A DNA stretch of 64,000 nucleotides from Isoetes taiwanensis (Eukaryota; Streptophyta; Lycopodiopsida; Isoetales; Isoetaceae): positions 3,974,407 to 4,038,406 of the forward strand of contig JAJEKV010000072.1 in the NCBI GenBank assembly GCA_021234155.1, given 5' to 3'. Numbering within the stretch: the first letter of the stretch is position 1; every line of letters starts with the position of its first letter. The translations under genes and the position numbers were made by a program. The notes beneath the pieces are model-generated. The model was given only the letters and a program-made list of their open reading frames with translations. It was not told where the DNA came from and did no database searches. Of this stretch, positions 1 to 64,000 are shown piece after piece.

Positions 1-1442
1 GTGATTTTGAGGTCCCAACGCCTTCAAATAAGTTAGGGACTTCTTCATCGCGATCTTTCCACAAGTTCAGTAATACTATTCGATATGAATACACAACTTT
101 CTGATAATAATACACAAGATCAAGAATCCTAATCCAGAAAAAATGTAAGAAAATATACACAAGCTCAAAAAAAGCAGAATACTTTTATAATATTTCATAG
201 TCTTTACATGATTTTTCACATCAAATAAAGCCAGAATACTTCACTAAGTCCGTTCTATTTAGTGTTCTTTCACAGAATCTGGAGTAATGCCAAGTTTTTT
301 GGCCATTCTATCTGCATGTTCCTTTCCTAAGGCAATGGTCCGTGAGAGATTCATTTCGAATATCCCGTGAATTGAAGGGATCTCTACGCCCATTGCATTG
401 GCGATATCCCGACACGCTTCCGAAAGCACCGTATCCAACAATTCCTCCCGTAGCTCACTAGAGAATTCAGACGCGCCCATTAATTTCCTTCTCTTGCTCC
501 CGCCGATCTTATTTGGGTCTTCGTGACCGAGAGTTCTGTTCGTGAGGTACCACGATTCAAACCGGGTAGATTGTTTGTAAATCATACCGCTTATTAATGG
601 CATTGCCATTTCAAATTTTTGGTTCAAGACATCGAGCTTTTCAATGTTTTATCAAATGCACCGACTTTCTTTTCGCCTTCTCTAGCAAAGCCCGAAGTTT
701 CCTATAGCCTCTCTTCAAAGCCTTTCTAATCTAACCGCCCAGATCGTGTGCATGTTACTCGACGGTCTCTTGAGTGATTTTGAGGTCCGCACGCCTTCGC
801 GTTAGGGACTTCTTTTTGTTCCTCTTCTTCTTCTTCACAGCTTGGCCTTGCCATTTTCTCTAAGGTCTCGAAGAACAATCTCAAAACCCGCACCTTTGTC
901 GCCATACTCCAAGGAAACGCTTACGCTTCCCTTTGCATGAGAGCCACTCTAGAAGTCAGTCCTCAAGGAAAAGAAGTCAAGAACAAAGACCATCATCGAA
1001 CCAACTCCTTGAACATGGCGTAAATATACGACGCTTTTAGCCCGCCTTTGGGAACTAAATCCCTTCCATAGCTGCCCATGAAAACTTTGGCTTATATCCG
1101 AAGTATTCCCCGACATTTTTCTTTGTTTTCACGCCCACCTCCTCATTACCTGTGATTGGATACTTTAGAAGAGGTGTGCCTCTAGGTGCATTGGTCCCCC
1201 GAAGTTAGACGCAGCTCCAACCTAGGTTGCACGGTAAGATAAGATACGTGCCTCACTTTCTATTGATCGTCACATGGGTGACGTGAGTATTGAAATTCCT
1301 TAACCATTTTCTTGTTAACCCAAATTTTTGTTCTTCACAAGCACCCGCGGAGACATGCTAACTCCCCGATCCGACTTTTTACTGCATAAGCAGCTTTGGC
1401 AAGTGGACTCATCTCAAGAGCATGACGATGTGATACACCTCC
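1..1442 (-). pseudogene. Gene 2 fragment, unit 1 (methyltransferase-like, C-terminal part)
   Basis: Two blocks are recognisable by comparison with the longer copy at 29.2-30.5 kb. Positions 259-627 encode the C-terminus, 122 codons ending in ITPDSVKEH. Positions about 770-1442 match the block that in the other copies encodes the SAM-binding-like motif, but here it is broken by many small indels and has no long open frame. The copy stops abruptly at about 1442, where plus-strand gene 1 sequence begins, so it lacks the N-terminal two thirds. I infer a truncated paralogous relic. The start of the 122-codon frame is internal to the gene and is not a real start. Confidence 0.6.
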
Positions 1443-2680
1443 CTATCCAGAGCCAAGGGTTATCAAATTACTTCATAACTTGACTTTGAATTAGAGGAAG
1501 ATCAAATTATCTTGATTGGTACATGAATGAATTCTCTCGAGGGGGCTATCTTTGTATGGAATGAAACCTATATCGGAAGTGGTTGGAAATAAGGACATGG
1601 TTGAAACCATTGGTCATACACCGGATGCAGCATGAGCATTTCAAGGAGGAAGACAAATGGAAGCGATGGGGGCAGATGATGGCGAGATAGGCTTGAGGCC
1701 GAGGGAAGAGAAGCAGCGGAGCGAGGAGATCACCGAGAAGGTCTAGACGAGGAATCGCTGAACAAATTCTTGAGAATCTGGGGAATTGAGGTGGGATTCA
1801 CTTTATACGTAGGTAACATAGGCTTCGTCGAGAGCACTTCCATTACAGCTCGCAGTGAAAACTCGTTCCTATAGGCATCATCATTTGGGAACATCAGGCA
1901 TAGCGACTCAGGATCATCAATATCTAGGTAAGTTTCACGTCGTGGAGACCATACACGAAGACAATCAAGACTAGACCGAAAGGACTGAAGAATTAATGAT
2001 CCATATGGATCACGAGTAGGAAATGTAATTGAGCCAGAGCTCAAGTAGGATCCGGTGGTCCCACCAAGCATGTGTTGGCGTCAATGGAGTATTGGCTACG
2101 GTATACTACGATAAAGGCGTTCTGAGCTTAATACCTACTTGAGATCGACGAAAGCAGACATAAAATCGTGTATGAGGGCCTAGAGCAAAGGGAAATTGTT
2201 GAATGGTGCAGGCAGGGGATTAGTGGCCATATGGTCTTGTATGTAAAGAAAAATATTGTCAATGTTCTTAGTGCCCTTCAGTTTGAAGTTCAAGTTTGTT
2301 TGGGGCCGAAAGGGTCGAGCATGTGTCGGAATCTCGATCCAGCCATCACAAAGAAACATATTATGGTGAAAAGTTTGCCGGGGGTTTATGAACAATTCCC
2401 TGACTTTGGGAAACACAACACCGGGATCATAGGCGGCATCATACAAGTGCTATCATAACTTTCATGAGAATACAATCATTACTAAGACTTATGACCAGGA
2501 AGAGTATGAGATGGATGGGTGGTTGTCTTTCGGACTTTGTCTGTCTTGGCGGAATCCTCTTTTGCCATTCTTGTGGCCGATGTGGGATTGAAGCAACTAT
2601 CGAGCCTCAAAAGAACCCGATCCAAGAGCCTTGATCATAGGAAAGCTATGGATGACAAATATTTTGGTGATCAGAAGAGT
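1443..2680 (+). pseudogene. Gene 1 fragment, unit 1 (methyltransferase tail + FCP1-like domain)
   Basis: This stretch matches 21958-23178 along its length. It begins at the block reading IRPRVIKYFITSL in the better copy, runs through the acidic linker and the intron position, and continues into the FCP1-like domain. The frame at 2168-2458 retains EIVEWC, KKNIVNVL and YEQFPDFGKHNT, which match the FCP1-like domain. Numerous small indels break the frame, and the DxNG nucleophile motif region is damaged. The intron at about 1790-1890 has lost its palindromes. I infer a 5'-truncated copy of the gene 1 in unit 2. Confidence 0.65.
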
Positions 2681-2764
2681 GAAGTCAAAATTGTGAATAT
2701 TGTAAAGAAACGTGAAGAAATGTACTATATTTTGTAATGAATATACATGTATATTGAGTTTTGG

Positions 2765-2790
2765 CTTTCGACCAAGCTTGGCCGAGAAAG
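2765..2790. repeat. Palindrome, unit 1, site 1
   Basis: CTTTCG...CGAGAAAG flanks a perfect 10-bp palindrome CCAAGCTTGG (2772-2781). The same position in unit 2 (23323-23348) carries a different but also perfect palindrome built on ACTCGCGAGT. Confidence 0.8.
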
Positions 2791-2887
2791 GCATCTTGTC
2801 TGATGATGAAACCATTTGTATGTTTGTTTGGATGCATGCCCATAATCTATTACGATATTGGTTGTATATTGGGTTTTCTGAGGCCTT

Positions 2888-2905
2888 TCGACTTCGCGAA
2901 GTCGA
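2888..2905. repeat. Palindrome, unit 1, site 2
   Basis: TCGACTTCGCGAAGTCGA is a perfect 18-bp palindrome. The equivalent site in unit 2 (23448-23473) is built on GACTCGCGAGTC. Confidence 0.85.
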
Positions 2906-3837
2906 GAAAGACACTACTCTTCACGCGGATTGGATGCACTTATATGGAATGAATGCTCTATTGTAATTTGATTTCACCATTCTTTTCTTCCTTTGACTAA
3001 TGGCAACTGGTGGTAATCATAGACTCTCCTTGCTCGGTGGTTCGACCACAGAGATCCGACCTGATGAGGATCCCGTTCGGGCATCACCACGCCTCAGGTG
3101 TACGATCCTACTAGAAGTGTAGATACTGCTTCGGGTATCAGATCCATCACACTACACCTTTGCCCTTTTGGATAAGGTTGCTCGGAATGAATCTTTGGCG
3201 CAATACACGCTTTCGGGATGAAGAAGGCGGAAGAAATTTGAGACACCCGTCGAGCTCATAGCATCTTGCAAGCATTGGTACAACATCCACGGAGGTTGGG
3301 GAAGGAGCATATTCGACGATAAAGGCTGAGGAGAGTGGGTGGAAGTCGGGTGGGATTGTGCTCTGGGCCTATGGGTCCGAGGCACCTCCAGGGATACATG
3401 ATTGAGTCCACATGTATAGTATCTCTGAATATAAGATGTCGGTGTCCCTACTAATATCGTGTTCATCATTACATGTAGTAACTTCTGAGTTCGTTAATTA
3501 GAGAAATTTGGTTTTCTCGATCGACAAATCTAAATAGGTCGCATTACCCTCCTCGAAAGGGGAAAATTTGTTATTACCCGAGAAATTGCAAATGGCAAAG
3601 TGAGCACACACCGCTAGCCATATTTTTATCCGTGGGAAAAGCACTTATGGGCATGCCTTCAACGTGTTGGAACACAAAACTTAGAAGGTGGCATAACGTC
3701 ACCGCATCTACGGGAAATCACCATGGCGATGTTTTGACGGCAGGCAAGGCGTAGAGCCGAAAGTGCAAGCTTTATGGGAGGAGTTTAATATCATTCCAGT
3801 TCATGAACATGTAGAGAAGATCGGGATGATGCATCTT

Positions 3838-4590
3838 TTCGACAAGTTCCGCAATACTATTCGATATGAATACACAACTTTCTGATAATAATAACAAGAT
3901 CAGTAATCCTAATCCCAAAAAAAATGTAAGAAAATATACACAAGCTCAAAAAGCGTAATACTTTTATAATATTTCATAGTCTTTACATGATTTTTCACAT
4001 CAAATAAAGCGCAATACTTCACTAAGTCCGCTTCTATTGAGTCTCTTTCACGGAACTGACTAATGCCAAGTTTTTAGCCATTCTATCCATGTTCCTTTCC
4101 TAAGGCAATGGTGCGTGAGAGAGATTCATTTCGAATATCCCAGTAATTGAAGGGATCTCACGTCCATTGCATTGGCAATATCCCCACACGCATACGAAAG
4201 AATCGTGTATCAACAATTCCTCCCGTAGCTCACTAGAGAATCCAGGCGTGCCCATTAATTTCCTTCTCTTGCTCCCTGCCGATCTTATTTGGGTCTTGGT
4301 GAGAGTCGGCTTCAGAGGTACCCATCGATTCAAACCGGCTAGATTGTTTGTCAATCATACCAGGTTATTAATGGCATTGCCATTTCAAATTTTTTGGTTC
4401 AAGACATCGAGCTTTTCAATGTTTTATCAAGTGCATTCGACTTTCTTCCGCCTTCTCTAGCAAAGCCCGGGTTTCCTATAGCCTCTCTTCAAAGCCTTTC
4501 TAATCTAACTGGTCCAGATCGTGTCCATGTTACTGCGACGGTCTCTTGAGTGATTTTGAGGTCCGCACGCGTCTTCGGTTAGGGACTTCT
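3838..4590 (-). pseudogene. Gene 2 3' end, unit 2, first copy
   Basis: This is the first of two adjacent copies of the gene 2 terminal exon and 3' region; 4600-5290 is the second. The readable frame at 4100-4354 contains GSKRRKLMG and SSELREELL, which are shared with the copies at 259-627, 4.8-5.1 kb and 29.2-29.6 kb. The AT-rich 3' flank (3860-4020) is also duplicated. Small indels break the frame. I infer a local duplication of the 3' end. Confidence 0.6.
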
Positions 4591-4599
4591 TCATCGCGA

Positions 4600-5290
4600 T
4601 CTTCCGACAAGTTGAATACTATTCGGATATGAATACACAACTTTGATAATAATACACAAGATCAGAATCCTAATCGGTAAAAAATGTAAGAAAATATACA
4701 CAAGCTCAAAAAAGCGAATACTTTTATAATATTTCATGAATCTTTACATGATTTTTCACATCAAATAAAGCGAGAATACTTCACTAAGTCCGTTCTATTT
4801 AGTGTTCTTTCCGCGAATGCTGAGTAATGCCAAGTTTTTGGCCATTCTATCTGCATGTTCCTTTCCTAAGGCAATGGTCGTGAGAGATTCATTTGAATAT
4901 CCCGTGAATTGAAGGGATCTCTCGTCCATTGCATTAGCGATATCCCTGCGACACGCCCGAAAGTCGTATCCAACAATTCCTCCCCGTAGCTCACTAGAGA
5001 AATTGAGACGCGCCCATTAATTTCCTTCTCTTGCTCCCCCGATCTTATTTGGGTCTTCGAGGGAGAGTCGGGTTCGTAGGGTACTCCATTTATTCAAACT
5101 GGTAGATTGTTTGTAAATCATACCGGTTATTAATGGCATTGCCATTTCAAATTTTTGGTTCAAGACATCGAGGCTTTTGAATGTTTTATCAAATCACGTC
5201 GACTTTCTTTCCGTCTTCTCTAGCAAAGCCTGAGTTTCCTATAGCCTCTCTTCAAAGCCTTTCTAATCTAACGGCCCGGGGATCGTGTGC
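4600..5290 (-). pseudogene. Gene 2 3' end, unit 2, second copy
   Basis: This is a direct repeat of 3838-4590, about 90% similar by eye, and it runs on into the upstream gene 2 block at 5300-6063. No long frame is open. The coding sense is recognised only from the better copies. It is likely the original 3' end of the unit-2 gene 2, the first copy being the duplication. Confidence 0.55.
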
Positions 5291-6063
5291 ATGTTACTCG
5301 AATCGGTCTCTTGAGTGATTTTGAGGTCCCAGACGTCTTCGGCGTTAGGGACTTCTTTTGTTCCTCTTCTTCTTCTTCACGGTTTGGCCTTGCCATTTTC
5401 TCTAAGGTCTCAAGAACAATCTCAAAACCTGCGGACCTTGTCGTCATACCAAAGGAAACGCTTCGTTTCCCTTGCATGAGAAACCACTCTAGAAGCTGTC
5501 CCCAGCGGAAAAGAAGTCAAAACGGCACCATCATCGGGAACCAACTCCTTGAACATGGCGTAAATATACGACGTTTTAGCCTGGCCTTTGGGAACGAAAT
5601 CCCCTTCCATAGCTGCCCATGAAAACTTTGGCTTATCTGTGAAGTATTCCTGACATTTTTTCTTTGTTTTCACGTCCACCTCCTCATTACCTGTGATTGG
5701 ATACTTTAGAAGAGGTGTGCCTCTAGGTGCATTGGTCCCCTGAGTTAGACGCAGCTCCAACCTAGGTTGCACAGGTAAGATACGTGCCTCACTTCTATTG
5801 ATCGTCACATGGGTGACGTAGTATTGAAATTCCTTAACCATTTTCTTGTTAACCCAGCCTTGTTCTTCACAAGCACCCGTGGAGACATGCGAACTCCCCT
5901 GGATCTGACTTTGGCTGTACAAGCAGTTTGGCAAGTGGACTGATCTCAAGAGCATGACGATGTGATACACCTTTGCAGTTGTCATGCTTGCAATCCTGCT
6001 GAAAAGATCCGTGTATTTTTTCACTTCCCAGACAGTGTTGAAATTGTGCATATCAATAAAAAC
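5291..6063 (-). pseudogene. Gene 2 middle part, unit 2 (methyltransferase-like)
   Basis: The frame at 5422-6051 is open for 209 codons. It contains VKKYTDLFSRIASMTTAKVY, then the basic linker KKMVKEFQYYVTH, the block KYPITGNEEVDVKTKKKCQE and, near the end, SYIYAMFKELVPDDGAV followed by a damaged SAM-binding-like motif (LTSFPLGTASRV, versus LDFFSAGTASRV in the 29.9-kb copy). The match to the longer copy ends at 6063, where sequence changes to plus-strand gene 1, so the N-terminal half is missing. What it does is inferred only from the resemblance described for the 29.7-30.3 kb copy. Confidence 0.55.
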
Positions 6064-6760
6064 CTTGGGTGGAAGGATCTGGAAAGGATGAAGGAGGCCG
6101 GGACCCTAACATCCAGGGAGCTTGGAATGGAGATTTCCAGAGTGAGGGAAAAACTGTTCAACACGGGGAGCTTCACCTCCAGTGTGCTGAAGACTCTACA
6201 ACACTCGGCAGTGGGGAGGGAAGTTGTGGTTCATAAAGAAAAAAGTCCGGACAAGACCACAGATGGAGGAGATGACACCACACGGGAGGAATCAGATGAT
6301 GAAGCGTGGCGAAGATATGAATTCTACTCCCAATTAATGGATCCAGGATGGCGGTCGGGATTTCCGAGAGAGGGGCGCCGAAAATGGAGTGGTCGGCTCG
6401 GTATTATCCGTTGGGAATAGCACACAAAATTTCTTTGGTGTTAGACATCGAGGCGCTGAAGGTTTGCACGGGGAGATGCCGTCTTGTTCAACCACGGGGA
6501 ATTTAATCCGCACACATGCTTTGGAGATTCTCAACCTGATGAGTGCGACATCATTGCAGATCCAATACTGCGGATGTCATACCTTTCAGCAGATCGGCCG
6601 GTGAGTTGTTCACCGGAAGTCGAGGAAGACTCAAGGAAAAACATCCGCTCGGCAAGTATCACGCTGATCTTCGCTGAGGGCGCCGCAAGTATTGCGCAGA
6701 CGCGAGAGAAGGAGGTGCCGCAGCGACCGGGCGATAGATACGTTTAGAGGTGAGTTCTTG
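6064..6760 (+). pseudogene. Gene 1 upstream exons, unit 2
   Basis: The plus frame at 5962-6420 is clearly coding-like from about 6064. It starts GWKDLERMKEAGTLTSREL and continues through an acidic stretch (DKTTDGGDDTTREESDDE) to YEFYSQLMDPGW. A second block in another frame (6484-6640) reads FNHGEFNPHTCFGDSQPDEC and DIIADPILRMSYLSADRP. I read these as N-terminal exons of gene 1, because they lie directly upstream on the same strand and in the region that is co-oriented with it. No known domain is recognised. The true start is not visible, as the sequence joins gene 2 DNA at 6063. Confidence 0.4.
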
Positions 6761-7040
6761 CAGCTGGTGACGCTGAACCGAAATGGGCCGATTAGCCACC
6801 GCTAACACAATAGCAAAATGAAAGTGCCTACATAAGGTAAAAGAACTCTCGATTCTCGAAAGGAAAGCGTTAATTTCGGGCGAAATGAAAGCCTCCTAGT
6901 ATCCTATCATTTCAGCATCGGCTTCACTCGGGCGAAGTCGAAAGCTGTGGGAACACAGAAAGTCAGTGGATGCGGAGGCTTTCTAATTCTCGCGAAGTCG
7001 AAAACCCATAGAAGTAAAAGAAAAGTAACATTCAGTGGAC

Positions 7041-7060
7041 TTTCGACTCATGAGTCGAAA
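7041..7060. repeat. Perfect 20-bp palindrome in gene 1 intron
   Basis: TTTCGACTCATGAGTCGAAA is exactly self-complementary. Related but non-identical palindromes occur at 7264-7283 (centre CGCGAA) and 7318-7342 (centre TTCGCGAA). Confidence 0.9.
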
Positions 7061-7084
7061 CCCCTCGGCAGAAAGAACATTCGA

Positions 7085-7500
7085 GATTAACGACGACGAA
7101 GCATCGAGCCTCTCCCATCCTTTCTTCCTCGGCCTCTTTGGGCAATGTCGCTTAGTTTCTATTCTAAGTTGCATCGTTCAAGAGGCGGCGGCAGAAAGGA
7201 TTTGGGGAATGAGGTGCTTTCGATCATCCTTCACTCGCACCATGTTCTCTCCTCTCCCCGGGTATTCGACTCGCGAAGTCGAAAAGTCCCTTGAATCTTC
7301 TCCTTGTGCTCCTCTCACTTTCTCGACTTCGCGAAATCGAAACCCCTGAAACAATAGAGAGAACACCGGAGATTAATGGTTTGAAGAGCAAAAGCATCGA
7401 GCCTTCCCAATCTTTTTCTTTCCCCGCCTCTTGGGCAATGTCGCTTAGTTTATATCCTAAGTTGCATCGTTCAAGAGGCGTGAAAGCAAAGATTTGGGAA
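7085..7500 (+). repeat. Direct repeat pair within the intron
   Basis: About 130 bp starting GAGATTAA and containing GGGCAATGTCGCTTAGTTT and TAAGTTGCATCGTTCAAGAG occurs at 7085-7210 and again at 7364-7500. Each copy is bordered by the CGACTTCG/CGCGAAGTCG palindromes, so unit plus palindrome may have duplicated together. Confidence 0.75.
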
Positions 7501-7662
7501 TGCGCCGATGCTTTCGCTCTGGCCTGGACTCTCCTATATTTTCTCCTCTCTTGTGGGTATTCTCGACTTCATGAAGGAAAACCCCCGTGATCCTCCTATT
7601 TAGTGTTTACTTTGGGTGTTTAGTAGATACTTTCAAGCTCTAACATTGGGACATTTATGAAT

Positions 7663-8136
7663 GCAGCCCGTATCCCTGACGAGATCATACACGCCGGCAG
7701 CGATGGGAAAGCATTGGGTTGTCCTCGGCGTCCTAAAGGAAACAGGGGCTCCCTGGGATAAGTGGAAGACCTTTGAGAAACTATGCGAGATATGTTCTAC
7801 TGGAAGGCCGGAAGATGAAGAGGGGAGGATGAAGAGGAAAAGAAGAAGAGAACACCAAGAAAGGGCGGGAGTCTCTCGGACCAATATGACCTCATACTTA
7901 GCAATCGGTGCAGGAGAAATGGACCGAGATATGGGCTCAATGGACAAGAGGCAAGCTGAAGGACAGCAATGGGGAATTTCCATGCAAGCCAGACCCAAAG
8001 TTGTTCGACAGGCAATTTATGAAAAGGATACAGGGCCTGACCGACAAGGAAACGCTTTTGATCTACGAGGGGCAGAATCACGGATGGAATAATCCCGCTA
8101 AGGAAAAGTAGAAGCTCAAAAATGCAGGATGCAAAG
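7663..8136 (+). CDS. Gene 1 exon(s), N-terminal to the LTR-element insertion
   Basis: Frames at 7661-8092 and 7908-8111 both carry protein-like sequence. The second reads EKWTEIWAQWTRGKL, then GEFPCKPDPKLF. This resembles gene 2 at about 31 kb (FMEVVNKWATRKL, then GELPEKPTKYF), so I infer that the two genes share an ancestral N-terminal domain of unknown function. The exon reaches the target-site duplication CAAAG at 8132-8136 and would continue at 21201. A TAG at 8109-8111 (in AAGTAG) may represent a former CAG. The left frame and the right frame are offset by one base, so at least one indel or extra splice is needed. Confidence 0.5.
8132..8136. repeat. Target-site duplication CAAAG (left)
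   Basis: CAAAG directly precedes the LTR terminus TGTGACG and is repeated directly after the other LTR at 21196-21200. Confidence 0.9.
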
Positions 8137-9732
8137 TGTGACGCTCCCAGAATATATACGACCCTCGGACGTATACATACGGGGACTTTCCCCTCCCATG
8201 GCGATCATCTCACCATGAGCAGGGCCCTCCGTCTGGTTCGGGCCATCGATGAAATGAGGCCCGAAGAAGGACACGAAAGGGTCATTCGCCCACGCCTTCG
8301 GTGGGACTCCTACGTCATGGAAGCATGAATACAAGGGTTAGCACACGACGAATATACATAAATAACCACCACGAAGGGTGGCACATCCATCAAAATACCA
8401 ACGGCATAGAATATGCATCTAATCCTAAGAAAACACCCAAACCCCAGGTTCTACCCGGCTCGGACTCCCATTGGATCGGTGACGCTGGGCCTCAAGAGAT
8501 CAGCCCGGAAGCCCTTGGCATGGCGTTGGCGGGCGTGAGAACATTGGCTAGGGTTGTCCACTCCATCCGCCCCTCCCTGCACACTTTGGATGGGTCAATT
8601 CATGCTATGGCTTCGCTATAGCCTTAGGAGACCTTGAGACTCGGGGCATCACCCTCAGAGCCTACTCCCGGGTTCATGGCCTTTGGTCCGATGAGGCAGG
8701 TCGGGAAGCGTCCCCTTCGAATCACTGATGGTTCCATGGGTGAGCTAGAAATCGTGCGCATCGGCGACCCCCCGCATCCGTGCAGACTTACTCACCCTAA
8801 ATCTACTCAAAGTGCAAGGGTGCTCCATACGGATCACACCTTCCCACCCAGGAGTGTCGGACCCATACCCGCCCTCTACGTGGCCAGGCTATCAGGCCTA
8901 GCCCAGCCTAATAGGAGTCTCTAGAGCCTTGTATGCTCATGCAAGACCCCACCCCTCATGTCACCACTTGTGTTCCTTGTCTGGTGCTAAGCCGACCATA
9001 GCATCTAGGACCGGTGGGTTCTTGTGCCTGAGCCGCAACTAATGGGACTTTTACAGGGCTATCTAGGAGCATACTACTATACACGGTTGAGAGGCCTCTA
9101 CCCCCGTAATTCCCGTTTAGTCGGATGAAACAAGAACTAACAATCCATCCTTTTCAGGAGTAAGAACCGTAATTGAATATAAAGAGAACTTGTTTGCACA
9201 AACAAGGGTTAGTTTCTATGACCAATTACAAAAAGAACGGAGAAAGACGGACACAACCAAGTGTTATCTAGAATTCACATAGCCACCTACCTGATTACTG
9301 GCCGGACTCATTCCCATGGGCGCCTCCATCTCCGGCGGTTGAAGATTCACCGTGGCTTCCACAGGACGCAATCGTATGGCGGTTCTCTGCGTAGTGGTTG
9401 ATGGCGCTCGGCTCTGGCCTTCCTTGGTCGATCTTGAGAGTCAATCCTGGGATAGGGGTCAAGTTGGCATCCAAACTTGGCAATCCCATGTCGCCTAATC
9501 GATTGGGGCAGGTGGCGCCTTCCCAATTGGTAATTATCCTAATTTCCTAGGTTATAGGTTATTATTAATAATGTGTTAAATTAGCATAGCTAATTTAATC
9601 CTTTGTAAGGTAACCCCCTAGGTTGCAATTAAGTTCCCATACCCCCATGGTAGCGTACCTTTAGGGAGTGACGTGCTTGTATTTGTATGCGTGTCCCATA
9701 GTAGGCCCATATAAATCACGTGGAACGTCACA
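8137..9732 (-). repeat. 3' LTR of the gypsy element
   Basis: The LTR starts TGTGACG and ends CGTCACA on the plus strand, 1596 bp. It aligns along its whole length with 19611-21195. Long AT-rich parts are identical (for example 9541-9690 against 21006-21155), while differences pile up at CTG/CAG/CG words. Confidence 0.93.
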
Positions 9733-9745
9733 TTCTCCCCTCCTT
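9733..9745 (-). other. Polypurine tract
   Basis: Read on the minus strand, AAGGAGGGGAGAA lies immediately before the 3' LTR, the expected place for second-strand priming. Confidence 0.85.
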
Positions 9746-10221
9746 AAAAATAATGCTGTCCTCAGCATTATGGTTAGCTAATTGAATACATATACGTAAA
9801 GCACTCAATTAGAGAATGAAGTTAAGAATATAACAGTAATACGTGGAGATTATAGTAATTTGAACAGTAATACATTGAAGTTAAAATATCAAAGTACAAG
9901 CACCAGGGTGCCCGATACAAACTTATGATCAAAGGAGTTTAGGACCGGAGTCCGATTTAAAACATTCTGACAACAAAATTCATACATGTAGACAAAAGCA
10001 ATACGGGACAAGTTGGGTCATCAGCAACCCTCTATACAATGCAGGTGACGACTTGTTCATTGGCCTGCACATAACCATGTACCCGTAGGTTAATAGTATG
10101 ATTAAGTTGTGGTTGCAGGGACCACCCCCTAGAAATAAAAGAAAAAAAATATCTAGAAGGGAATCTATCATGTGTACGGCTTGGAATTCCTCTTATAGCC
10201 AGAACGAACGCAGTCTATTTA
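9746..10221 (-). other. Non-coding tail between pol and PPT
   Basis: This is an AT-rich stretch with no convincing frame, the 3' untranslated part of the element. Confidence 0.6.
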
Positions 10222-10791
10222 CTAGATGCCTTCGTAGCAATTCGCGGTCATGTCAACATCAACAATACACCACGTCCTAGAGAACACGAAGGTGATCTCA
10301 TCATCGGTTATTACTATCATATACGATGCGTCTACCCCTCTAAAACATGATTCTCGATCAATGAAGCCTTCAAGCTTACCGCCGAGAGCGGGGTTGATAG
10401 CATCGTTGATGGTGCGGCCTTGAGATTCCCGCATGAAGTCCGGATAGTGCTTCTCAAGGTCTATCTTCATCACCCAGGTAGCATCTTCAACTGGTAAGTG
10501 CTTCCACTTGACCAAGTATTGCAACATTTGAGTCCTTCTGGTCTGTTTGTAGGCTCGATCAAGAAGAGCTTCGGGCACTATTTCCAGCTGCTCTTCAGTC
10601 ATTTCTAGGAGGGTAGGGGTATCCAAGACCTCCTCTGGATCAGGGGTGTGTTGCTTCAGAAGACTCACGTGAAAGACCTTGTGGATCTTCAAGCGGGGTG
10701 GCAAGTCCAAGCGATATGCTTGTTCTCCCACACATTCGATAATCTGAATGGCCCGGCCCATCTCAGGGTGCCAACTTCTTCTGATTACCAA
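10222..10791 (-). CDS. Integrase C-terminus with GPY/F-like module and chromodomain
   Basis: The frame is open for 189 codons. Residues about 12-55 (IIECVGEQAYRLDLPP, then IHKVFHVSLLKQHTPD) are the integrase C-terminal module of Ty3/gypsy elements. Residues about 90-130 (QYLVKWKHLPVEDATWV) form the chromodomain, with the aromatic/tryptophan positions of the family. In chromoviruses this domain directs integration to chromatin with particular histone H3 marks (family knowledge). About 60 further residues follow the chromodomain. The upstream end is broken by indels, so the listed start is not the protein start. Confidence 0.9.
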   Translation of the reverse strand: MVIRRSWHPEMGRAIQIIECVGEQAYRLDLPPRLKIHKVFHVSLLKQHTPDPEEVLDTPTLLEMTEEQLEIVPEALLDRAYKQTRRTQMLQYLVKWKHLPVEDATWVMKIDLEKHYPDFMRESQGRTINDAINPALGGKLEGFIDRESCFRGVDASYMIVITDDEITFVFSRTWCIVDVDMTANCYEGI

Positions 10792-11079
10792 TTTTAAGCT
10801 TGGCTTGTTTTACTTTGATTTTAAGCCAAACCCGGATTAAGCCCACTGGAAGATTCGTGGGGTTCGGTGCTTATCCGCTAGACTCTTAAAACGACTAACG
10901 TCGCGGCCAATAAGTAACCCGAACTTCTTCCACCAAGGCTGCATTTCTAGAAGGAGTTGTTGAGAGACCTCCACTTTAGAAACAGGATTATGCCATGTGT
11001 CCGAGTAAGACATTGATAGCCATAATTTATCATGAAAGGAGACATTCTAGAAGACTCACGCTTTGTCTTGTTGTAGGCA

Positions 11080-11600
11080 AATTCCACCAAGTAAATATAA
11101 TCCGCCCATTGTGACTGTTTACTCTATACATAGCTTCTTAGCATATCTTCGATAATCGATTGACACGTTACGTTTGACCATCCGTCTACGGGATGGTAGG
11201 TCGTACTCATGGCAAGCTTGGTGCGGATGGTGGCGAAGAAATCCTTCGAATGCAGCGACAAACTTAGGATCCCTATCCGATACAATTACTCTTGGCATCC
11301 CGTGCAACCTGAAAATTTCCTTTGCAAAGAGCAAAGGTGTGTCGAAGGTGGTCGCGACATGGCGGAAGTGAGCCATCTTTGATAATTTGTCGGCGGCGAC
11401 CATTAAGGCATCATACCCACGGAGATGCGTGGAAGCCCCACAATGAAATCCATGGTTATGACTTCCCACTTGGCGTTGGGCACATCCAAAGGTTGCAACT
11501 CCCGGGAACTCTTAATTGCTCCGCCTTGGTTTTGCTGACAAACTGACGACAATTTTGATGTACCTAGCAATATCCTTCTTCATGGAAGGCCAAAAATAGC
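11080..11600 (-). pseudogene. Integrase catalytic core (frame-broken)
   Basis: The frame at 11119-11469 contains MVAADKLSKMAHF, then FRLHGMPRVIVSDRDPKF, the second block holding one catalytic Asp of the D,D-35-E core. The zinc-binding N-terminal part lies further upstream in other frames. Indels interrupt it on both sides. The last ~20 residues are scrambled. Confidence 0.85.
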
Positions 11601-11639
11601 TGGGCCGGATCTTAAAAGTAAGTTTTCATAAAACCCGCA

Positions 11640-13402
11640 TGTCTGCTATAGAGGCTGTTGTGTGTCATGGAGAATGAGCTTTCGCACCCCTCAAGTCATT
11701 TGGAACACACAACTTATCTTTGTAATATAATAAATTGCCCTCCTTCTTATATGAGCGGAATGCTTCACGTTCTCTATCGATCTGAGGCTTCCTTACCCAA
11801 ACTTTCCCAAATATTCTGAGTCGGGATCTGTGGCCAAGGTCTGTCTATCCGCTTCCCAAACCGGTGAGTGTGGAAATGGCATTACAATGGGTGCGGGTTA
11901 TAAAGGGATGGCGTGACAAAGCATCCGCAACCACATTGTGCTTTCACGGCTTGTATACAATCTAAAGTCATATTCCTCGAGAAATTCCATCCATCTTATT
12001 TGTGAGGAGATTTAGATTTGGTGGGTGGATAGATAGCGGAGACTCGATGATCCGTATCCAACTGAAATCTTCTACCAAGAAGGTAGTGTCTCCAAATCCC
12101 GGAGCACGCATAACTGCTAGCAACTCCTGATCATGGGTAGGATATCATTTGCTCTGCATCGTTCATCTTCTTTGAATCGTAAGCAACAACTCTCCCCTCC
12201 TGCATCAAGACACCACCGGTAGCTATCTTACTCGCATCGGTGGCTACGGTTTATCCTTTTCGGGATCGGGCAAGGTAAGGGGCTGGTGCAGATGTTAAAG
12301 CATCCTTGAGTTTCGAAAAGCCGCTTGGACTTGTGTTTTCCAATGTTCCATCAATCCTTTACTTTCTCATGTCTTGTGAGATTAGTAAGAGGTCTGGCAA
12401 TTGTTGCAAAATCCTTAACAAATTTCCGATAATATCCGCGAGTCCCAAAGAAACTCGGACCTCTGAAACATTATTTGGAATGGGCCAATCCTTTTTGCTT
12501 CTATCTTAGCCGGATCTGTAGCAATTCCTTCTGTTGAGATAATATGCCCCAAATAGTCTACCCTCGGAGTGGCGAACTTGCATTTAGAGAACTTGGCAAA
12601 GAGCTGATGGCATCTTTAGCTTTTGCAAAGCTAATCGAAGATGTTGTTCATGTTGCTTGCAAGGTTTTACTATAGATGAGAATGTCATCAAAGAAAATGA
12701 CAACAAAGTCATCCAAGTATTGGCGGAAGATGTCATTCATCGGCCCAGATAAACGTTGCGGGAGGCGTTGGTCAATCAAAAGGCATAACGGTGAATTCAT
12801 AATGCCCATATCGGGTGCGGCGGACTTATGGATGTCCTCTTCCTTAATCCTTATCTGATGGTACCGGGCGCAAATCAATCTTTGAGAAATATTTTGCTCC
12901 TTGTAACTGGTCCATAAGATCATCGCCTAGGCAAAGCATAGCGATTCTTGATGGTATGCTTATTGAGTTGCCTATAATCAATACACATCCTTAAGGAGCC
13001 ATCTTTCTTCTTGACAAAAGAATAGGAGGCGCCAAATGGTGAAACACTAGGGCGAATAAACCCCAAATTTCAGTAACTCTTGTAGGCTGTTTCTTAAGCT
13101 CTGCTAACTCCGGAGGACTCATTCCTGGGGGGCTTTTTGGTAGGCTTAGTACCCGTTCAAGAGTTATCTCACATTCCACCCCTCTAAAAGGAGGAAGCTT
13201 GTGGATCTCATCCGGAAAAGATCGCTAAATTCTCGAAGAAGGGTAGCAATGTCCGATGGTAACAGCGTCGATTACTTCTTTTGCTTTTGGAGTCCGATTC
13301 AATGGAAGCAAGTTTAATGAGGCAAAGAAGTTCATTCCTGGCGTTATAGCTTTTTCCTAGTCGCTTTATTGACATTGATGCATAGCGAGTGTAATGAATC
13401 AC
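11640..13402 (-). pseudogene. Reverse transcriptase and RNase H (frame-broken)
   Basis: The frame at 12648-12923 reads IFRQYLDDFVVIFFDDILIY. It carries the FVVIFFDDI catalytic block, where the usual Y/F-x-D-D motif is FFDD, followed by a thumb start. Upstream at 12991-13179 the reverse transcriptase N-terminal part is recognisable, and 11.7-12.6 kb corresponds to the thumb and RNase H in several frames. The broken frames mean that this copy as written cannot make a full polyprotein. Confidence 0.85.
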
Positions 13403-13599
13403 CTTTTATTGTCACCGTGCTCCATTAGCGGCGTTGAAGGTGACCTCCCCGTTTCTCACGCATCTATGTGTGGGCTCTAAGCGAGACGCTAAAACTCCAT
13501 TCCCACAATAAGATCATATTTGCCAATGTCCATTAACTTCGGCACCCAAGGCAACGGGTGCACCTTTGCAGCTGCATTTTAAGGTTAATCTGGCGCCAT

Positions 13600-13958
13600 G
13601 AGTGTGTATGCGATCTTACCGCTAGCTAATGTGGGCTTAGGTCGGGGATCTCAATGTTTCCGGTTGCGATGCACAGGCCATTCTAGGAGAAGCAAAATTA
13701 TCGCGTACTACCCGTGTCCATCAAAATTATGAAGGGCTTCTTGTCTACTTGGCCTATTGTAGAAATATGAAGGCTGATTTTCAGCGTTACTGTTTCTTCT
13801 ATAGCGGCAAGAATGTGAGACGCACCATGAATGTACTCGGGTGCCTCGTCCTCGGCGGCAAGATTGGACTCAAATCTTCCCAATCGAGGTCGACCATGGC
13901 GGATTGAGGCGATCTGCGTGGCGTGACGGACAATTCTGCATGAAGTGTCAGGCCTCAT
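13600..13958 (-). CDS. Retroviral-type aspartic protease region
   Basis: The frame at 13698-13958 ends with KPFIILMDTGSTR. The DTGST is the active-site loop of the pepsin-like protease of Ty3/gypsy elements. The preceding residues belong to the gag-protease linker, which includes zinc-knuckle-like remnants (CxxxxH pieces) at 13.9-14.0 kb in other frames. Confidence 0.8.
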
Positions 13959-14039
13959 CTGCCGGTAGCATGCCTTATCCGTGAACTGTTCTCGGCCTCT
14001 TTAGGAATGGACCGTAAGAGCCCCGAATTTCCTTTGCCG

Positions 14040-14990
14040 GCATTGTTACGCTTATCACGGCGTGCTAAAAGCAACTTTCTTCTCTGGCGTCCATAGGAAT
14101 TGTCTTTGAGAGGGCCACGGACTTGGCGATCGGGGGTTTGTAAGGTGTGGGCGGCCGTGGCTGCTGCGAGTAAGGAGCGGTCGCGGATCTTGGCTCCTTA
14201 GGCGTATCTTCCTCAAGGCTTAATGCCTTAGCTTCGCCTACCTTCTTTTGACTTTGGGTCGATAGCCTTGACCATTCGTTTAATAGATGGGGCCAACCCT
14301 TCAATGTAGCCCTCTACGCTCTTTTCTCATTCATTCACGGCACATACAACCTCAAACGCATGAATTAAATCGGTGTAGGCCTTGCGGACATGCCCTTCGT
14401 TCCAACCTTGTAGAAGGTCAAGAATCTGTTGGCATTTGTGGGCGCGAGGCGCGTAATGCGATTTAAAAGCCTTAGCAAACTTCACGAACTTGCATCCGCT
14501 CCTATCCGGTGTTTAGCTCGGCGTAACCCTTCCACCAAATCACAGCAGCTCCGGTAAGGTTAAGTGGTGGCGACCTTCCCTCAGTATCTTTCTCATTCCA
14601 TAGGACTTCCCGAACTCCTTCATTTGGTCCAACCAAGATTCCGCATTCAAGCCTCCTCCTCGGATTTCCCATCAAACTGAGCCAACTTCCGATTCTTCCA
14701 TATACTAGTGATAGTCATCAACAGTTTTTGGTATTCCTTATCCTTACGCCTTGAATGGTCACTTTACATGGCGAGGAACCCGAAGAACCCGAAGTGGTTG
14801 AATGTGAGGAAGCGGCTATCCTTAGAGGAACCGATGACGCTTAGCATGAGTCCTCCCCAATGCAGTGCAGGGCTAGCTCTGGGAGGATGGCTGTTGTGCA
14901 GGTGGACTCAATGGTCAGCGGAGGTAGTTCCGTCCGCCCTCCCAGTATGTGGCGGTGGATTGGTATGCAACACATAAGCCCAACTTCGTA
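14040..14990 (-). pseudogene. gag (frame-broken)
   Basis: By position between protease and the extra genes, and from pieces such as LTGAAVIWWKGY (about 14.53 kb, the typical gag core where a Trp-rich helix follows 'A..W') and a proline-rich linker at 14065-14304, this is gag. No single frame covers it. Confidence 0.65.
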
Positions 14991-15225
14991 GAGTTGCCTT
15001 TTCATTAACATCAATTCTGTTGGGGGTGAGCCTCTTTGGCGTTGGAGGGTGTTGCCTAGCGGCGTTACATTAAAATCCTATAGGAGTCATTCATGAATAT
15101 ATAAGCAGATTTACATTAATGTGCAATCCCTTTTTAAGTTAATTGAACAAAAGTATATACAAATAGAAGACAATACTTGTATTTCATTCAAGTTGATTAT
15201 AACAACGGGTTGATTGATACATGGA
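14991..15225. other. AT-rich spacer
   Basis: No gene is seen. It separates gag from the extra genes. Confidence 0.4.
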
Positions 15226-15845
15226 TTAAGATAAAAGTGGGTATGATACAATGGGAACTTTTAAAGTTCTCTTGGCACCTGGCGTAACCACACAAAGAAC
15301 GAAAACACGGAAGAGACCAAGCCTAGGGGTTGGCGAAGGGTCTGAGGATCGCGTGGCGGTACTCTCCCGCATGGCTTCGGACGAGTTTATAAGCGTGCCC
15401 GGCTTGGACAATGATTGCTTGGTACTCCCATGTTGGGCTGATAATCGAAAGGTTAAAGAGCCTTCGCTCGCATAAAAGAGTTGCCAAAGATGGTCGTTGG
15501 CGTCCTCAAAGGCTTCGTGCCTGGTCATATTCCAATAGTCCCAGGTACGACACAGGGTCATCTTCAGATCCTCGAAAGCTCGATCCCTAAGGATGTTAAC
15601 TATCTCCGACCCTTTGTCCAAGTGTAAGTAGAGTTCCCACGGTGGCGGTGGTTCGGTTTCATAGCCTTCCTCCCACTCGGATATTCACCATATCTCGACC
15701 ATAGTCCCAGTGCAGGCGGCCGGGATCGTCCCTCCTAACCATGTCGGTGATTCTTTCCTCATACTCCCAAATGGTTTCCTCTGCAACATATTTGGAGTGA
15801 ATAGAGAACATTTTGTAATTCCACTATACCCTAAACTTTAATGCT
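15226..15845 (-). CDS. Extra gene C of the gypsy element, function unknown
   Basis: The frame at 15226-15621 (131 codons) reads DKGSEIVNILRDRAFEDLKM and TWDYWNMTRHEAFEDANDHLW, which looks like a real helical protein. Upstream to 15.81 kb another frame continues (MFSIHSKYVAEETIWEYEER), so the full protein is probably about 190 residues with one or two frameshifts. I recognise no family. It is in the same direction as gag-pol and lies upstream of gag, where some plant gypsy lineages carry an extra ORF. Confidence 0.5.
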
Positions 15846-15931
15846 TTAAGAGGATGTCATAAAAAAAAAAATTTAGTTATACTCATCAAAAGAAAACTTT
15901 GTATTTAATAAGTAGATAAGGTACACATTTT

Positions 15932-17470
15932 TCAATATGGTTTAAACAATTGCCAATCCCAAAATCTCATAACTACATGTGTATATATATATACATAACA
16001 AAATTTATATAGCACGCTTAGTTCAGGAACTAGGCCCCGCCTCTTTATCCTTAGCCCTAGGAGGTGGTGGAGGCGGTTATGTCGCAGCCGAGAGCTACCC
16101 GGGGGTCCCACGGTGGCCGCCGCAACGGATGCAACCTCGGTGGATAGGCAACGGCCAATGGGGCTGCCGTAAGGAGCTTCATGCCCATCAAAGGCGCAAT
16201 ATCCTCGCCCAAGGCCGTAGAGGGCAAGATCCGTCGTGACAGTACATACGTAAACGTGCGATAGGGGAAGCTTCTTGTGGCGGCGGTGTAGAAAGTGCAC
16301 GGAGAGGCCCCACCATGAAGCTTCACCTCGGCCCTAAGTCCCGCTATAAAGAGAACCTGCCCGTGTTTGAAGGCCGACAAAAAAGAAACGGGTGAGGTGG
16401 TTACCCAAAGACCTTCCCTTGCGGAGTTTCAGATGCGGCCACTTCCTTATCCAAGTCCATGGGGACTTCTTCCTCCTTGAGCTCCTGTTGCTCCTCCTTC
16501 TTATGCGCGGGGTTATGATATAAATCTTCACCCTCATCATCTGAGTCGGAGGGAACCTCAACCATATTGATGTTTGGGACGTGAGGTCCCATAGCCGTGA
16601 AGGCATCACGTGCGGGGCGTTGGTCGGTTCACCGCATCACCGGTAAGTCGCGAAGACGTAATAGAGTCTCCGGCCACGCTCTAGGGTCTCTGACCGAATC
16701 TGCGGCCCAACTGGTGCACCTCCGGAGGAAGCTCGGTAGAAGTGAAGTCGATGAAATCATCCATACAATACTCCGCAAGCTCATAAAGTACATGGTCTTT
16801 GCGCTTGCGTCTAAATCCGGCCACCACGTGATACGTCCAGATAATATCATCCAAGAGAAGGTATTCCCACCGGTGATAAATAAGCGGAAGGCCGCCTAAC
16901 CCCGACAAGCCTATAGATTGGTCCGGGTAGCGGTGGTAGCTCCTCTGCTAGCTCTTTTCCAGCGGGCAAAATTAAGCCCATTCCTATATGCTCGTCATCC
17001 CCTCCTCGGAGGATTCTCGGCAGCCTTGCCCTTCTCTGCCGGCAAGGTTTCATCCTCAGCGTGTTGGTCCATGAGGATGGCTAGAGCAAAAGTAGCTTCC
17101 GGATCTGCCCCCGATCTTTGGACCACCTGGTAGATGTTTACCCCATCGGAGTTTCCCCTTCAAGGCGTCATAGGCATGTGTGTCCCCGCCTAGCATCTGC
17201 CGAACTATCTCCCCTCAAATACAAGTGGGGAGGATCCCTAGAAGAATACACGAGGAAGCATTTCCTCTATGTAAAATCAAGGAATCCGGCATAGTCCCGG
17301 ATGCCGCCAAGATGTTAACAAGGAGGTCTATCGTTGGCATAGGAAAGGCTGCAGCCGGTCGAAGGGAACACATGGATCCCATTTCTCTCCATCAAGGTAC
17401 CGGGCGGCAAGGTCGGTGGGCGACCATGGCGCTAGAAGGGAGAAGAGAGGAAAAGAAGCGTTTAAAATGA
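15932..17470 (-). pseudogene. Extra gene B of the gypsy element, function unknown
   Basis: Several coding-like blocks are in different frames. The block at 16681-16908 reads LLDDIIWTYHVVAGF and ELAEYCMDDFIDFTSTELPP. The block at 16401-16592 is strongly acidic (VEVPSDSDDEGEDLYHNP, then KEEEVPMDLDKEV). The stretch at 16.85-17.4 kb is GC-rich with no clean frame. Acidic tracts are common in chromatin-associated and histone-binding proteins, but that is only suggestive here. A full-length related copy would be needed to define it. Confidence 0.35.
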
Positions 17471-17586
17471 CCCTCTGGTCCCCTTTTAAACCCTCTTAAT
17501 AAAGCCGACGTCGGCATTTTATTTTAAATTTAACATGGAAAAACATTAAACTTTTAATTCAAAATAAAAAGCTTCTTTATTAATTA
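17471..17586 (-). terminator. Possible polyadenylation region behind the H3-like gene
   Basis: On the minus strand an AATAAA (17576-17581) lies five bases after the stop codon, followed by T/A-rich sequence. Either the H3-like gene keeps its own 3' end or this is chance in an AT-rich gap. Confidence 0.35.
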
Positions 17587-18321
17587 TCACACAAAAAAAA
17601 AATATGTACAAATCACGGATCCCCGCGTGTAGGCTAAGGTTGCTCCCCGTATCCTACGGGCGAGGGCCAAATCCTTAGGCATTATGGTGACCCTCTTTGC
17701 GTGAATAGCGCCAAGGTTGGCATCACCAAAAGTGCTACCAAGTAGGCTTCGCTGACCTCTTGGAGCGCCAAAATTGCAAAGGTCCGGAACGGAGATCGGT
17801 CTTAAATTGCCGCGGCGATCTCCGTCGCCGACCTCTGAAAAGGCGGCTTCACGATCGGAAGGTCCGTGGACTTCGGGATTTCGCGGATCTCCCGCAATGC
17901 CACTATCACCGGTCGGAACCGATGAGGCTTCGGCGTGGCGAGGCCCCGACGATGTTGGCACCGTCTTAGCCCCAGCAACCGGCCGGGAGTTATCCACTCT
18001 CTGCTGCCTCCGGTCGGAGCTGGTCTTCTTCCCAAAAGCCCCGACAGTCTTTAACTTATCCTTGTATTGACTGCCGGCCTTATGAGCAACTCCCTTCCTT
18101 CGGAACCGCTGTCCGGATCGTGGTTTTTGGGGTCGAGCCACTCCCGGATGCACCTCCTCCTCCCCTGGTCCCGCTGATCCCTCGCCGGTCCCGCTCCTCT
18201 TGCTCCAACTTCTCGCGCTCTTCACCGAGGCTCTCCTCAGGTCTTCTTGGATCTGAGCAAAAAGTTGGGCTGCGGCACGGCGATTAAGTTCAGCGTGGTA
18301 CCTTTGTGGCCGCAGGCCCAT
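17587..18321 (-). CDS. Histone H3-like protein encoded inside the gypsy element
   Basis: Minus-strand 17930-17641 encodes a histone H3 core without gaps when three single-base indels are allowed. Recognisable blocks are [57 protein letters not shown] and LARRIRG, corresponding to H3 residues about 37-132. By canonical numbering F41, L90, H113, K115 and K122 are present, and position 110 is G instead of C. Loop 1 has canonical length, so it does not look like CENH3. Upstream, instead of the normal tail with K4/K9/K27, there is a long basic region ([34 protein letters not shown]), and there is a C-terminal extension after RIRG. Frameshifts at residues about 75, 84 and 104 may be real or technical. 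Alternative: a host H3 retrocopy inserted into the element. Confidence 0.88.
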
Positions 18322-18930
18322 ATCTATCTGAATAGTAGTCAGATAGTCTATGCTAATGTCGGGGATCTCTCCCCAGACAAAGCTGTTGGAACCCTCATGC
18401 CATTGGTATGGGGAACCTCAATAAGCTCTGCCATCGATGGCCCGGCAAAGCCGTCTCAGAAATACCGGGTACTCCCTACCCGGGCTCTTTGTGTCGGGCC
18501 GCTCAATTCCCCGGTGGTCGTCTTCCCCGCAAAACCCTAATCCGGGTCGACTCCTCGTCTCCGACATCTTCCTCCTCGTATGGCCTTCTTGTTGGAGGAT
18601 AAAATTTGATGAGCATCATCACCATGTCGAGGTTGCTCAACAAGGGTATATATGGAGTGGCGTAGGTTCACGGGATGAGGAATGGCTCGAAGTGATAGAC
18701 GGGATATGGAATCCTATCATTGTTCTCAAACCTATTGACCAGCTCATCCAACAAGATGTCGATGAGGGTTGGGTCGGTAGCCATGTGCTTAGCAATCATG
18801 GCGTAGATCTCCACGATGCTCATGGTGGACGGGTCCGGAGCGCTCTTGGTAATAGCCATAGGGAATAGTGAGGCGCTGGCGGCGAAGAGGATGGCAGAGG
18901 GGGCGCTAGGAGGCACAAAGCACAAGGGCG
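18322..18930 (-). CDS. N-terminal part of the H3-containing gene or a separate upstream ORF
   Basis: The frame at 18668-18925 reads [20 protein letters not shown], then [18 protein letters not shown]. Between 18.32 and 18.42 kb the H3 frame stays open upstream ([16 protein letters not shown]), so the likely protein is a long N-terminal domain fused to the histone fold. Repeated indels at GC-rich words prevent a firm start. No known family is recognised. Confidence 0.4.
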
Positions 18931-19596
18931 CAGTATCAAGGTCCGGCCGGTGGGCGATGGCGGGAGGCTGCTCAGTGGTTGGAGGCGCGGAAGCAAAAGC
19001 AAATGACAGAAAATGGTTTGCTAAACGGCCAATTAACTTTTAAAATTTCAAAAAAAAAATTTCTTATTAACTTAAAAATTTTATTATTTTAAAAAATACT
19101 GGCGGATATCTGGCCACATAATGCCGGTATGGAAATGATGGCATTATACGGGTTTCTGCCTCCACTGGGTGTCGTCGAAATACAAGCGGCGCCCGAGTTG
19201 ACCTGGCGTCAGCGTTGACTTGAGTCCATTCGGTCGGGCGCCGACAAAGATTTCGGCGCTTCTTAACTTGATCGCAGCGACAAAAAGCAAGCGGCGCCCG
19301 AATTCGTTTTGGGCCCGCCCTTGACTATTTTTTGCCCGAGTTGATCGTTTTAGGGTAATTCGAAAAGCGCCCAATCCAATGGAGCCATCGTCTTTGTCAT
19401 TTGAGTTACCCACTGGCACCTGCTAGGCCTCCAATCTTGGCCCCTCCACTTCAAAGCTACAATTCCTTAACTTAACCTAACACCAAACCAAACAACAAAG
19501 AGAACTAACGACACATTGACTTAGCCTCCTCCTAACTACCGCATTTCACGAAGTTAGTGTTTGCCGGTGCTATGATTTCAACAACCGGAAATCACG
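18931..19596 (-). other. 5' leader region of the gypsy element
   Basis: One 91-codon frame at 19144-19419 is open and arginine-rich, but I see no family. The remainder is AT-rich and includes poly(A)-like stretches at 19.04-19.10 kb. Confidence 0.4.
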
Positions 19597-19609
19597 GCTC
19601 TCGATACCA
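19597..19609 (-). other. Primer binding site
   Basis: On the minus strand TGGTATCGAGAGCC follows the 5' LTR by one base. It is one base different from TGGTATCAGAGC, complementary to the 3' end of initiator Met-tRNA. Confidence 0.8.
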
Positions 19610-19610
19610 C

Positions 19611-21195
19611 TATGGACGCCCCGCATTATATATATACGACCCTCGGACGTATACATACGGGGACTTTCCCCTCCCATGGCGATCATCTCACCATGAGCAG
19701 GGCCCTCCGTCTGGTTCGGGCCATCGATGAAATGAGGCCCGAAGAAGGACACGAAGGGGTCATTCGCCCACGCCGGTGGGACTCCTACGTCGCGAAGCAT
19801 GAATACAAGGGTTAGCACACAAAGACGAATATACATAAATAACCACCACCGAAGGGTGGCACATCCATCAAAATACCAACGGCATAGAATATGCATCTAA
19901 TCCTAAGAAAACACCCAAACCCCGTGTTCTACCCGCCTCGAGACTCCGTGGGGATCGACCGATCAACCGGGCCTCAAGAGATCAGCGGGCGAGGTCTTGG
20001 CATGGCGTTAATGGGCGTAGAACATTGGCTAGGGTTGTCCACTCCATCCCCCCTCACGCACACTTTGCGGATGGGTCAATTCATGCTATGGCTTCGCTAT
20101 AGACGCAGACTCGTGGGCATCACCCTCTGAGCCTACTCCAGTTCATGGCGCTGGTCCGATGAGGCGGTCGGGAAGCGTCCCCTTCCGGAATCACAATGGT
20201 TCCATGGGTGAGCTAGAGAATACGTGCCGCATCAGCGACCCCATCCGTGCAGAATTTACTCACCTAAATCTACTCAAAGTGCAAGGTGCTCCATATGCGG
20301 ATCACACCTTCCCACCCGGGGAGTGTCGGACCCATACCCGCCCTCGTGGCCAGGCTGTCGCCTAGCCCATTGTAGGAGTCTCGGGAGCCTTGTATGCTCA
20401 TGCAAGACCCCACCCCTCATGTCACCACCGTGTTCCTTGTCCAGTGCTAAGCCGGACCATAGCATCTAGGACCCGGTGGGTTCTTGTGCCTGAGCCGCAA
20501 CTAATGGGACTTTACTGATGCTATCTAGGAGCATACTACTATACACGTTTCGAGGCCTCTACCCCCGTAATTCCCCTTTGAGTCGATGAAACAAAGAACT
20601 AACAATCCATCCTTTCGGAGTAAGAACCAAATTGAATATAAAGAGAACTTGTTTGCACAAACAAGGGTTAGTTTCTATGACCTAATTACAAAAAGAACGT
20701 AGAAAGACGGACACAACCAAGTGTTATCTAGAATTCACATAGCCACCTACCTGAATTACGGCTGGACTCATTCCCATGGGGCGCCTCCATCTCCTGGCGG
20801 TTGAAGATTCAGCTGTGGCTTCACAGGGACGACTGGTATGGCGGTTCTCTGCAGGTGGTTGATGGCGCTCAGCTCCTGGCCTTCCTTGGTCGATCTTCAG
20901 GAGTCAATCCCAGGGATAGGGGTCAAGTTGGCATCCAAACTTGGCAATCCCCATGCTGCCCAATCGATTGGGGCAGGTGGCGCCTTCCCAATTGGTAATT
21001 ATCCTAATTTCCTAGGTTATAGGTTATTATTAATAATGTGTTAAATTAGCATAGCTAATTTAATCCTTTGTAAGGTAACCCCCTAGGTTGCAATTAAGTT
21101 CCCATACCCCCATGGTAGCGTACCTTTAGGGAGTGACGTGCTTGTATTTGTACGTGTCCCGTATAGTAGACCGTATAAATACGTGGAACGTCACA
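19611..21195 (-). repeat. 5' LTR of the gypsy element
   Basis: This is 1585 bp, aligned to 8137-9732. Its outer end CGTCACA is intact, and its inner end reads TATGGACG where the other LTR has TGTGACG. Being upstream of gag on the minus strand it would contain the promoter; I did not identify a convincing TATA box. Confidence 0.92.
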
Positions 21196-21200
21196 CAAAG
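21196..21200. repeat. Target-site duplication CAAAG (right)
   Basis: This is identical to 8132-8136 on the far side of the element. Confidence 0.9.
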
Positions 21201-22301
21201 GATTATGCCACACTCCTAAAGAGACGGCGTGCGTTGGAAGAAGGCATCACGGAGTTCTGCAATGTTGCTTCCAATGAATACCATGACTTTGATTATTACA
21301 AGGAAAAGGCTGCCCTTGATGAGGAAGACATGAAGGAATTGAACCGTCTATGTCAACCCTACATCAACACCAAGCTAAAGCGTAACGTCAAAACCCTTCC
21401 CTTCCCTGAACGTGCTATGGCAATTCTGAAGAGGAAGCTTGGATTCGGGGTGGTCCCATTTAAGGCCGATGATAGCTCCCCCCCATTCCTGGTAACATTG
21501 GGACACAAGGGATTTGGTGGTCTGGAACTGGCACCTGGGCCCGTGGCACTATTTGCCATCAATATGATTGAAGACCCCACTCTTTTTTATGAGAAAGCTG
21601 ACATAGAGCAGTGGTACAAGACGTGTCTGGACATGACCGACCTGGATACTTTCAGTTTCCTTGTCTTTTGCATGCCGGGCAATCAGACAACTGCAGTCTC
21701 CCAATGGGCAGCTGATATTAACTTCACCAACAAGATCTTGTACTCCATATACGAGCTTGAACATGAGTGTAGACTTGGCTTGCCGAAGGCACCAAGCTGT
21801 AGACCTGGACAAGTGGTGGTCTAGCGAACATCATTATCTCGACAGGTTCATGATTTCTCAAGAGCAAATGGAAGCCTGGAAGGGCGGCAGATTTATGGAG
21901 GATGTGCCATCGATGGACAAAGTCAGCAATGATGGTGCGACAGGTCCTATACATAGAATTCCTATCCGGCCAAGGGTTATCAAGTACTTCATAACCAGCT
22001 TGGTCGAGGAAGATCAAATTGTATGCGAGTGGTACATGAATGGACTGTTCTCTCAGGGGGCTATGCTGTATGGAATGAAACCTATATCCGTGGTTGGAAA
22101 TAAGGACATGGTTGAAACCATTCGGTCATACCTGGATCTGCTTCATGAGCATTTCAAAGGGAGGAAGACAAATGGAAGCAGTAAGGACGATGATGACGAA
22201 GACAAACCTGAGAGCGAGGGAGAGAAACTTGACGGAGACGACAATCTCGAAGGTTTAGACCAGAATGTTGCGGAACAAATTCTTGAGAATCTGAAATTGA
22301 G
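21201..22301 (+). CDS. Gene 1 main exon: methyltransferase-like core
   Basis: Two overlapping frames (to 21824 and from 21661) are joined by one indel near 21.76 kb. The first contains DYATLLKRRRALEEGITEFC, INMIEDPTLFYEK at the place of a degenerate DPPY (motif IV) and FSFLVFCMPGNQTTAVSQWA. The second contains PIRPRVIKYFITSLVEEDQI followed by VCEWYMNGLFSQGAMLYGM and NKDMVETIRSYL. This order resembles motif IV ... X - I of permuted (beta-class) N4/N6 DNA methyltransferases, where 'P.qKP' precedes 'D.v.D.f.GtGs...A...Gr' (family knowledge). The catalytic DPPY and the glycine-rich loop are degenerate, so activity is doubtful. An acidic linker (SKDDDDEDKPESEGEKLDGD) leads to the splice donor at 22302. 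The assignment rests on motif order seen by eye. Confidence 0.5.
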
Positions 22302-22416
22302 GTGAGTTCACTTTGCTTTGTCCGTGTTTCTCGACTCGCGAGTCGAGAAACCTTTCCATTTTTGACTCACGAGTCAAGAAAACTCGTTTCCTATCTGACA
22401 TCTCTCATCATTTCAG
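22302..22416 (+). other. 115-bp intron with two palindromes
   Basis: The donor is AG|GTGAGT and the acceptor is TTTCAG|G. Splicing joins ...LENLKLR to NIERNDSGSLS in frame with no stop. Inside are a perfect 24-bp palindrome (22327-22350) and a near-perfect one (22363-22378). Confidence 0.75.
22327..22350. repeat. Perfect 24-bp palindrome in gene 1 intron
   Basis: TTTCTCGACTCG followed by its exact reverse complement. The same 24-mer recurs at 23324-23347 and 23449-23472. Confidence 0.92.
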
Positions 22417-23178
22417 GAACATCGAACGCAACGACTCCGGATCATTGTCAATATTAATGATCCCGCATATGGATCCCGACGAACCAGAAATATGGTCAGA
22501 GCCAAACTCCAACTGGGATCCAGCTGGTCCCACCAAGCTTGTAATATTTGACGTCAATGGAGTATTAGCTGCAGTATACCACGATAAAGACGTCCCTGAG
22601 CTTAACACCTCGCAGATCCCGACGAAAATGGAGCATAAAATCGTGTATCCGAGGCCTAGAGCAAAGGAAATTGTTGAATGGTGCCTGGAACGGGGATTCG
22701 AAGTGGCCATATGGTCTTGTATGGCAAAGAAAAATATTGTCAATGTTCTTGGTGTTCTCGGCCTTCCAGTTTTGAAGTTCAAGTTTGTTTGGGGAAGTGA
22801 AAGGGTCGAAAGCATGTGTCGATCTCGATCCAGCCATCACAAAGGGGAAGCATATTATGGTGAAAAGGTCGGATGGGGTTTATGAACAATTCCCTGACTT
22901 TGGGAAACACAACACACCGATCATAGACGACTCACCTACAAGTGCTATCATAACTCGCATGTAATACAATCATTGCTAAGACTTATCGACCGTAAGAGTA
23001 TGAGACGGATAGGTGGTTGTCTTTCTGGACTTTGTCCCGCTTTGGCGAATCCCTCTTTGCTATTCTTGTGGCCGATGTGATTAGCAACTATCCGAGCCTC
23101 AAGGAACCCGATCCGTAGAGCCGCGCGATCATGAAAGCTATGGACGACAAATATTTTGGTGATCAAGAAGAGTGACCT
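22417..23178 (+). CDS. Gene 1 second part: FCP1/NLI-type HAD phosphatase-like domain
   Basis: The frame is open to 22885 and then continues in other frames. After a linker (IWSEPNSNWDPAGPTKL) comes VIFDVNGVL, the HAD nucleophile motif, in which the usual second Asp of DxDGT is Asn. Next come YPRPRAKEIVEWC, FEVAIWSCMAKKNIVNVL (motif II region), FVWGSERVESMC, then FPDFGKHNTPIIDDSP (motif III/IV, two Asps kept) and AIMKAMDDKYFGDQEE at the end. FCP1/SCP-type domains remove phosphate from Ser, for instance in the RNA polymerase II tail. The Asn replacement of the general acid suggests weak or no catalysis. Fusion to the upstream domain is inferred from the in-frame intron. Confidence 0.75.
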
Positions 23179-23322
23179 CTGCTTTCAGATAGTCAAAATT
23201 GTGTGAATATTGTAAAGAAACGTGAAGAAATGTACTATATTTTGTAATGAATATACATGTATATTGAGTTTTCGCTGGCTTTCTCGACTCATGAATATAC
23301 ATGTATATTGAGTTTTCGCTGG

Positions 23323-23348
23323 CTTTCTCGACTCGCGAGTCGAGAAAG
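23323..23348. repeat. Perfect 26-bp palindrome
   Basis: CTTTCTCGACTCG followed by its exact reverse complement. It is the counterpart of the unit-1 site at 2765-2790. Confidence 0.92.
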
Positions 23349-23447
23349 GCATGCTTGTCCTGTTGATGAAACCATTTGTATGTTTGTTTGTGTGGACTGA
23401 TGCAGCCATAATCTATTACGATATTGGTTGTATATTGGTTTCTCGGC

Positions 23448-23473
23448 CTTTCTCGACTCGCGAGTCGAGAAAG
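23448..23473. repeat. Perfect 26-bp palindrome
   Basis: This is the same 26-mer as at 23323-23348, 100 bp downstream. It is the counterpart of the unit-1 site at 2888-2905. Confidence 0.92.
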
Positions 23474-23602
23474 ACACTACTCTTCACGTGATTGGATGCA
23501 CTTATATGGAATGAATGCTCTATTGTAATTTGATTTCACCATTCTTTTCTTCCTTTTGACTAATGGCACCGTAATTGTTAATCATAGACTCTCCTTGCTC
23601 CA

Positions 23603-24108
23603 GGTGGTTCAGGCACAGATCCGACACCAGCACAGATCTCGTTCAGGCATCACAGAGAACGCTCTAGGTGGCAATGATCCCGCCAAAGGCGGCAGAGATA
23701 CCGCTTCGCACAGATCCCGCCACACTACACTCTTGCCCTACTTTGGGATAAGGTTGCTCGTGAATGCATCGCCATGCACACGCCGGATGAAGAAGAAGGG
23801 AAGAAATTTGAGACAACCCGTAAAAGCTCATAGCATCTTGCAAGCATTGCATAACATCCACGGAGGTTGGGGAAGGAGCATATTCGATGATAAGCCGCGG
23901 GAGGAGAGTGGAGAAGTCGGGTGGATGTGTCACCGGCAGTGGCTCCGTGAGGCACCTCCCTCGTGAGGCATTCCACACTCTTCGTAGCCCCCAAGGCTTA
24001 CAAATGGGCGTGAAGAAGCGCCGCAGTTAATCCCCTAAGGTGGACCACCTACCACGATGATGTAATCAGAGGACAAAGAAGACCGCAATGGTCTCTCAAG
24101 GTCCGATG
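23603..24108 (+). CDS. Possible downstream exon of gene 1, unknown
   Basis: Frame pieces such as ALLWDKVARECIAMHTPDEE with EGKKFETTRKSS, and later FVAPKAYKWA, look coding. They are conserved, with indels, in unit 1 (about 3030-3390). There is no known domain. It could equally be part of a separate small gene. Confidence 0.35.
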
Positions 24109-25002
24109 TAAAATACATTGTACCTATTCAATTTATTAATAAGCTTTGGTTTCAATCTTTAATGAATTTCCTTTGTTTTAGTTGCATTGTTCTTGTTCTC
24201 GACTCGCTATCCAGGGAAAACTGGAAGAAAGCTTGGATGCACAATAAATACAAAAATTTCAATTGAGGATAGTTTTCGGGTCGGGGTGCTCCTTTTCGTG
24301 TAAATTAACAGGGTTCCGAAAAAAAGTGGAATGGAATGAGTCCCACTTTAATTAAATACGACTTCCTGTGTAAGTAAAGAAAATCAACGAGATTCATAAT
24401 GCCCTATATCAGGTAATCACTCCTATCAATCAAGCAACTCTATGCTCCACAAAATGGCTGCATGAGATGAGCTGCTCAGTTCATTAATTCTAGATCGTTT
24501 CTGCAAATAGACAGATAGGTAGGTAGGTAGGTAGGTAGGTAGGTAGGTAGGTAGATTGGTAGGTAGTACTTTTTACGTCATACCACATGGTAGCACCACA
24601 TAGCAATCCTAATTGCTCAGAGAAAATAGTATGAGAGGCCATAAAGAACTATTCATATCAGAAACATGACGGAATAAAATGATGTTGTTACAACACCTAC
24701 AGAAATGCCCTCTATCTTTTCACCTTAGATTTGTAGATTGCACATTGTTGAGAAAAAGAAATGAATTTAAATGGATTAGATTGACTTTTATTGTCCATAG
24801 AGACTGATGGCTTATAGACCCAACAAACAAACAAACAAACAAACAAACAAACAAACAAACAAACAAACAAACAAACAAACAAACAAACAAAAGTCGGGTT
24901 TACCGTCCCAGATTAGAAAATCCTCACCCTGAAGGGTTTTCAAGGGAAAAACATTAGCAATAGCAAGAAACTGTACATTTGTACATGATAATGTAATGAT
25001 CA
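24109..25002. other. Spacer with microsatellites
   Basis: No gene is seen. It contains a (GGTA)n array at about 24517-24567 and a (CAAA)n array at about 24822-24890. This ~1 kb is missing from unit 1. Confidence 0.6.
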
Positions 25003-25331
25003 GGGACATGATTGAGCCCACATGTATAGTATCTCTTGAATATAAGATGTCAGTGTCCCTACTAATATCGTGTTCATTATTACATGTAGTAACTACAGGA
25101 TTTCGTTAATTAGAGAAATTTGGTTTTCTCAATCGACAACGAAATAGGTCGCAATACCCTCCTGGAAAGGGAAAATTTGTTATTGTCAAGCAAATTGCAA
25201 TGGCAGTGATCACACTTTTCGCTAGCCATATTTTTATCCATGGGAAAAGCACTTATGGGCATGCCTTCACTGTGTTGGAACATAAAACTTAGAACAGGCA
25301 TAACGTCACCAGTACTCGTGGAAATCACCAT
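25003..25331. repeat. Inter-unit spacer block, interrupted by a LINE
   Basis: This matches 3405-3755 of unit 1. The remainder resumes at 28945 after the LINE insertion. Confidence 0.7.
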
Positions 25332-26000
25332 GGCGATGTTTTTTTTTTTTTTTTTTTTGAGGGTAAGAGTATACTTTTATTATTATAAGGTATAAGATAC
25401 ATCAAGTCCCCATATTTGGGAAGATAGGAAGAATTATGAGCAAAGATAGGAATTATAGGGATCCTCCATCATCGTGTACTCTAGAGGCTACCACCTCCTC
25501 TTCCCCACCACATGGGTACTATAAGGAGGATCATCTATCTTCTCCACATGGGTAAGTACTATAGAGTAAGGCAAACCGCTCCACTACCTGGATCATCCCT
25601 AAATTTAACAATTAATCCTGAATAGCTACATCACTTACCACCATTTCAGTTGCTTCCATACTATCCGTACTGAGCCAGTGGCACCTGAAGAAGGAATAGA
25701 AGCCTTCCAAGGTCCCGACTCTATCAAGTTCTCTATTATACCTCATACCTTTTTGTCTATGGTGTGCAAGAGCCATCATTGCAACTTCCAAATTGAAGTA
25801 GTTTTTCAATTTTCCAATGCGCATCCCTCACCCCCATAGACAACATCGCAAATGTTTCCGGACTACCCATATTGCAATGTTAACTAGCGAAGCTTCAATG
25901 CAGCTTTATGTCCGAGGCTCAGATCAATTCCTGGCGGACCGGTTGTTGCATTGATAGACCAATAATGGACGCCCAATGCCGTAATTCTCGTAATCTTTAA

Positions 26001-26213
26001 TTAGAAAATGAGGTGTCCAATAGATTCCCGATCTTGACAACCAAGTGGACATTTATCATCCCCTATGATATCCTTGTTATAGAGCTTCTCTTTTGTGCTA
26101 AGCCCCTCCTGAAGGGCCAACCATCTGAAGAATTGAATCTTTCTAGAACATAAAGATTTCCAGGAGTTGGCTAAAACTGCTTTAGCTTCTCCATTATTTA
26201 ATCCAAGCCGCAA
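26001..26213 (-). CDS. LINE zf-RVT-like C-terminal region
   Basis: This reads FFRWLALQEGLSTKEKLYNK and CPLGCQDRESIGHLIF, the Cys/His pattern of the zinc-binding domain that follows plant LINE reverse transcriptases (W.l....l.T...L......C..C....E...Hlf). It is separated from the RT frame by frameshifts at 26.2-26.5 kb. Confidence 0.8.
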   Translation of the reverse strand: MRLGLNNGEAKAVLANSWKSLCSRKIQFFRWLALQEGLSTKEKLYNKDIIGDDKCPLGCQDRESIGHLIF

Positions 26214-26536
26214 TCTCAGCCTTTAATGGGGTATCCTCACCAAGAGATTGATATATCCTTGCGACATCAGAGTGCATATGCCCCCTCAAGTAGCCAACTT
26301 TCTTGGGGTCCAAGAATCCCCTGACACATTGATGACTCTTTCATGAATTTCTTTTAGCACCGCTTTCTGTCTCCTTCCCCCCAGGGTACTCTCCTTTTAA
26401 ACTTGGTCCAGCAGATCCATCTGCCATTCTCCCAGAGATGTTGCAACTGTGTTATTCCATGGTTCTTCCATTTAATGAAAATACGAGGATGAGAGAGGGC
26501 TAGGGGCAGATCCTCCCGGTCCCAGACATTCGTATT

Positions 26537-28124
26537 CTAGAAGATACTGAACCCTCCCGCCTCTTTTGGAGGGAACATAGGGGTGAAGATGTGCTGAACT
26601 TCATTCCATGCCTGGAGAATTTTCCTCATCACTGGGGACGTCCCAGGGGCCGGTTTGAATTTATAAAAGAATGCTCCCAGCTCATCTCGAGGGAGAGAGG
26701 GCTTACCTAGTAGTTTTCCTTGCTTCAGCCAGTATGATACAAACTTCAAGGCCGGAGACACCTCGCCTCCCTGCAGAGCTCTCCAGACAAATTTAGCTGC
26801 TAAGGCTTGAGCTTGTGTAAGAGGATCCTTGCAACCCAGCCCCCCATCTTTCTTATCACGACACAGCTCATTCCAGGCCACTTTGGCCATACCTCCCCAA
26901 ATAAATTTTCTGATGATCACCTGTACTTGATTGTATATTCCTTTCTGTGCCACCAGCACCGAAGAATAGTAGATGTGAGAAGCAGCCAAAATTGCATTGG
27001 CCACAGTGACTCGCCCTGAAGTTACTAAGGCTTTGGAAGACCATAAGCCCACCTTTTTCTTCAGCTTGTCCAGAATAGGGGCCCACAATCCCTTCATAGA
27101 GTCGGATAGGACAAGAGGGAGACCCAGGAGTTTAACTGACTCCCCAGGTGGCACCACTGGAAAGCCCAGACCTCTGGCTCGCGGATCAATATCATTGTCT
27201 AATGCCCAAAGTACCGAGCACTTGTTGGCATTGAGGCCTATCCCTGATATTATCTCAAAGGAAAGTAGAATGTGTCGAAATGACTGGAAACTATTATCAT
27301 CAAACCTGAGGAACATGAATGTGTCGTCAGCATACTGCATAATTGTCAGCTTCTCTGTTCCATCAGGGAAGGTCAGGCCCTCCAGGTTTCCTTCTGCCTG
27401 CTTTAATAGTACCATTCTTGTTAGCAGATTCGCCATGATGAGGAACATGTACGGCGCCAATGGGCATCCTTGCCTAATACCCCTCCTGAGATTAAAGGAG
27501 CCTCGTGAGGGTTGACCATTTACTAGGGGCCAAGCAGAGGCTAGATTGTTCATCCCCATAGCCATTTGAATAAATCGGAGGTCAAATCCTAAGTAGCTCA
27601 TAACTTCTAAACCCTTCCCATCTAAGAGAGTCGTAGGCCTTTCTGAAGTCCATTTTGATAAGGACACAATTTTGCTTTGAGGCGTGACACCAATGCAGTC
27701 CTTCTCTAGCTGCCAGGTAATTATCCAGAATGTTTCTTCCAGGTAGAAATGCAGATTGCTCTTTCCCGATTACTCTATTGAGAATAGGCTTTAGACGGTT
27801 AGCAATTACCTTCATAACCACTTTATACAGTACATTGGTGAGAGCAATGGGACGCCACTCCCCAATGTCTTGAGGTCTGGGTATCTTTGGGACTAAAGTA
27901 ATGAATCCAGCAGCAAGAGATGGGTGTAAAGAACCTGAGATCCAAGCCCCTTGCACTGCTCGGGTGAAGTCATGGCCCAGCACATCCCAGAATTCTAGAA
28001 AGAACTCCGGAGGAAAGCCATCTGTCCCCGGAGATTTTCCCCGCCGCCGGGAACCAAGGGTTTTGTGAATCTCATCCCCCTCGAATGCGGCAGAGTTGGT
28101 TTTCTTCCCCGAAAGTGACACCAT
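26537..28124 (-). pseudogene. LINE reverse transcriptase (two overlapping frames)
   Basis: The frame at 27582-28124 begins the RT domain, with KSPGTDGFPPEFFLEFW, IALTNVLYKVV, IGKEQSAFLPGRNILDN and CVLIKMDFRKAYDSL. One frameshift near 27.6 kb leads to 26537-27667, with RRGIRQGCPLAPYMFLI, the catalytic QYADDTFMFL and then SGRVTVANAIL. This is the non-LTR order of motifs 1-7. The element is cut before the endonuclease, with only remnants at 28.1-28.5 kb. Confidence 0.9.
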
Positions 28125-28944
28125 CCCTCCAAATAATTTTGCTCATCCAATCAGCTAGATTGGGATGGAATGAGGAGGGAGGGGTTCCTCCCCGAATTGG
28201 TTCTCAAAGCTTCACGATGAAGGATGAGATCTCTAGAGGATCCTCCAATATTTTCTCGATTATCATCTCTAATTGACGAAATCATTTGTACACTAGTCTA
28301 GCCCCTACATTCTCAAGAAGCATTTCGAGTTTTCATGGTCCATCTCAAAGATACCATTTAGTTTTGGAGCCGAACCACGCCCTCCTCGCTTCTACTTCCT
28401 CAATCGCCTTTAGCTTTCCCTTCAATTCTTCCTCCAATTCTTTGCATGTCAATATTATGGGGTGTGCCAGCCAGCCTCCTCGCTTTAATTAGTCTCAACC
28501 GTTATAGATCTCATTCTTTTTTCTCTTTTAAATTCCATAGCTCGATTCCTCGGCCCCACTTTTTGGCCCAAATCCTTCATTAAACAGAGCTTTTTACCCA
28601 AGCTTTCATACTCTGGGAGTTTTCAAAGATTGTTAAGAGAGGACACAAACTCTCCGGTTGGGTTTGCAAAATGCCTCTTTCCCCAACCAGGATGTGTTGA
28701 ATTTAAAAGGCACATTTCCAGTCTTCCTAGTCAGAGGGAATACTTTCGAATATCAAACTTTGAGGAACATGATCGTGAGTGTGAGAAGGCCAGCTCCCCT
28801 TCAACATAGCATTTATCCATGAAACATGCATTTATTAGCTATGTAGAATCTGTCTAATAAGCAATATACTCTGGTCCCGACCTTTTGCTTATTCGACCAT
28901 GAGAACGCAAAGATTAGAGGGAGGAATAAGAGGGCGATGTTTTT

Positions 28945-29237
28945 GACCGGTAGGCAAGGCGTGAGAGCCGAGTGCAAGCTTTATGGGAGGAGTTTAATAT
29001 CATTCCGACATCAACATGTAGAGAAGATCGCGATGGCGATCTTCCGACAAGTTCATAATACTATTCGATATGAATACACAACTTTCGGATATACACAAGA
29101 TCAAGAATCCTAATCGGTAAAAAAAATGTAAGAAAATATACACAAGCTCAAAAAGCGTAATACTTTTATAATATTTCATAGTCTTTACATGATTTTTCAC
29201 ATCAAATAAAGCCGTAATACTTCACTAAGTCCGCTCT
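28945..29237. other. Rest of the inter-unit spacer and gene 2 3' flank
   Basis: This continues the block interrupted by the LINE and matches 3755-4050. It contains AATACTATTCGATATGAATA, which recurs at about 75, 3851 and 4615. Confidence 0.65.
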
Positions 29238-29742
29238 ATTGAGTCTCTTTCACGCAATCCGGAGTAATGCCAAGTTTTTGGCCATTCTATCTGCATGTTC
29301 CTTTCCTAAGGCAATGGTCCATGAGAGATTCATTTCGAATATCCCAGAATTGAAGGGATCTCTACGCCCATTGCATTGGCGATATCCCGCACACGCCCGA
29401 AAGAATCGTGTATCCAACAATTCCTCCCAGTAGCTCACTAGAGAATTCAGACGTGCCCATTAATTTCCTTCTCTTGCTCCCCGCCGATCTTATTTGGGTC
29501 TTCGACCGAGAGTCGGCTTTAGAGGTACCCATATCGTATTCAAACCGGGTAGATTGTTTGTCAATCATACCGCCATTAATGGCATTGCCATTTCAAATTT
29601 TTGGTTCAAGACATCGAGCTTTTCGAATGTTTTATCAAATGCAGTCGACTTTCTTTCCGCCTTCTCTAGCAAAGCCCGAAGTTTTCCTATAGCCTCTCTT
29701 CAAAAGCCTTTCTAATCTAACTGGTCCAGGATCGTGTCCATG

Positions 29743-30297
29743 TTACTCGGATCGGGTCTCTTGAGTGATTTTGAGGTCCGCACGCCTCTTCAGCGTAGGG
29801 ACTTCTTTTTTGTTCCTCTTCTTCTTCTTCACAGCTTTGGCCTTGCCATTTTTCTCTAAGGTCTCGAAGAACAATCTCAAAAACCTGCAGACCTTGTCGT
29901 CATACTCCAAGGAAACGCTACGTTTCCCTTGCATGAGAGCCACTCTAGAAGCTGTCCCCGCGGAAAAGAAGTCAAGAACAGCACCATCATCGGGAATCAA
30001 CTCCTTGAACATGGCGTAAATATACGACGTTTTAGCCTGGCCTTTGAGAACGAAATTCCCTTCCATAGCTGCCCATGAAAACTTTGGCTTATCTGTGAAG
30101 TATTCCTGACATTTTTTCTTTGTTTTCACGTCCACCTCCTCATTACCTGTGATTGGATACTTTAGAAGAGGTGTGCCTCTAGGTGCATTGGTCCCCTGAG
30201 TTAGACGCAGCTCCAACCTAGGTTGCACAGGTAAGATACGCGCCTCACTTCTATTGATCGTCACATGGGTGACGTAGTATTGAAATTCCTTAACCAT
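29743..30297 (-). CDS. Gene 2 SAM-binding-like module
   Basis: The frame is open for 184 codons. Residues about 85-130 read KTSYIYAMFKELIPDDGAVL, then DFFSAGTASRVALMQGKRSV and SLEYDD, which resembles the motif X / motif I block of permuted DNA N4/N6 methyltransferases (helix, 'G..VLDfF.GtgS...A...Gr..iglE.D'). It is followed by a coiled, lysine-rich tail (KAKAVKKKKRNKKE) that may be a nuclear localisation signal. It is the best-preserved of the three copies of this module. Confidence 0.55.
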   Translation of the reverse strand: MVKEFQYYVTHVTINRSEARILPVQPRLELRLTQGTNAPRGTPLLKYPITGNEEVDVKTKKKCQEYFTDKPKFSWAAMEGNFVLKGQAKTSYIYAMFKELIPDDGAVLDFFSAGTASRVALMQGKRSVSLEYDDKVCRFLRLFFETLEKNGKAKAVKKKKRNKKEVPTLKRRADLKITQETRSE

Positions 30298-31749
30298 TTT
30301 CTTGCTAACCCAGCCTTGTTCTTCATAAGCACCCGTGGAGACATGCGAACTCCCCGATCCGACTTTTACCGCATAAGCGGTTTGGCAAGTGGATCTCTCA
30401 AGAGCATGACGATGTGATACACCTTTGCAGTTGTCATGCTTGCAATCCTGCTGAAAAGATCCGTGTATTTTTTCACTTCCCAGACAGTGTTGAAACTGCG
30501 CATATCAATAAAAACCATTGTAGCATTTTCTGATACTTGCCCCCGCACAAGAATACCAGATTTGGTAACTGCTTTATGGGAAGATTTCCCTGGTCGTGAT
30601 CCTTGTTATAGTTGGCCTTGATATAATCAAAATCCATACCTGCTATATCAAGTAGCCTCTCTTCATTGAGTCCAGGGAATAGTGCCACAAGCTTCTCCAT
30701 GTTGCCGTATTATCTAGCAAGCAATTGGCATATGATAGTACCTCACGGTGCATCAAGGTCAGAGTTCTGATGTCTAAGGCCCTCTGCTTACAGTCATGTC
30801 TTGCGGTATATCCAGGTTGCACCTTCAAATATGTCTTTCCCAAAAGAATCTCATCCATAAGTTGGGTTACCTCCGCATTATTCATGCCACGAAGGTACCT
30901 GAGAAATGTTTTATTGAAAAATATTTTGTTGGCTTCTCTGGCAGTTCCCCATGATCATCTGATAGCTTCCGTGTTGCCCACTTATTTACAACCTCCATGA
31001 ACTTTGCCCATGGTTCGTCGTGCATAAAGAGAAACTTTTTAGCCTTTAAGTTCTTTGACCTTCAATGTAGTGGTGGCCACTTCAACAAAAATCCCGCGCA
31101 ATGAAATGCTCGTTAGGATTCCGAAAGCAAATAATATGCCGTGGTTTCCGTAAATAATGTAGAATTTTTTGTTCTAAAGCTCCTCGTGTCTCACCAAGTA
31201 ATTATTTTCCCCGCTAAAGAAAACAATTTAGTATTTTAATACATCACAAGAATATATGTATACAAAGTACTTACTTTGTGATGGGGTCAAAAGGACAACA
31301 TCTCGGCGGTAAGAACCTCTCAGAGGGCACTTCTTGAAGCTCCTTATTAGAGTTTGCACGTGGTCGCTAGAACTAAAAATCATGCGGCCATTGTAGCTGG
31401 AGTTGTCTCGCGCAGCTGAAGATATTTACTTTTTGTGAACCCATTCACCCCCATGGGATAAAGATTTTAAACTCTTCGAAGTTTTGTGTTGTTTGTTCCG
31501 CAGTTTTTTTTCCTCAAAGAGGGTTGAACTTGAGTTCCCTCGTGCATACGAGTAGCGTAAGGCCAAGTTATTGCAGCTTGAAGTGGCGCTTGGGACACCT
31601 GTTGAGGTAGGCGAGATGATGAAGAAGGCCGGCTCGATCATCTATATTTAACTTCAGAATTTAATCTTGAAAGTACGTGGTCTTCTTTTTGTAATGGTTC
31701 ATCTTTTGACTAGAATGTTCTATAAAGGGAGGCATGAGCAATTTGATCT

Positions 31750-32453
31750 ACAACCGCCGAGGATGTTGGATTAGCAGAGCAGTGTCATAATCGGATCTTT
31801 CAAAGGCAGATGATTCACCAACTGCAGCCAATGGAGCAACAGTCCTTTTCTTAGCAACTGCACGCAACTAGTTTGTATCCATACGCCAGGGTAGCTTGTT
31901 GTCCTTAGTAGCCTTTAAGGCACAAGAAGGAGGCTTCTTATCTACCGACAATCCCTTTCGCACTTGTCAAGCCCACAAGAAGATCTTTGTTGCACTTAAT
32001 ACCGTGAGAGACAAAGAATCATATGATGGCAGAATCCAACCATAGCCCTTTGCACTCGTTGGCACACCCATGCCACTAGCCGGCTTGTTCACTTTGCTTG
32101 CGACTATGATGGAGGGGTCGTAGTTCTGCCATCACAGGATGTACTCCACAAACCGCAAATCGGCTTGGATGTCCTCCACTCTGCATATAATGGCATCCCC
32201 GCACGTTATTCTTCGTACCCTCCCACATGGCAATGATGATGCCTAACTGTTCAAAGTCATCTGGGCCCTTTCCTGTCCGGAAGAAGAGGCAGAGGTCCTT
32301 TCTGCGGTCCCCTTTGATATGCAGTATCTCTTGGGCAATTTCCATATACCACTTCCGACTTTTGTCGGGAGTTACTATCCGCATCGGTTCAATATTTGGT
32401 CCTCGAAAGAGGTCAAGTGCTGTATAAAGATGGTTAAAAAGGTCAATAAACAT
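31750..32453 (-). CDS. Gene 2 N-terminal region, unit 3
   Basis: The frame at 32076-32453 (start codon at 32453) reads MFIDLFNHLYTALDLFRGPN, then KSRKWYMEIAQEILHIKGDR and KDLCLFFRTGKGPDDFEQLG. After a frameshift near 32.2 kb another frame continues with AIICRVEDIQADLRFVEYIL and GWILPSYDSLSLTVL. A conserved tryptophan/aromatic-rich domain is likely, but I recognise no family. Confidence 0.5.
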
Positions 32454-32538
32454 CTTAAAACAAAAGAGCCTCCAAGGAACGCGAGCGCGATCCTTTAGAT
32501 AACTATGTGCTACTTGTTATAAATGAACCCCTCAGAGA

Positions 32539-32554
32539 AATCGCGGCCGCGATT
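32539..32554. repeat. 16-bp palindrome (family B)
   Basis: AATCGCGGCCGCGATT is exactly self-complementary, with partly complementary outer arms (CCCTCA/TGAGGG). Confidence 0.9.
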
Positions 32555-32732
32555 AGTGAGGGCATTTGAAACCTCCAATGTATAAATATGCAACTAAACA
32601 TTTCAAGAAAGTGCTGGCAAGGAACGCGACCGCATTCCTTGGAAGCAATGCAAATAAAAATGTTCCTATCTTATACTGGGCGATCGCGGCACATCCTCAA
32701 CGTAAAAGAAAAGGCTAGATGTTATTAATAAA

Positions 32733-32770
32733 GTGCTCTCAGAAATCGCGGCCGCGATTTCTGAGAGCAC
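32733..32770. repeat. Perfect 38-bp palindrome (family B)
   Basis: The left arm GTGCTCTCAGAAATCGCGG is followed directly by its exact reverse complement, with no spacer. The centre AATCGCGGCCGCGATT is shared with 32539-32554, but the outer arms differ between the two sites. Confidence 0.95.
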
Positions 32771-33024
32771 TAACACCTTAAATACATAGATATAGAGATG
32801 GACAACATCGCGATCGTGATCCTATCGAGCTCTTCTCATTGAAATTCTAAGCTACAAATGGTGTCAATTGACGAAAGTGCTAAAAAAAGCTGAAATTACC
32901 TTCTTTAACGGGCGCTAATCGGTACATGATGGCGCTTGATTTGTTTCGGCTTAGATTTTTCGGGCGCAAGGAAACTCTAACTAAAAAAATCGCTAAATGG
33001 GCTTAAGTAGGCTGGAGTCGCCTC

Positions 33025-33200
33025 GCCATAAATGTCATGCCATAAATGCCCTGGTCCATAAATGCACGCCCTAATTGCACATGTCGACTCGCGACGCAGC
33101 AATTAATTCCGGCCGCCAGCCATCATAAACGCATCGTACTACATGCCCTGTCATTAATGCCCTGACATAAATGCGCCTGACATAAATGCACTTGTGATAA
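33025..33200. repeat. CATAAATGCC-type degenerate tandem repeat
   Basis: About eight copies of (CC)ATAAATGC/ATTAATGCCCTG occur in roughly 175 bp. Confidence 0.65.
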
Positions 33201-33649
33201 ATTTAAGCGTGAGAAATGCCCCGCGGCATTAAGGAGGCGGTGAAAAGATAGTACCCGTCCGACAGAAAATTCCCCGTCATAGAGACGGCCTACGGCTGTC
33301 GGAATGTGCCTCGTACAAAATGTACGATGACTGCAACAGGAGAGTCCTTGTAATTATGGTGCTAATAAGAGGACAGTGATTTGAATTTTGAAAAGAAATT
33401 TGCCCACCCATGCCACACTGTTTGGAGCAATTCATTCCAAACAATTTCACAGGGAATTACTAGCTCAGGCGCTCGGGAGATTTCTACAGAGGCGCAAGGG
33501 AGGCGGCTGCTGGCGCTCACCAAAATTTAGCATCTGAACGACATATAAGTGGCCAATACAGGCAAGAACCGCTGTCTACTTTAGGATTTGATATGCATAT
33601 ACAAATTTACTGTTCGAAATCTTTTTCTCGAATCGTTGCATGCCTTTAT

Positions 33650-34030
33650 AGGGTATGTGCATATCTATTCCATCCTACTGTTGCATTGTTCTTGTTTTTG
33701 GGACAGTAGTATTATTCTGCATCATTTCTGGATAGATCACTTACCTTCGATTGCATTGGTCTATTCCATGAATTTTTATATGCTTTTAAAAGGTCTGTAT
33801 AGACTAAATCCATTCTACTATGCATTCTTCTAGTTTTGGGGACAGTAGTATTCTTCTGGACGACTTGTTGCATGAATTTGATCAGTCACTTATCTTCAAT
33901 TGCATTGTTCTATTCCATGAAGTTTTATGCGTTCAATAGGTCTATCTAGAATAATTCCATTCTGTTATATGCCTTTAATAGATCTGTCTACAATAATTCC
34001 ATTCTGCTATATGCCTTCAATAGGTCTGTT
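33650..34030 (+). repeat. Nested tandem repeats
   Basis: Two copies of a unit containing GGGACAGTAGTATT, TTGCATTG and CTATTCCATGAA lie at 33.66-33.79 and 33.80-33.93 kb. They are followed by three copies of a ~55-bp unit with AATAATTCCATTCTG and TATATGCCTT. Confidence 0.7.
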
Positions 34031-34429
34031 GCTTTTGTATGAACTTCCTTGCTGCATAGTTGAAATGCCCGTTGCTGCATAAACGAAATGCATGTTGCTT
34101 GATCATGTTAGAGAACATGCAACATATCGGGATCTTTTTAAATCACTTCATTTTTGGAACAGAAGTTTAGGCAGCATATTGGGAGCTTCCGTCTGTTCAA
34201 CCGGATCGCGGTCGCGATCTAAGGCAGCAGTCTTGCAGTATCTGCCTCTTACTGGACCGTCATTACGTGGCTCTATTGTGGACCATGAGTGCTGAACCAG
34301 ATCGAGGTGGCGATCTAACGCAGCAATTTCCAGGTGTGTTGACTTGACCCACCTTTACATTGACAGATAGTGCTCCATAAAATCGCGACGGCGATTTCTT
34401 ACAGCATTACATTACGTTCTTATGTCAGG

Positions 34430-35158
34430 ATGGAGCAATTGAGGTCTATTTTATTCAATGGGACGAAGGTGGGGGAGGCTCGTCTACACAACTTCACAAA
34501 GCACCATAACTTGCCCTTGCCCGAGGGTTTCGCTGTAGTGTCTGTGGAAGTCATTCTTGATGGGAGCATTCCGTTGCCTTATCCGGAACCCGAGATTTCA
34601 ATACTTGCAGAGTCCAGAGGGAGTTTTATTTTGTGGCCCGAGAGAGATGTGACTGAGCTTGAAGATAACACTGCCGTCTCCACTCCGCCTGCACAGATAA
34701 AAAAGCTGAATTGGTTGTTGTTAGAGGATCCCACGACTCCGTTTGGTTCACTACATCGTCATGGGGGTATTTCTAGGGAAGAACTTGTCGAGAGGAATTG
34801 CACACTTTTGCATGAATGCTGTGATATGCCTTATGGCTTCGGTGTGATCATGTTTACCGATCCTAATCAAGCAGTTGCTGATACTAGATTAGGTGATGAC
34901 TTCCTGGCTGCCACCTTGATGAAGCTATGCCCCATGCCAGAAAGACCGTCAATGAGATGCCAAGCTTGTCCGAGATGCCACGGTTTGCGACTTGGTGAAG
35001 TGGTCGAATGCTTTGGTGTTAGTAGACAATGTTCTTTGTCGACACTCATAAAGACCGCGGAGAGGCAGTCATTGAAGCGTAACCCTATGCCATGCAAATT
35101 GAGGTCGAAAAAGGCACCCAAGAGGATGTGCGTAATGGTGAACCCGGACTCCACGTAA
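34430..35158 (+). CDS. DUF8039-like domain protein, part of a transposon-like gene
   Basis: From the ATG at 34430 there are 242 codons (MEQLRSILFNGTKVGEARLH...). Residues about 20-75 (LPLPEGFAVVSVEVILDGSI, SRGSFILWPERDV) match my memory of DUF8039, a domain found in plant transposon-derived proteins, with the terminal 'gsfIlWp.rdi' signature. Later residues hold ERPSMRCQACPRCHGLRLGE with a CxxC pair, then a basic tail. I chose this start over 34370 because the palindrome and the untranslated-looking sequence lie directly before it. The neighbouring DUF7869-type transposase suggests one transposon. Confidence 0.6.
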   Translation: MEQLRSILFNGTKVGEARLHNFTKHHNLPLPEGFAVVSVEVILDGSIPLPYPEPEISILAESRGSFILWPERDVTELEDNTAVSTPPAQIKKLNWLLLEDPTTPFGSLHRHGGISREELVERNCTLLHECCDMPYGFGVIMFTDPNQAVADTRLGDDFLAATLMKLCPMPERPSMRCQACPRCHGLRLGEVVECFGVSRQCSLSTLIKTAERQSLKRNPMPCKLRSKKAPKRMCVMVNPDST

Positions 35159-35240
35159 AGCTCTTTGTAACCACTAAAGCCCGAGAGAAAGATCACGCGG
35201 CAAAATTTCAATTTTAAACTTCACATCTTCGATTTGTTGC

Positions 35241-37500
35241 ATGAGAAGATGCTGCGCAAACTTCTCAACAGCCGAGATTAGTTGCATGCGTAGTTTCTAT
35301 TGGAACTTGAGTGCTTCAGACAGGACCACATTTGTTTTTAACATGTTAGACGTTTGTTCAGAGAACGGACAGGTCAAGATGCTCATGCTAAATAACAAGC
35401 AGGTTTGTTTGAAAGCATGGCATATAGCCTATGGTATTCCAATGTCCACTTTCTATAAGTGGCGAAGACTTTTCCTTGCTGGTCACAGAGTTGCTGAACA
35501 TGGTAACACGGGCACGAAAAAACCGAGGTCTCACACTCTAGCAGGGAAGGCCGTGCTGTCTATGTACATAGATGAGAACGCTGAGACAATGCCCCACAGA
35601 TCGAAAATCACTACTGAAGGCGTGAGAGAGAATGTGAAGAGGCTCCCCTCTGTCCTAACCAAAAAAGACATTCTTCATGAGGTGAACGCCAATGTGATGG
35701 AGATGACAGGCAAGCACGTCTCTCATTCTTCATTCTCATGTGGGTGGAAGCAAAATCACAACGAGGTTGCAATAGCAAAGAGGATAGCTTTCTCTAAGTG
35801 CAATACGTGTATTGTAATAAAAGAGAAAATGGCTAAGACGAGAGATCCAAGGGAGAGAAGAGAATTGCAGATTGAAAGGAAGGCACACATGACTGCCCAG
35901 ATATCTTGTAGGAGCTTGTACTGGTCATGGAGAGCTCTGTCCCATCGATCACCGGATCAGGCGCTCACTATCATACATGATAAGATGGACCAAAACAAGA
36001 CTATGATTCCAAGACTGGAAAAATTAGCAAAGTCAGTATGGAGAGGTGAATGCTTGAAAGTTAATGTGACTGGTGCACTGATGCATGGCCATGGAATAGG
36101 TGCATTGGGACATTTCTCACTCGACCTGTAGAAGGATGATTCAAACTTTCATGTTGGTTCCTTGAATCATGCTATCAAAACACTGGAGGATACTTCCGAA
36201 GATAATTGGGGCCATTTGAGAGAACAAGATCGGCCTGAGGGCATGTGGGTCAATGCATCCTCGACAGTGCGGGGTTGAGGACAAAAAAAAAGCAATTGCA
36301 CTGGGCAAGACTTTGTAGCACCTCCTAAGCAACCAGCGCACTTTAAGATGTTACCTAGGCGGCTATACCTGCAGCTAGACAATTGCGCTGGGCAGAACAA
36401 GAACAGATATTTGTTTTCTTATCTATCCTATCTTGTGTGGTTGGTTGTTTTTGATCAAATACAGCTTGGCTTCATGATGGTAGGCCACACTCATGATGAC
36501 ATTGATGCACTATTCGGTAACTATTCAACGACTCTTCCGAGAATGTAGCACAAAGGCACCGACACCATACCTTGTTACGGAGGTTCGCGATTGGAAGGGT
36601 TTCGTCGAAGGATACATTCCTGGTAAGAAGGACCGTTTGGTTGGTCACTTGGAGCCGTTATTGTTTAAGTTTTGCATGAATGATGGGTGGCCAGTAATGT
36701 ATTACAAGATGAGACGTGGTCATAGAGAATGGTTGCCAGAGAAGGGTATTCGGATGTGGAAAGCAGATGACAGTGGTTTGCCAAAGATACCGATTGGGTC
36801 GCCCAAGACTGTCAAGCCATATGCAAGCCTCAAGGACATAGAAGCATTGAGGTCGTCCATTGTGAAGTACATAGTGCATTGGGCTAATATCTCCAGGGCT
36901 GGTGTGAACTCGTGGTCCAATACCTACATGAACGAGGTCATAGACTACTGGTGCGAAGTGATGCGTGTGCTAGGTGAAGTACCCCTGGGCAATGCAGAAA
37001 TTCAGAACTTCTGGCCTCGAACAAGGCAAGTTGTGCTTGACGAGCCTGAATCTATTCAAGTCGATCAATATGACGCTTCAACTGCCTTCGTTGGACCTGC
37101 TAAGGATAAACCCAAGAATGTAGTGGAAATATTCGATCCATACCAAGATGTACAGAAAGGTATGTTTCTGCTTGTAAGACTGGCGGATGCATGTCCTACA
37201 TGGGTAGCCTATGCAGAGGAGGATCCTATACAGGACCCCACTGCCCCTCATTATAATGAGGTTTTTGTGTCTTGGTGGGAGCCGGTGGCTAGGAAAGGTA
37301 CCACATACGCTCAACAGTATCGGGACTGCTGGCATAAAAAGTGGATGCCGAATCCTAATGATAGACCACGTTATCAGCCTCTCAAAACGATAGACTATGC
37401 TTGGTTAGTTGAACCGAAGCCATTATTGGTTGTGATCGTAGGAATCCAGGTGCAGGAACTATTGGCTAAAGAGGCCTCCGAGGATGGAGATGAAACTTGA
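35241..37500 (+). pseudogene. DUF7869-type putative transposase
   Basis: Three frames (35241-36131, 36132-36344 and 36348-37500) make one protein broken by a TAG near 36129, an indel in an A-run near 36285 and another at about 36540. The N-terminal part has an HTH-like region (AWHIAYGIPMSTFYKWRRLF). The centre reads FHVGSLNHAIKTLE, then LYLQLDNCAGQNKNRYLFSY and QLGFMMVGHTHDDIDALFGN, the DUF7869 signature in which QLDN and GHTHDDID provide Asp/His residues suggestive of a DDE-type RNase H-fold nuclease (inference). The C-terminal part is conserved-looking (WNEWLPEKGI-like region, FVSWWEPVARKG). It is likely a DNA transposon gene, but I found no terminal inverted repeats. Confidence 0.8.
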
Positions 37501-37632
37501 GTCTTTAAGGTACATTAGAGTAGTCAATTTTTATTGCTCTCTGCTTTTTTCAGATTAATACAAGTGCTCTTATGCATTACTATATCTTATATTCCAGAAC
37601 ATCACTACAATATACACTGTTAAACAAGTGAT

Positions 37633-37875
37633 TCAGTCTTCATCAACATCTGCTGGAGTGATCCCTGATATTTCATAGCTATTGCGCTCGGGAAGCCAAA
37701 TGAGGTGGATCATAACATGAATTAGCCCAGGTCAACGAATCTCAGCACCATTAGCTTTGGATTGCAGGTAGGGATCAAGAAGAATACCCCTATCTTGGCA
37801 ACCGACAAGATCATTGTAGCTCATTGAGCACTTGATCACCTCGATGTGGTGCACAGAAGAAGGCGAGTAATCCAT
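37633..37875 (-). pseudogene. Small tandem gene, copy 1
   Basis: The ATG at 37875 is followed by DYSPSSVHHIEVIKCSMSYN, then DLVGCQDRGILLDPYLQSKA. An in-frame TGA at 37732-37734 is followed by a continuing homologous frame, MIHLIWLPERNSYEI, to a stop at 37633, 81 codons in all. It pairs with the copy at 38278-38519: CxMSYxDL...RG..LDP.LQ.KA and the C-terminal VD-E-D are shared. A TATA box (37911-37920, minus) lies ~36 bp upstream. The family is unknown. Confidence 0.6.
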
Positions 37876-37910
37876 GGGAGATGAATGACCTCTAGCCCCG
37901 AATGGAGCTG

Positions 37911-37920
37911 TTTTTATAGT
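37911..37920 (-). promoter_or_regulatory. TATA box of small gene copy 1
   Basis: ACTATAAAAA on the minus strand, about 36 bp before the ATG. The same context (ACTATAAAAGC) occurs at 38555-38564 before copy 2. Confidence 0.6.
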
Positions 37921-38277
37921 GAAGAAAAATTATTGATGTGAATTATTGGGGTAGACTGTAGCGCCATTATTGAGCGTGTACAAGAGTCATGTACACGTAC
38001 AAATATAATGCATATTTTGTATGGATATGTGTATCATGTGAGAACATGATTTGTATCTTGGATTTTAGTAAGGTAAAAGTATTTGTGCTTGAGTAATTTA
38101 GGTGTGATTGAAATTAGGGACTGCTTGCAGAACAAGTGGAGGTCGAAGAGCACACCGTTACAAATTACTCAGGTTCGATACATCAAATAATATTCATTAT
38201 GCTTATACATCCTTACGTACTTCAGAAGTGCTCATATCATTATTATATCCTTAACAGGTACACAAGTCATCACTGAT

Positions 38278-38519
38278 TCACTCATCATCAACACCTGCTG
38301 AGGTGATGGCATTCAGCTCATAGATCTCCTGATCAGGAAGCCAATAAAGGTGGATCACAACACGAGTGAGCTTTCTGCAACACTCGCAGGACCATCTGCT
38401 TTGAATTGCAGCCATGGATCAAGTTTGACACCCTTTCTCACGCATTCACACAAATCACTGTAGCTCATGTAGCACTTGATGGTTTGGATGTGCTCCGGAC
38501 GATCAGGCAAGGAAGCCAT
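38278..38519 (-). pseudogene. Small tandem gene, copy 2
   Basis: The ATG at 38519 is followed by ASLPDRPEHIQTIKCYMSYS, then DLCECVRKGVKLDPWLQFKA. It runs about 80 codons, with one base missing near 38.37 kb relative to copy 1. After that the frame reads VVIHLYWLPDQEIYELNAIT and ends VDDE. No stop precedes the indel, so if the indel is technical this copy is intact. Shared promoter-proximal sequence (TATA, CCCCGAATGGAGCTG) suggests a recent duplication of ~640 bp. It could be a component of the neighbouring transposon. Confidence 0.6.
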
Positions 38520-38554
38520 GGGAGATGTATGACCTCTAGCCCCGAATGGAGCTG

Positions 38555-38564
38555 CTTTTATAGT
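38555..38564 (-). promoter_or_regulatory. TATA box of small gene copy 2
   Basis: CACTATAAAAG on the minus strand, 36-45 bp before the ATG at 38519, in the conserved flank shared with copy 1. Confidence 0.6.
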
Positions 38565-38668
38565 GAAGTAAAATTATTGATGTGAATTATTGGTAGCTCT
38601 ATTATTGAGCGTGTACAAGTATCATGTACACGTACAAGTATAATGCATAATTTGTATGGATGTTTGTA

Positions 38669-39157
38669 TCATGTGACCTCACGTATCTTGGCCTCGAGAA
38701 GTAGGTGAAAGTATTGGTGCTTGAGCAAATTAGGTGTGCTTGAAATTCTCAAAATTGCGTTATTCTCTCCAATTAATGAAATCATGCTTAGTTGTTGGTT
38801 AGGTGTAATCAACCCCTCATATCGTGCACGGATAGGTGAAAATGCAGGGCAGTTCAAAAGAGTGTGGCACTCATCTTTAATAGCTCCCAACTAGGAGCAT
38901 TGACAGACCATGTTTTCTCGCTCTTCCCAGGCCCATCTGCCTGTTCTGAGGTTGCGCTCCTGTGTGCGAATGGACGCAATCGCTCTACATTTTTTCATGG
39001 GTAATTGTCTTAACATATACTTTTGTGTTATCGGGCCAGAAAAGATATGGATAGCATGCAAAGAAGAAGGAAGTTGATGTTGTTCTGCCTTTCTGGCAAT
39101 GGTTTGAGCAATGTCAAGAAAATAGACCGCTGCAAATAAACTATTCAAAGAATTCAA
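38669..39157 (-). mobile_element. LINE C-terminal relic
   Basis: Frames 38891-39157 and 38669-38890 read KKCRAIASIRTQERNLRTGR, then IKDECHTLLNCPAFSPIRAR. This is the 'tGRw..i..e.R.C...v.DE.Hfll.Cp.f...R' terminus of CR1/RTE/I-type reverse transcriptases. It overlaps the end of the tandem duplication. Confidence 0.75.
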
Positions 39158-41544
39158 AGCAAGTTGGAAAGAGTAAAAAGAAAAAGACTTGGAGGTTTAG
39201 AGGACTCAGAAAGAGCTTGAGTATTTATGGCCCATCTTTAGAAAATAGAAGTAGGACAGGCTTAGGACAAAGGTAGGGTAGGCTGAATAAATGAAAGCTA
39301 ATCTCTTATGAAAAAGGTCGTAATGTTCTCTTTGAATTTACATGCAACCTTATTTGTACTGAAATTATTGAGACTAAAGTTCTCGAATATATATTCTTTT
39401 CATATGTTCTAAGTAGAGTTTGTATGGTTCTACTTAAAATGTAGAGGTAGTAGAGATAGAGTTGTCTCCGTCATGCAAATCTTGAACACTTGCTAAGCAT
39501 GATGCAGAAAGTGGTCATGATCATTGTAAAGTTAGTGGCGGAAGGACCCACTTCAGCCATGTACAGTAGTGGGGGCAGTGCCCATCTGGGTGTGTCCCAT
39601 AAGTTTCAGCTTCTCGTGGACTTTAAAATTGGACCTATTTATCTATTATCTATTATAAGCTAAACATTCATGTAATTAACCTAACGCAGATCATACTTTG
39701 TGATAATAATTGGCAAATGATGATCCATACCATGTTCCAATTAAATTGTCTTTCATTTAAAAAAAAAAAAGGGGGATCTTGTATTCAAACTAGGTTAAAA
39801 CAATATGTTTTGCTTTGGAACATTCACCACTATAGACTGTTAGAGAAAAAATAGGTTGCACAATAGATATTTAGGTGTCTTTCTTACAAATGAATTCTTG
39901 AGTAAAACAGATATTTACTAGAGAAGATGTGGAAGCAAAATGCAATGGGTAATCAAGAAAATCATCTTGTGGTGTTATATGGCTTACAATTGCTCCAGAA
40001 GATGTGGAAGCAAAATGCACTGGGTATTCAAGAAAAAAAAAACCGTCTTGTGGTGTTATGTGGTATGACGCTATAAATGCATTGACAATAGAAGGAAGGA
40101 AGGAAGGAAGAAACTTTTAACGTCCACGGAGCCCAATCGGGCTATGGGACCACAAGTATTAGATTCTATTTTGCAAGTCCCTTACCAAACATGGGCCGAA
40201 GCCCTTTCAAACACAATAAAACATAATCACCCCCAAAAATATTAGGCCCGGTTAAAACCAACTCTATCAAAAACAACTTTGCCGGGATGACTACATATCC
40301 AAAATCCAAAGGGAGGCTTGCTTGCAAAACAACAAGCAAAATCCAACAAACAAAATCTCACCAAACGCCCGAAAAATTCTCATGTCATATAATAAACTAC
40401 AATTATTATGCATGTGGGCGAGGGAATCCAACCCCTTCCAAGAACCCACGCGACGCTAAGTCTCCATCTTCTCACTAAAACCCAAAATAGATGGGACAAT
40501 CAAAGATCCACCACCAATTGTGCATAATTGGGGAGCTCGATCAAACCACTAGACCATAAGGCCAATCACCGTGAACATACCCAATTCCCTAAACCCACAG
40601 GCGGCTACTGCCCCCGCCTGGAAAGGAAGGTGACCACCCCGAGGGCACCGTCCATGTTGAATTGCGAACTGCCCTTTGTAATTTCCTAAGCCCTCAATAG
40701 GCCCGAACACCATAACCCAAGCCGCAGGGGAAGGCGGCGCCGTGAGAAAGTTTATACGAAGGCTCGGGGAAGTCGGTCGGGGAGGTGCCTCCACACACTC
40801 CCAACACGCCACCCATCAGGTGCACCTCCCAGGCGCCACCCTTCACACACACACGCCGACGCCGGGCAGCCCACACACACACAACCAGGCATCATCGTTG
40901 CAAAGCGCCAGGTCGGCGCTCAGGCAGGCGAGAGGAGCAAGGTGAAATACTTATTCGTAATGAATGCATTGCCAATAAAGCAAGGACAAATTACTTATTA
41001 GGAATAAGACATTACAAAATACACCCCACAAGCCCACAAGTTGGTTGGGACAATCATATAAAGCAACACCCACCACCAATTGTGCATAGATAGGTCGGAT
41101 TTGAAAGGTTAGTATTATTTTTCCTAGTGCAAAATAAAAGAACAAAATTTCAACTTCGGCATGCTCAAAGAGGAAGGTGCATATGCAACAAAATGAACAT
41201 AGATTTCATCAATGAAACCGATGTGGTTGCACATGGTCTTGTATAATCAATATTGATATGTCGTTTGTAGATGTGCAGTTGTTATGCCAAGTTAGCCACG
41301 ATTATCCTATATATAATTTTTTTCATTACCAATATATAAAGAAAATTCCATCCAATCAATTACCACTGAAGCATATGTGGAGTGAAGAAGCCTCCAAAAA
41401 TCCATATCATGTTCTCCCGCAAGCATTTAAAAGAAATACAGCAATATTCAGATCACCTAGTAGCATCAAGCTATACATTTTGATGTTGCATCTGAATACA
41501 AGTTGATAAAAATCTTCATGCATCTACTTCTTTAGGCACAACTT
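39158..41544. other. Gene-poor region
   Basis: I see no gene. There is a direct repeat at 39922-40065 (two copies of GAAGATGTGGAAGCAAAATG...), a GGAA-type microsatellite near 40095 and a CA-rich tract near 40850. Confidence 0.5.
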
Positions 41545-41715
41545 TCATAGAGCTTGACTTTGTAGGCTGAGTATAATTTCCTTTTTCCTTAAATGCTGTG
41601 TAAAATGTTGTTTGCAATAAAGAATGCCCTCCAAAGCTACATAGTTTGAAGGATTGATTATGCAACCATCTGGGTACATTTGAAATAGGCTTTGTGATAA
41701 GCTAGACCTTCGACA
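41530..41715 (-). pseudogene. LIM gene exon 4 (second LIM domain, C-terminus)
   Basis: Fragments in three frames make AYHKAYFKCT + DGCIINPSNYVALEGILYCK + FKEKGNYTQPTKSSSMK, the second half of LIM domain 2 plus the tail of plant WLIM-type actin-binding proteins. The ligand Cys in 'HKACFKC' is Tyr, and two frameshifts are needed. I call it decayed. Confidence 0.75.
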
Positions 41716-41759
41716 CTCACCTGCCGCATAACCAGAAAGAAAAATCAACAATTGCAATT

Positions 41760-42040
41760 ATAAGCTTTATGATATAGCACTCCATAGTTGAAAAACACTT
41801 CTGCTGCTGACTTAGCATTAGATATTGTGCATATCTTCAATAAAGTATGACTTCCAGGAAATAAACCATTGAATATTATGAGCTTCACATAAACGTCTAG
41901 AGGCAACTGTGCTTGCTGTTGTATACTGTCAATGAGCTTATCTGCAATGACTCTCTCACAGACTCCAAGTATTGTGACTCAGCTTTATGTACAGTATAGA
42001 CATTATGTGCTTATATATCCCAAAAAAGTTAATGTCTTCC
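41760..42040 (-). other. Unexplained open stretch inside the LIM gene's last intron
   Basis: The minus strand reads LIDSIQQQAQLPLDVYVKLI and SAAEVFFNYGVLYHKAYN, faintly PPR-like but not convincing. It is perhaps foreign sequence in the intron. Confidence 0.2.
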
Positions 42041-42059
42041 AATGTTTGAAACAATGCGT

Positions 42060-42180
42060 AATGTTTGATTACCTTCTCAAGAGGATACACTGTTTTTGAA
42101 CATGTCACACTTATCTTGAGTGCCAGAGAAAAGGCAAGTAAATTTTGCCACGGGTGGTCTTGCTGGCCTGGCAATAAACT
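42060..42180 (-). pseudogene. LIM gene exon 3 (start of second LIM domain)
   Basis: On the minus strand one frame reads ARPARPPVAKFTCLFSGTQD + KC. After a 2-base deletion the next frame reads VTCSKTVYPLEKV. Both halves match the linker and first zinc-binding half of LIM domain 2 in WLIM proteins. The start follows an ATGCAG acceptor. Confidence 0.8.
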
Positions 42181-42400
42181 GCATATACCATAACAGCTTA
42201 CCATCTAAAATATTTTTATGTTAGCAACGAACATAAAGTATAGACAATGACTAAAACCGAAGCTGACTCCTGCAATTTAATTGGTGATTTAAAGCTTGCA
42301 GTTGAAACCAAAGAACAACAGAAAAAGAACTTAGGAGGGAACTTCATTTTCTTTTAAGATACACGTAGTTATCATTAGACAAAATCAAACATATACGTAC

Positions 42401-42500
42401 GAGTCTCAAAAGTTTTATCAAAGCTTCCTGTTTGTTTGAACTTTTGTTCTAAATGAGGCTTGCAATAAAGTACACCTTCCATTGAAGCATAGTTGCTGAG
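42401..42500 (-). CDS. LIM gene exon 2 (rest of first LIM domain)
   Basis: The exon is 100 bp, with acceptor CTGCAG before 42500 and donor GTACGT after 42401. It encodes LSNYASMEGVLYCKPHLEQK with FKQTGSFDKTFET and needs no correction. Confidence 0.85.
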
Positions 42501-42813
42501 CTGCAGTGCCAGGAAAAGAAAGATAAGTAAAACATAAGAACGCCATGTCATGCAGCTGCAGAAAAATGAAAGAGATATTGGTATATGTTCTACATTATTA
42601 TCTAAAATTCAAGAGCACATGTCAAATCAACCCAAGCTAGCAATGGGGCAAGAAAAGGAAAACACAACGAAACATATAGAGGCAAGGAAATATTTATAAT
42701 CCTAGTGGATACTAAATGTTGTACGTGACATACATAAAATTTAGCAACCAAAAGACCGAAAAGCTACTGAATTGCTAAGACTCTCGCTGAACTCAGTAAG
42801 GCTTGAGAAATAC

Positions 42814-42948
42814 CTTAAGTGTTCCTTTACAATGACTGCATCGAAAGCAAGATTTGTGATAAACAACTTCGTCAGCAGTAAGTTGATCAACCAAATAAAC
42901 AGTTTTACCGCATGCCTTGCATTTCTGCTGGGTTCCGAGGAAAGACAT
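42814..42948 (-). CDS. LIM-domain protein (WLIM/CRP type), exon 1
   Basis: The ATG is at 42948 and the donor GT immediately follows 42814. The 45 codons encode MSFLGTQQKCKACGKTVYLV, then ADEVVYHKSCFRCSHCKGTL, the zinc-binding first half of LIM domain 1. Plant WLIM proteins have two LIM domains, bundle actin filaments and shuttle to the nucleus (family knowledge). Exons 1 and 2 look intact, but exons 3 and 4 are frameshifted, so the gene as written is a pseudogene or carries assembly errors. I prefer this ATG to an upstream one because it gives the family's usual MSF start. Confidence 0.9.
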
Positions 42949-43002
42949 AGTGCCCGCTATCTGTTCCACGCTATCGATGCCCAACAATGCAAGACAGATT
43001 CA

Positions 43003-43011
43003 CTTTTATAA
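43003..43011 (-). promoter_or_regulatory. Possible TATA box of the LIM gene
   Basis: CTTATAAAAGTG on the minus strand about 58 bp before the ATG. Confidence 0.5.
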
Positions 43012-43029
43012 GGCTGGGTTAACGCACCA

Positions 43030-44112
43030 TATTGCAGCTTTGGATCCCAGCAAAGCCCAAAGCCGGCCTGAAAGTACACATGATTTCAACAATCAGGCTA
43101 TCAATTCTAATTATTTGAGCAGAAAAAAGATTACCCACAAATCTTATGAAGCAGCGTATTCAACCGCTTCAAAACAAGCTATCAATCTCGCGCCGGAACA
43201 GATTAATGCTGTGAGGTGAAGAACCAACAGTGTGAATTAAACGCGATGTCTTGTATACCGGACAATCTAAATATCCGAAGGGTAACAGGTCGCCTAAAGT
43301 AGTGGACTGCCGGCTAAAAGAGTGTGCTGGAGCCCGCTACGTGGTAAGAACGTCTGGGATGCCCCGCACGAGCTGGCAGGTGAGATCGTGCCCCTTAATA
43401 TGGAAAAGTTGTATTTTATGTATTTTCGTATCCAAAGGCATTAAAGAGTCTGGCATTTTGGTTAAGTATTTATGGAACAGAATTGGTGACTACCAGTTCA
43501 TTTAACAGGATACGGTAAAAGTATAATACCGAGGGCGTACGTATGTATGCCGTATAGGTGAGGTGGGGTCCTGCCTTGCTGCCCAAGGGGTCCGGGCACG
43601 TCGGACATGCCATGTGCTGAAAAGGCTGCTCTAAGGACAAAAAATTCAACCCTTTGTCACCGACAACTACTATGATAGGTTATTTTAACCTCCCTATCAA
43701 AAGACAAAGTACATGTTCAGCTTTTGCAGGAATAGAGTAAAGCTCACTTTCACCTCATATGCTCAGAAATAGCTTGGAAGAATAGGACAAATGATCTACA
43801 TTAGTATATTTTGTACATCTCTCTTATTTTAAGGGCTTAAGATAGTTCTACCCTAGTTGAGGATTAGAGAGAAAATCTGGATTGCATTGCAAAAGGGACC
43901 ATTGAACCACTACATGTTGGCTATACCTCAAGATGACTCTCTACTTTGGTTCAAATCTTCATTGCCATCTGCTAGGATCATGTTCGCTAAAATCAAAGAA
44001 AAGATTACGTCCACTGTAACTATGAATATGCCCACCAACTGCTAAGATTTTCAATGAACCCCTATTTTGATATTATGTCTAAAAGGATCGCTTATTTCAG
44101 ATCAATGCCATG
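43030..44112. other. No gene recognised
   Basis: Short frames only; nothing supported. Confidence 0.4.
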
Positions 44113-44121
44113 AATCTTAAC

Positions 44122-44530
44122 GTGAAAATAGCTTTACCACGGTTTTGGTGATTACGCTGCGGTGACTACTCTCCCGCTGAGAATCACTAACCCTCTGCCT
44201 CGTTATCCGCACCCTCCCCGCCTGCTATCCGTACACCCCCATTATCCGTGCATTAGGATCCATTTTATATCCTCTGGCGGAATCACATCTGTAAGATACC
44301 GCTGGACAGAATCACCACCCTTTTATTCTTCGCGACGGAATCACATGGAATTGATCCTTCTGGGTGGAATCACCGAATACCGTAATATTCTCCCCCGTGG
44401 AATCACCGGGTACGATAATATTCTTCCCCGTGGAATCACCGCGTAAATATTCTCTCCCGTGGAATCACCGCGATAATATTCTCCCCCGTGGAATCACCGC
44501 GTACTATTCCTCGGGAAGGAATCACTTGGA
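44122..44530 (+). repeat. Left arm: GTGGAATCACCG tandem units
   Basis: At least eight GGAATCAC/GAATCAC units, about 25-30 bp apart, include four near-identical TATTCTCCCCCGTGGAATCA copies between 44370 and 44510. Confidence 0.8.
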
Positions 44531-44939
44531 GACCTTTGAATCTGTAATAACTATAGGCAGGGAGGAAAAAGTCGCAGATGGTTCAATCCCAGCAGAAGTT
44601 TATGCCTGATTCCATAAAAAATGGTTGAGGATGGTTTAAGCGAAGCCTACGATACTTGAAGACTATGAAGGAAATTAATACTAAACCAATGGTGCAAAAA
44701 AACAAGCTGGGCTACTCCATTTTGTGTGTGCATGTCCATTGTTATGCTCTGCACTGCCCACAGCATTTCTGGTTGGGGATTTGTACCCCTTGCCTATATC
44801 GGCAATGCCATAAGCTTCTTCAAAGCAAGAACAAGAAACATGCCCGTAAATATTTGTGCCAAAAAGAAAGGTGAATATAGTGCGGAACGATACTCCAAAA
44901 AGGGGCCAATCGATGGAGCAATAGTCAGAGATTTATTTT

Positions 44940-45500
44940 AGGAAGAACAAATAAGTTTTTAAGGATTACGGTTTGTTTGGTCGGGATGATTTATCCTGGG
45001 AAAATTTGTTTGCCATAATGCTCTTCTTCACATTCGCCTGCTTCAAATTCTCAAGGTCAGCAGTACCTGATCAGAAGCAACGCCGGATTCTCAAGGTCAG
45101 CAGTACCTGCTTCGGATTCTCAAGGTCAACAGTACCACAGGCCAGGCATTTACTGCTGGATCTGCTCCATTTCATACCTGCAAGCATTTAACGAAGAAAT
45201 GGTAAGAAGAAAACATGGAAAACTAGATTCTAGGTTTAGGAAAGGGTCAGAGAAAGCAGCTATATGGCTATGGCGATGGCAGGCAACTACCAGGTTGAAA
45301 AAAGGAATAAAAAAGGCGACCAGTTCCAGCGACCCCCTGTTTTCCGCCATAGCCATGCTGCCGGATCTGTAAAAGAAAATAAAAAGATTAGTAAGAAAAG
45401 AAGGAAGAATACAAGGTGAAGCAAGGTAGCCACGGATCTGACAGCGAAGCTAAAACCCTGGTCGAGCAAAAGCTCCCTTACCCTGGTCGAGCAAAAGCCA
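44940..45500. repeat. Interior of the foldback element
   Basis: Tandem short repeats GATTCTCAAGGTCAGCAGTA (three copies, 45045-45140) and CCTGGTCGAGCAAAAGC (two copies, about 45460-45500) fill the centre. Confidence 0.65.
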
Positions 45501-45714
45501 TGAAAATCCTGGTTGTCCAAAACTGAAAGGCGGCAAAGGGTGCAAGAGAGAATGGAAGGCAAGCTTGATGGCTTCTGCCATCATTTCCGAAACTCCAGTC
45601 GCCATTGAAGAACGAGATGCCGCACAGAAGCTCTAGCAAAACCTCTCAAAAGAACATGGATGCCACAATAGGTAGGTAGAAAATTTGAAATTTTATTGGA
45701 TATTCTACGGCATA

Positions 45715-45935
45715 GGATATTTTGGACGGTGATTCCGTCCGGCAGTATATTTTGGGCAGTGATTCCTTCTGGAAGTATCTCTCCATTGTGATTCCTTCTG
45801 GAAGTATCTCTCAGGCTGTCAGGTACGGAAAACGGGACCTCCAGAACGGATCCCGTTCCCGGAGGGTCTGTGATTCCGTGAGAGAGTATTCACCGCGATG
45901 GAATCACCATAACCAAGGTAAAGCTATTTTCACCC
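45715..45935 (-). repeat. Right arm: inverted GTGATTCC units
   Basis: Units such as GTGATTCCTTCTGGAAGTAT (twice) are inverted relative to the left arm. Confidence 0.8.
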
Positions 45936-46139
45936 AATCTTAACCGTCCACTAGGACTCTACTAGAGGGTATTTCATTGTTGAAATGGCAAGAGGTCAGA
46001 GCAAAGTTCCTCCCTTTAGGTTGGGATCGTGCAATTTGGCATAAAGTGGTCTCTGCTCTTCCTCTTACAAGTTGTGGCTTCTCATCTTTAGATGGTTCAT
46101 GATGATGTTAAGGCATAAATTCCATTTAAAAAAACTTTT

Positions 46140-46765
46140 CTTAGCCTTGAGAGGTGTTGTCCCTCCCCCCCCCCCCCCCCATAACCTGTTGTATGCGTAT
46201 ATATTGGTGACCAAAACGCCTACGGATTCATAATTTTTAAATATATCTCATGTTTTATATCCAGTTGCCATTCAATCCAAGTTTCTATCATTTCTTATTT
46301 AATGCTTGGTTGTTCCCCTTTATGTCTCATGTTCTCTGCTTCTTTCCATAATTCACACCCTATCTTATTAGTCCAACTCTCAAGCTCTGATATCTAACCC
46401 CCTTCATTGTTTCTTGCTATTTCCTTCGATTTATCTATAGCTTGTCTTACTAGCTTGTGTTCTCAATTGATGTATTATGTTCCTGCCCAAGAACGATAGT
46501 AATATATCCAATCCCAAAATTTTAAAAGGTATTATCCATGTTTCATATTTCATATAAGGTAATCGCTAATCGTTGCTGATGTTGATTTCTTTAGTTCTAG
46601 TTCTCTAATTGGAAGTGCTTTATTAGTTTTTCTGATTTCATCCATTTTGTTACGAAAGTACTACAACTCCATACCTCGGCTCCATACAAGATTGATGGTG
46701 TTACAATCATATTAAATGTTTGTGCCTTGATCCCCAGTCTGACATGATGTATTCCCCGCATCCAT
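46140..46765 (-). mobile_element. LINE reverse transcriptase C-terminal relic
   Basis: Minus frames read AQTFNMIVTPSILYGAEVWS, then WMKSEKLIKHFQLEN, the conserved block after the thumb in CR1/RTE-type elements (lv.p.llYGae.W). The rest to 46.2 kb is decayed. Confidence 0.7.
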
Positions 46766-46769
46766 GTTT

Positions 46770-48293
46770 CTACTGGAGGTGCATGGGAGGAGATCATTAA
46801 GGGTCTGGAGAAGCACTTCTTATGGTGGTCCACTGCAAAGTTGTCTCTTGCGGGTCGCATTACAGTGGCCAAGTCAGTCCTTAGTAGTACCCATGTTTAT
46901 ATGGCAGCCTTATTGCTAGCCCACAGATCAAAGTACGTGAGCTCATTACAAAAGTTTAGAACTTTATATGGGCGGGTGCTGAGGAAGGTGCTGTGATTAA
47001 GGATTGCAGAGCAAAGTCCTTATTTCAAAGTTCATTTGATGAATGGTGAAGATGACTCTCTTGGTTTACGCCTTCTTAGACAAGCTCTTGGTCACTATAT
47101 CCCTCTAGGCAAGAAGGCTATCAAACTAGTCCTACCTTGGGCATTATATCAGACTCTGTGCCTTTTCCAAGTGCTTCTCCATTTTTGTGTGGCTTGTTGA
47201 CAGCATGGGAGGCAATCAAACATCTTTTCTGGCCATGCCCCTCCATCCACACCCTATTGAAGACTCCATGGTAGTGGGCACCACTGCCTCCAGACCCCTC
47301 AGCACCTCCGCTGGCAACTTCGGTTCATCCCTTACACAGAGACAGATGGGTTCCAGGTGTTATCTCTATTCACGCATGGTATGAGGCTGGTCGCCTACTG
47401 TCTTGGCCTGAATTTCAGACAAAGTTCCTGCTCTCTCATTGGAATGTGTCTCTATGGGAGAGGGTCGCAGAAAATTTGCCTCTTATAGTGCAAGTTGGTG
47501 TTACTGAAAAGGTGCCATGGGACTATCATGAAAATATTCACAGGGGCGAGCACTTTATCAGATCAGTATATCGCCTTCTTTTAGCACCACAGCCCCTCTA
47601 GTTGCCAGATGGGTGGCACCTACAGGTTCCACAGCCTACTTTGTGTCGTACGTGGCGATGGCTTTGGGATAGGTTGCTCCATCCTAAAGTCTTTGTATTA
47701 TGGTGGCAGGTATCCACAGGTGCCTGCTTGTTAATGCCTTACGACATCGCTATGATCCTCGCATATCTGCAGTATGCCCACTCTACCTTTCAGACGTTGA
47801 GACTCTTGAGCACTGTCTATTTGAGTGTCCGGAGGTTCAACCAGCGTGATCATGGCTACAAGGTTTGTTTAATAGTACATTGGACTGCCGATGCATCCTC
47901 TTGGCATCCTATCCCAATGCATGGCCCCCAACTAAACAGAGGGCATTCCATCTTGGTTCTGGTTGGCTCCTGTGGTCGATATGGGAGCATCGTAGACAAC
48001 ACATCTTTCAGGGTATTTATTCATCTGCATGTGGTGTTATTACGATGGCCCAGGAAAAGATACTGACAGCCTACGAATGTTCCTCCCTTGAATCAGAAAT
48101 GATAGAACGCATCTGGATTCAGTATCTTCGAATTGATTCTTATCATTAGTCTCCTATTCTGGAGTAAGAACATTGTGCTCCAGGCTCGTGCTCCTATGGC
48201 ATCTTTTTGTGCTCATACAGTTAGATGAGACATGTAAATTTTATACTTTTTATCTGATTAATAAAGTTTTTGGCTTTCATCCTTCAAAAAAAA
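46770..48293 (+). mobile_element. 5'-truncated LINE, family shared with 51-54 kb
   Basis: The sequence runs from ...WEEIIKGLEKHFLWW, LSLAGRITVAKSVL and so on to the zf-RVT region (WHLQVPQPTLCRTWRWLWDR, then HPKVFVLWWQV). It ends in AATAAAG ... CCTTCAAAAAAAA (48286-48293). Only the C-terminal half of the RT protein is present, with frameshifts. Confidence 0.8.
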
Positions 48294-49184
48294 GAATAAT
48301 AATAATAATAATTAGCAACAAATGTTACTTATTATTTAACTAATCTTTCATAATTAGCTTATTTAATCCTAGTGAATCAAGGTGGTTCTCACTGGCAATA
48401 TTAGTGAATATCAACGTTGAGAGTTGTTGTTAGAGTGGCACGACAGTGTGGTTCTATCCCCGGCGCCAACAAAGATAAGTGTAAGTTGTTAGAGCGGCTT
48501 GGCCCCATCAGCTTACGTCAATATTCTTGCTTCTGCTAAGACGGTTAAAGTGGCTTTGCCCTGTCTGTCTTGGTGATTCAAGAGAGTTCTCGGCATTCAA
48601 GGGTTGCTGTTAGAGAGGTCTAGCCCCATCAGCATCCAGTGTCGAGATAACGGAACTGTTAGAGTGGCACAGCCCGGTCAGTATCTGCCAAATTAGTAGG
48701 TTTCTAGGATTGCTAGAGCAGCTATGCCCCATCAGTTCCTATCAAACCACAAGCTGCAAGTGGCTCAGCCCCATCAACATTCAATATGAACAAAAATGAA
48801 TTTAGCAGATACTGGAGATCTTCATGAAAATCGAACCATTTGACATTCAAAGATTGGCAGCAAGGGGTGTATAAAGAGTTGGGTATATATAGTAGAGATA
48901 ATCAGAAGCAATCAGTGCAGTAAACCAACGGACTCTAGAAAAACAGAAGTGTCAAGACAGGAATAAAGAGAACAGAGAATAAAGGGTTAGAAGAAAGATG
49001 GCAGATAGCAATAGAAAACTACTACTGGGATGCAATCACACATTACAACAAATTGGGGATAAAAAAAACACACACACATACAAATGCTTAGAATGACAGT
49101 CACACCAGCAAGCGGAAGACACAGTCAAGTACTTGGGGCAATCATGTACCAGGGAAAAACAGTGGAGAGGATGCAAGAGTACAA
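48294..49184. repeat. AAT microsatellite and degenerate 50-60 bp tandem repeat
   Basis: After (AAT)n at 48294-48312, at least six degenerate copies of GTTAGAGTGGC...CCCCATCAG occur from 48428 to 48800. Nothing else is recognised up to 49184. Confidence 0.65.
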
Positions 49185-49541
49185 ATGGTAAAAACAGGAG
49201 TGGGAAAGAGAGCAAAGTCCAAAGCAAGCACTGCTGTCATAAATCTAGCTGAAGTAAAGGTTCTTGCATATGACTTTGTTCTGACTGCTGCTAATAAGTT
49301 ACGTATGGTCACTCAAACTTTAATAAGGTCGGCATGTGGATTAGACAAACAACCTAGAAAGGTGGCCAAAAAAGATGATGATGAGGACTCACTTGTAGAC
49401 AGTGAGGAAGAAGATCGTTCGAGTACATCCAGTTCTGAGAGTGAAGCTGGGGATGAAGGCTCAAGTGATCAGGGATTAAATGAGTCGGAGGATGAGATGC
49501 ATCCTGATCTTGCTGCAAAATGTAAGTTTGTCCGATGACTT
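49185..49541 (+). CDS. Hypothetical acidic protein
   Basis: 117 codons from ATG: a basic start (KTGVGKRAKSKAST), then a very acidic Ser-rich second half (KKDDDEDSLVDSEEEDRSST). No family is recognised. It may be an exon of a larger gene or chance. Confidence 0.3.
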
Positions 49542-50950
49542 CGAACATGTAAAGAAACGTAAAAGTGCGGTGATGATTGTCTGTCAAAATGTCCTATATT
49601 TTTGACAATTTTGTTCATAATTTTGTACAATTTTCACAACCATGAATATATCACTTCTTTGTCACTCTACTACCCTTGCTATTTTTTGTATTGCCCCCTT
49701 TTTGCTACACTTTATAAAAGTAATTATTTTTTGTTCTAGTTTAGGAGGATGAAAATTGCTATTTAAAATTTTTGCATGAAAGTTATGTTCAATCAACCCC
49801 TCAAAAATGGTACCTAAATTACTTAAATTGTCACACCTGTCACAAAAAAATCTTAAAAATGGACTTTTTTAAGGGAATTTTAGGGAATCTTTCAAAGATT
49901 CCTTTTGAAGTGCGTTTGCAGCAAATAAGTGCGTTTCATTTTAAACTTTGTTTTAAAACCATGCTAGTCACCCTCTTTTCTTTTGACTTGCTATATCGCA
50001 ATATGCTTATTTAGTTAAATCTCAATTAGTTATTGTAAAATTTAGTAACACCTTAACGCACTGGTCCTTGTGTTTACACGGTCAGATTTAATCTGGACCG
50101 TTGCCTTGACACCTGTTACCAGCTAATAACATGGCTGGGGTTGAAAGTTTCGGGAGATGTCCTGTAACACTCTAGGAAATTCCTTCGCCCTGTTCCCACA
50201 AATCTCATAACACGCTAGGGATTTCCATTCCCTCTTTCATGAAAAAACGTGATACGAAAATCTAAACTCCCTTGTTTAAAACCATAATAAAGCATTCCTA
50301 GAAGCAATTTCATAGTGTTGTTAGATATATTAACCATCCAGCTTTCAATTTTTGTAATTAAAAATTTCTATTAAGGATATACCATAAGTTGACTCGATGT
50401 CATTACGGAAGCGTCTTCAAGTATAGTTGGAATATGCACATCATTTCCGCCTCTACATTTCAACCTCTAAATGTACATTCGTATGAAACAAAATGTTGAA
50501 TATGAGATCTTTTTGTTTGAAGAGATTATTCATTCATAAGATCTTTGAAGATACCACTTAGATATCACAACAAAAGGAACAATGTCAAGAATCCTCCTTA
50601 TATCTCTCTTCCTTGGTTGCATCTCCTAGAGTCCTATCCCAGTGCCAATTTCGCATGTAAATAGATTTCCACCTAGACATTCTATAGCAAAACTGAACTC
50701 CAAGGGTTTGAACCTTGTAAAAGCTCTAGATCATGCGCAAACTTAGAGAATATGTCCATAAAGGTCTCACTTTATAAAACAAACCTCAAACTATATAATA
50801 TTTTGTCAAGTAAAGCAAGAGGCGTATCCGTTGGCAATATCCTGCTGATTAGCTTTGAATAAACAAAACAAAGATCTGTTCTGGCAAAAGGAAGCACCAA
50901 CAAATGGAGTTTAAGAAATTAAATGAGGCAAGAAGTCTTCATCGTTTAAC
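49542..50950. other. No gene recognised
   Basis: AT-rich with short frames only. Confidence 0.4.
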
Positions 50951-50959
50951 TTCATTAGT

Positions 50960-53900
50960 GCATCTAAATTTACTCTTTCCTGAGGCAAATTTCCATATGG
51001 GCTTGAGTCCTTTACGTGGTGTAATGGTTGGACAGGAGCTGGCAGAGCTTATGCAAGGCATGATAGAGGATACTTTAATACTTGTGCAGCTGCTCGGCTA
51101 GCGGATTTTCGTCGCTCAAATCTTCTGGATAGCTCTGTGTCTGATCATAATCCACAACTTCTAACTAATGATGTGGCTAATTGTCATCGACCTACCAGGA
51201 CCTACTTTAAGCTTAATTGCAAGTACACGGAGGATGATGAGTTCAAAGTTGGTCAGTAGTCGGGCTTGGTCTCGGGCCTTCTCACCTCGTAGGGGCATGT
51301 GCAGGGGTTGTTGCGGCGTTGTCCGCAGTGAAGTCATTTGCAAAAGAATATGGGAGAGTCGAGGAGCTGCTGAAGCTAGAGGGCTATTGACCGCATTGTA
51401 CCGGAATTAGAAGTACTCGCTCGTGGCCATACTAATGGAGTCGAGAAAAGGAGTTATTATCTCGCATCAAGGCTATAGAAACTGTAAAAGTTCACTGAAG
51501 CCAAAGTGAAGGCGAGGGTTGCGATGGTTCAAGGGCGGTGATAGATGTACCGGTTCTTTTTTTTAGCAAGAAGAAGGAAACTTCGCCACTTCTATACATT
51601 CTTTGGTGCTGCCGGATGGTGCTCTTATCTCCCGATCCGGTGAATCTTAAGCGATATCTTCATCATCACTTTTCTTCATTCTTTGCCACGACACCCATTG
51701 CCCTTCGGAAGGACATGCAATTGGTCGTGTTGGCTAAGGTGCGTCGCATTGTTTCGAAGCGAGAGGTTGCTTCTTGAGTCTAATATTGTGAAGGAGGACT
51801 TAAAAGAAGCGTGGCTCTCTTGAAAAGGGATAAATGCCCGGGTCTTGATGGCTTTCCTATTGAATTCTTTTTTCAAGTCTTTGGACTGGTTGGAGGATGA
51901 CATATATGATGCCTTTTGTGAGTTTCAGAGATTTAGGAGCCTTGATAAGATTTTGAATACTGAGTTGTATCTCTCTCATTCCAAAGAACAAGGAACCCAA
52001 GACTATTTCGACCGCGACCTATTACATTGCTTTCCTCTCGTGTACAAGATCTTTGCTAAGACATTGGCGAAAGAGTCCGAGACATCTTGGCCGACGCTAT
52101 CTCGTCAACACAATCGGCTTTCTCCCTCGCCGCGTTGTATTCTCAACAACGCGGTAGGCTCTTGATATGAAGGAATATATTGGGCCCGATTCACGGGGTC
52201 ATAGAGCGATGTATCTTAAGCTTGATTTTGCTAAAGCCTACGATCTCGTTGATTGGGGCTTCTTGGAGAAGTGTCTTCTTGCACTTGGGTTTGGGGAGTC
52301 ATTCACAAGGAATGTCATGAAGCTCCATACATCAGCCGGATCTCTTGTCCTTTTCGAGGCGAGCCATCGGATATTTTTGTAGTGGGTAGAGGAATTGACA
52401 GCGGGGTTGTCCCTTAGCACCCTTGCTTTTCACAATTGTGGCGTAAGTCTTGTCCCAGCTCTTCTCCGTGGCTACCCAAGATGGCGTTATTCAAGGCCTC
52501 CCAATGGACGATGGTTCTCAAGAGGTATGTAACCAATATGCCGATGACACTTTTTTGTTCCTAATTGCCGAGGCTGAGAATCTTCGTAATGCTAAGCTAT
52601 TATTAGACACATTCTCCTTAGCATCGGGAGTTCTTGTAGGGTGGCAAAATGTACGACTTTGTGGACGTTGGACAGTCCCATCCCTCCCTCATTTTGGACT
52701 ATCCTTGGAAGATTCTTCTCGCATGGCAATACCACAAAGTTGCTTGGTATCCCAGTTGGAATTCATGTCTCGCCGGATGCTTGGGATGAAATCATTAGTG
52801 GGTTGCAAAAGCACTTGTTTTGGTGGAATCTGACTAAACCGTCCATGCCCTGTAGAATCAATTTGTGGCTAAATGTGTTCTTAGTAATACTCATGTCTAC
52901 ATGGCGTCTCGCTTTACTAGCTCCGATGTAAGATGGAGGAGATTGTGCGTATCGTCGAAATTTTATTTGGGGTGGAAATGAGTTAGGAGCGAAGGGTCAA
53001 GGTAGCTTGGGCTTAAAATGCATTAGACCTAAGGCAGCTGGTGGTCTTGGTATGTTGGATTTTCACCTCCAAAGCAAGGTGATGATATCAAAGTTCATTT
53101 GGAGGATTTTCATTGGTAAGGATGATTCTCCTGGCCTGAGGTTGTTGGTGCAGTCGATTCAGCATTGTCTCCCATTTCATAAGGCCTCCATTAAGCCCCT
53201 CCTTCCTTGGGCTTTGCTTTATCATATGCATCCGTATCCTAATGCTTCTCCCTTTCTAAAGGGGTTGCTTGCGGCTTGGGACACTGTCAGGTCTCTTTTC
53301 CATATTAATCCTGAGGCATGTCTTCAGTTGTCCACTCCATGCTGGTGGATTCCTTTGCAGGACACTCCAGAGAATGTGCCTCTAAGTGTGGTTGTTCATC
53401 CAAAGACACAACGGCGATGGGTAGCAAATGGTATCAATACTATTGCGGCTTGGTATGAGTCCGATCATCTCATGTCATGGGAAGCATTTAGAACAAAGTT
53501 CTTGTTGTGCGAGATGGGACAGAGTAATCGGAATCATATTGCTTTGCATTGTTGCCACGAGATTACGGTCCACGATTGAGGTAGTCATATGGGGTTGCCA
53601 TCAGGATATCCAGCCAGGGCGGTTTGTGTCTTCTGTGTATAAATTGCTTGTGCATTCTGAAATCCTGCCTCCATCTAATAGATGGCATCTTCAGGTCCCT
53701 CAGCCACAATGGAAAAGTGTTTGGATATGGGTATGGGATAAGCCGCTTCACCCCAAAGTAGTAGTTTTGTGGTGGCAAGTGATCCATAGATGCCTCGAGT
53801 CAACAGATTAGTCCATAAAATGGATAATCGGATTTCGTAGCGCCCTTTTTATGCCGCCAAAGGGTTGAGAGTATTGAGCATTGTTTTTCTTGTGTGAGAG

Positions 53901-54339
53901 GCTTGGCAGGCATGGTCTTGGTTGTTGACCCTTTTGGCATCGTCTCGATCTAGCCAAAGAACTTTTGCTTGCTATCTATCCTGATGCTTGGCCCAAACAA
54001 CGGAAACGAGCTTTTCATCTCGCATGTGGCTGGCTTTTATGGTCAATCTGGAAGAGAAGGAGGTTGTTTATCTTTAAGGTATAGATACTGCAGATGAGGT
54101 TGTTCTTCAGTGGGCGCAAGATAAAATTGTTATGGTTTACAATTGTTCTTCTCTTGATCAAGAGAAGAAAGTACTGATCTGGCATACTTACCTTCAGATT
54201 CATTCTTTTGCATAGGCAGGTGGTTGTGCTCAGTTGGATCGGTTTGTCCACTGGGGTTATAATCCTATCTTTGCATTTATGTTGCTCTGGTTTCTAGTTG
54301 GTGAATAAAGCTTGACGTCCTTCAAAAAAAAAAAAAAAA
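50960..54339 (+). mobile_element. LINE with poly(A), 5'-truncated
   Basis: The end of the endonuclease domain is at 50.99-51.23 kb (ARLADFRRSNLLDSSVSDHN). The RT follows, heavily indel-broken, at 51.8-52.5 kb (KCPGLDGFPIEFF, LKLDFAKAYDLVDW, then YADDTFLFL). A cleaner stretch to the zf-RVT region (53.6-53.8 kb, WHLQVPQPQWKSVWIWVWDK) comes next. It ends with AATAAAG and a 16-base A-run at 54324-54339. Confidence 0.88.
53007..53811 (+). CDS. LINE ORF2 C-terminal part
   Basis: Frames at 53007-53579 and 53428-53811 read LKCIRPKAAGGLGMLDFHLQ, the 'GGLG..d...n.al..Kw.wr' block after the RT thumb, then the zf-RVT-like tryptophan-rich end. One frameshift near 53.5 kb separates them. Confidence 0.85.
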
Positions 54340-54849
54340 TGTGAATTGATGCATCTAAGCATAGTCAACCAATATCTGGCACATGATAGAGCCATGCCAA
54401 TGTTTGCACTTTTATGGGTACTCAGTTTTAGAAAAATACTATACTATTGCAATAGAACAAAATTTGAATAACTAGACGTTGCCACATATGACATCTATGA
54501 ATGTTTTGTTTGACTCTAATGGTGCATAACCACACCACCCCTAGGGTACCGACTCCTCCCAATTATATACATGATTAAAATTATTTTAAATTGCCTAAAA
54601 AGGGAATTTCATATCTCATTATCGGGATTTTCCCTCTCCTGAGTTTATCAACAACTTTACTTTAACCACCACATTGTCATGAAAGATAGGAGGGGGAACC
54701 ACATGAAATGAAGAAGAGTTGAAAACCACTATTGCATGCTGGTTTTCAAAACAAATTACAAAAAACTAAACAATGACAAATTAAAAAAGATGCCTTTGTA
54801 TTTGGACATTTACTCATTTGCTTGATATTTAAATAAAGTCTGAACCATA

Positions 54850-55430
54850 TCTATAGTGGTTTGATAGCAGTTAATTACGACAATTGGTTTTTGGATTCCT
54901 TATGAGTAACCACTATAGATAACCACATCTTTTCTGGTAATATCTATGAGTCATTACCATGATAATTAACTTAGTATTAAAAACCATGCCACAAAACCAC
55001 AACTAGTCTATAAAATACATTGTGATAATAAAAAACTAGCATGAATAACCACCATGGCAAATAAATTGGTATAAAACACCACACCATAAATTATTTCAAC
55101 TTCTCTAAGCAATATAACAATAGAAACCAACATAAATAACCATTGCCATACTTATAGTGGTGTTGAAAAACCATGCTACAAACCAATGTCGATTTAATAA
55201 ACCATCCTATCTTAGAAACCACATGAATGACCAACATTAATGCTAGAAAACCATGTAGTAAACTAATATCGGTTTTAATAAACCACACTATAAGAAAAAA
55301 TCAACATGAATAACCACGTACTAGTTATGAAAACCACTATGCTACGTGGTTTTTATTAAGAATAAAATTTTTAGCATTAAAAACCACATCTATAGTGGTT
55401 CTTCAGTGGTTTATGGTAGTGGTTAAATTT
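54850..55430 (+). repeat. ~80-bp tandem repeat rich in AACCAC
   Basis: About five to six copies of a unit built as GAATAACCAC...AAAACCATGCTACAAACC...TTTAATAAACCAC. The outer edges carry inverted CTATAGTGGTT / AACCACTATAG. Confidence 0.65.
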
Positions 55431-55689
55431 CTGGGTGCCTTGTGTAGGGTACAAGACATGGGCAAAAGGACATGGAAACAAGGATTGGAAGAAAGAGGGC
55501 AAATACTATAGGGGAAAAATCACAACTAAAAGAGAGGATGTTGAGATCATGGGTGGATATGCAGCCGGACATCGAACTGAAACTATACAGGGAAAACATG
55601 AACCCAGAGGGAAGTATAAGACAATAATTATATATCGACTGTAATCAGTCATAATGGACAAAAATAATAATGTGCAAATTCAGGATGGG

Positions 55690-55980
55690 CAGTCATAAAT
55701 TACTGATCGAACAGAAAGATGGAAAAGACCAATGATACCGAGAACAAACAGGATATGCAAGCCTTGTACTGGAAATGAAATCGAGGATGAGAAGCATGTC
55801 TGGAAACGGTGCAAGAGAGAGAATGACTCTATGTCTGCAGTTAGCTATGGTTACTCCCATATTCGAGTCTGTCGAATATGTGACACAGGGAGAATAGAGG
55901 ATGAGAACCACATGCTCAACGATTATATAGTATACGAAGACATCAGAAGTAAGTACAGTCTTATAAGGTGGGGATAGCCA
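55690..55980 (+). mobile_element. LINE C-terminal relic
   Basis: ICKPCTGNEIEDEKHVWKRC and VCRICDTGRIEDENHMLNDY show the C..C...EDE.H...C...R pattern of the RT C-terminus twice. Confidence 0.65.
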
Positions 55981-58895
55981 ACACACACCTTCATGGCAAG
56001 AGCAGAGACAAAAAGTGGATCTGGTCGATGCAAACAGGGAACTGCTAACTAGGCATCGGGAGGTGCACAAAAGGGGCTACTAATATGAACCACTGCAGAG
56101 GTGGGACATTAAAGCCCGCAAAGCGCACAGCTAAAAGCTGATGATAACGACGCACCACCGCATGATGCCAATTATAAGCGGGGTGCCGGTATCAATAGAA
56201 CCCTACCTTGTGTATAACATTTGCTTTCCCATATAGCTAGATGTGTAACCTTTGCTTCTCAATTTAAATAGATAGATATATAGTATCTTAATGCCACATG
56301 GTTGTGTGTATTTTCCAATCACGTTGTGTGTATATCGATATACAAGTCCCTTACTATTCAAGGACTGTATGAGACCGATGGTGTATATATGAAACTGCAT
56401 GGCTAGAACTTTAATAAATTTTGATAGGTGTTTACTATGCTTCTACCAACTTGTGTGCACGAAAGCATTATTCTTTGCTTCACTTTCAGCGCTGGGCAAA
56501 GATACAGGTAAAGAATATGCACGCAAGGAAGTTGTTAAACTCCAAGCACTTTTAAGGAAGTTGTTAAACTCCAAGAACTATTATCAAAATTTTGTATGAA
56601 TATTTCAACATGAGAGTTGGTTGATCTTATTAATAAATTATTGTTGCCTTCGTAGGCAGGTCGAAGTCAAACTCAATTAAAGAATTCGACGAGGATTCCC
56701 AGATTGTCTTAAAATCTAAGAGATTCTATGTCGAGAGCTTCTTGGAAAGCCTTGCATGAACAATGTGTGAAGGATAACCCACTATTCATAGTAATTACGT
56801 TCAAAATTTTGTGAAACTTTATGAAGATTCATTCATTTCTAGGCTTCTATGGATATTCACAGGGATTATGCAACATTCTTTTGACATTCTCATACATTAC
56901 CTAAACTCCATCTCTTCAAGTTTCTACAAAGTGTAGAGCTACATGTGAAGGAAGGCAATGAAATATATACATTATATCATGTTTAATAATAATTGGAGCA
57001 TTGCTCATTATAATAATTGGTAATTTGCTCAGATTTAACGTTTAAATGTTTGCCACGAGTGTGAAGGTTACAAATGTACCATATAAAGTCTAATTGTATG
57101 TTATAATTTAATGCATGAGCTATTGCTTTGGCTTTGTGTTTCCTTTTCTTTACCATTGTCCTAAATCTTAAATCCCTAAATCTTAAATCCCATGAACCAT
57201 AAACCCTAGTTGATAATCCTAAACAACTTAACCCTGGACTCTAGCAAAATGTGTGTGGCTTAAATTTTACCACATTTAGTGAGTGCAAGGTAGTTGTAGT
57301 CTAAAATCTATCCTATGCTAAAATGAGGATGCTATATTGTCAAGTGTAAAGTCAATTTCAAAAAGCAAGAGTAAAGTTGAAAAAGAGAGTTGAACACTAA
57401 CACAAAGTACGAAATTGAAAGTATTCAAAAAGTCAAATACTGTATTGGCCTACCTATTAAAATCAATCACAAACTACAAAGTTAATCAATTATAAAGTAT
57501 TGTATCTATTTTGAATGTATGTCTACGCCAAGCCATGAACACCAACTTCCAAATGAAAGTCAAATGACATAGTCTAGTGAAAGAACAATCCATGAGGGTT
57601 AATATACATAGTAAAATTTTGTGAAGATTCCCTTCTACTCCTATGATTCTTGCAAAATTCCCTCATCTTAACAATCTGCCCTAGATTCTTTCACTATTTT
57701 CCTAGATTCCCTTAAATTTTTCTAGGTTGCAAAAGATAAGCTCAAGATTTCCCAAATTTCTGTGAAGATTCACTTGGATTCCCCAAGTTGGTGCGTGTAA
57801 AAAGGCGTTAGTTATGAAGTTTAGATTGTGTGAAGTCGACTGCTTGAGTCAACTGATGTAGATTTCTCCAAGATTTGTTTGAGATGTCATTATGGAAACT
57901 ATTTGAAATCAACCTCGTGCAAAAGACACGGGGTCAATATTTAAGTTGAAACACACTTTCAATAAACTTTTCATTACTTCGATAAAATTGAAAACAAATC
58001 CCAACATGGTATCCTACTCGACAAAGAAGGAACCACAAACACATGAGATATGAGTTACTTCTTGTTCATTGCATCCCTATGCATTAACCTTTGTCTATTA
58101 AAGATCAAACAAACTTTCAATAAACGGTTGAATTGCTTTGAAAAAATTGTAAACGATCCATAAATGAATATGAGTTTCTTGTTGTGCATTCCATCCGTAT
58201 ATTTTAACCTTTATCTATTAAAGATTTAAGGAAGATAAATATGCATTAACTATGATACTATAACAGATTAAAAAATATAGCATTTTGTGCAAGGAAGTAA
58301 CCCCAATTTCAAGTTCCTTTGCCTGATTGCCTTCTAACTTTGGATGTTGTAAAGAACTCTTTTAGAATCTCGGTGGAGACATTATATGTATACATGTGCA
58401 ATAATTGAACCCGATGCCTCCCATGCAAGATTGCCACACTATCACATGCTTCTGCAGTGAAAGAAGAATGGAGTTCAAGGCTGAAGATTGGGTCATGATT
58501 TGAAGGACTTTTTAGACTAGCCGACTCTCCCACATCAAGAATTAACAAATGTTGGCAAAATACCACAGGTTAAACTTCTAGAATAACATTTAAACTGAAT
58601 TTGTCAATTGGATTCGGATAATGCAAGGATGGCAAGGGCCATATTTACACATCTCGAACATCACATGATACAACTCTTTTCTATGTTTTGCATAAATGTC
58701 TGCTCTCATTGTATTTGTTCAGTATAAGACATGGCCGTAATGAAAAATGCTCTCAGATCATTTAAATTTATCAGGCACGAATACACCTTGCTAGAAAGAA
58801 TAGAACTTCACACAATAATGTCATGGCATATTACATCTTTTTGGCATAACAATGTCTCAAACAAAAAGTCGCTCCTCTATGACAAAATACCTTGC
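55981..58895. other. No gene recognised
   Basis: AT-rich, with short CCCTAAA-like telomere-resembling words near 57170. A minus frame at 58309-58566 is open but unrecognised. Confidence 0.4.
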
Positions 58896-59029
58896 TTAGA
58901 TATTAGCTATTCTTGCATCCTTCCAAACAAAGCACTCTAAAACAAACCCAAGAACATTCGCAAGATCAGAGATATGAAAAGAGATCAAATTGAAACGAAT
59001 ATTGTATCTAGAATAAACCAGTACATACC

Positions 59030-59150
59030 TTAGATGTGGGTTGGCAAAGCTCCCTGTAGGATCAGCTATACGCCAAGCAAAATAAATTGACAAAAAGGGG
59101 GGAAACGAGGACCATGCATCACACTCTATCTTTGGGTTCCAAGTAAACAT
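59030..59150 (-). CDS. Possible exon of an unidentified gene
   Basis: The minus strand reads FTWNPKIECDAWSSFPPFLS, then WRIADPTGSFANPHLR followed by a GTATGT donor. It looks like a genuine exon, but I do not recognise the family and see no partner exon with confidence. Confidence 0.3.
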
Positions 59151-59324
59151 TACTGGAAGATTTCTATATTCTCAAGGAAATGTTCAGCCTAAACGACATA
59201 TCTATGTTGCAGCAAAGGAAAAAACTTCTTAAAAAATTTGATTTCGTCCATTTGGATCAACAAATAATGAACACCGCTGCTTCTACATTATCGAGTTCTT
59301 CAAAACTAGCCCCCAGGAAATACT

Positions 59325-59608
59325 TGTTGAGTGGAGAAGATGATCTGAACAGCAGAACACTATAGAGAGAGGAGACGCTGCAAGCAACAAAGGAGGAGCA
59401 AGAAACTTATGTATATTACCCTAACTCATAAGGTGTACATATATATATGTGCCACGTCCTCATGTTGGGTGGCAAATAGGGAAAAAGGTAAAGAATGGGG
59501 GACCCATGGGCTAATATAAAATGCCCCATGGGGTACAACGTTAAGTTACAACGTTAAGTTACAATGACTTAACATGTCCAATATATATCACATTATACTA
59601 TTCTAACA
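59325..59608 (-). repeat. 3' LTR of the copia element (284 bp)
   Basis: It begins TGTTGAGTGG and ends TTCTAACA on the plus strand (on the minus strand TGTTAGAATAG ... CTCAACA). The first 113 bp are identical to 63229-63341. Confidence 0.92.
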
Positions 59609-61112
59609 TCCAATGTGTTTGAGTAGGATTAGCCAAAAAGCTACTCAATACTCCTACCGCAAATGATATATCAGGTCTGGTCACAGTGAGATAGTTCAAG
59701 CTTCCTACTAATGCCCTATAGAGTGTTGCATCAAATGATTTTGCACCTTTCTCATGAGCAGAACGTTTAATGCCAACCTCCATTGGCGTAGAAGCTGGTT
59801 TGGCAGTCTCCATGTGGAATTTCCTTAGTAGATCTGCTGCATACTTTTTCTGACAAATAAAAATTCCATTGGCAGCCTTTTTCACTTCAATGCCCAAGAA
59901 GTAGTGTAACTCTCCAAGATTTGTCATGTCAAAGAACTCTCCAAATTGTTTTATCTCATGTTCAATCAACTTGAGAGAACTGCCCGTGACAATGAGATCA
60001 TCTACATACACTACGATTAAAGTAATGTCATCACCATCATGCTTAATATAGAGACTACAATCTGCATTGCTCCTTACAAAGTTTTTGCTCAACAAGTAAC
60101 TATCAAGCCTGGCTTTGTGCCTCCCATCTGCATTATACTTTAGCTTATAGACCCATTTGCATCCAATGACATTTCTATCCTTTGGCCTTGGCACCAATTC
60201 CCATGTATTGTTAACTAGTATGGATTTATACTCCTCATCCATTGCGTTCTTCCATTCCTTAGAATGCCTAGCATCTTCAAATGTAATGGGTTCATAAATA
60301 TTGGCAAAATTGCATTGATGAGGTGCTGCACTTGCTTCGGACTCAATATTGCCTTGGCTTCTTGTAAATGGTCTTTGCGCCCAAGGTGCCACATGAGTAG
60401 TAGGGGCTGATTTTGCGTTCAGCTGAGTTGCATCAGACTTTGTTGTTGGTTTTTCACCAACATCTTCTTTTGCTACTTCCTTACCAGCTCTTCTTTCATA
60501 GGTAAGCACTTTATCGGGCCAAACTCTTGGTTGACATTGAGGTGTAACGGGCCTGTTTTGATCTGATGCTTCATATTGCTGCCATTTAAGTGGAAATTCA
60601 AATATTTCCTCCTCTTGCTCTTGCTGATCAGTGACTGATATTGGGCCTGCAGCGTTCTCATCAAACGTCACGTCACGTGAGACAATTATTTTCTGCTCAG
60701 CAGGATCCCATAATCTGTAGGCCTTAGCCCTCAAACTATAGCCAAGCATTGTGCAAACTCTTGCTTTGTCATCAAATTTCTTCCTACCATCCTCCTTAAA
60801 AACATGCGCATACGCTTTACATCCAAATACACGCAAATGATTCACACCTGGCTTTCTTTTGTAATAAACCTCATGTGGAGTCTTCCCATCTAAAATTCTT
60901 GTCCCCGCTCTATTCAGCAAATACACTGCAGTGAGTACTGCTTCAGCCCAAAAACGATGCGGCATCTTCCATTGAGCCATTAGGCAATTTGCCATTTCGC
61001 AAATTGTCCTATTGCGCCTTTCTACTACTCCGTTTTGTTGTGGAGAGCGTGGCGTTGTCAATTGTCTTTTGATGCCATTGTCTTCACAAAATTGTTCAAA
61101 CTTTGTGGACAA
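59598..61112 (-). pseudogene. Copia integrase-RT, internally deleted
   Basis: The frame is open for 504 codons. The integrase end contains IKRQLTTPRSPQQNGVVERR and LRVFGCKAYAHV. The RT starts with CKWVYKLKYNADGRHKARL and then jumps to DSYLLSKNFVRSNADC, so about 110 residues (fingers, first catalytic Asp) are missing in frame. YVDDLIVTG and the block FLANPTQTHW remain. RNase H is replaced by the LTR, which supplies the stop. The reading frame being kept across the deletion suggests either a recent deletion or chance. Confidence 0.92.
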
Positions 61113-61827
61113 AAATTCTCCTCCATTATCAGTCCTTAACGTGAGTATTTTCTCACTTGTTTGATTCCACTTCTTCCTTGAAGACTTTGAAATGATAAAA
61201 GGCCTCTGATTTTGTTTTCAGAAAATAAACCCACATTCTTCTTGAGTAATCCACTAACAAGAAGAAATATAAGGATCCACCAATGGATTTTGTTGGCATA
61301 AAGCCGCAAAGGTCAGCATGCACTAATTCCAACGGTTTTATGCTCTATATTGAGATTCTTGAGGAAACGGAACCCTATCTTTGTTTTCCAAGAACACAAG
61401 GCTCACAAACCTGTTTTTATCATGTATTTGAGGTAAACCATGCACATTTTCTTCTTGGGACAAGCGTGAAAACTTCCATAACCGATATGTGATATGGCCA
61501 TACCTTTTGTGCCAAATCTCGATTGGCTCTTTGCTACACTGCTACTATATTGGCCTGATTTTGGACGGGGGCAATCTCCATTTTATATAAATTCCCTTCT
61601 CTTCTTGCCACGAGCAATCACCTTCATATTTCTTATCATCTTCATGAATTCTTCACTTGGCTGAAATATTATTGCTTCATCTTCATCAAAAAAACTTTGA
61701 AACCCTTACGAGTGATGCAAAAAGCGAAAAGCAGATTCCTCTTTAAATCCGATCTGAGTTTGACATTTTGAAATGTCACAATCGGCCCCCCCTCCTTTCA
61801 CTCTTACATTTCCATTCCCTTCTATTG
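61113..61827 (-). pseudogene. Copia integrase N-terminal part (frame-broken)
   Basis: Minus-strand fragments include IHDKNRFVSLVFLENKDRV (the zinc-binding C-x-x-C part with its cysteines lost), FPQESQYRA and LRTDNGGEFLSTKFEQFCED. Several stops and frameshifts break the connection with gag-protease. Confidence 0.8.
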
Positions 61828-62922
61828 CTAGTGAGGGATTTTATCTCCATCATACTTTGTGAATTTTGAGAAAAGGGATTCATCACCTGTTACATGAGTT
61901 GAGCAGCCACTATCCAAACAAGCAACACACCTATCAGACTTGTATCTTACATGATCGACTTCATCTACGAACATTGCAAAATCTTGTGCAGTCGTAGAGG
62001 TTTTCTCCTTTGAGCTTGACGGTGACCCTTCTTCAAGGTAATGCGACTCCTTTTCAAGTTTCATCTTCAATATACTCTTCTTTAGAGGGCAATCATTTAC
62101 CATATGGCCAACTTCATCACAACAATAGCATTTTATATTTTTGTTGGAGTATGAACTCCAACGTTCGCCTCTCCCTCTACCTCTATTTGTACGGCCTCTT
62201 TCATGGCCTCTTCCTCGTTGAGGTTCTCCTCGTTGAGACTGATGAGATTGAGAATCATTTTTGGGAGTACCTTCTTCTTGGTGTTGGAAATTTCTCCAAT
62301 TTCCTCGACCCCTACTCCCCCTACTTCTTGATTGGCTGAAATTTCTCCTTGATATTTGTGATCTCAGAACTTTCTGCTGTAGGGCTGCTGCAAGCTCTTT
62401 GAAACTAGGCTCATTCTCCCGTGCTTGAAAAGCATCAAGGAAGTGCTCATATTCAGGTGCTCCCTGATATATGGCATTTAGGAGCTCGGCCTCTTCAACT
62501 TCAACTCCAATAGAAGCCAATTGTGCAGCAATTTCAGTGATCTTCGCAATGAAGTCACTCACATCTTTACATTCTCTTAACTTTAGACTGTTAAGCTGAT
62601 TTCTTAACAGCTGCTTCCTTGTATGATTCTTGGTCTCATAGATTTGCTGAAATCTGCGCCAAGCTTCACTAGCACTTTTCACTCCAAGTATGTGCCTTTG
62701 CATGGAATCATCCACTGCAAGTTTGATGAGCAGCAGGGCCTTTTTGTTCAACTCCTCCCATTTGTCATCTTCATTTTGGTCTTCACCAGCTACTACATCC
62801 CAAACTCCAGCAAGATCAAGTGCCAAAGTCATCTTCTCCTTCCAAATAGAGTAGTTCTTGCCTTTAAGCAAGAACTTTTCATTCATGAACACCGTTTTCA
62901 GGCTGTCCATTGTGAAAAACAC
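61828..62922 (-). CDS. Copia gag and protease start
   Basis: This is 364 codons from MFFTMDSLKTVF. The UBN2/retrotrans_gag region (LALDLAGVWDVVAGEDQN, SEAWRRFQQIYETKNHTRKQ) is followed by an Arg/Gly-rich stretch, a CCHC zinc knuckle (CYCCDEVGHMVNDC) and the protease motif (CLDSGCSTHVTG). The frame is fully open, which contrasts with the rest of the element. Confidence 0.93.
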   Translation of the reverse strand: MFFTMDSLKTVFMNEKFLLKGKNYSIWKEKMTLALDLAGVWDVVAGEDQNEDDKWEELNKKALLLIKLAVDDSMQRHILGVKSASEAWRRFQQIYETKNHTRKQLLRNQLNSLKLRECKDVSDFIAKITEIAAQLASIGVEVEEAELLNAIYQGAPEYEHFLDAFQARENEPSFKELAAALQQKVLRSQISRRNFSQSRSRGSRGRGNWRNFQHQEEGTPKNDSQSHQSQRGEPQRGRGHERGRTNRGRGRGERWSSYSNKNIKCYCCDEVGHMVNDCPLKKSILKMKLEKESHYLEEGSPSSSKEKTSTTAQDFAMFVDEVDHVRYKSDRCVACLDSGCSTHVTGDESLFSKFTKYDGDKIPH

Positions 62923-63214
62923 AAGCTTCTTCTAATCAACGCCACAAATCTGCAAACCCCTACTCTATCTTCAACATGCAAGGCAATATGCAAGCTGCTG
63001 CAAGAAATCTTTCAGATTTTACACTCAAGGGCTGCTTTTAGCTTGATTAACGCTGCATGCAACTCTCCATAACAGAAGAATGCTTAAGAATGCTTCTCTC
63101 TAGGCTCAAACACAAGTTAGGGTTAAAATCTGCTCTGTTTTCCACAAGGCAGAAAAAACCTTCTCAAAATACTTCCTCTCCTGCATTGAATGAAGCACCC
63201 AAGGATGGAACACC

Positions 63215-63226
63215 GCTCTGATACCA
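63215..63226 (-). other. Copia primer binding site
   Basis: TGGTATCAGAGC on the minus strand, complementary to initiator Met-tRNA, two bases from the 5' LTR. Confidence 0.93.
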
Positions 63227-63228
63227 AA

Positions 63229-63341
63229 TGTTGAGTGGAGAAGATGATCTGAACAGCAGAACACTATAGAGAGAGGAGACGCTGCAAGCAACAAAGGAGG
63301 AGCAAGAAACTTATGTATATTACCCTAACTCATAAGGTGTA
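63229..63341 (-). repeat. Truncated 5' LTR of the copia element
   Basis: 113 bp are identical to 59325-59437, then the similarity stops inside a TA-rich stretch. The U3 promoter part is missing. Confidence 0.9.
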
Positions 63342-64000
63342 TATATATACAAGTATTTGTATTATGAGGGAGTATCAAGTCAACTGGTAGCTTGCTAAGA
63401 TGTCGAAGTTAAAGTAGTGCAAAACCCAATGACAAAAGCTACAGCTAGGAAGTCAAAGTCAAAGTTGTAATCGTGATGAACACCTGCACAAACTCTGAAT
63501 CAGCCTATTGGTTCCATTTGTCAAACTTATAGTCAAACCCCTAGCCATAATGCCAGTCACATACTGTCAATGCTCTCTCGCAAGTTTTTGTTTGTTTCCT
63601 ATACTTCCCAAAATTTGTCATTGGATTGCTCAACATTGGCTTTCATTAAAGTGGTAGCTACGTATATTCTTGAACTACCCTCAAGAAAAAAAATTTCGCC
63701 ATCGTATTCGGGATTTGATAGAAACCTTGAAAATGTTAAATCAACTGAACATTTTCTAGAGGCAAAGAGTTGTTCTTTCCTAAGATAAAGATGGCCCAAT
63801 TTTTTTGAAACACAGGGACCATGCATTTGCTAAAGTAACTACCATGCCCAATAAGGGCCCCAACAAAAGGACCATGCCCAATTAAGGTCGATCAATTGCG
63901 GTGTGGCTTTATGTTAGATAAGTCAAATTCAATGTCTTCTTTCATAAAGAAACCTCAACAAGTGTAAAGGTGCAAAATAATTTAACAAATTAACTGACAT
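63342..64000. other. No gene recognised
   Basis: AT-rich; only short frames. Confidence 0.4.

Follow-up and report, generated by a model that had tools for sequence, protein, structure and literature searches.

In the window analysed here, a stretch of 64,000 nucleotides of the Isoetes taiwanensis genome, a retrotransposon contains sequence related to histone H3. Few proteins are as conserved as the core histones. The locus raises the question of how an H3 came to lie in such an element and whether it serves, or has ever served, as a histone there.

Histone H3 core in the window

Plant H3 used as a tblastn query retrieved two matches in the window, one at 17930-17712 (frame -3, 55% identity, E = 1e-17) and the other at 17748-17644 (frame -2, 71% identity, E = 4e-12). 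There is no second H3 in the window, the next-best tblastn match, obtained with other settings, having an E-value of 0.057. Frameshift-aware alignment places the H3 core on the minus strand at 17930-17644, covering residues 37-132 (K37 to G132) with three one-base frameshifts and no codon gaps, and 67 of the 96 residues are identical to plant H3.1. Both frames score above the cut-off of 26.4 bits of the Pfam Histone family (PF00125), with 34.2 and 36.7 bits (one of the two pieces was entered with X at a stop), and the core read through its frameshifts matches an H3 chain in PDB with E = 3e-33 (phmmer). Thus, the gapless core with three one-base frameshifts given in a preliminary description of this DNA is borne out by tblastn, Pfam and the alignment. 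The region reported there (17587-18930) comprises H3 and the sequence upstream of it, H3 proper being the following feature:

17644-17930, minus strand: histone H3 core, residues 37-132, with three one-base frameshifts (tblastn, Pfam, PDB phmmer, frameshift-aware alignment)

The histone-fold core is accordingly present, though interrupted by the three frameshifts, and the H3 reading frame is not intact; the breaks could partly represent sequencing noise. The 120 proteins listed as matches of the read-through sequence are 46-74% identical to it. The top ones are unnamed metagenome proteins, and below them H3s of diatoms, fungi, animals and plants are intermixed. This mixture of taxa points to no particular donor gene.

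The retrotransposon housing the H3 core

H3 sits within one complete LTR retrotransposon of about 13 kb, which occupies positions 8137-21195 on the minus strand and is composed of the following parts:

8132-8136, no strand: target-site duplication next to the 3' LTR, CTTTG when read on the minus strand
8137-9732, minus strand: 3' LTR, with ends TGTGACG...CGTCACA, 90% identical to the 5' LTR by BLAST
9733-9745, minus strand: polypurine tract AAGGAGGGGAGAA, immediately before the 3' LTR (assigned by eye)
10222-10791, minus strand: open frame with the SH3-like domain of the integrase C-terminus (PF24626, E = 2.9e-11) and a chromodomain at about 10432-10578 (PF00385, E = 1.8e-8)
11227-11415, minus strand: piece of the integrase core, sub-threshold (rve, E = 0.037, below the cut-off)
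12149-13063, minus strand: reverse transcriptase/RNase H, broken by frameshifts (RVT_1, E = 0.005-0.009, below the cut-off; RT_RNaseH, E = 5.6e-8, above it)
14231-14647, minus strand: gag-like region, broken and weakly assigned (Ty3_capsid, E = 0.067, below the cut-off)
19597-19609, minus strand: primer-binding site TGGTATCGAGAGC, with one inserted base relative to TGGTATCAGAGC, assigned by its position next to the LTR
19613-21195, minus strand: 5' LTR, ending in CA
21196-21200, no strand: target-site duplication next to the 5' LTR, CTTTG when read on the minus strand

The same 5-bp target duplication, CTTTG, flanks the outer ends of both LTRs with a perfect match, which shows that the element inserted as one unit. 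Both LTRs start with TGTGACG, and they are 90% identical by BLAST and 87% identical when gaps are counted. Several features identify the element as Ty3/gypsy type: the TG...CA LTR pair with its 5-bp target duplication, the primer site at the 5' LTR and the polypurine tract at the 3' LTR (the latter recognized by eye), and the order of domains on the minus strand, with RNase H at about 12.2 kb followed by an SH3 domain of the Tf2-1 type at 10.7 kb, the reverse transcriptase and integrase core being sub-threshold. The chromodomain at the integrase C-terminus, recognized from the domain profile, places it in the chromovirus branch. This chromodomain scores 34.6 bits against a cut-off of 25.1, and its best matches in PDB are chromodomains of the CHD1 type. 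Five of the ten element pieces submitted to the domain search matched nothing, among them a protease-like piece and two gag-like ones other than that with the Ty3_capsid match. The element resembles plant chromoviruses in carrying an SH3-like domain and a chromodomain at the end of its integrase; chromoviruses are not known to have a histone block ahead of gag.

The primer site falls 3 bases inside the 5' LTR end. We take TGGTATCAGAGC to be the plant primer site of the initiator-tRNA-Met type. Near-matches to it also arise in shuffled windows (0.8 on average), and the assignment of TGGTATCGAGAGC therefore rests on its place beside the LTR. An exact copy of TGGTATCAGAGC occurs at 63215-63226, beside an LTR of a copia-like element at 59325-63349 on the minus strand, which has a 121-bp repeat pair with 99% identity and ORFs of 504 and 364 aa (copia type assigned by eye).

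H3 lies on the same strand as the frame encoding the chromodomain, that is, in the sense of the element, and it is located between the primer site (19597-19609) and the gag-like region (about 14.65-14.23 kb, a weak assignment). Both its orientation and its position between the 5' LTR and gag agree with the preliminary description.

The block between the primer site and the gag-like region

The part of the element that contains H3 has the following features:

15100-19590, minus strand: extra block of about 4.5 kb separating the primer site and the gag-like region, with approximate borders drawn from composition
17587-18321, minus strand: open frame of 244 aa with relatives, among the matches listed, only at its H3 end
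18199-18859, minus strand: coding-like upstream pieces in shifting frames, picked by eye, with no detectable relatives

The block consists of GC-rich stretches and four AT-rich spacers near 15.1-15.3, 15.8-16.0, 17.45-17.6 and 19.0-19.1 kb, and no repeat of it occurs elsewhere in the window. GC content is 0.56 in H3 and the part just upstream of it, compared to 0.465 in gag-pol. Some of the spacers (17450-17640, 15800-16000, 15100-15300, 19000-19110) look intron-like by eye, having pyrimidine-rich ends with AG; if they are introns, the capture would have been from DNA or unspliced RNA.

Sequence upstream of H3 probably encodes a protein. The region is open on both strands (plus 0.84 > minus 0.62), and the stop-codon test thus does not fix the coding strand. 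The 244-aa frame is out of frame through most of H3 and coincides with the H3 frame only for about the last 29 residues; no single frame shared by the upstream protein and H3 was seen, the frames shifting between pieces. None of 1619 word-sharing candidates, drawn from 5.8 billion proteins, matched a composite of 307 upstream residues (H3 excluded) at E <= 10. When viral contigs were searched for the copia frames, the chromodomain frame and the frame bearing H3, there were pattern matches and no confirmed relative, and Rfam produced nothing at the gathering threshold over the whole window.

Collinear short repeats in the extra region suggested a tandem duplication of the H3 block. This was rejected, since the Smith-Waterman score of 44 lies within the range of shuffled sequences (mean 35, maximum 47, n = 30) and tblastn also spoke against it. 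Inverted repeats of the Pack-MULE type were rejected as well, the longest having 25 imperfect bases.

Missing H3 tail and the chromodomain

Upstream of the core there is non-H3 sequence, as the preliminary description had it when stating that the usual H3 tail is replaced by a non-canonical region. Residues 1-36 are undetectable in the 180 bases upstream of the core, where the score of 25 is to be compared with a mean of 24 for shuffled sequences (P = 0.39, 200 shuffles). In a control, a real H3 tail was given damage at double the LTR rate, and its score was still at least 65 in 95 of 100 trials. It is the tail of H3 that chromodomains bind. It had been proposed that the element supplies its own H3 for its chromodomain to recognize, but this finds no support, and such a self-marking loop is unlikely because the tail, the part that chromodomains bind, is undetectable here. 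In the element's chromodomain, two of the three positions that form the aromatic cage presumably have non-aromatic residues, as judged by eye against the HP1 sequence.

Divergence of H3 compared to decay of the LTRs

The LTRs provide a measure of the damage accumulated by the element. Over 1602 columns the pair differs by 150 substitutions (82 transitions and 68 transversions) and 34 indel events, 115 of the substitutions falling within or close to CG or CHG contexts. We applied half of the LTR-pair damage rate to back-translated H3 in simulations. The H3 frameshift load is what the LTR damage of the same element predicts, three frameshifts being observed and 2.2-2.6 expected. For identity the outcome depends on the starting sequence. 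Starting from plant H3.1, 79.6 identical residues out of 96 are expected (71-86) vs 67 observed (P = 0.007, 1 of 150 runs), and for an H3 of the D59/I89/S96 type 80.5 are expected vs 70 observed (P = 0.02). Damage at 1.5-2 times the LTR rate would account for both shortfalls. Since the change relative to both references exceeds the LTR rate, H3 may have drifted inside the element before this insertion.

The substitutions were then compared with natural variation in H3. An early test of variability with three divergent H3s was too small and was replaced by one using 233 of 237 fetched H3-like proteins; these are the best-listed matches to the sequence under study, which inflates the sharing of natural residues. 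Sixteen of the 27 readable substitutions, including L61P, L65P, L70S and V71A, are absent from all 233 proteins, and the other 11 occur in at least one of them. Seven (D59, T86, I89, L90, S96, L124 and A125) are natural in at least four, whereas simulated damage gives 0.4-0.9 such residues and never more than three in two sets of 150 runs (simulated cases with codon gaps left out of the count). This excess suggests a natural variant of H3 as the donor.

Variant references bring the observed identity closer to the simulated one. With a reference of ten variant residues (the seven above plus F87, A102 and A107), 77 of 96 positions are identical vs 80.1 expected (72-87, P = 0.23), and with a stricter reference of the seven residues, 74 vs 80.7 (72-88, P = 0.07, 300 runs); both were drawn up once the sequence had been inspected, and by construction they add ten or seven identities. 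Only against the variant references does the damage to H3 since insertion thus fit neutral decay as fast as that of the LTRs; against canonical H3.1 it does not. We infer that H3 was near-ordinary when this copy landed. In the simulations there is no sign of its conservation after insertion. Therefore, the earlier suggestion that the sequence evolved as a protein is supported only for the time before insertion, by the seven natural residues, and finds no support for selection still acting, given the 16 substitutions found in none of the 233 proteins and frameshifts at the LTR expectation.

Sequence quality

Part of the differences between repeat copies might not be biological. Differences within the LTR pair are clumped: 13% of the columns differ, yet stretches of 191 and 126 bases match perfectly. 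In two three-copy comparisons the most altered trinucleotides are CCG (0.36), CAG/CTG (0.31), CGA (0.27), CGC (0.23) and ACG (0.20), the remaining ones being altered at 0.04-0.18 (median 0.10). Clumped differences, separated by long identical stretches, are seen between 8152-9732 and 19630-21195 and among 47-1440, 4593-6064 and 29033-30516. They include many indels and transversions and are enriched at CG and CHG; possibly, they are errors of long reads that were left uncorrected where the DNA is methylated. According to the accessible part of PMC9749173, nanopore basecallers have difficulty with native plant DNA that is methylated. On the other hand, differences private to each of three repeat copies share 13, 15 and 11 joint blocks vs 12.7, 12.7 and 9.6 expected, and five blocks vs 3.3 for all three copies; the numbers being close to expectation, private differences do not fall on common hot spots. 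Of 31 single-base changes at C_G, 23 are transitions, as CpG decay would give. Basecalling noise behind the differences of repeat copies is neither shown nor excluded. Because the signals of noise and decay are mixed, H3 frameshifts alone are no proof of death, and scattered substitutions are no proof of protein evolution.

Origin of the H3 core and alternative explanations

Taken together, these observations are probably best explained by a captured fragment of a host H3-variant gene, carried in sense orientation by a chromodomain-bearing Ty3/gypsy-type element and decayed since, a passenger rather than a histone. The element would have taken up host DNA or RNA with the core of an H3 variant from residue 37 to near the C-terminus, the tail having been lost or never captured. 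Uptake would most likely have proceeded via transduction or template switching in reverse transcription. The H3 piece would then have been carried in the leader, in sense orientation between the primer site and gag, until the copy landed as one unit and H3 decayed like the rest of the element, most likely without acting as a histone. Capture by a retrotransposon is supported by the SH3-like domain of the integrase, the chromodomain and RNase H, all above their cut-offs, together with the reverse transcriptase, integrase core and capsid-like matches below them, all on the minus strand; the GC content of H3 and its upstream region, higher than that of gag-pol, is in keeping with capture. That H3 travelled with the element through transposition we infer from its compatible damage, that is, from co-ageing in the one copy seen.

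A fairly unlikely alternative is that the H3 block, as a transposon or DNA fragment, was inserted later into the already landed element. The block is GC-richer than gag-pol and has AT-rich borders, which speaks for this, but H3 shows damage in keeping with LTR damage, and the region has no inverted repeats beyond 25 imperfect bases. Direct repeats of at least 10 bases around H3 are pairs of A runs (up to 12), one CGGTGGGCGA pair and one AT-rich pair, none of which is convincing; around the whole block there is one AT-rich 10-mer and nothing longer, in a test that is blind to duplications of 4-9 bases. For a host H3 retrocopy landing here on its own, a poly(A) tract or a target duplication had been named as the mark in the preliminary description: no A run of at least 8 bases is present on the sense (minus) strand anywhere in the element, a 10-base run at 17593-17602 reading T on the H3 strand, and there is no convincing target duplication of at least 10 bases, lengths of 4-9 being beyond the reach of the test. 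A misassembly joining H3 sequence to the element would be in keeping with the noise-like differences among repeat copies, yet it has hardly any probability, as the element around the block is a single one, with target duplications that match each other and with a primer site and a polypurine tract, and H3 is damaged about as much as its surroundings.

The captured fragment could also have been more than a passenger, or have come from a different donor. The element family might encode a working fusion protein in which a tailless H3 core follows a new N-terminal domain and which associates with H4 or becomes part of nucleosomes to aid integration or chromatin targeting, only this copy being dead or misread. 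The sense orientation upstream of gag, the 244-aa open frame and an H3 that was near-natural at the time of insertion are what such a fusion would show, and the frameshifts may partly be noise, differences between repeat copies piling up at CG and CHG. A precedent is the functional captured domain of orchid Ty3/gypsy elements (PMC9289625, in its accessible part). Nevertheless, we consider a working fusion unlikely: besides three frameshifts, H3 has 16 substitutions absent from the 233 H3-like proteins, only its last part shares the reading frame of the open frame upstream, none of the 1619 scored candidates matches the 307-residue composite at E <= 10, the tail bound by chromodomains is undetectable, and the arrangement is seen as a single copy. 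It is also quite doubtful that a chromodomain retrotransposon lineage kept its own tailless H3 and new N-terminal domain intact until this insertion, for instance as a protein that joins H4 and seats the integration complex on newly assembled nucleosomes, with this copy being dead and its damage partly noise. As for the donor, centromeric H3 (CENH3) has an unusual tail that would account for the absent H3 tail and fits with A instead of T at residue 107 and with the non-H3 region upstream. CENH3s are characterized by a longer loop 1 and loss of Q68. The alignment to H3 shows an H3-like sequence in loop 1 and at the start of helix 2 (FKTDL, no insertion) and retention of Q68, which, by these criteria, makes a CENH3 donor very improbable.

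Comparison with genes captured by other elements

Capture of host genes by LTR elements is already known; it is the H3 cargo that is unusual. LTR elements captured 672 genes in rice and 1,343 in sorghum, as stated in the accessible part of PMC3726574, and gene capture by plant LTR elements and their additional ORFs, including maize Bs1, are reviewed in PMC13317346 and PMC7264820, respectively (accessible parts). What sets the present case apart is its cargo, a core of H3. Among the captured genes of sorghum, terms for chromatin and for chromatin assembly are over-represented, and the chromo domain is among the Pfam domains listed (PMC3726574, accessible part); a histone among these genes is possible. 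The word 'histone' is absent from the main text of PMC3726574, PMC7264820 and PMC13317346 as far as it is accessible.

The best precedent for functional capture in the accessible literature is provided by Ty3/gypsy elements of the orchid Phalaenopsis, which have an extra 2-ODD (AlkB-like) ORF encoding a working RNA demethylase, active in vitro and kept over many consensus copies (PMC9289625, accessible part). Like those elements, the one described here is a large gypsy element with an added domain of host type; unlike them, it is represented by one broken copy. The same source reports 15 frequent extra domains in 121 angiosperm genomes, non-angiosperms being outside the screen, and histone is not among the nine named in its accessible text. 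Judged by titles and the openings of abstracts of the best-ranked papers, no LTR element carrying an H3 core was found in the open-access literature. Should sister copies retain H3, the element would itself be delivering a nucleosome component to the site where it integrates; if it is a lone decayed copy, the case adds another gene fragment to those known to be captured.

Large DNA viruses with histones are an unrelated type of element. That they encode histones is described in the accessible part of PMC9145170, and the likeness to the present case consists in a mobile or viral genome bearing a histone.

Other features of the window

Further repeats and putative genes surround the element. A repeat family with several copies of about 87-91% identity is found at 47-1440, 4550-5972 and 29033-30516 and at 3725-4591 and 28933-29807, the copies near the window start being closely spaced. 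An ORF with a weak match to NIF phosphatase (E = 0.0046, below the cut-off) lies at 22313-22885, in a unit that is repeated at 1992-3389 with about 78% identity, and a palindrome-like motif around TTTCTCGACTCGCGAGTCGAGAAA, noticed by eye, recurs at about 22330-23480. ORFs resembling LINE reverse transcriptase, also by eye, are located at 26537-28124 on the minus strand. Three consecutive ORFs of 262, 296 and 335 aa on the plus strand at 34370-37500, with no Pfam match above the cut-off, perhaps represent one broken transposon gene.
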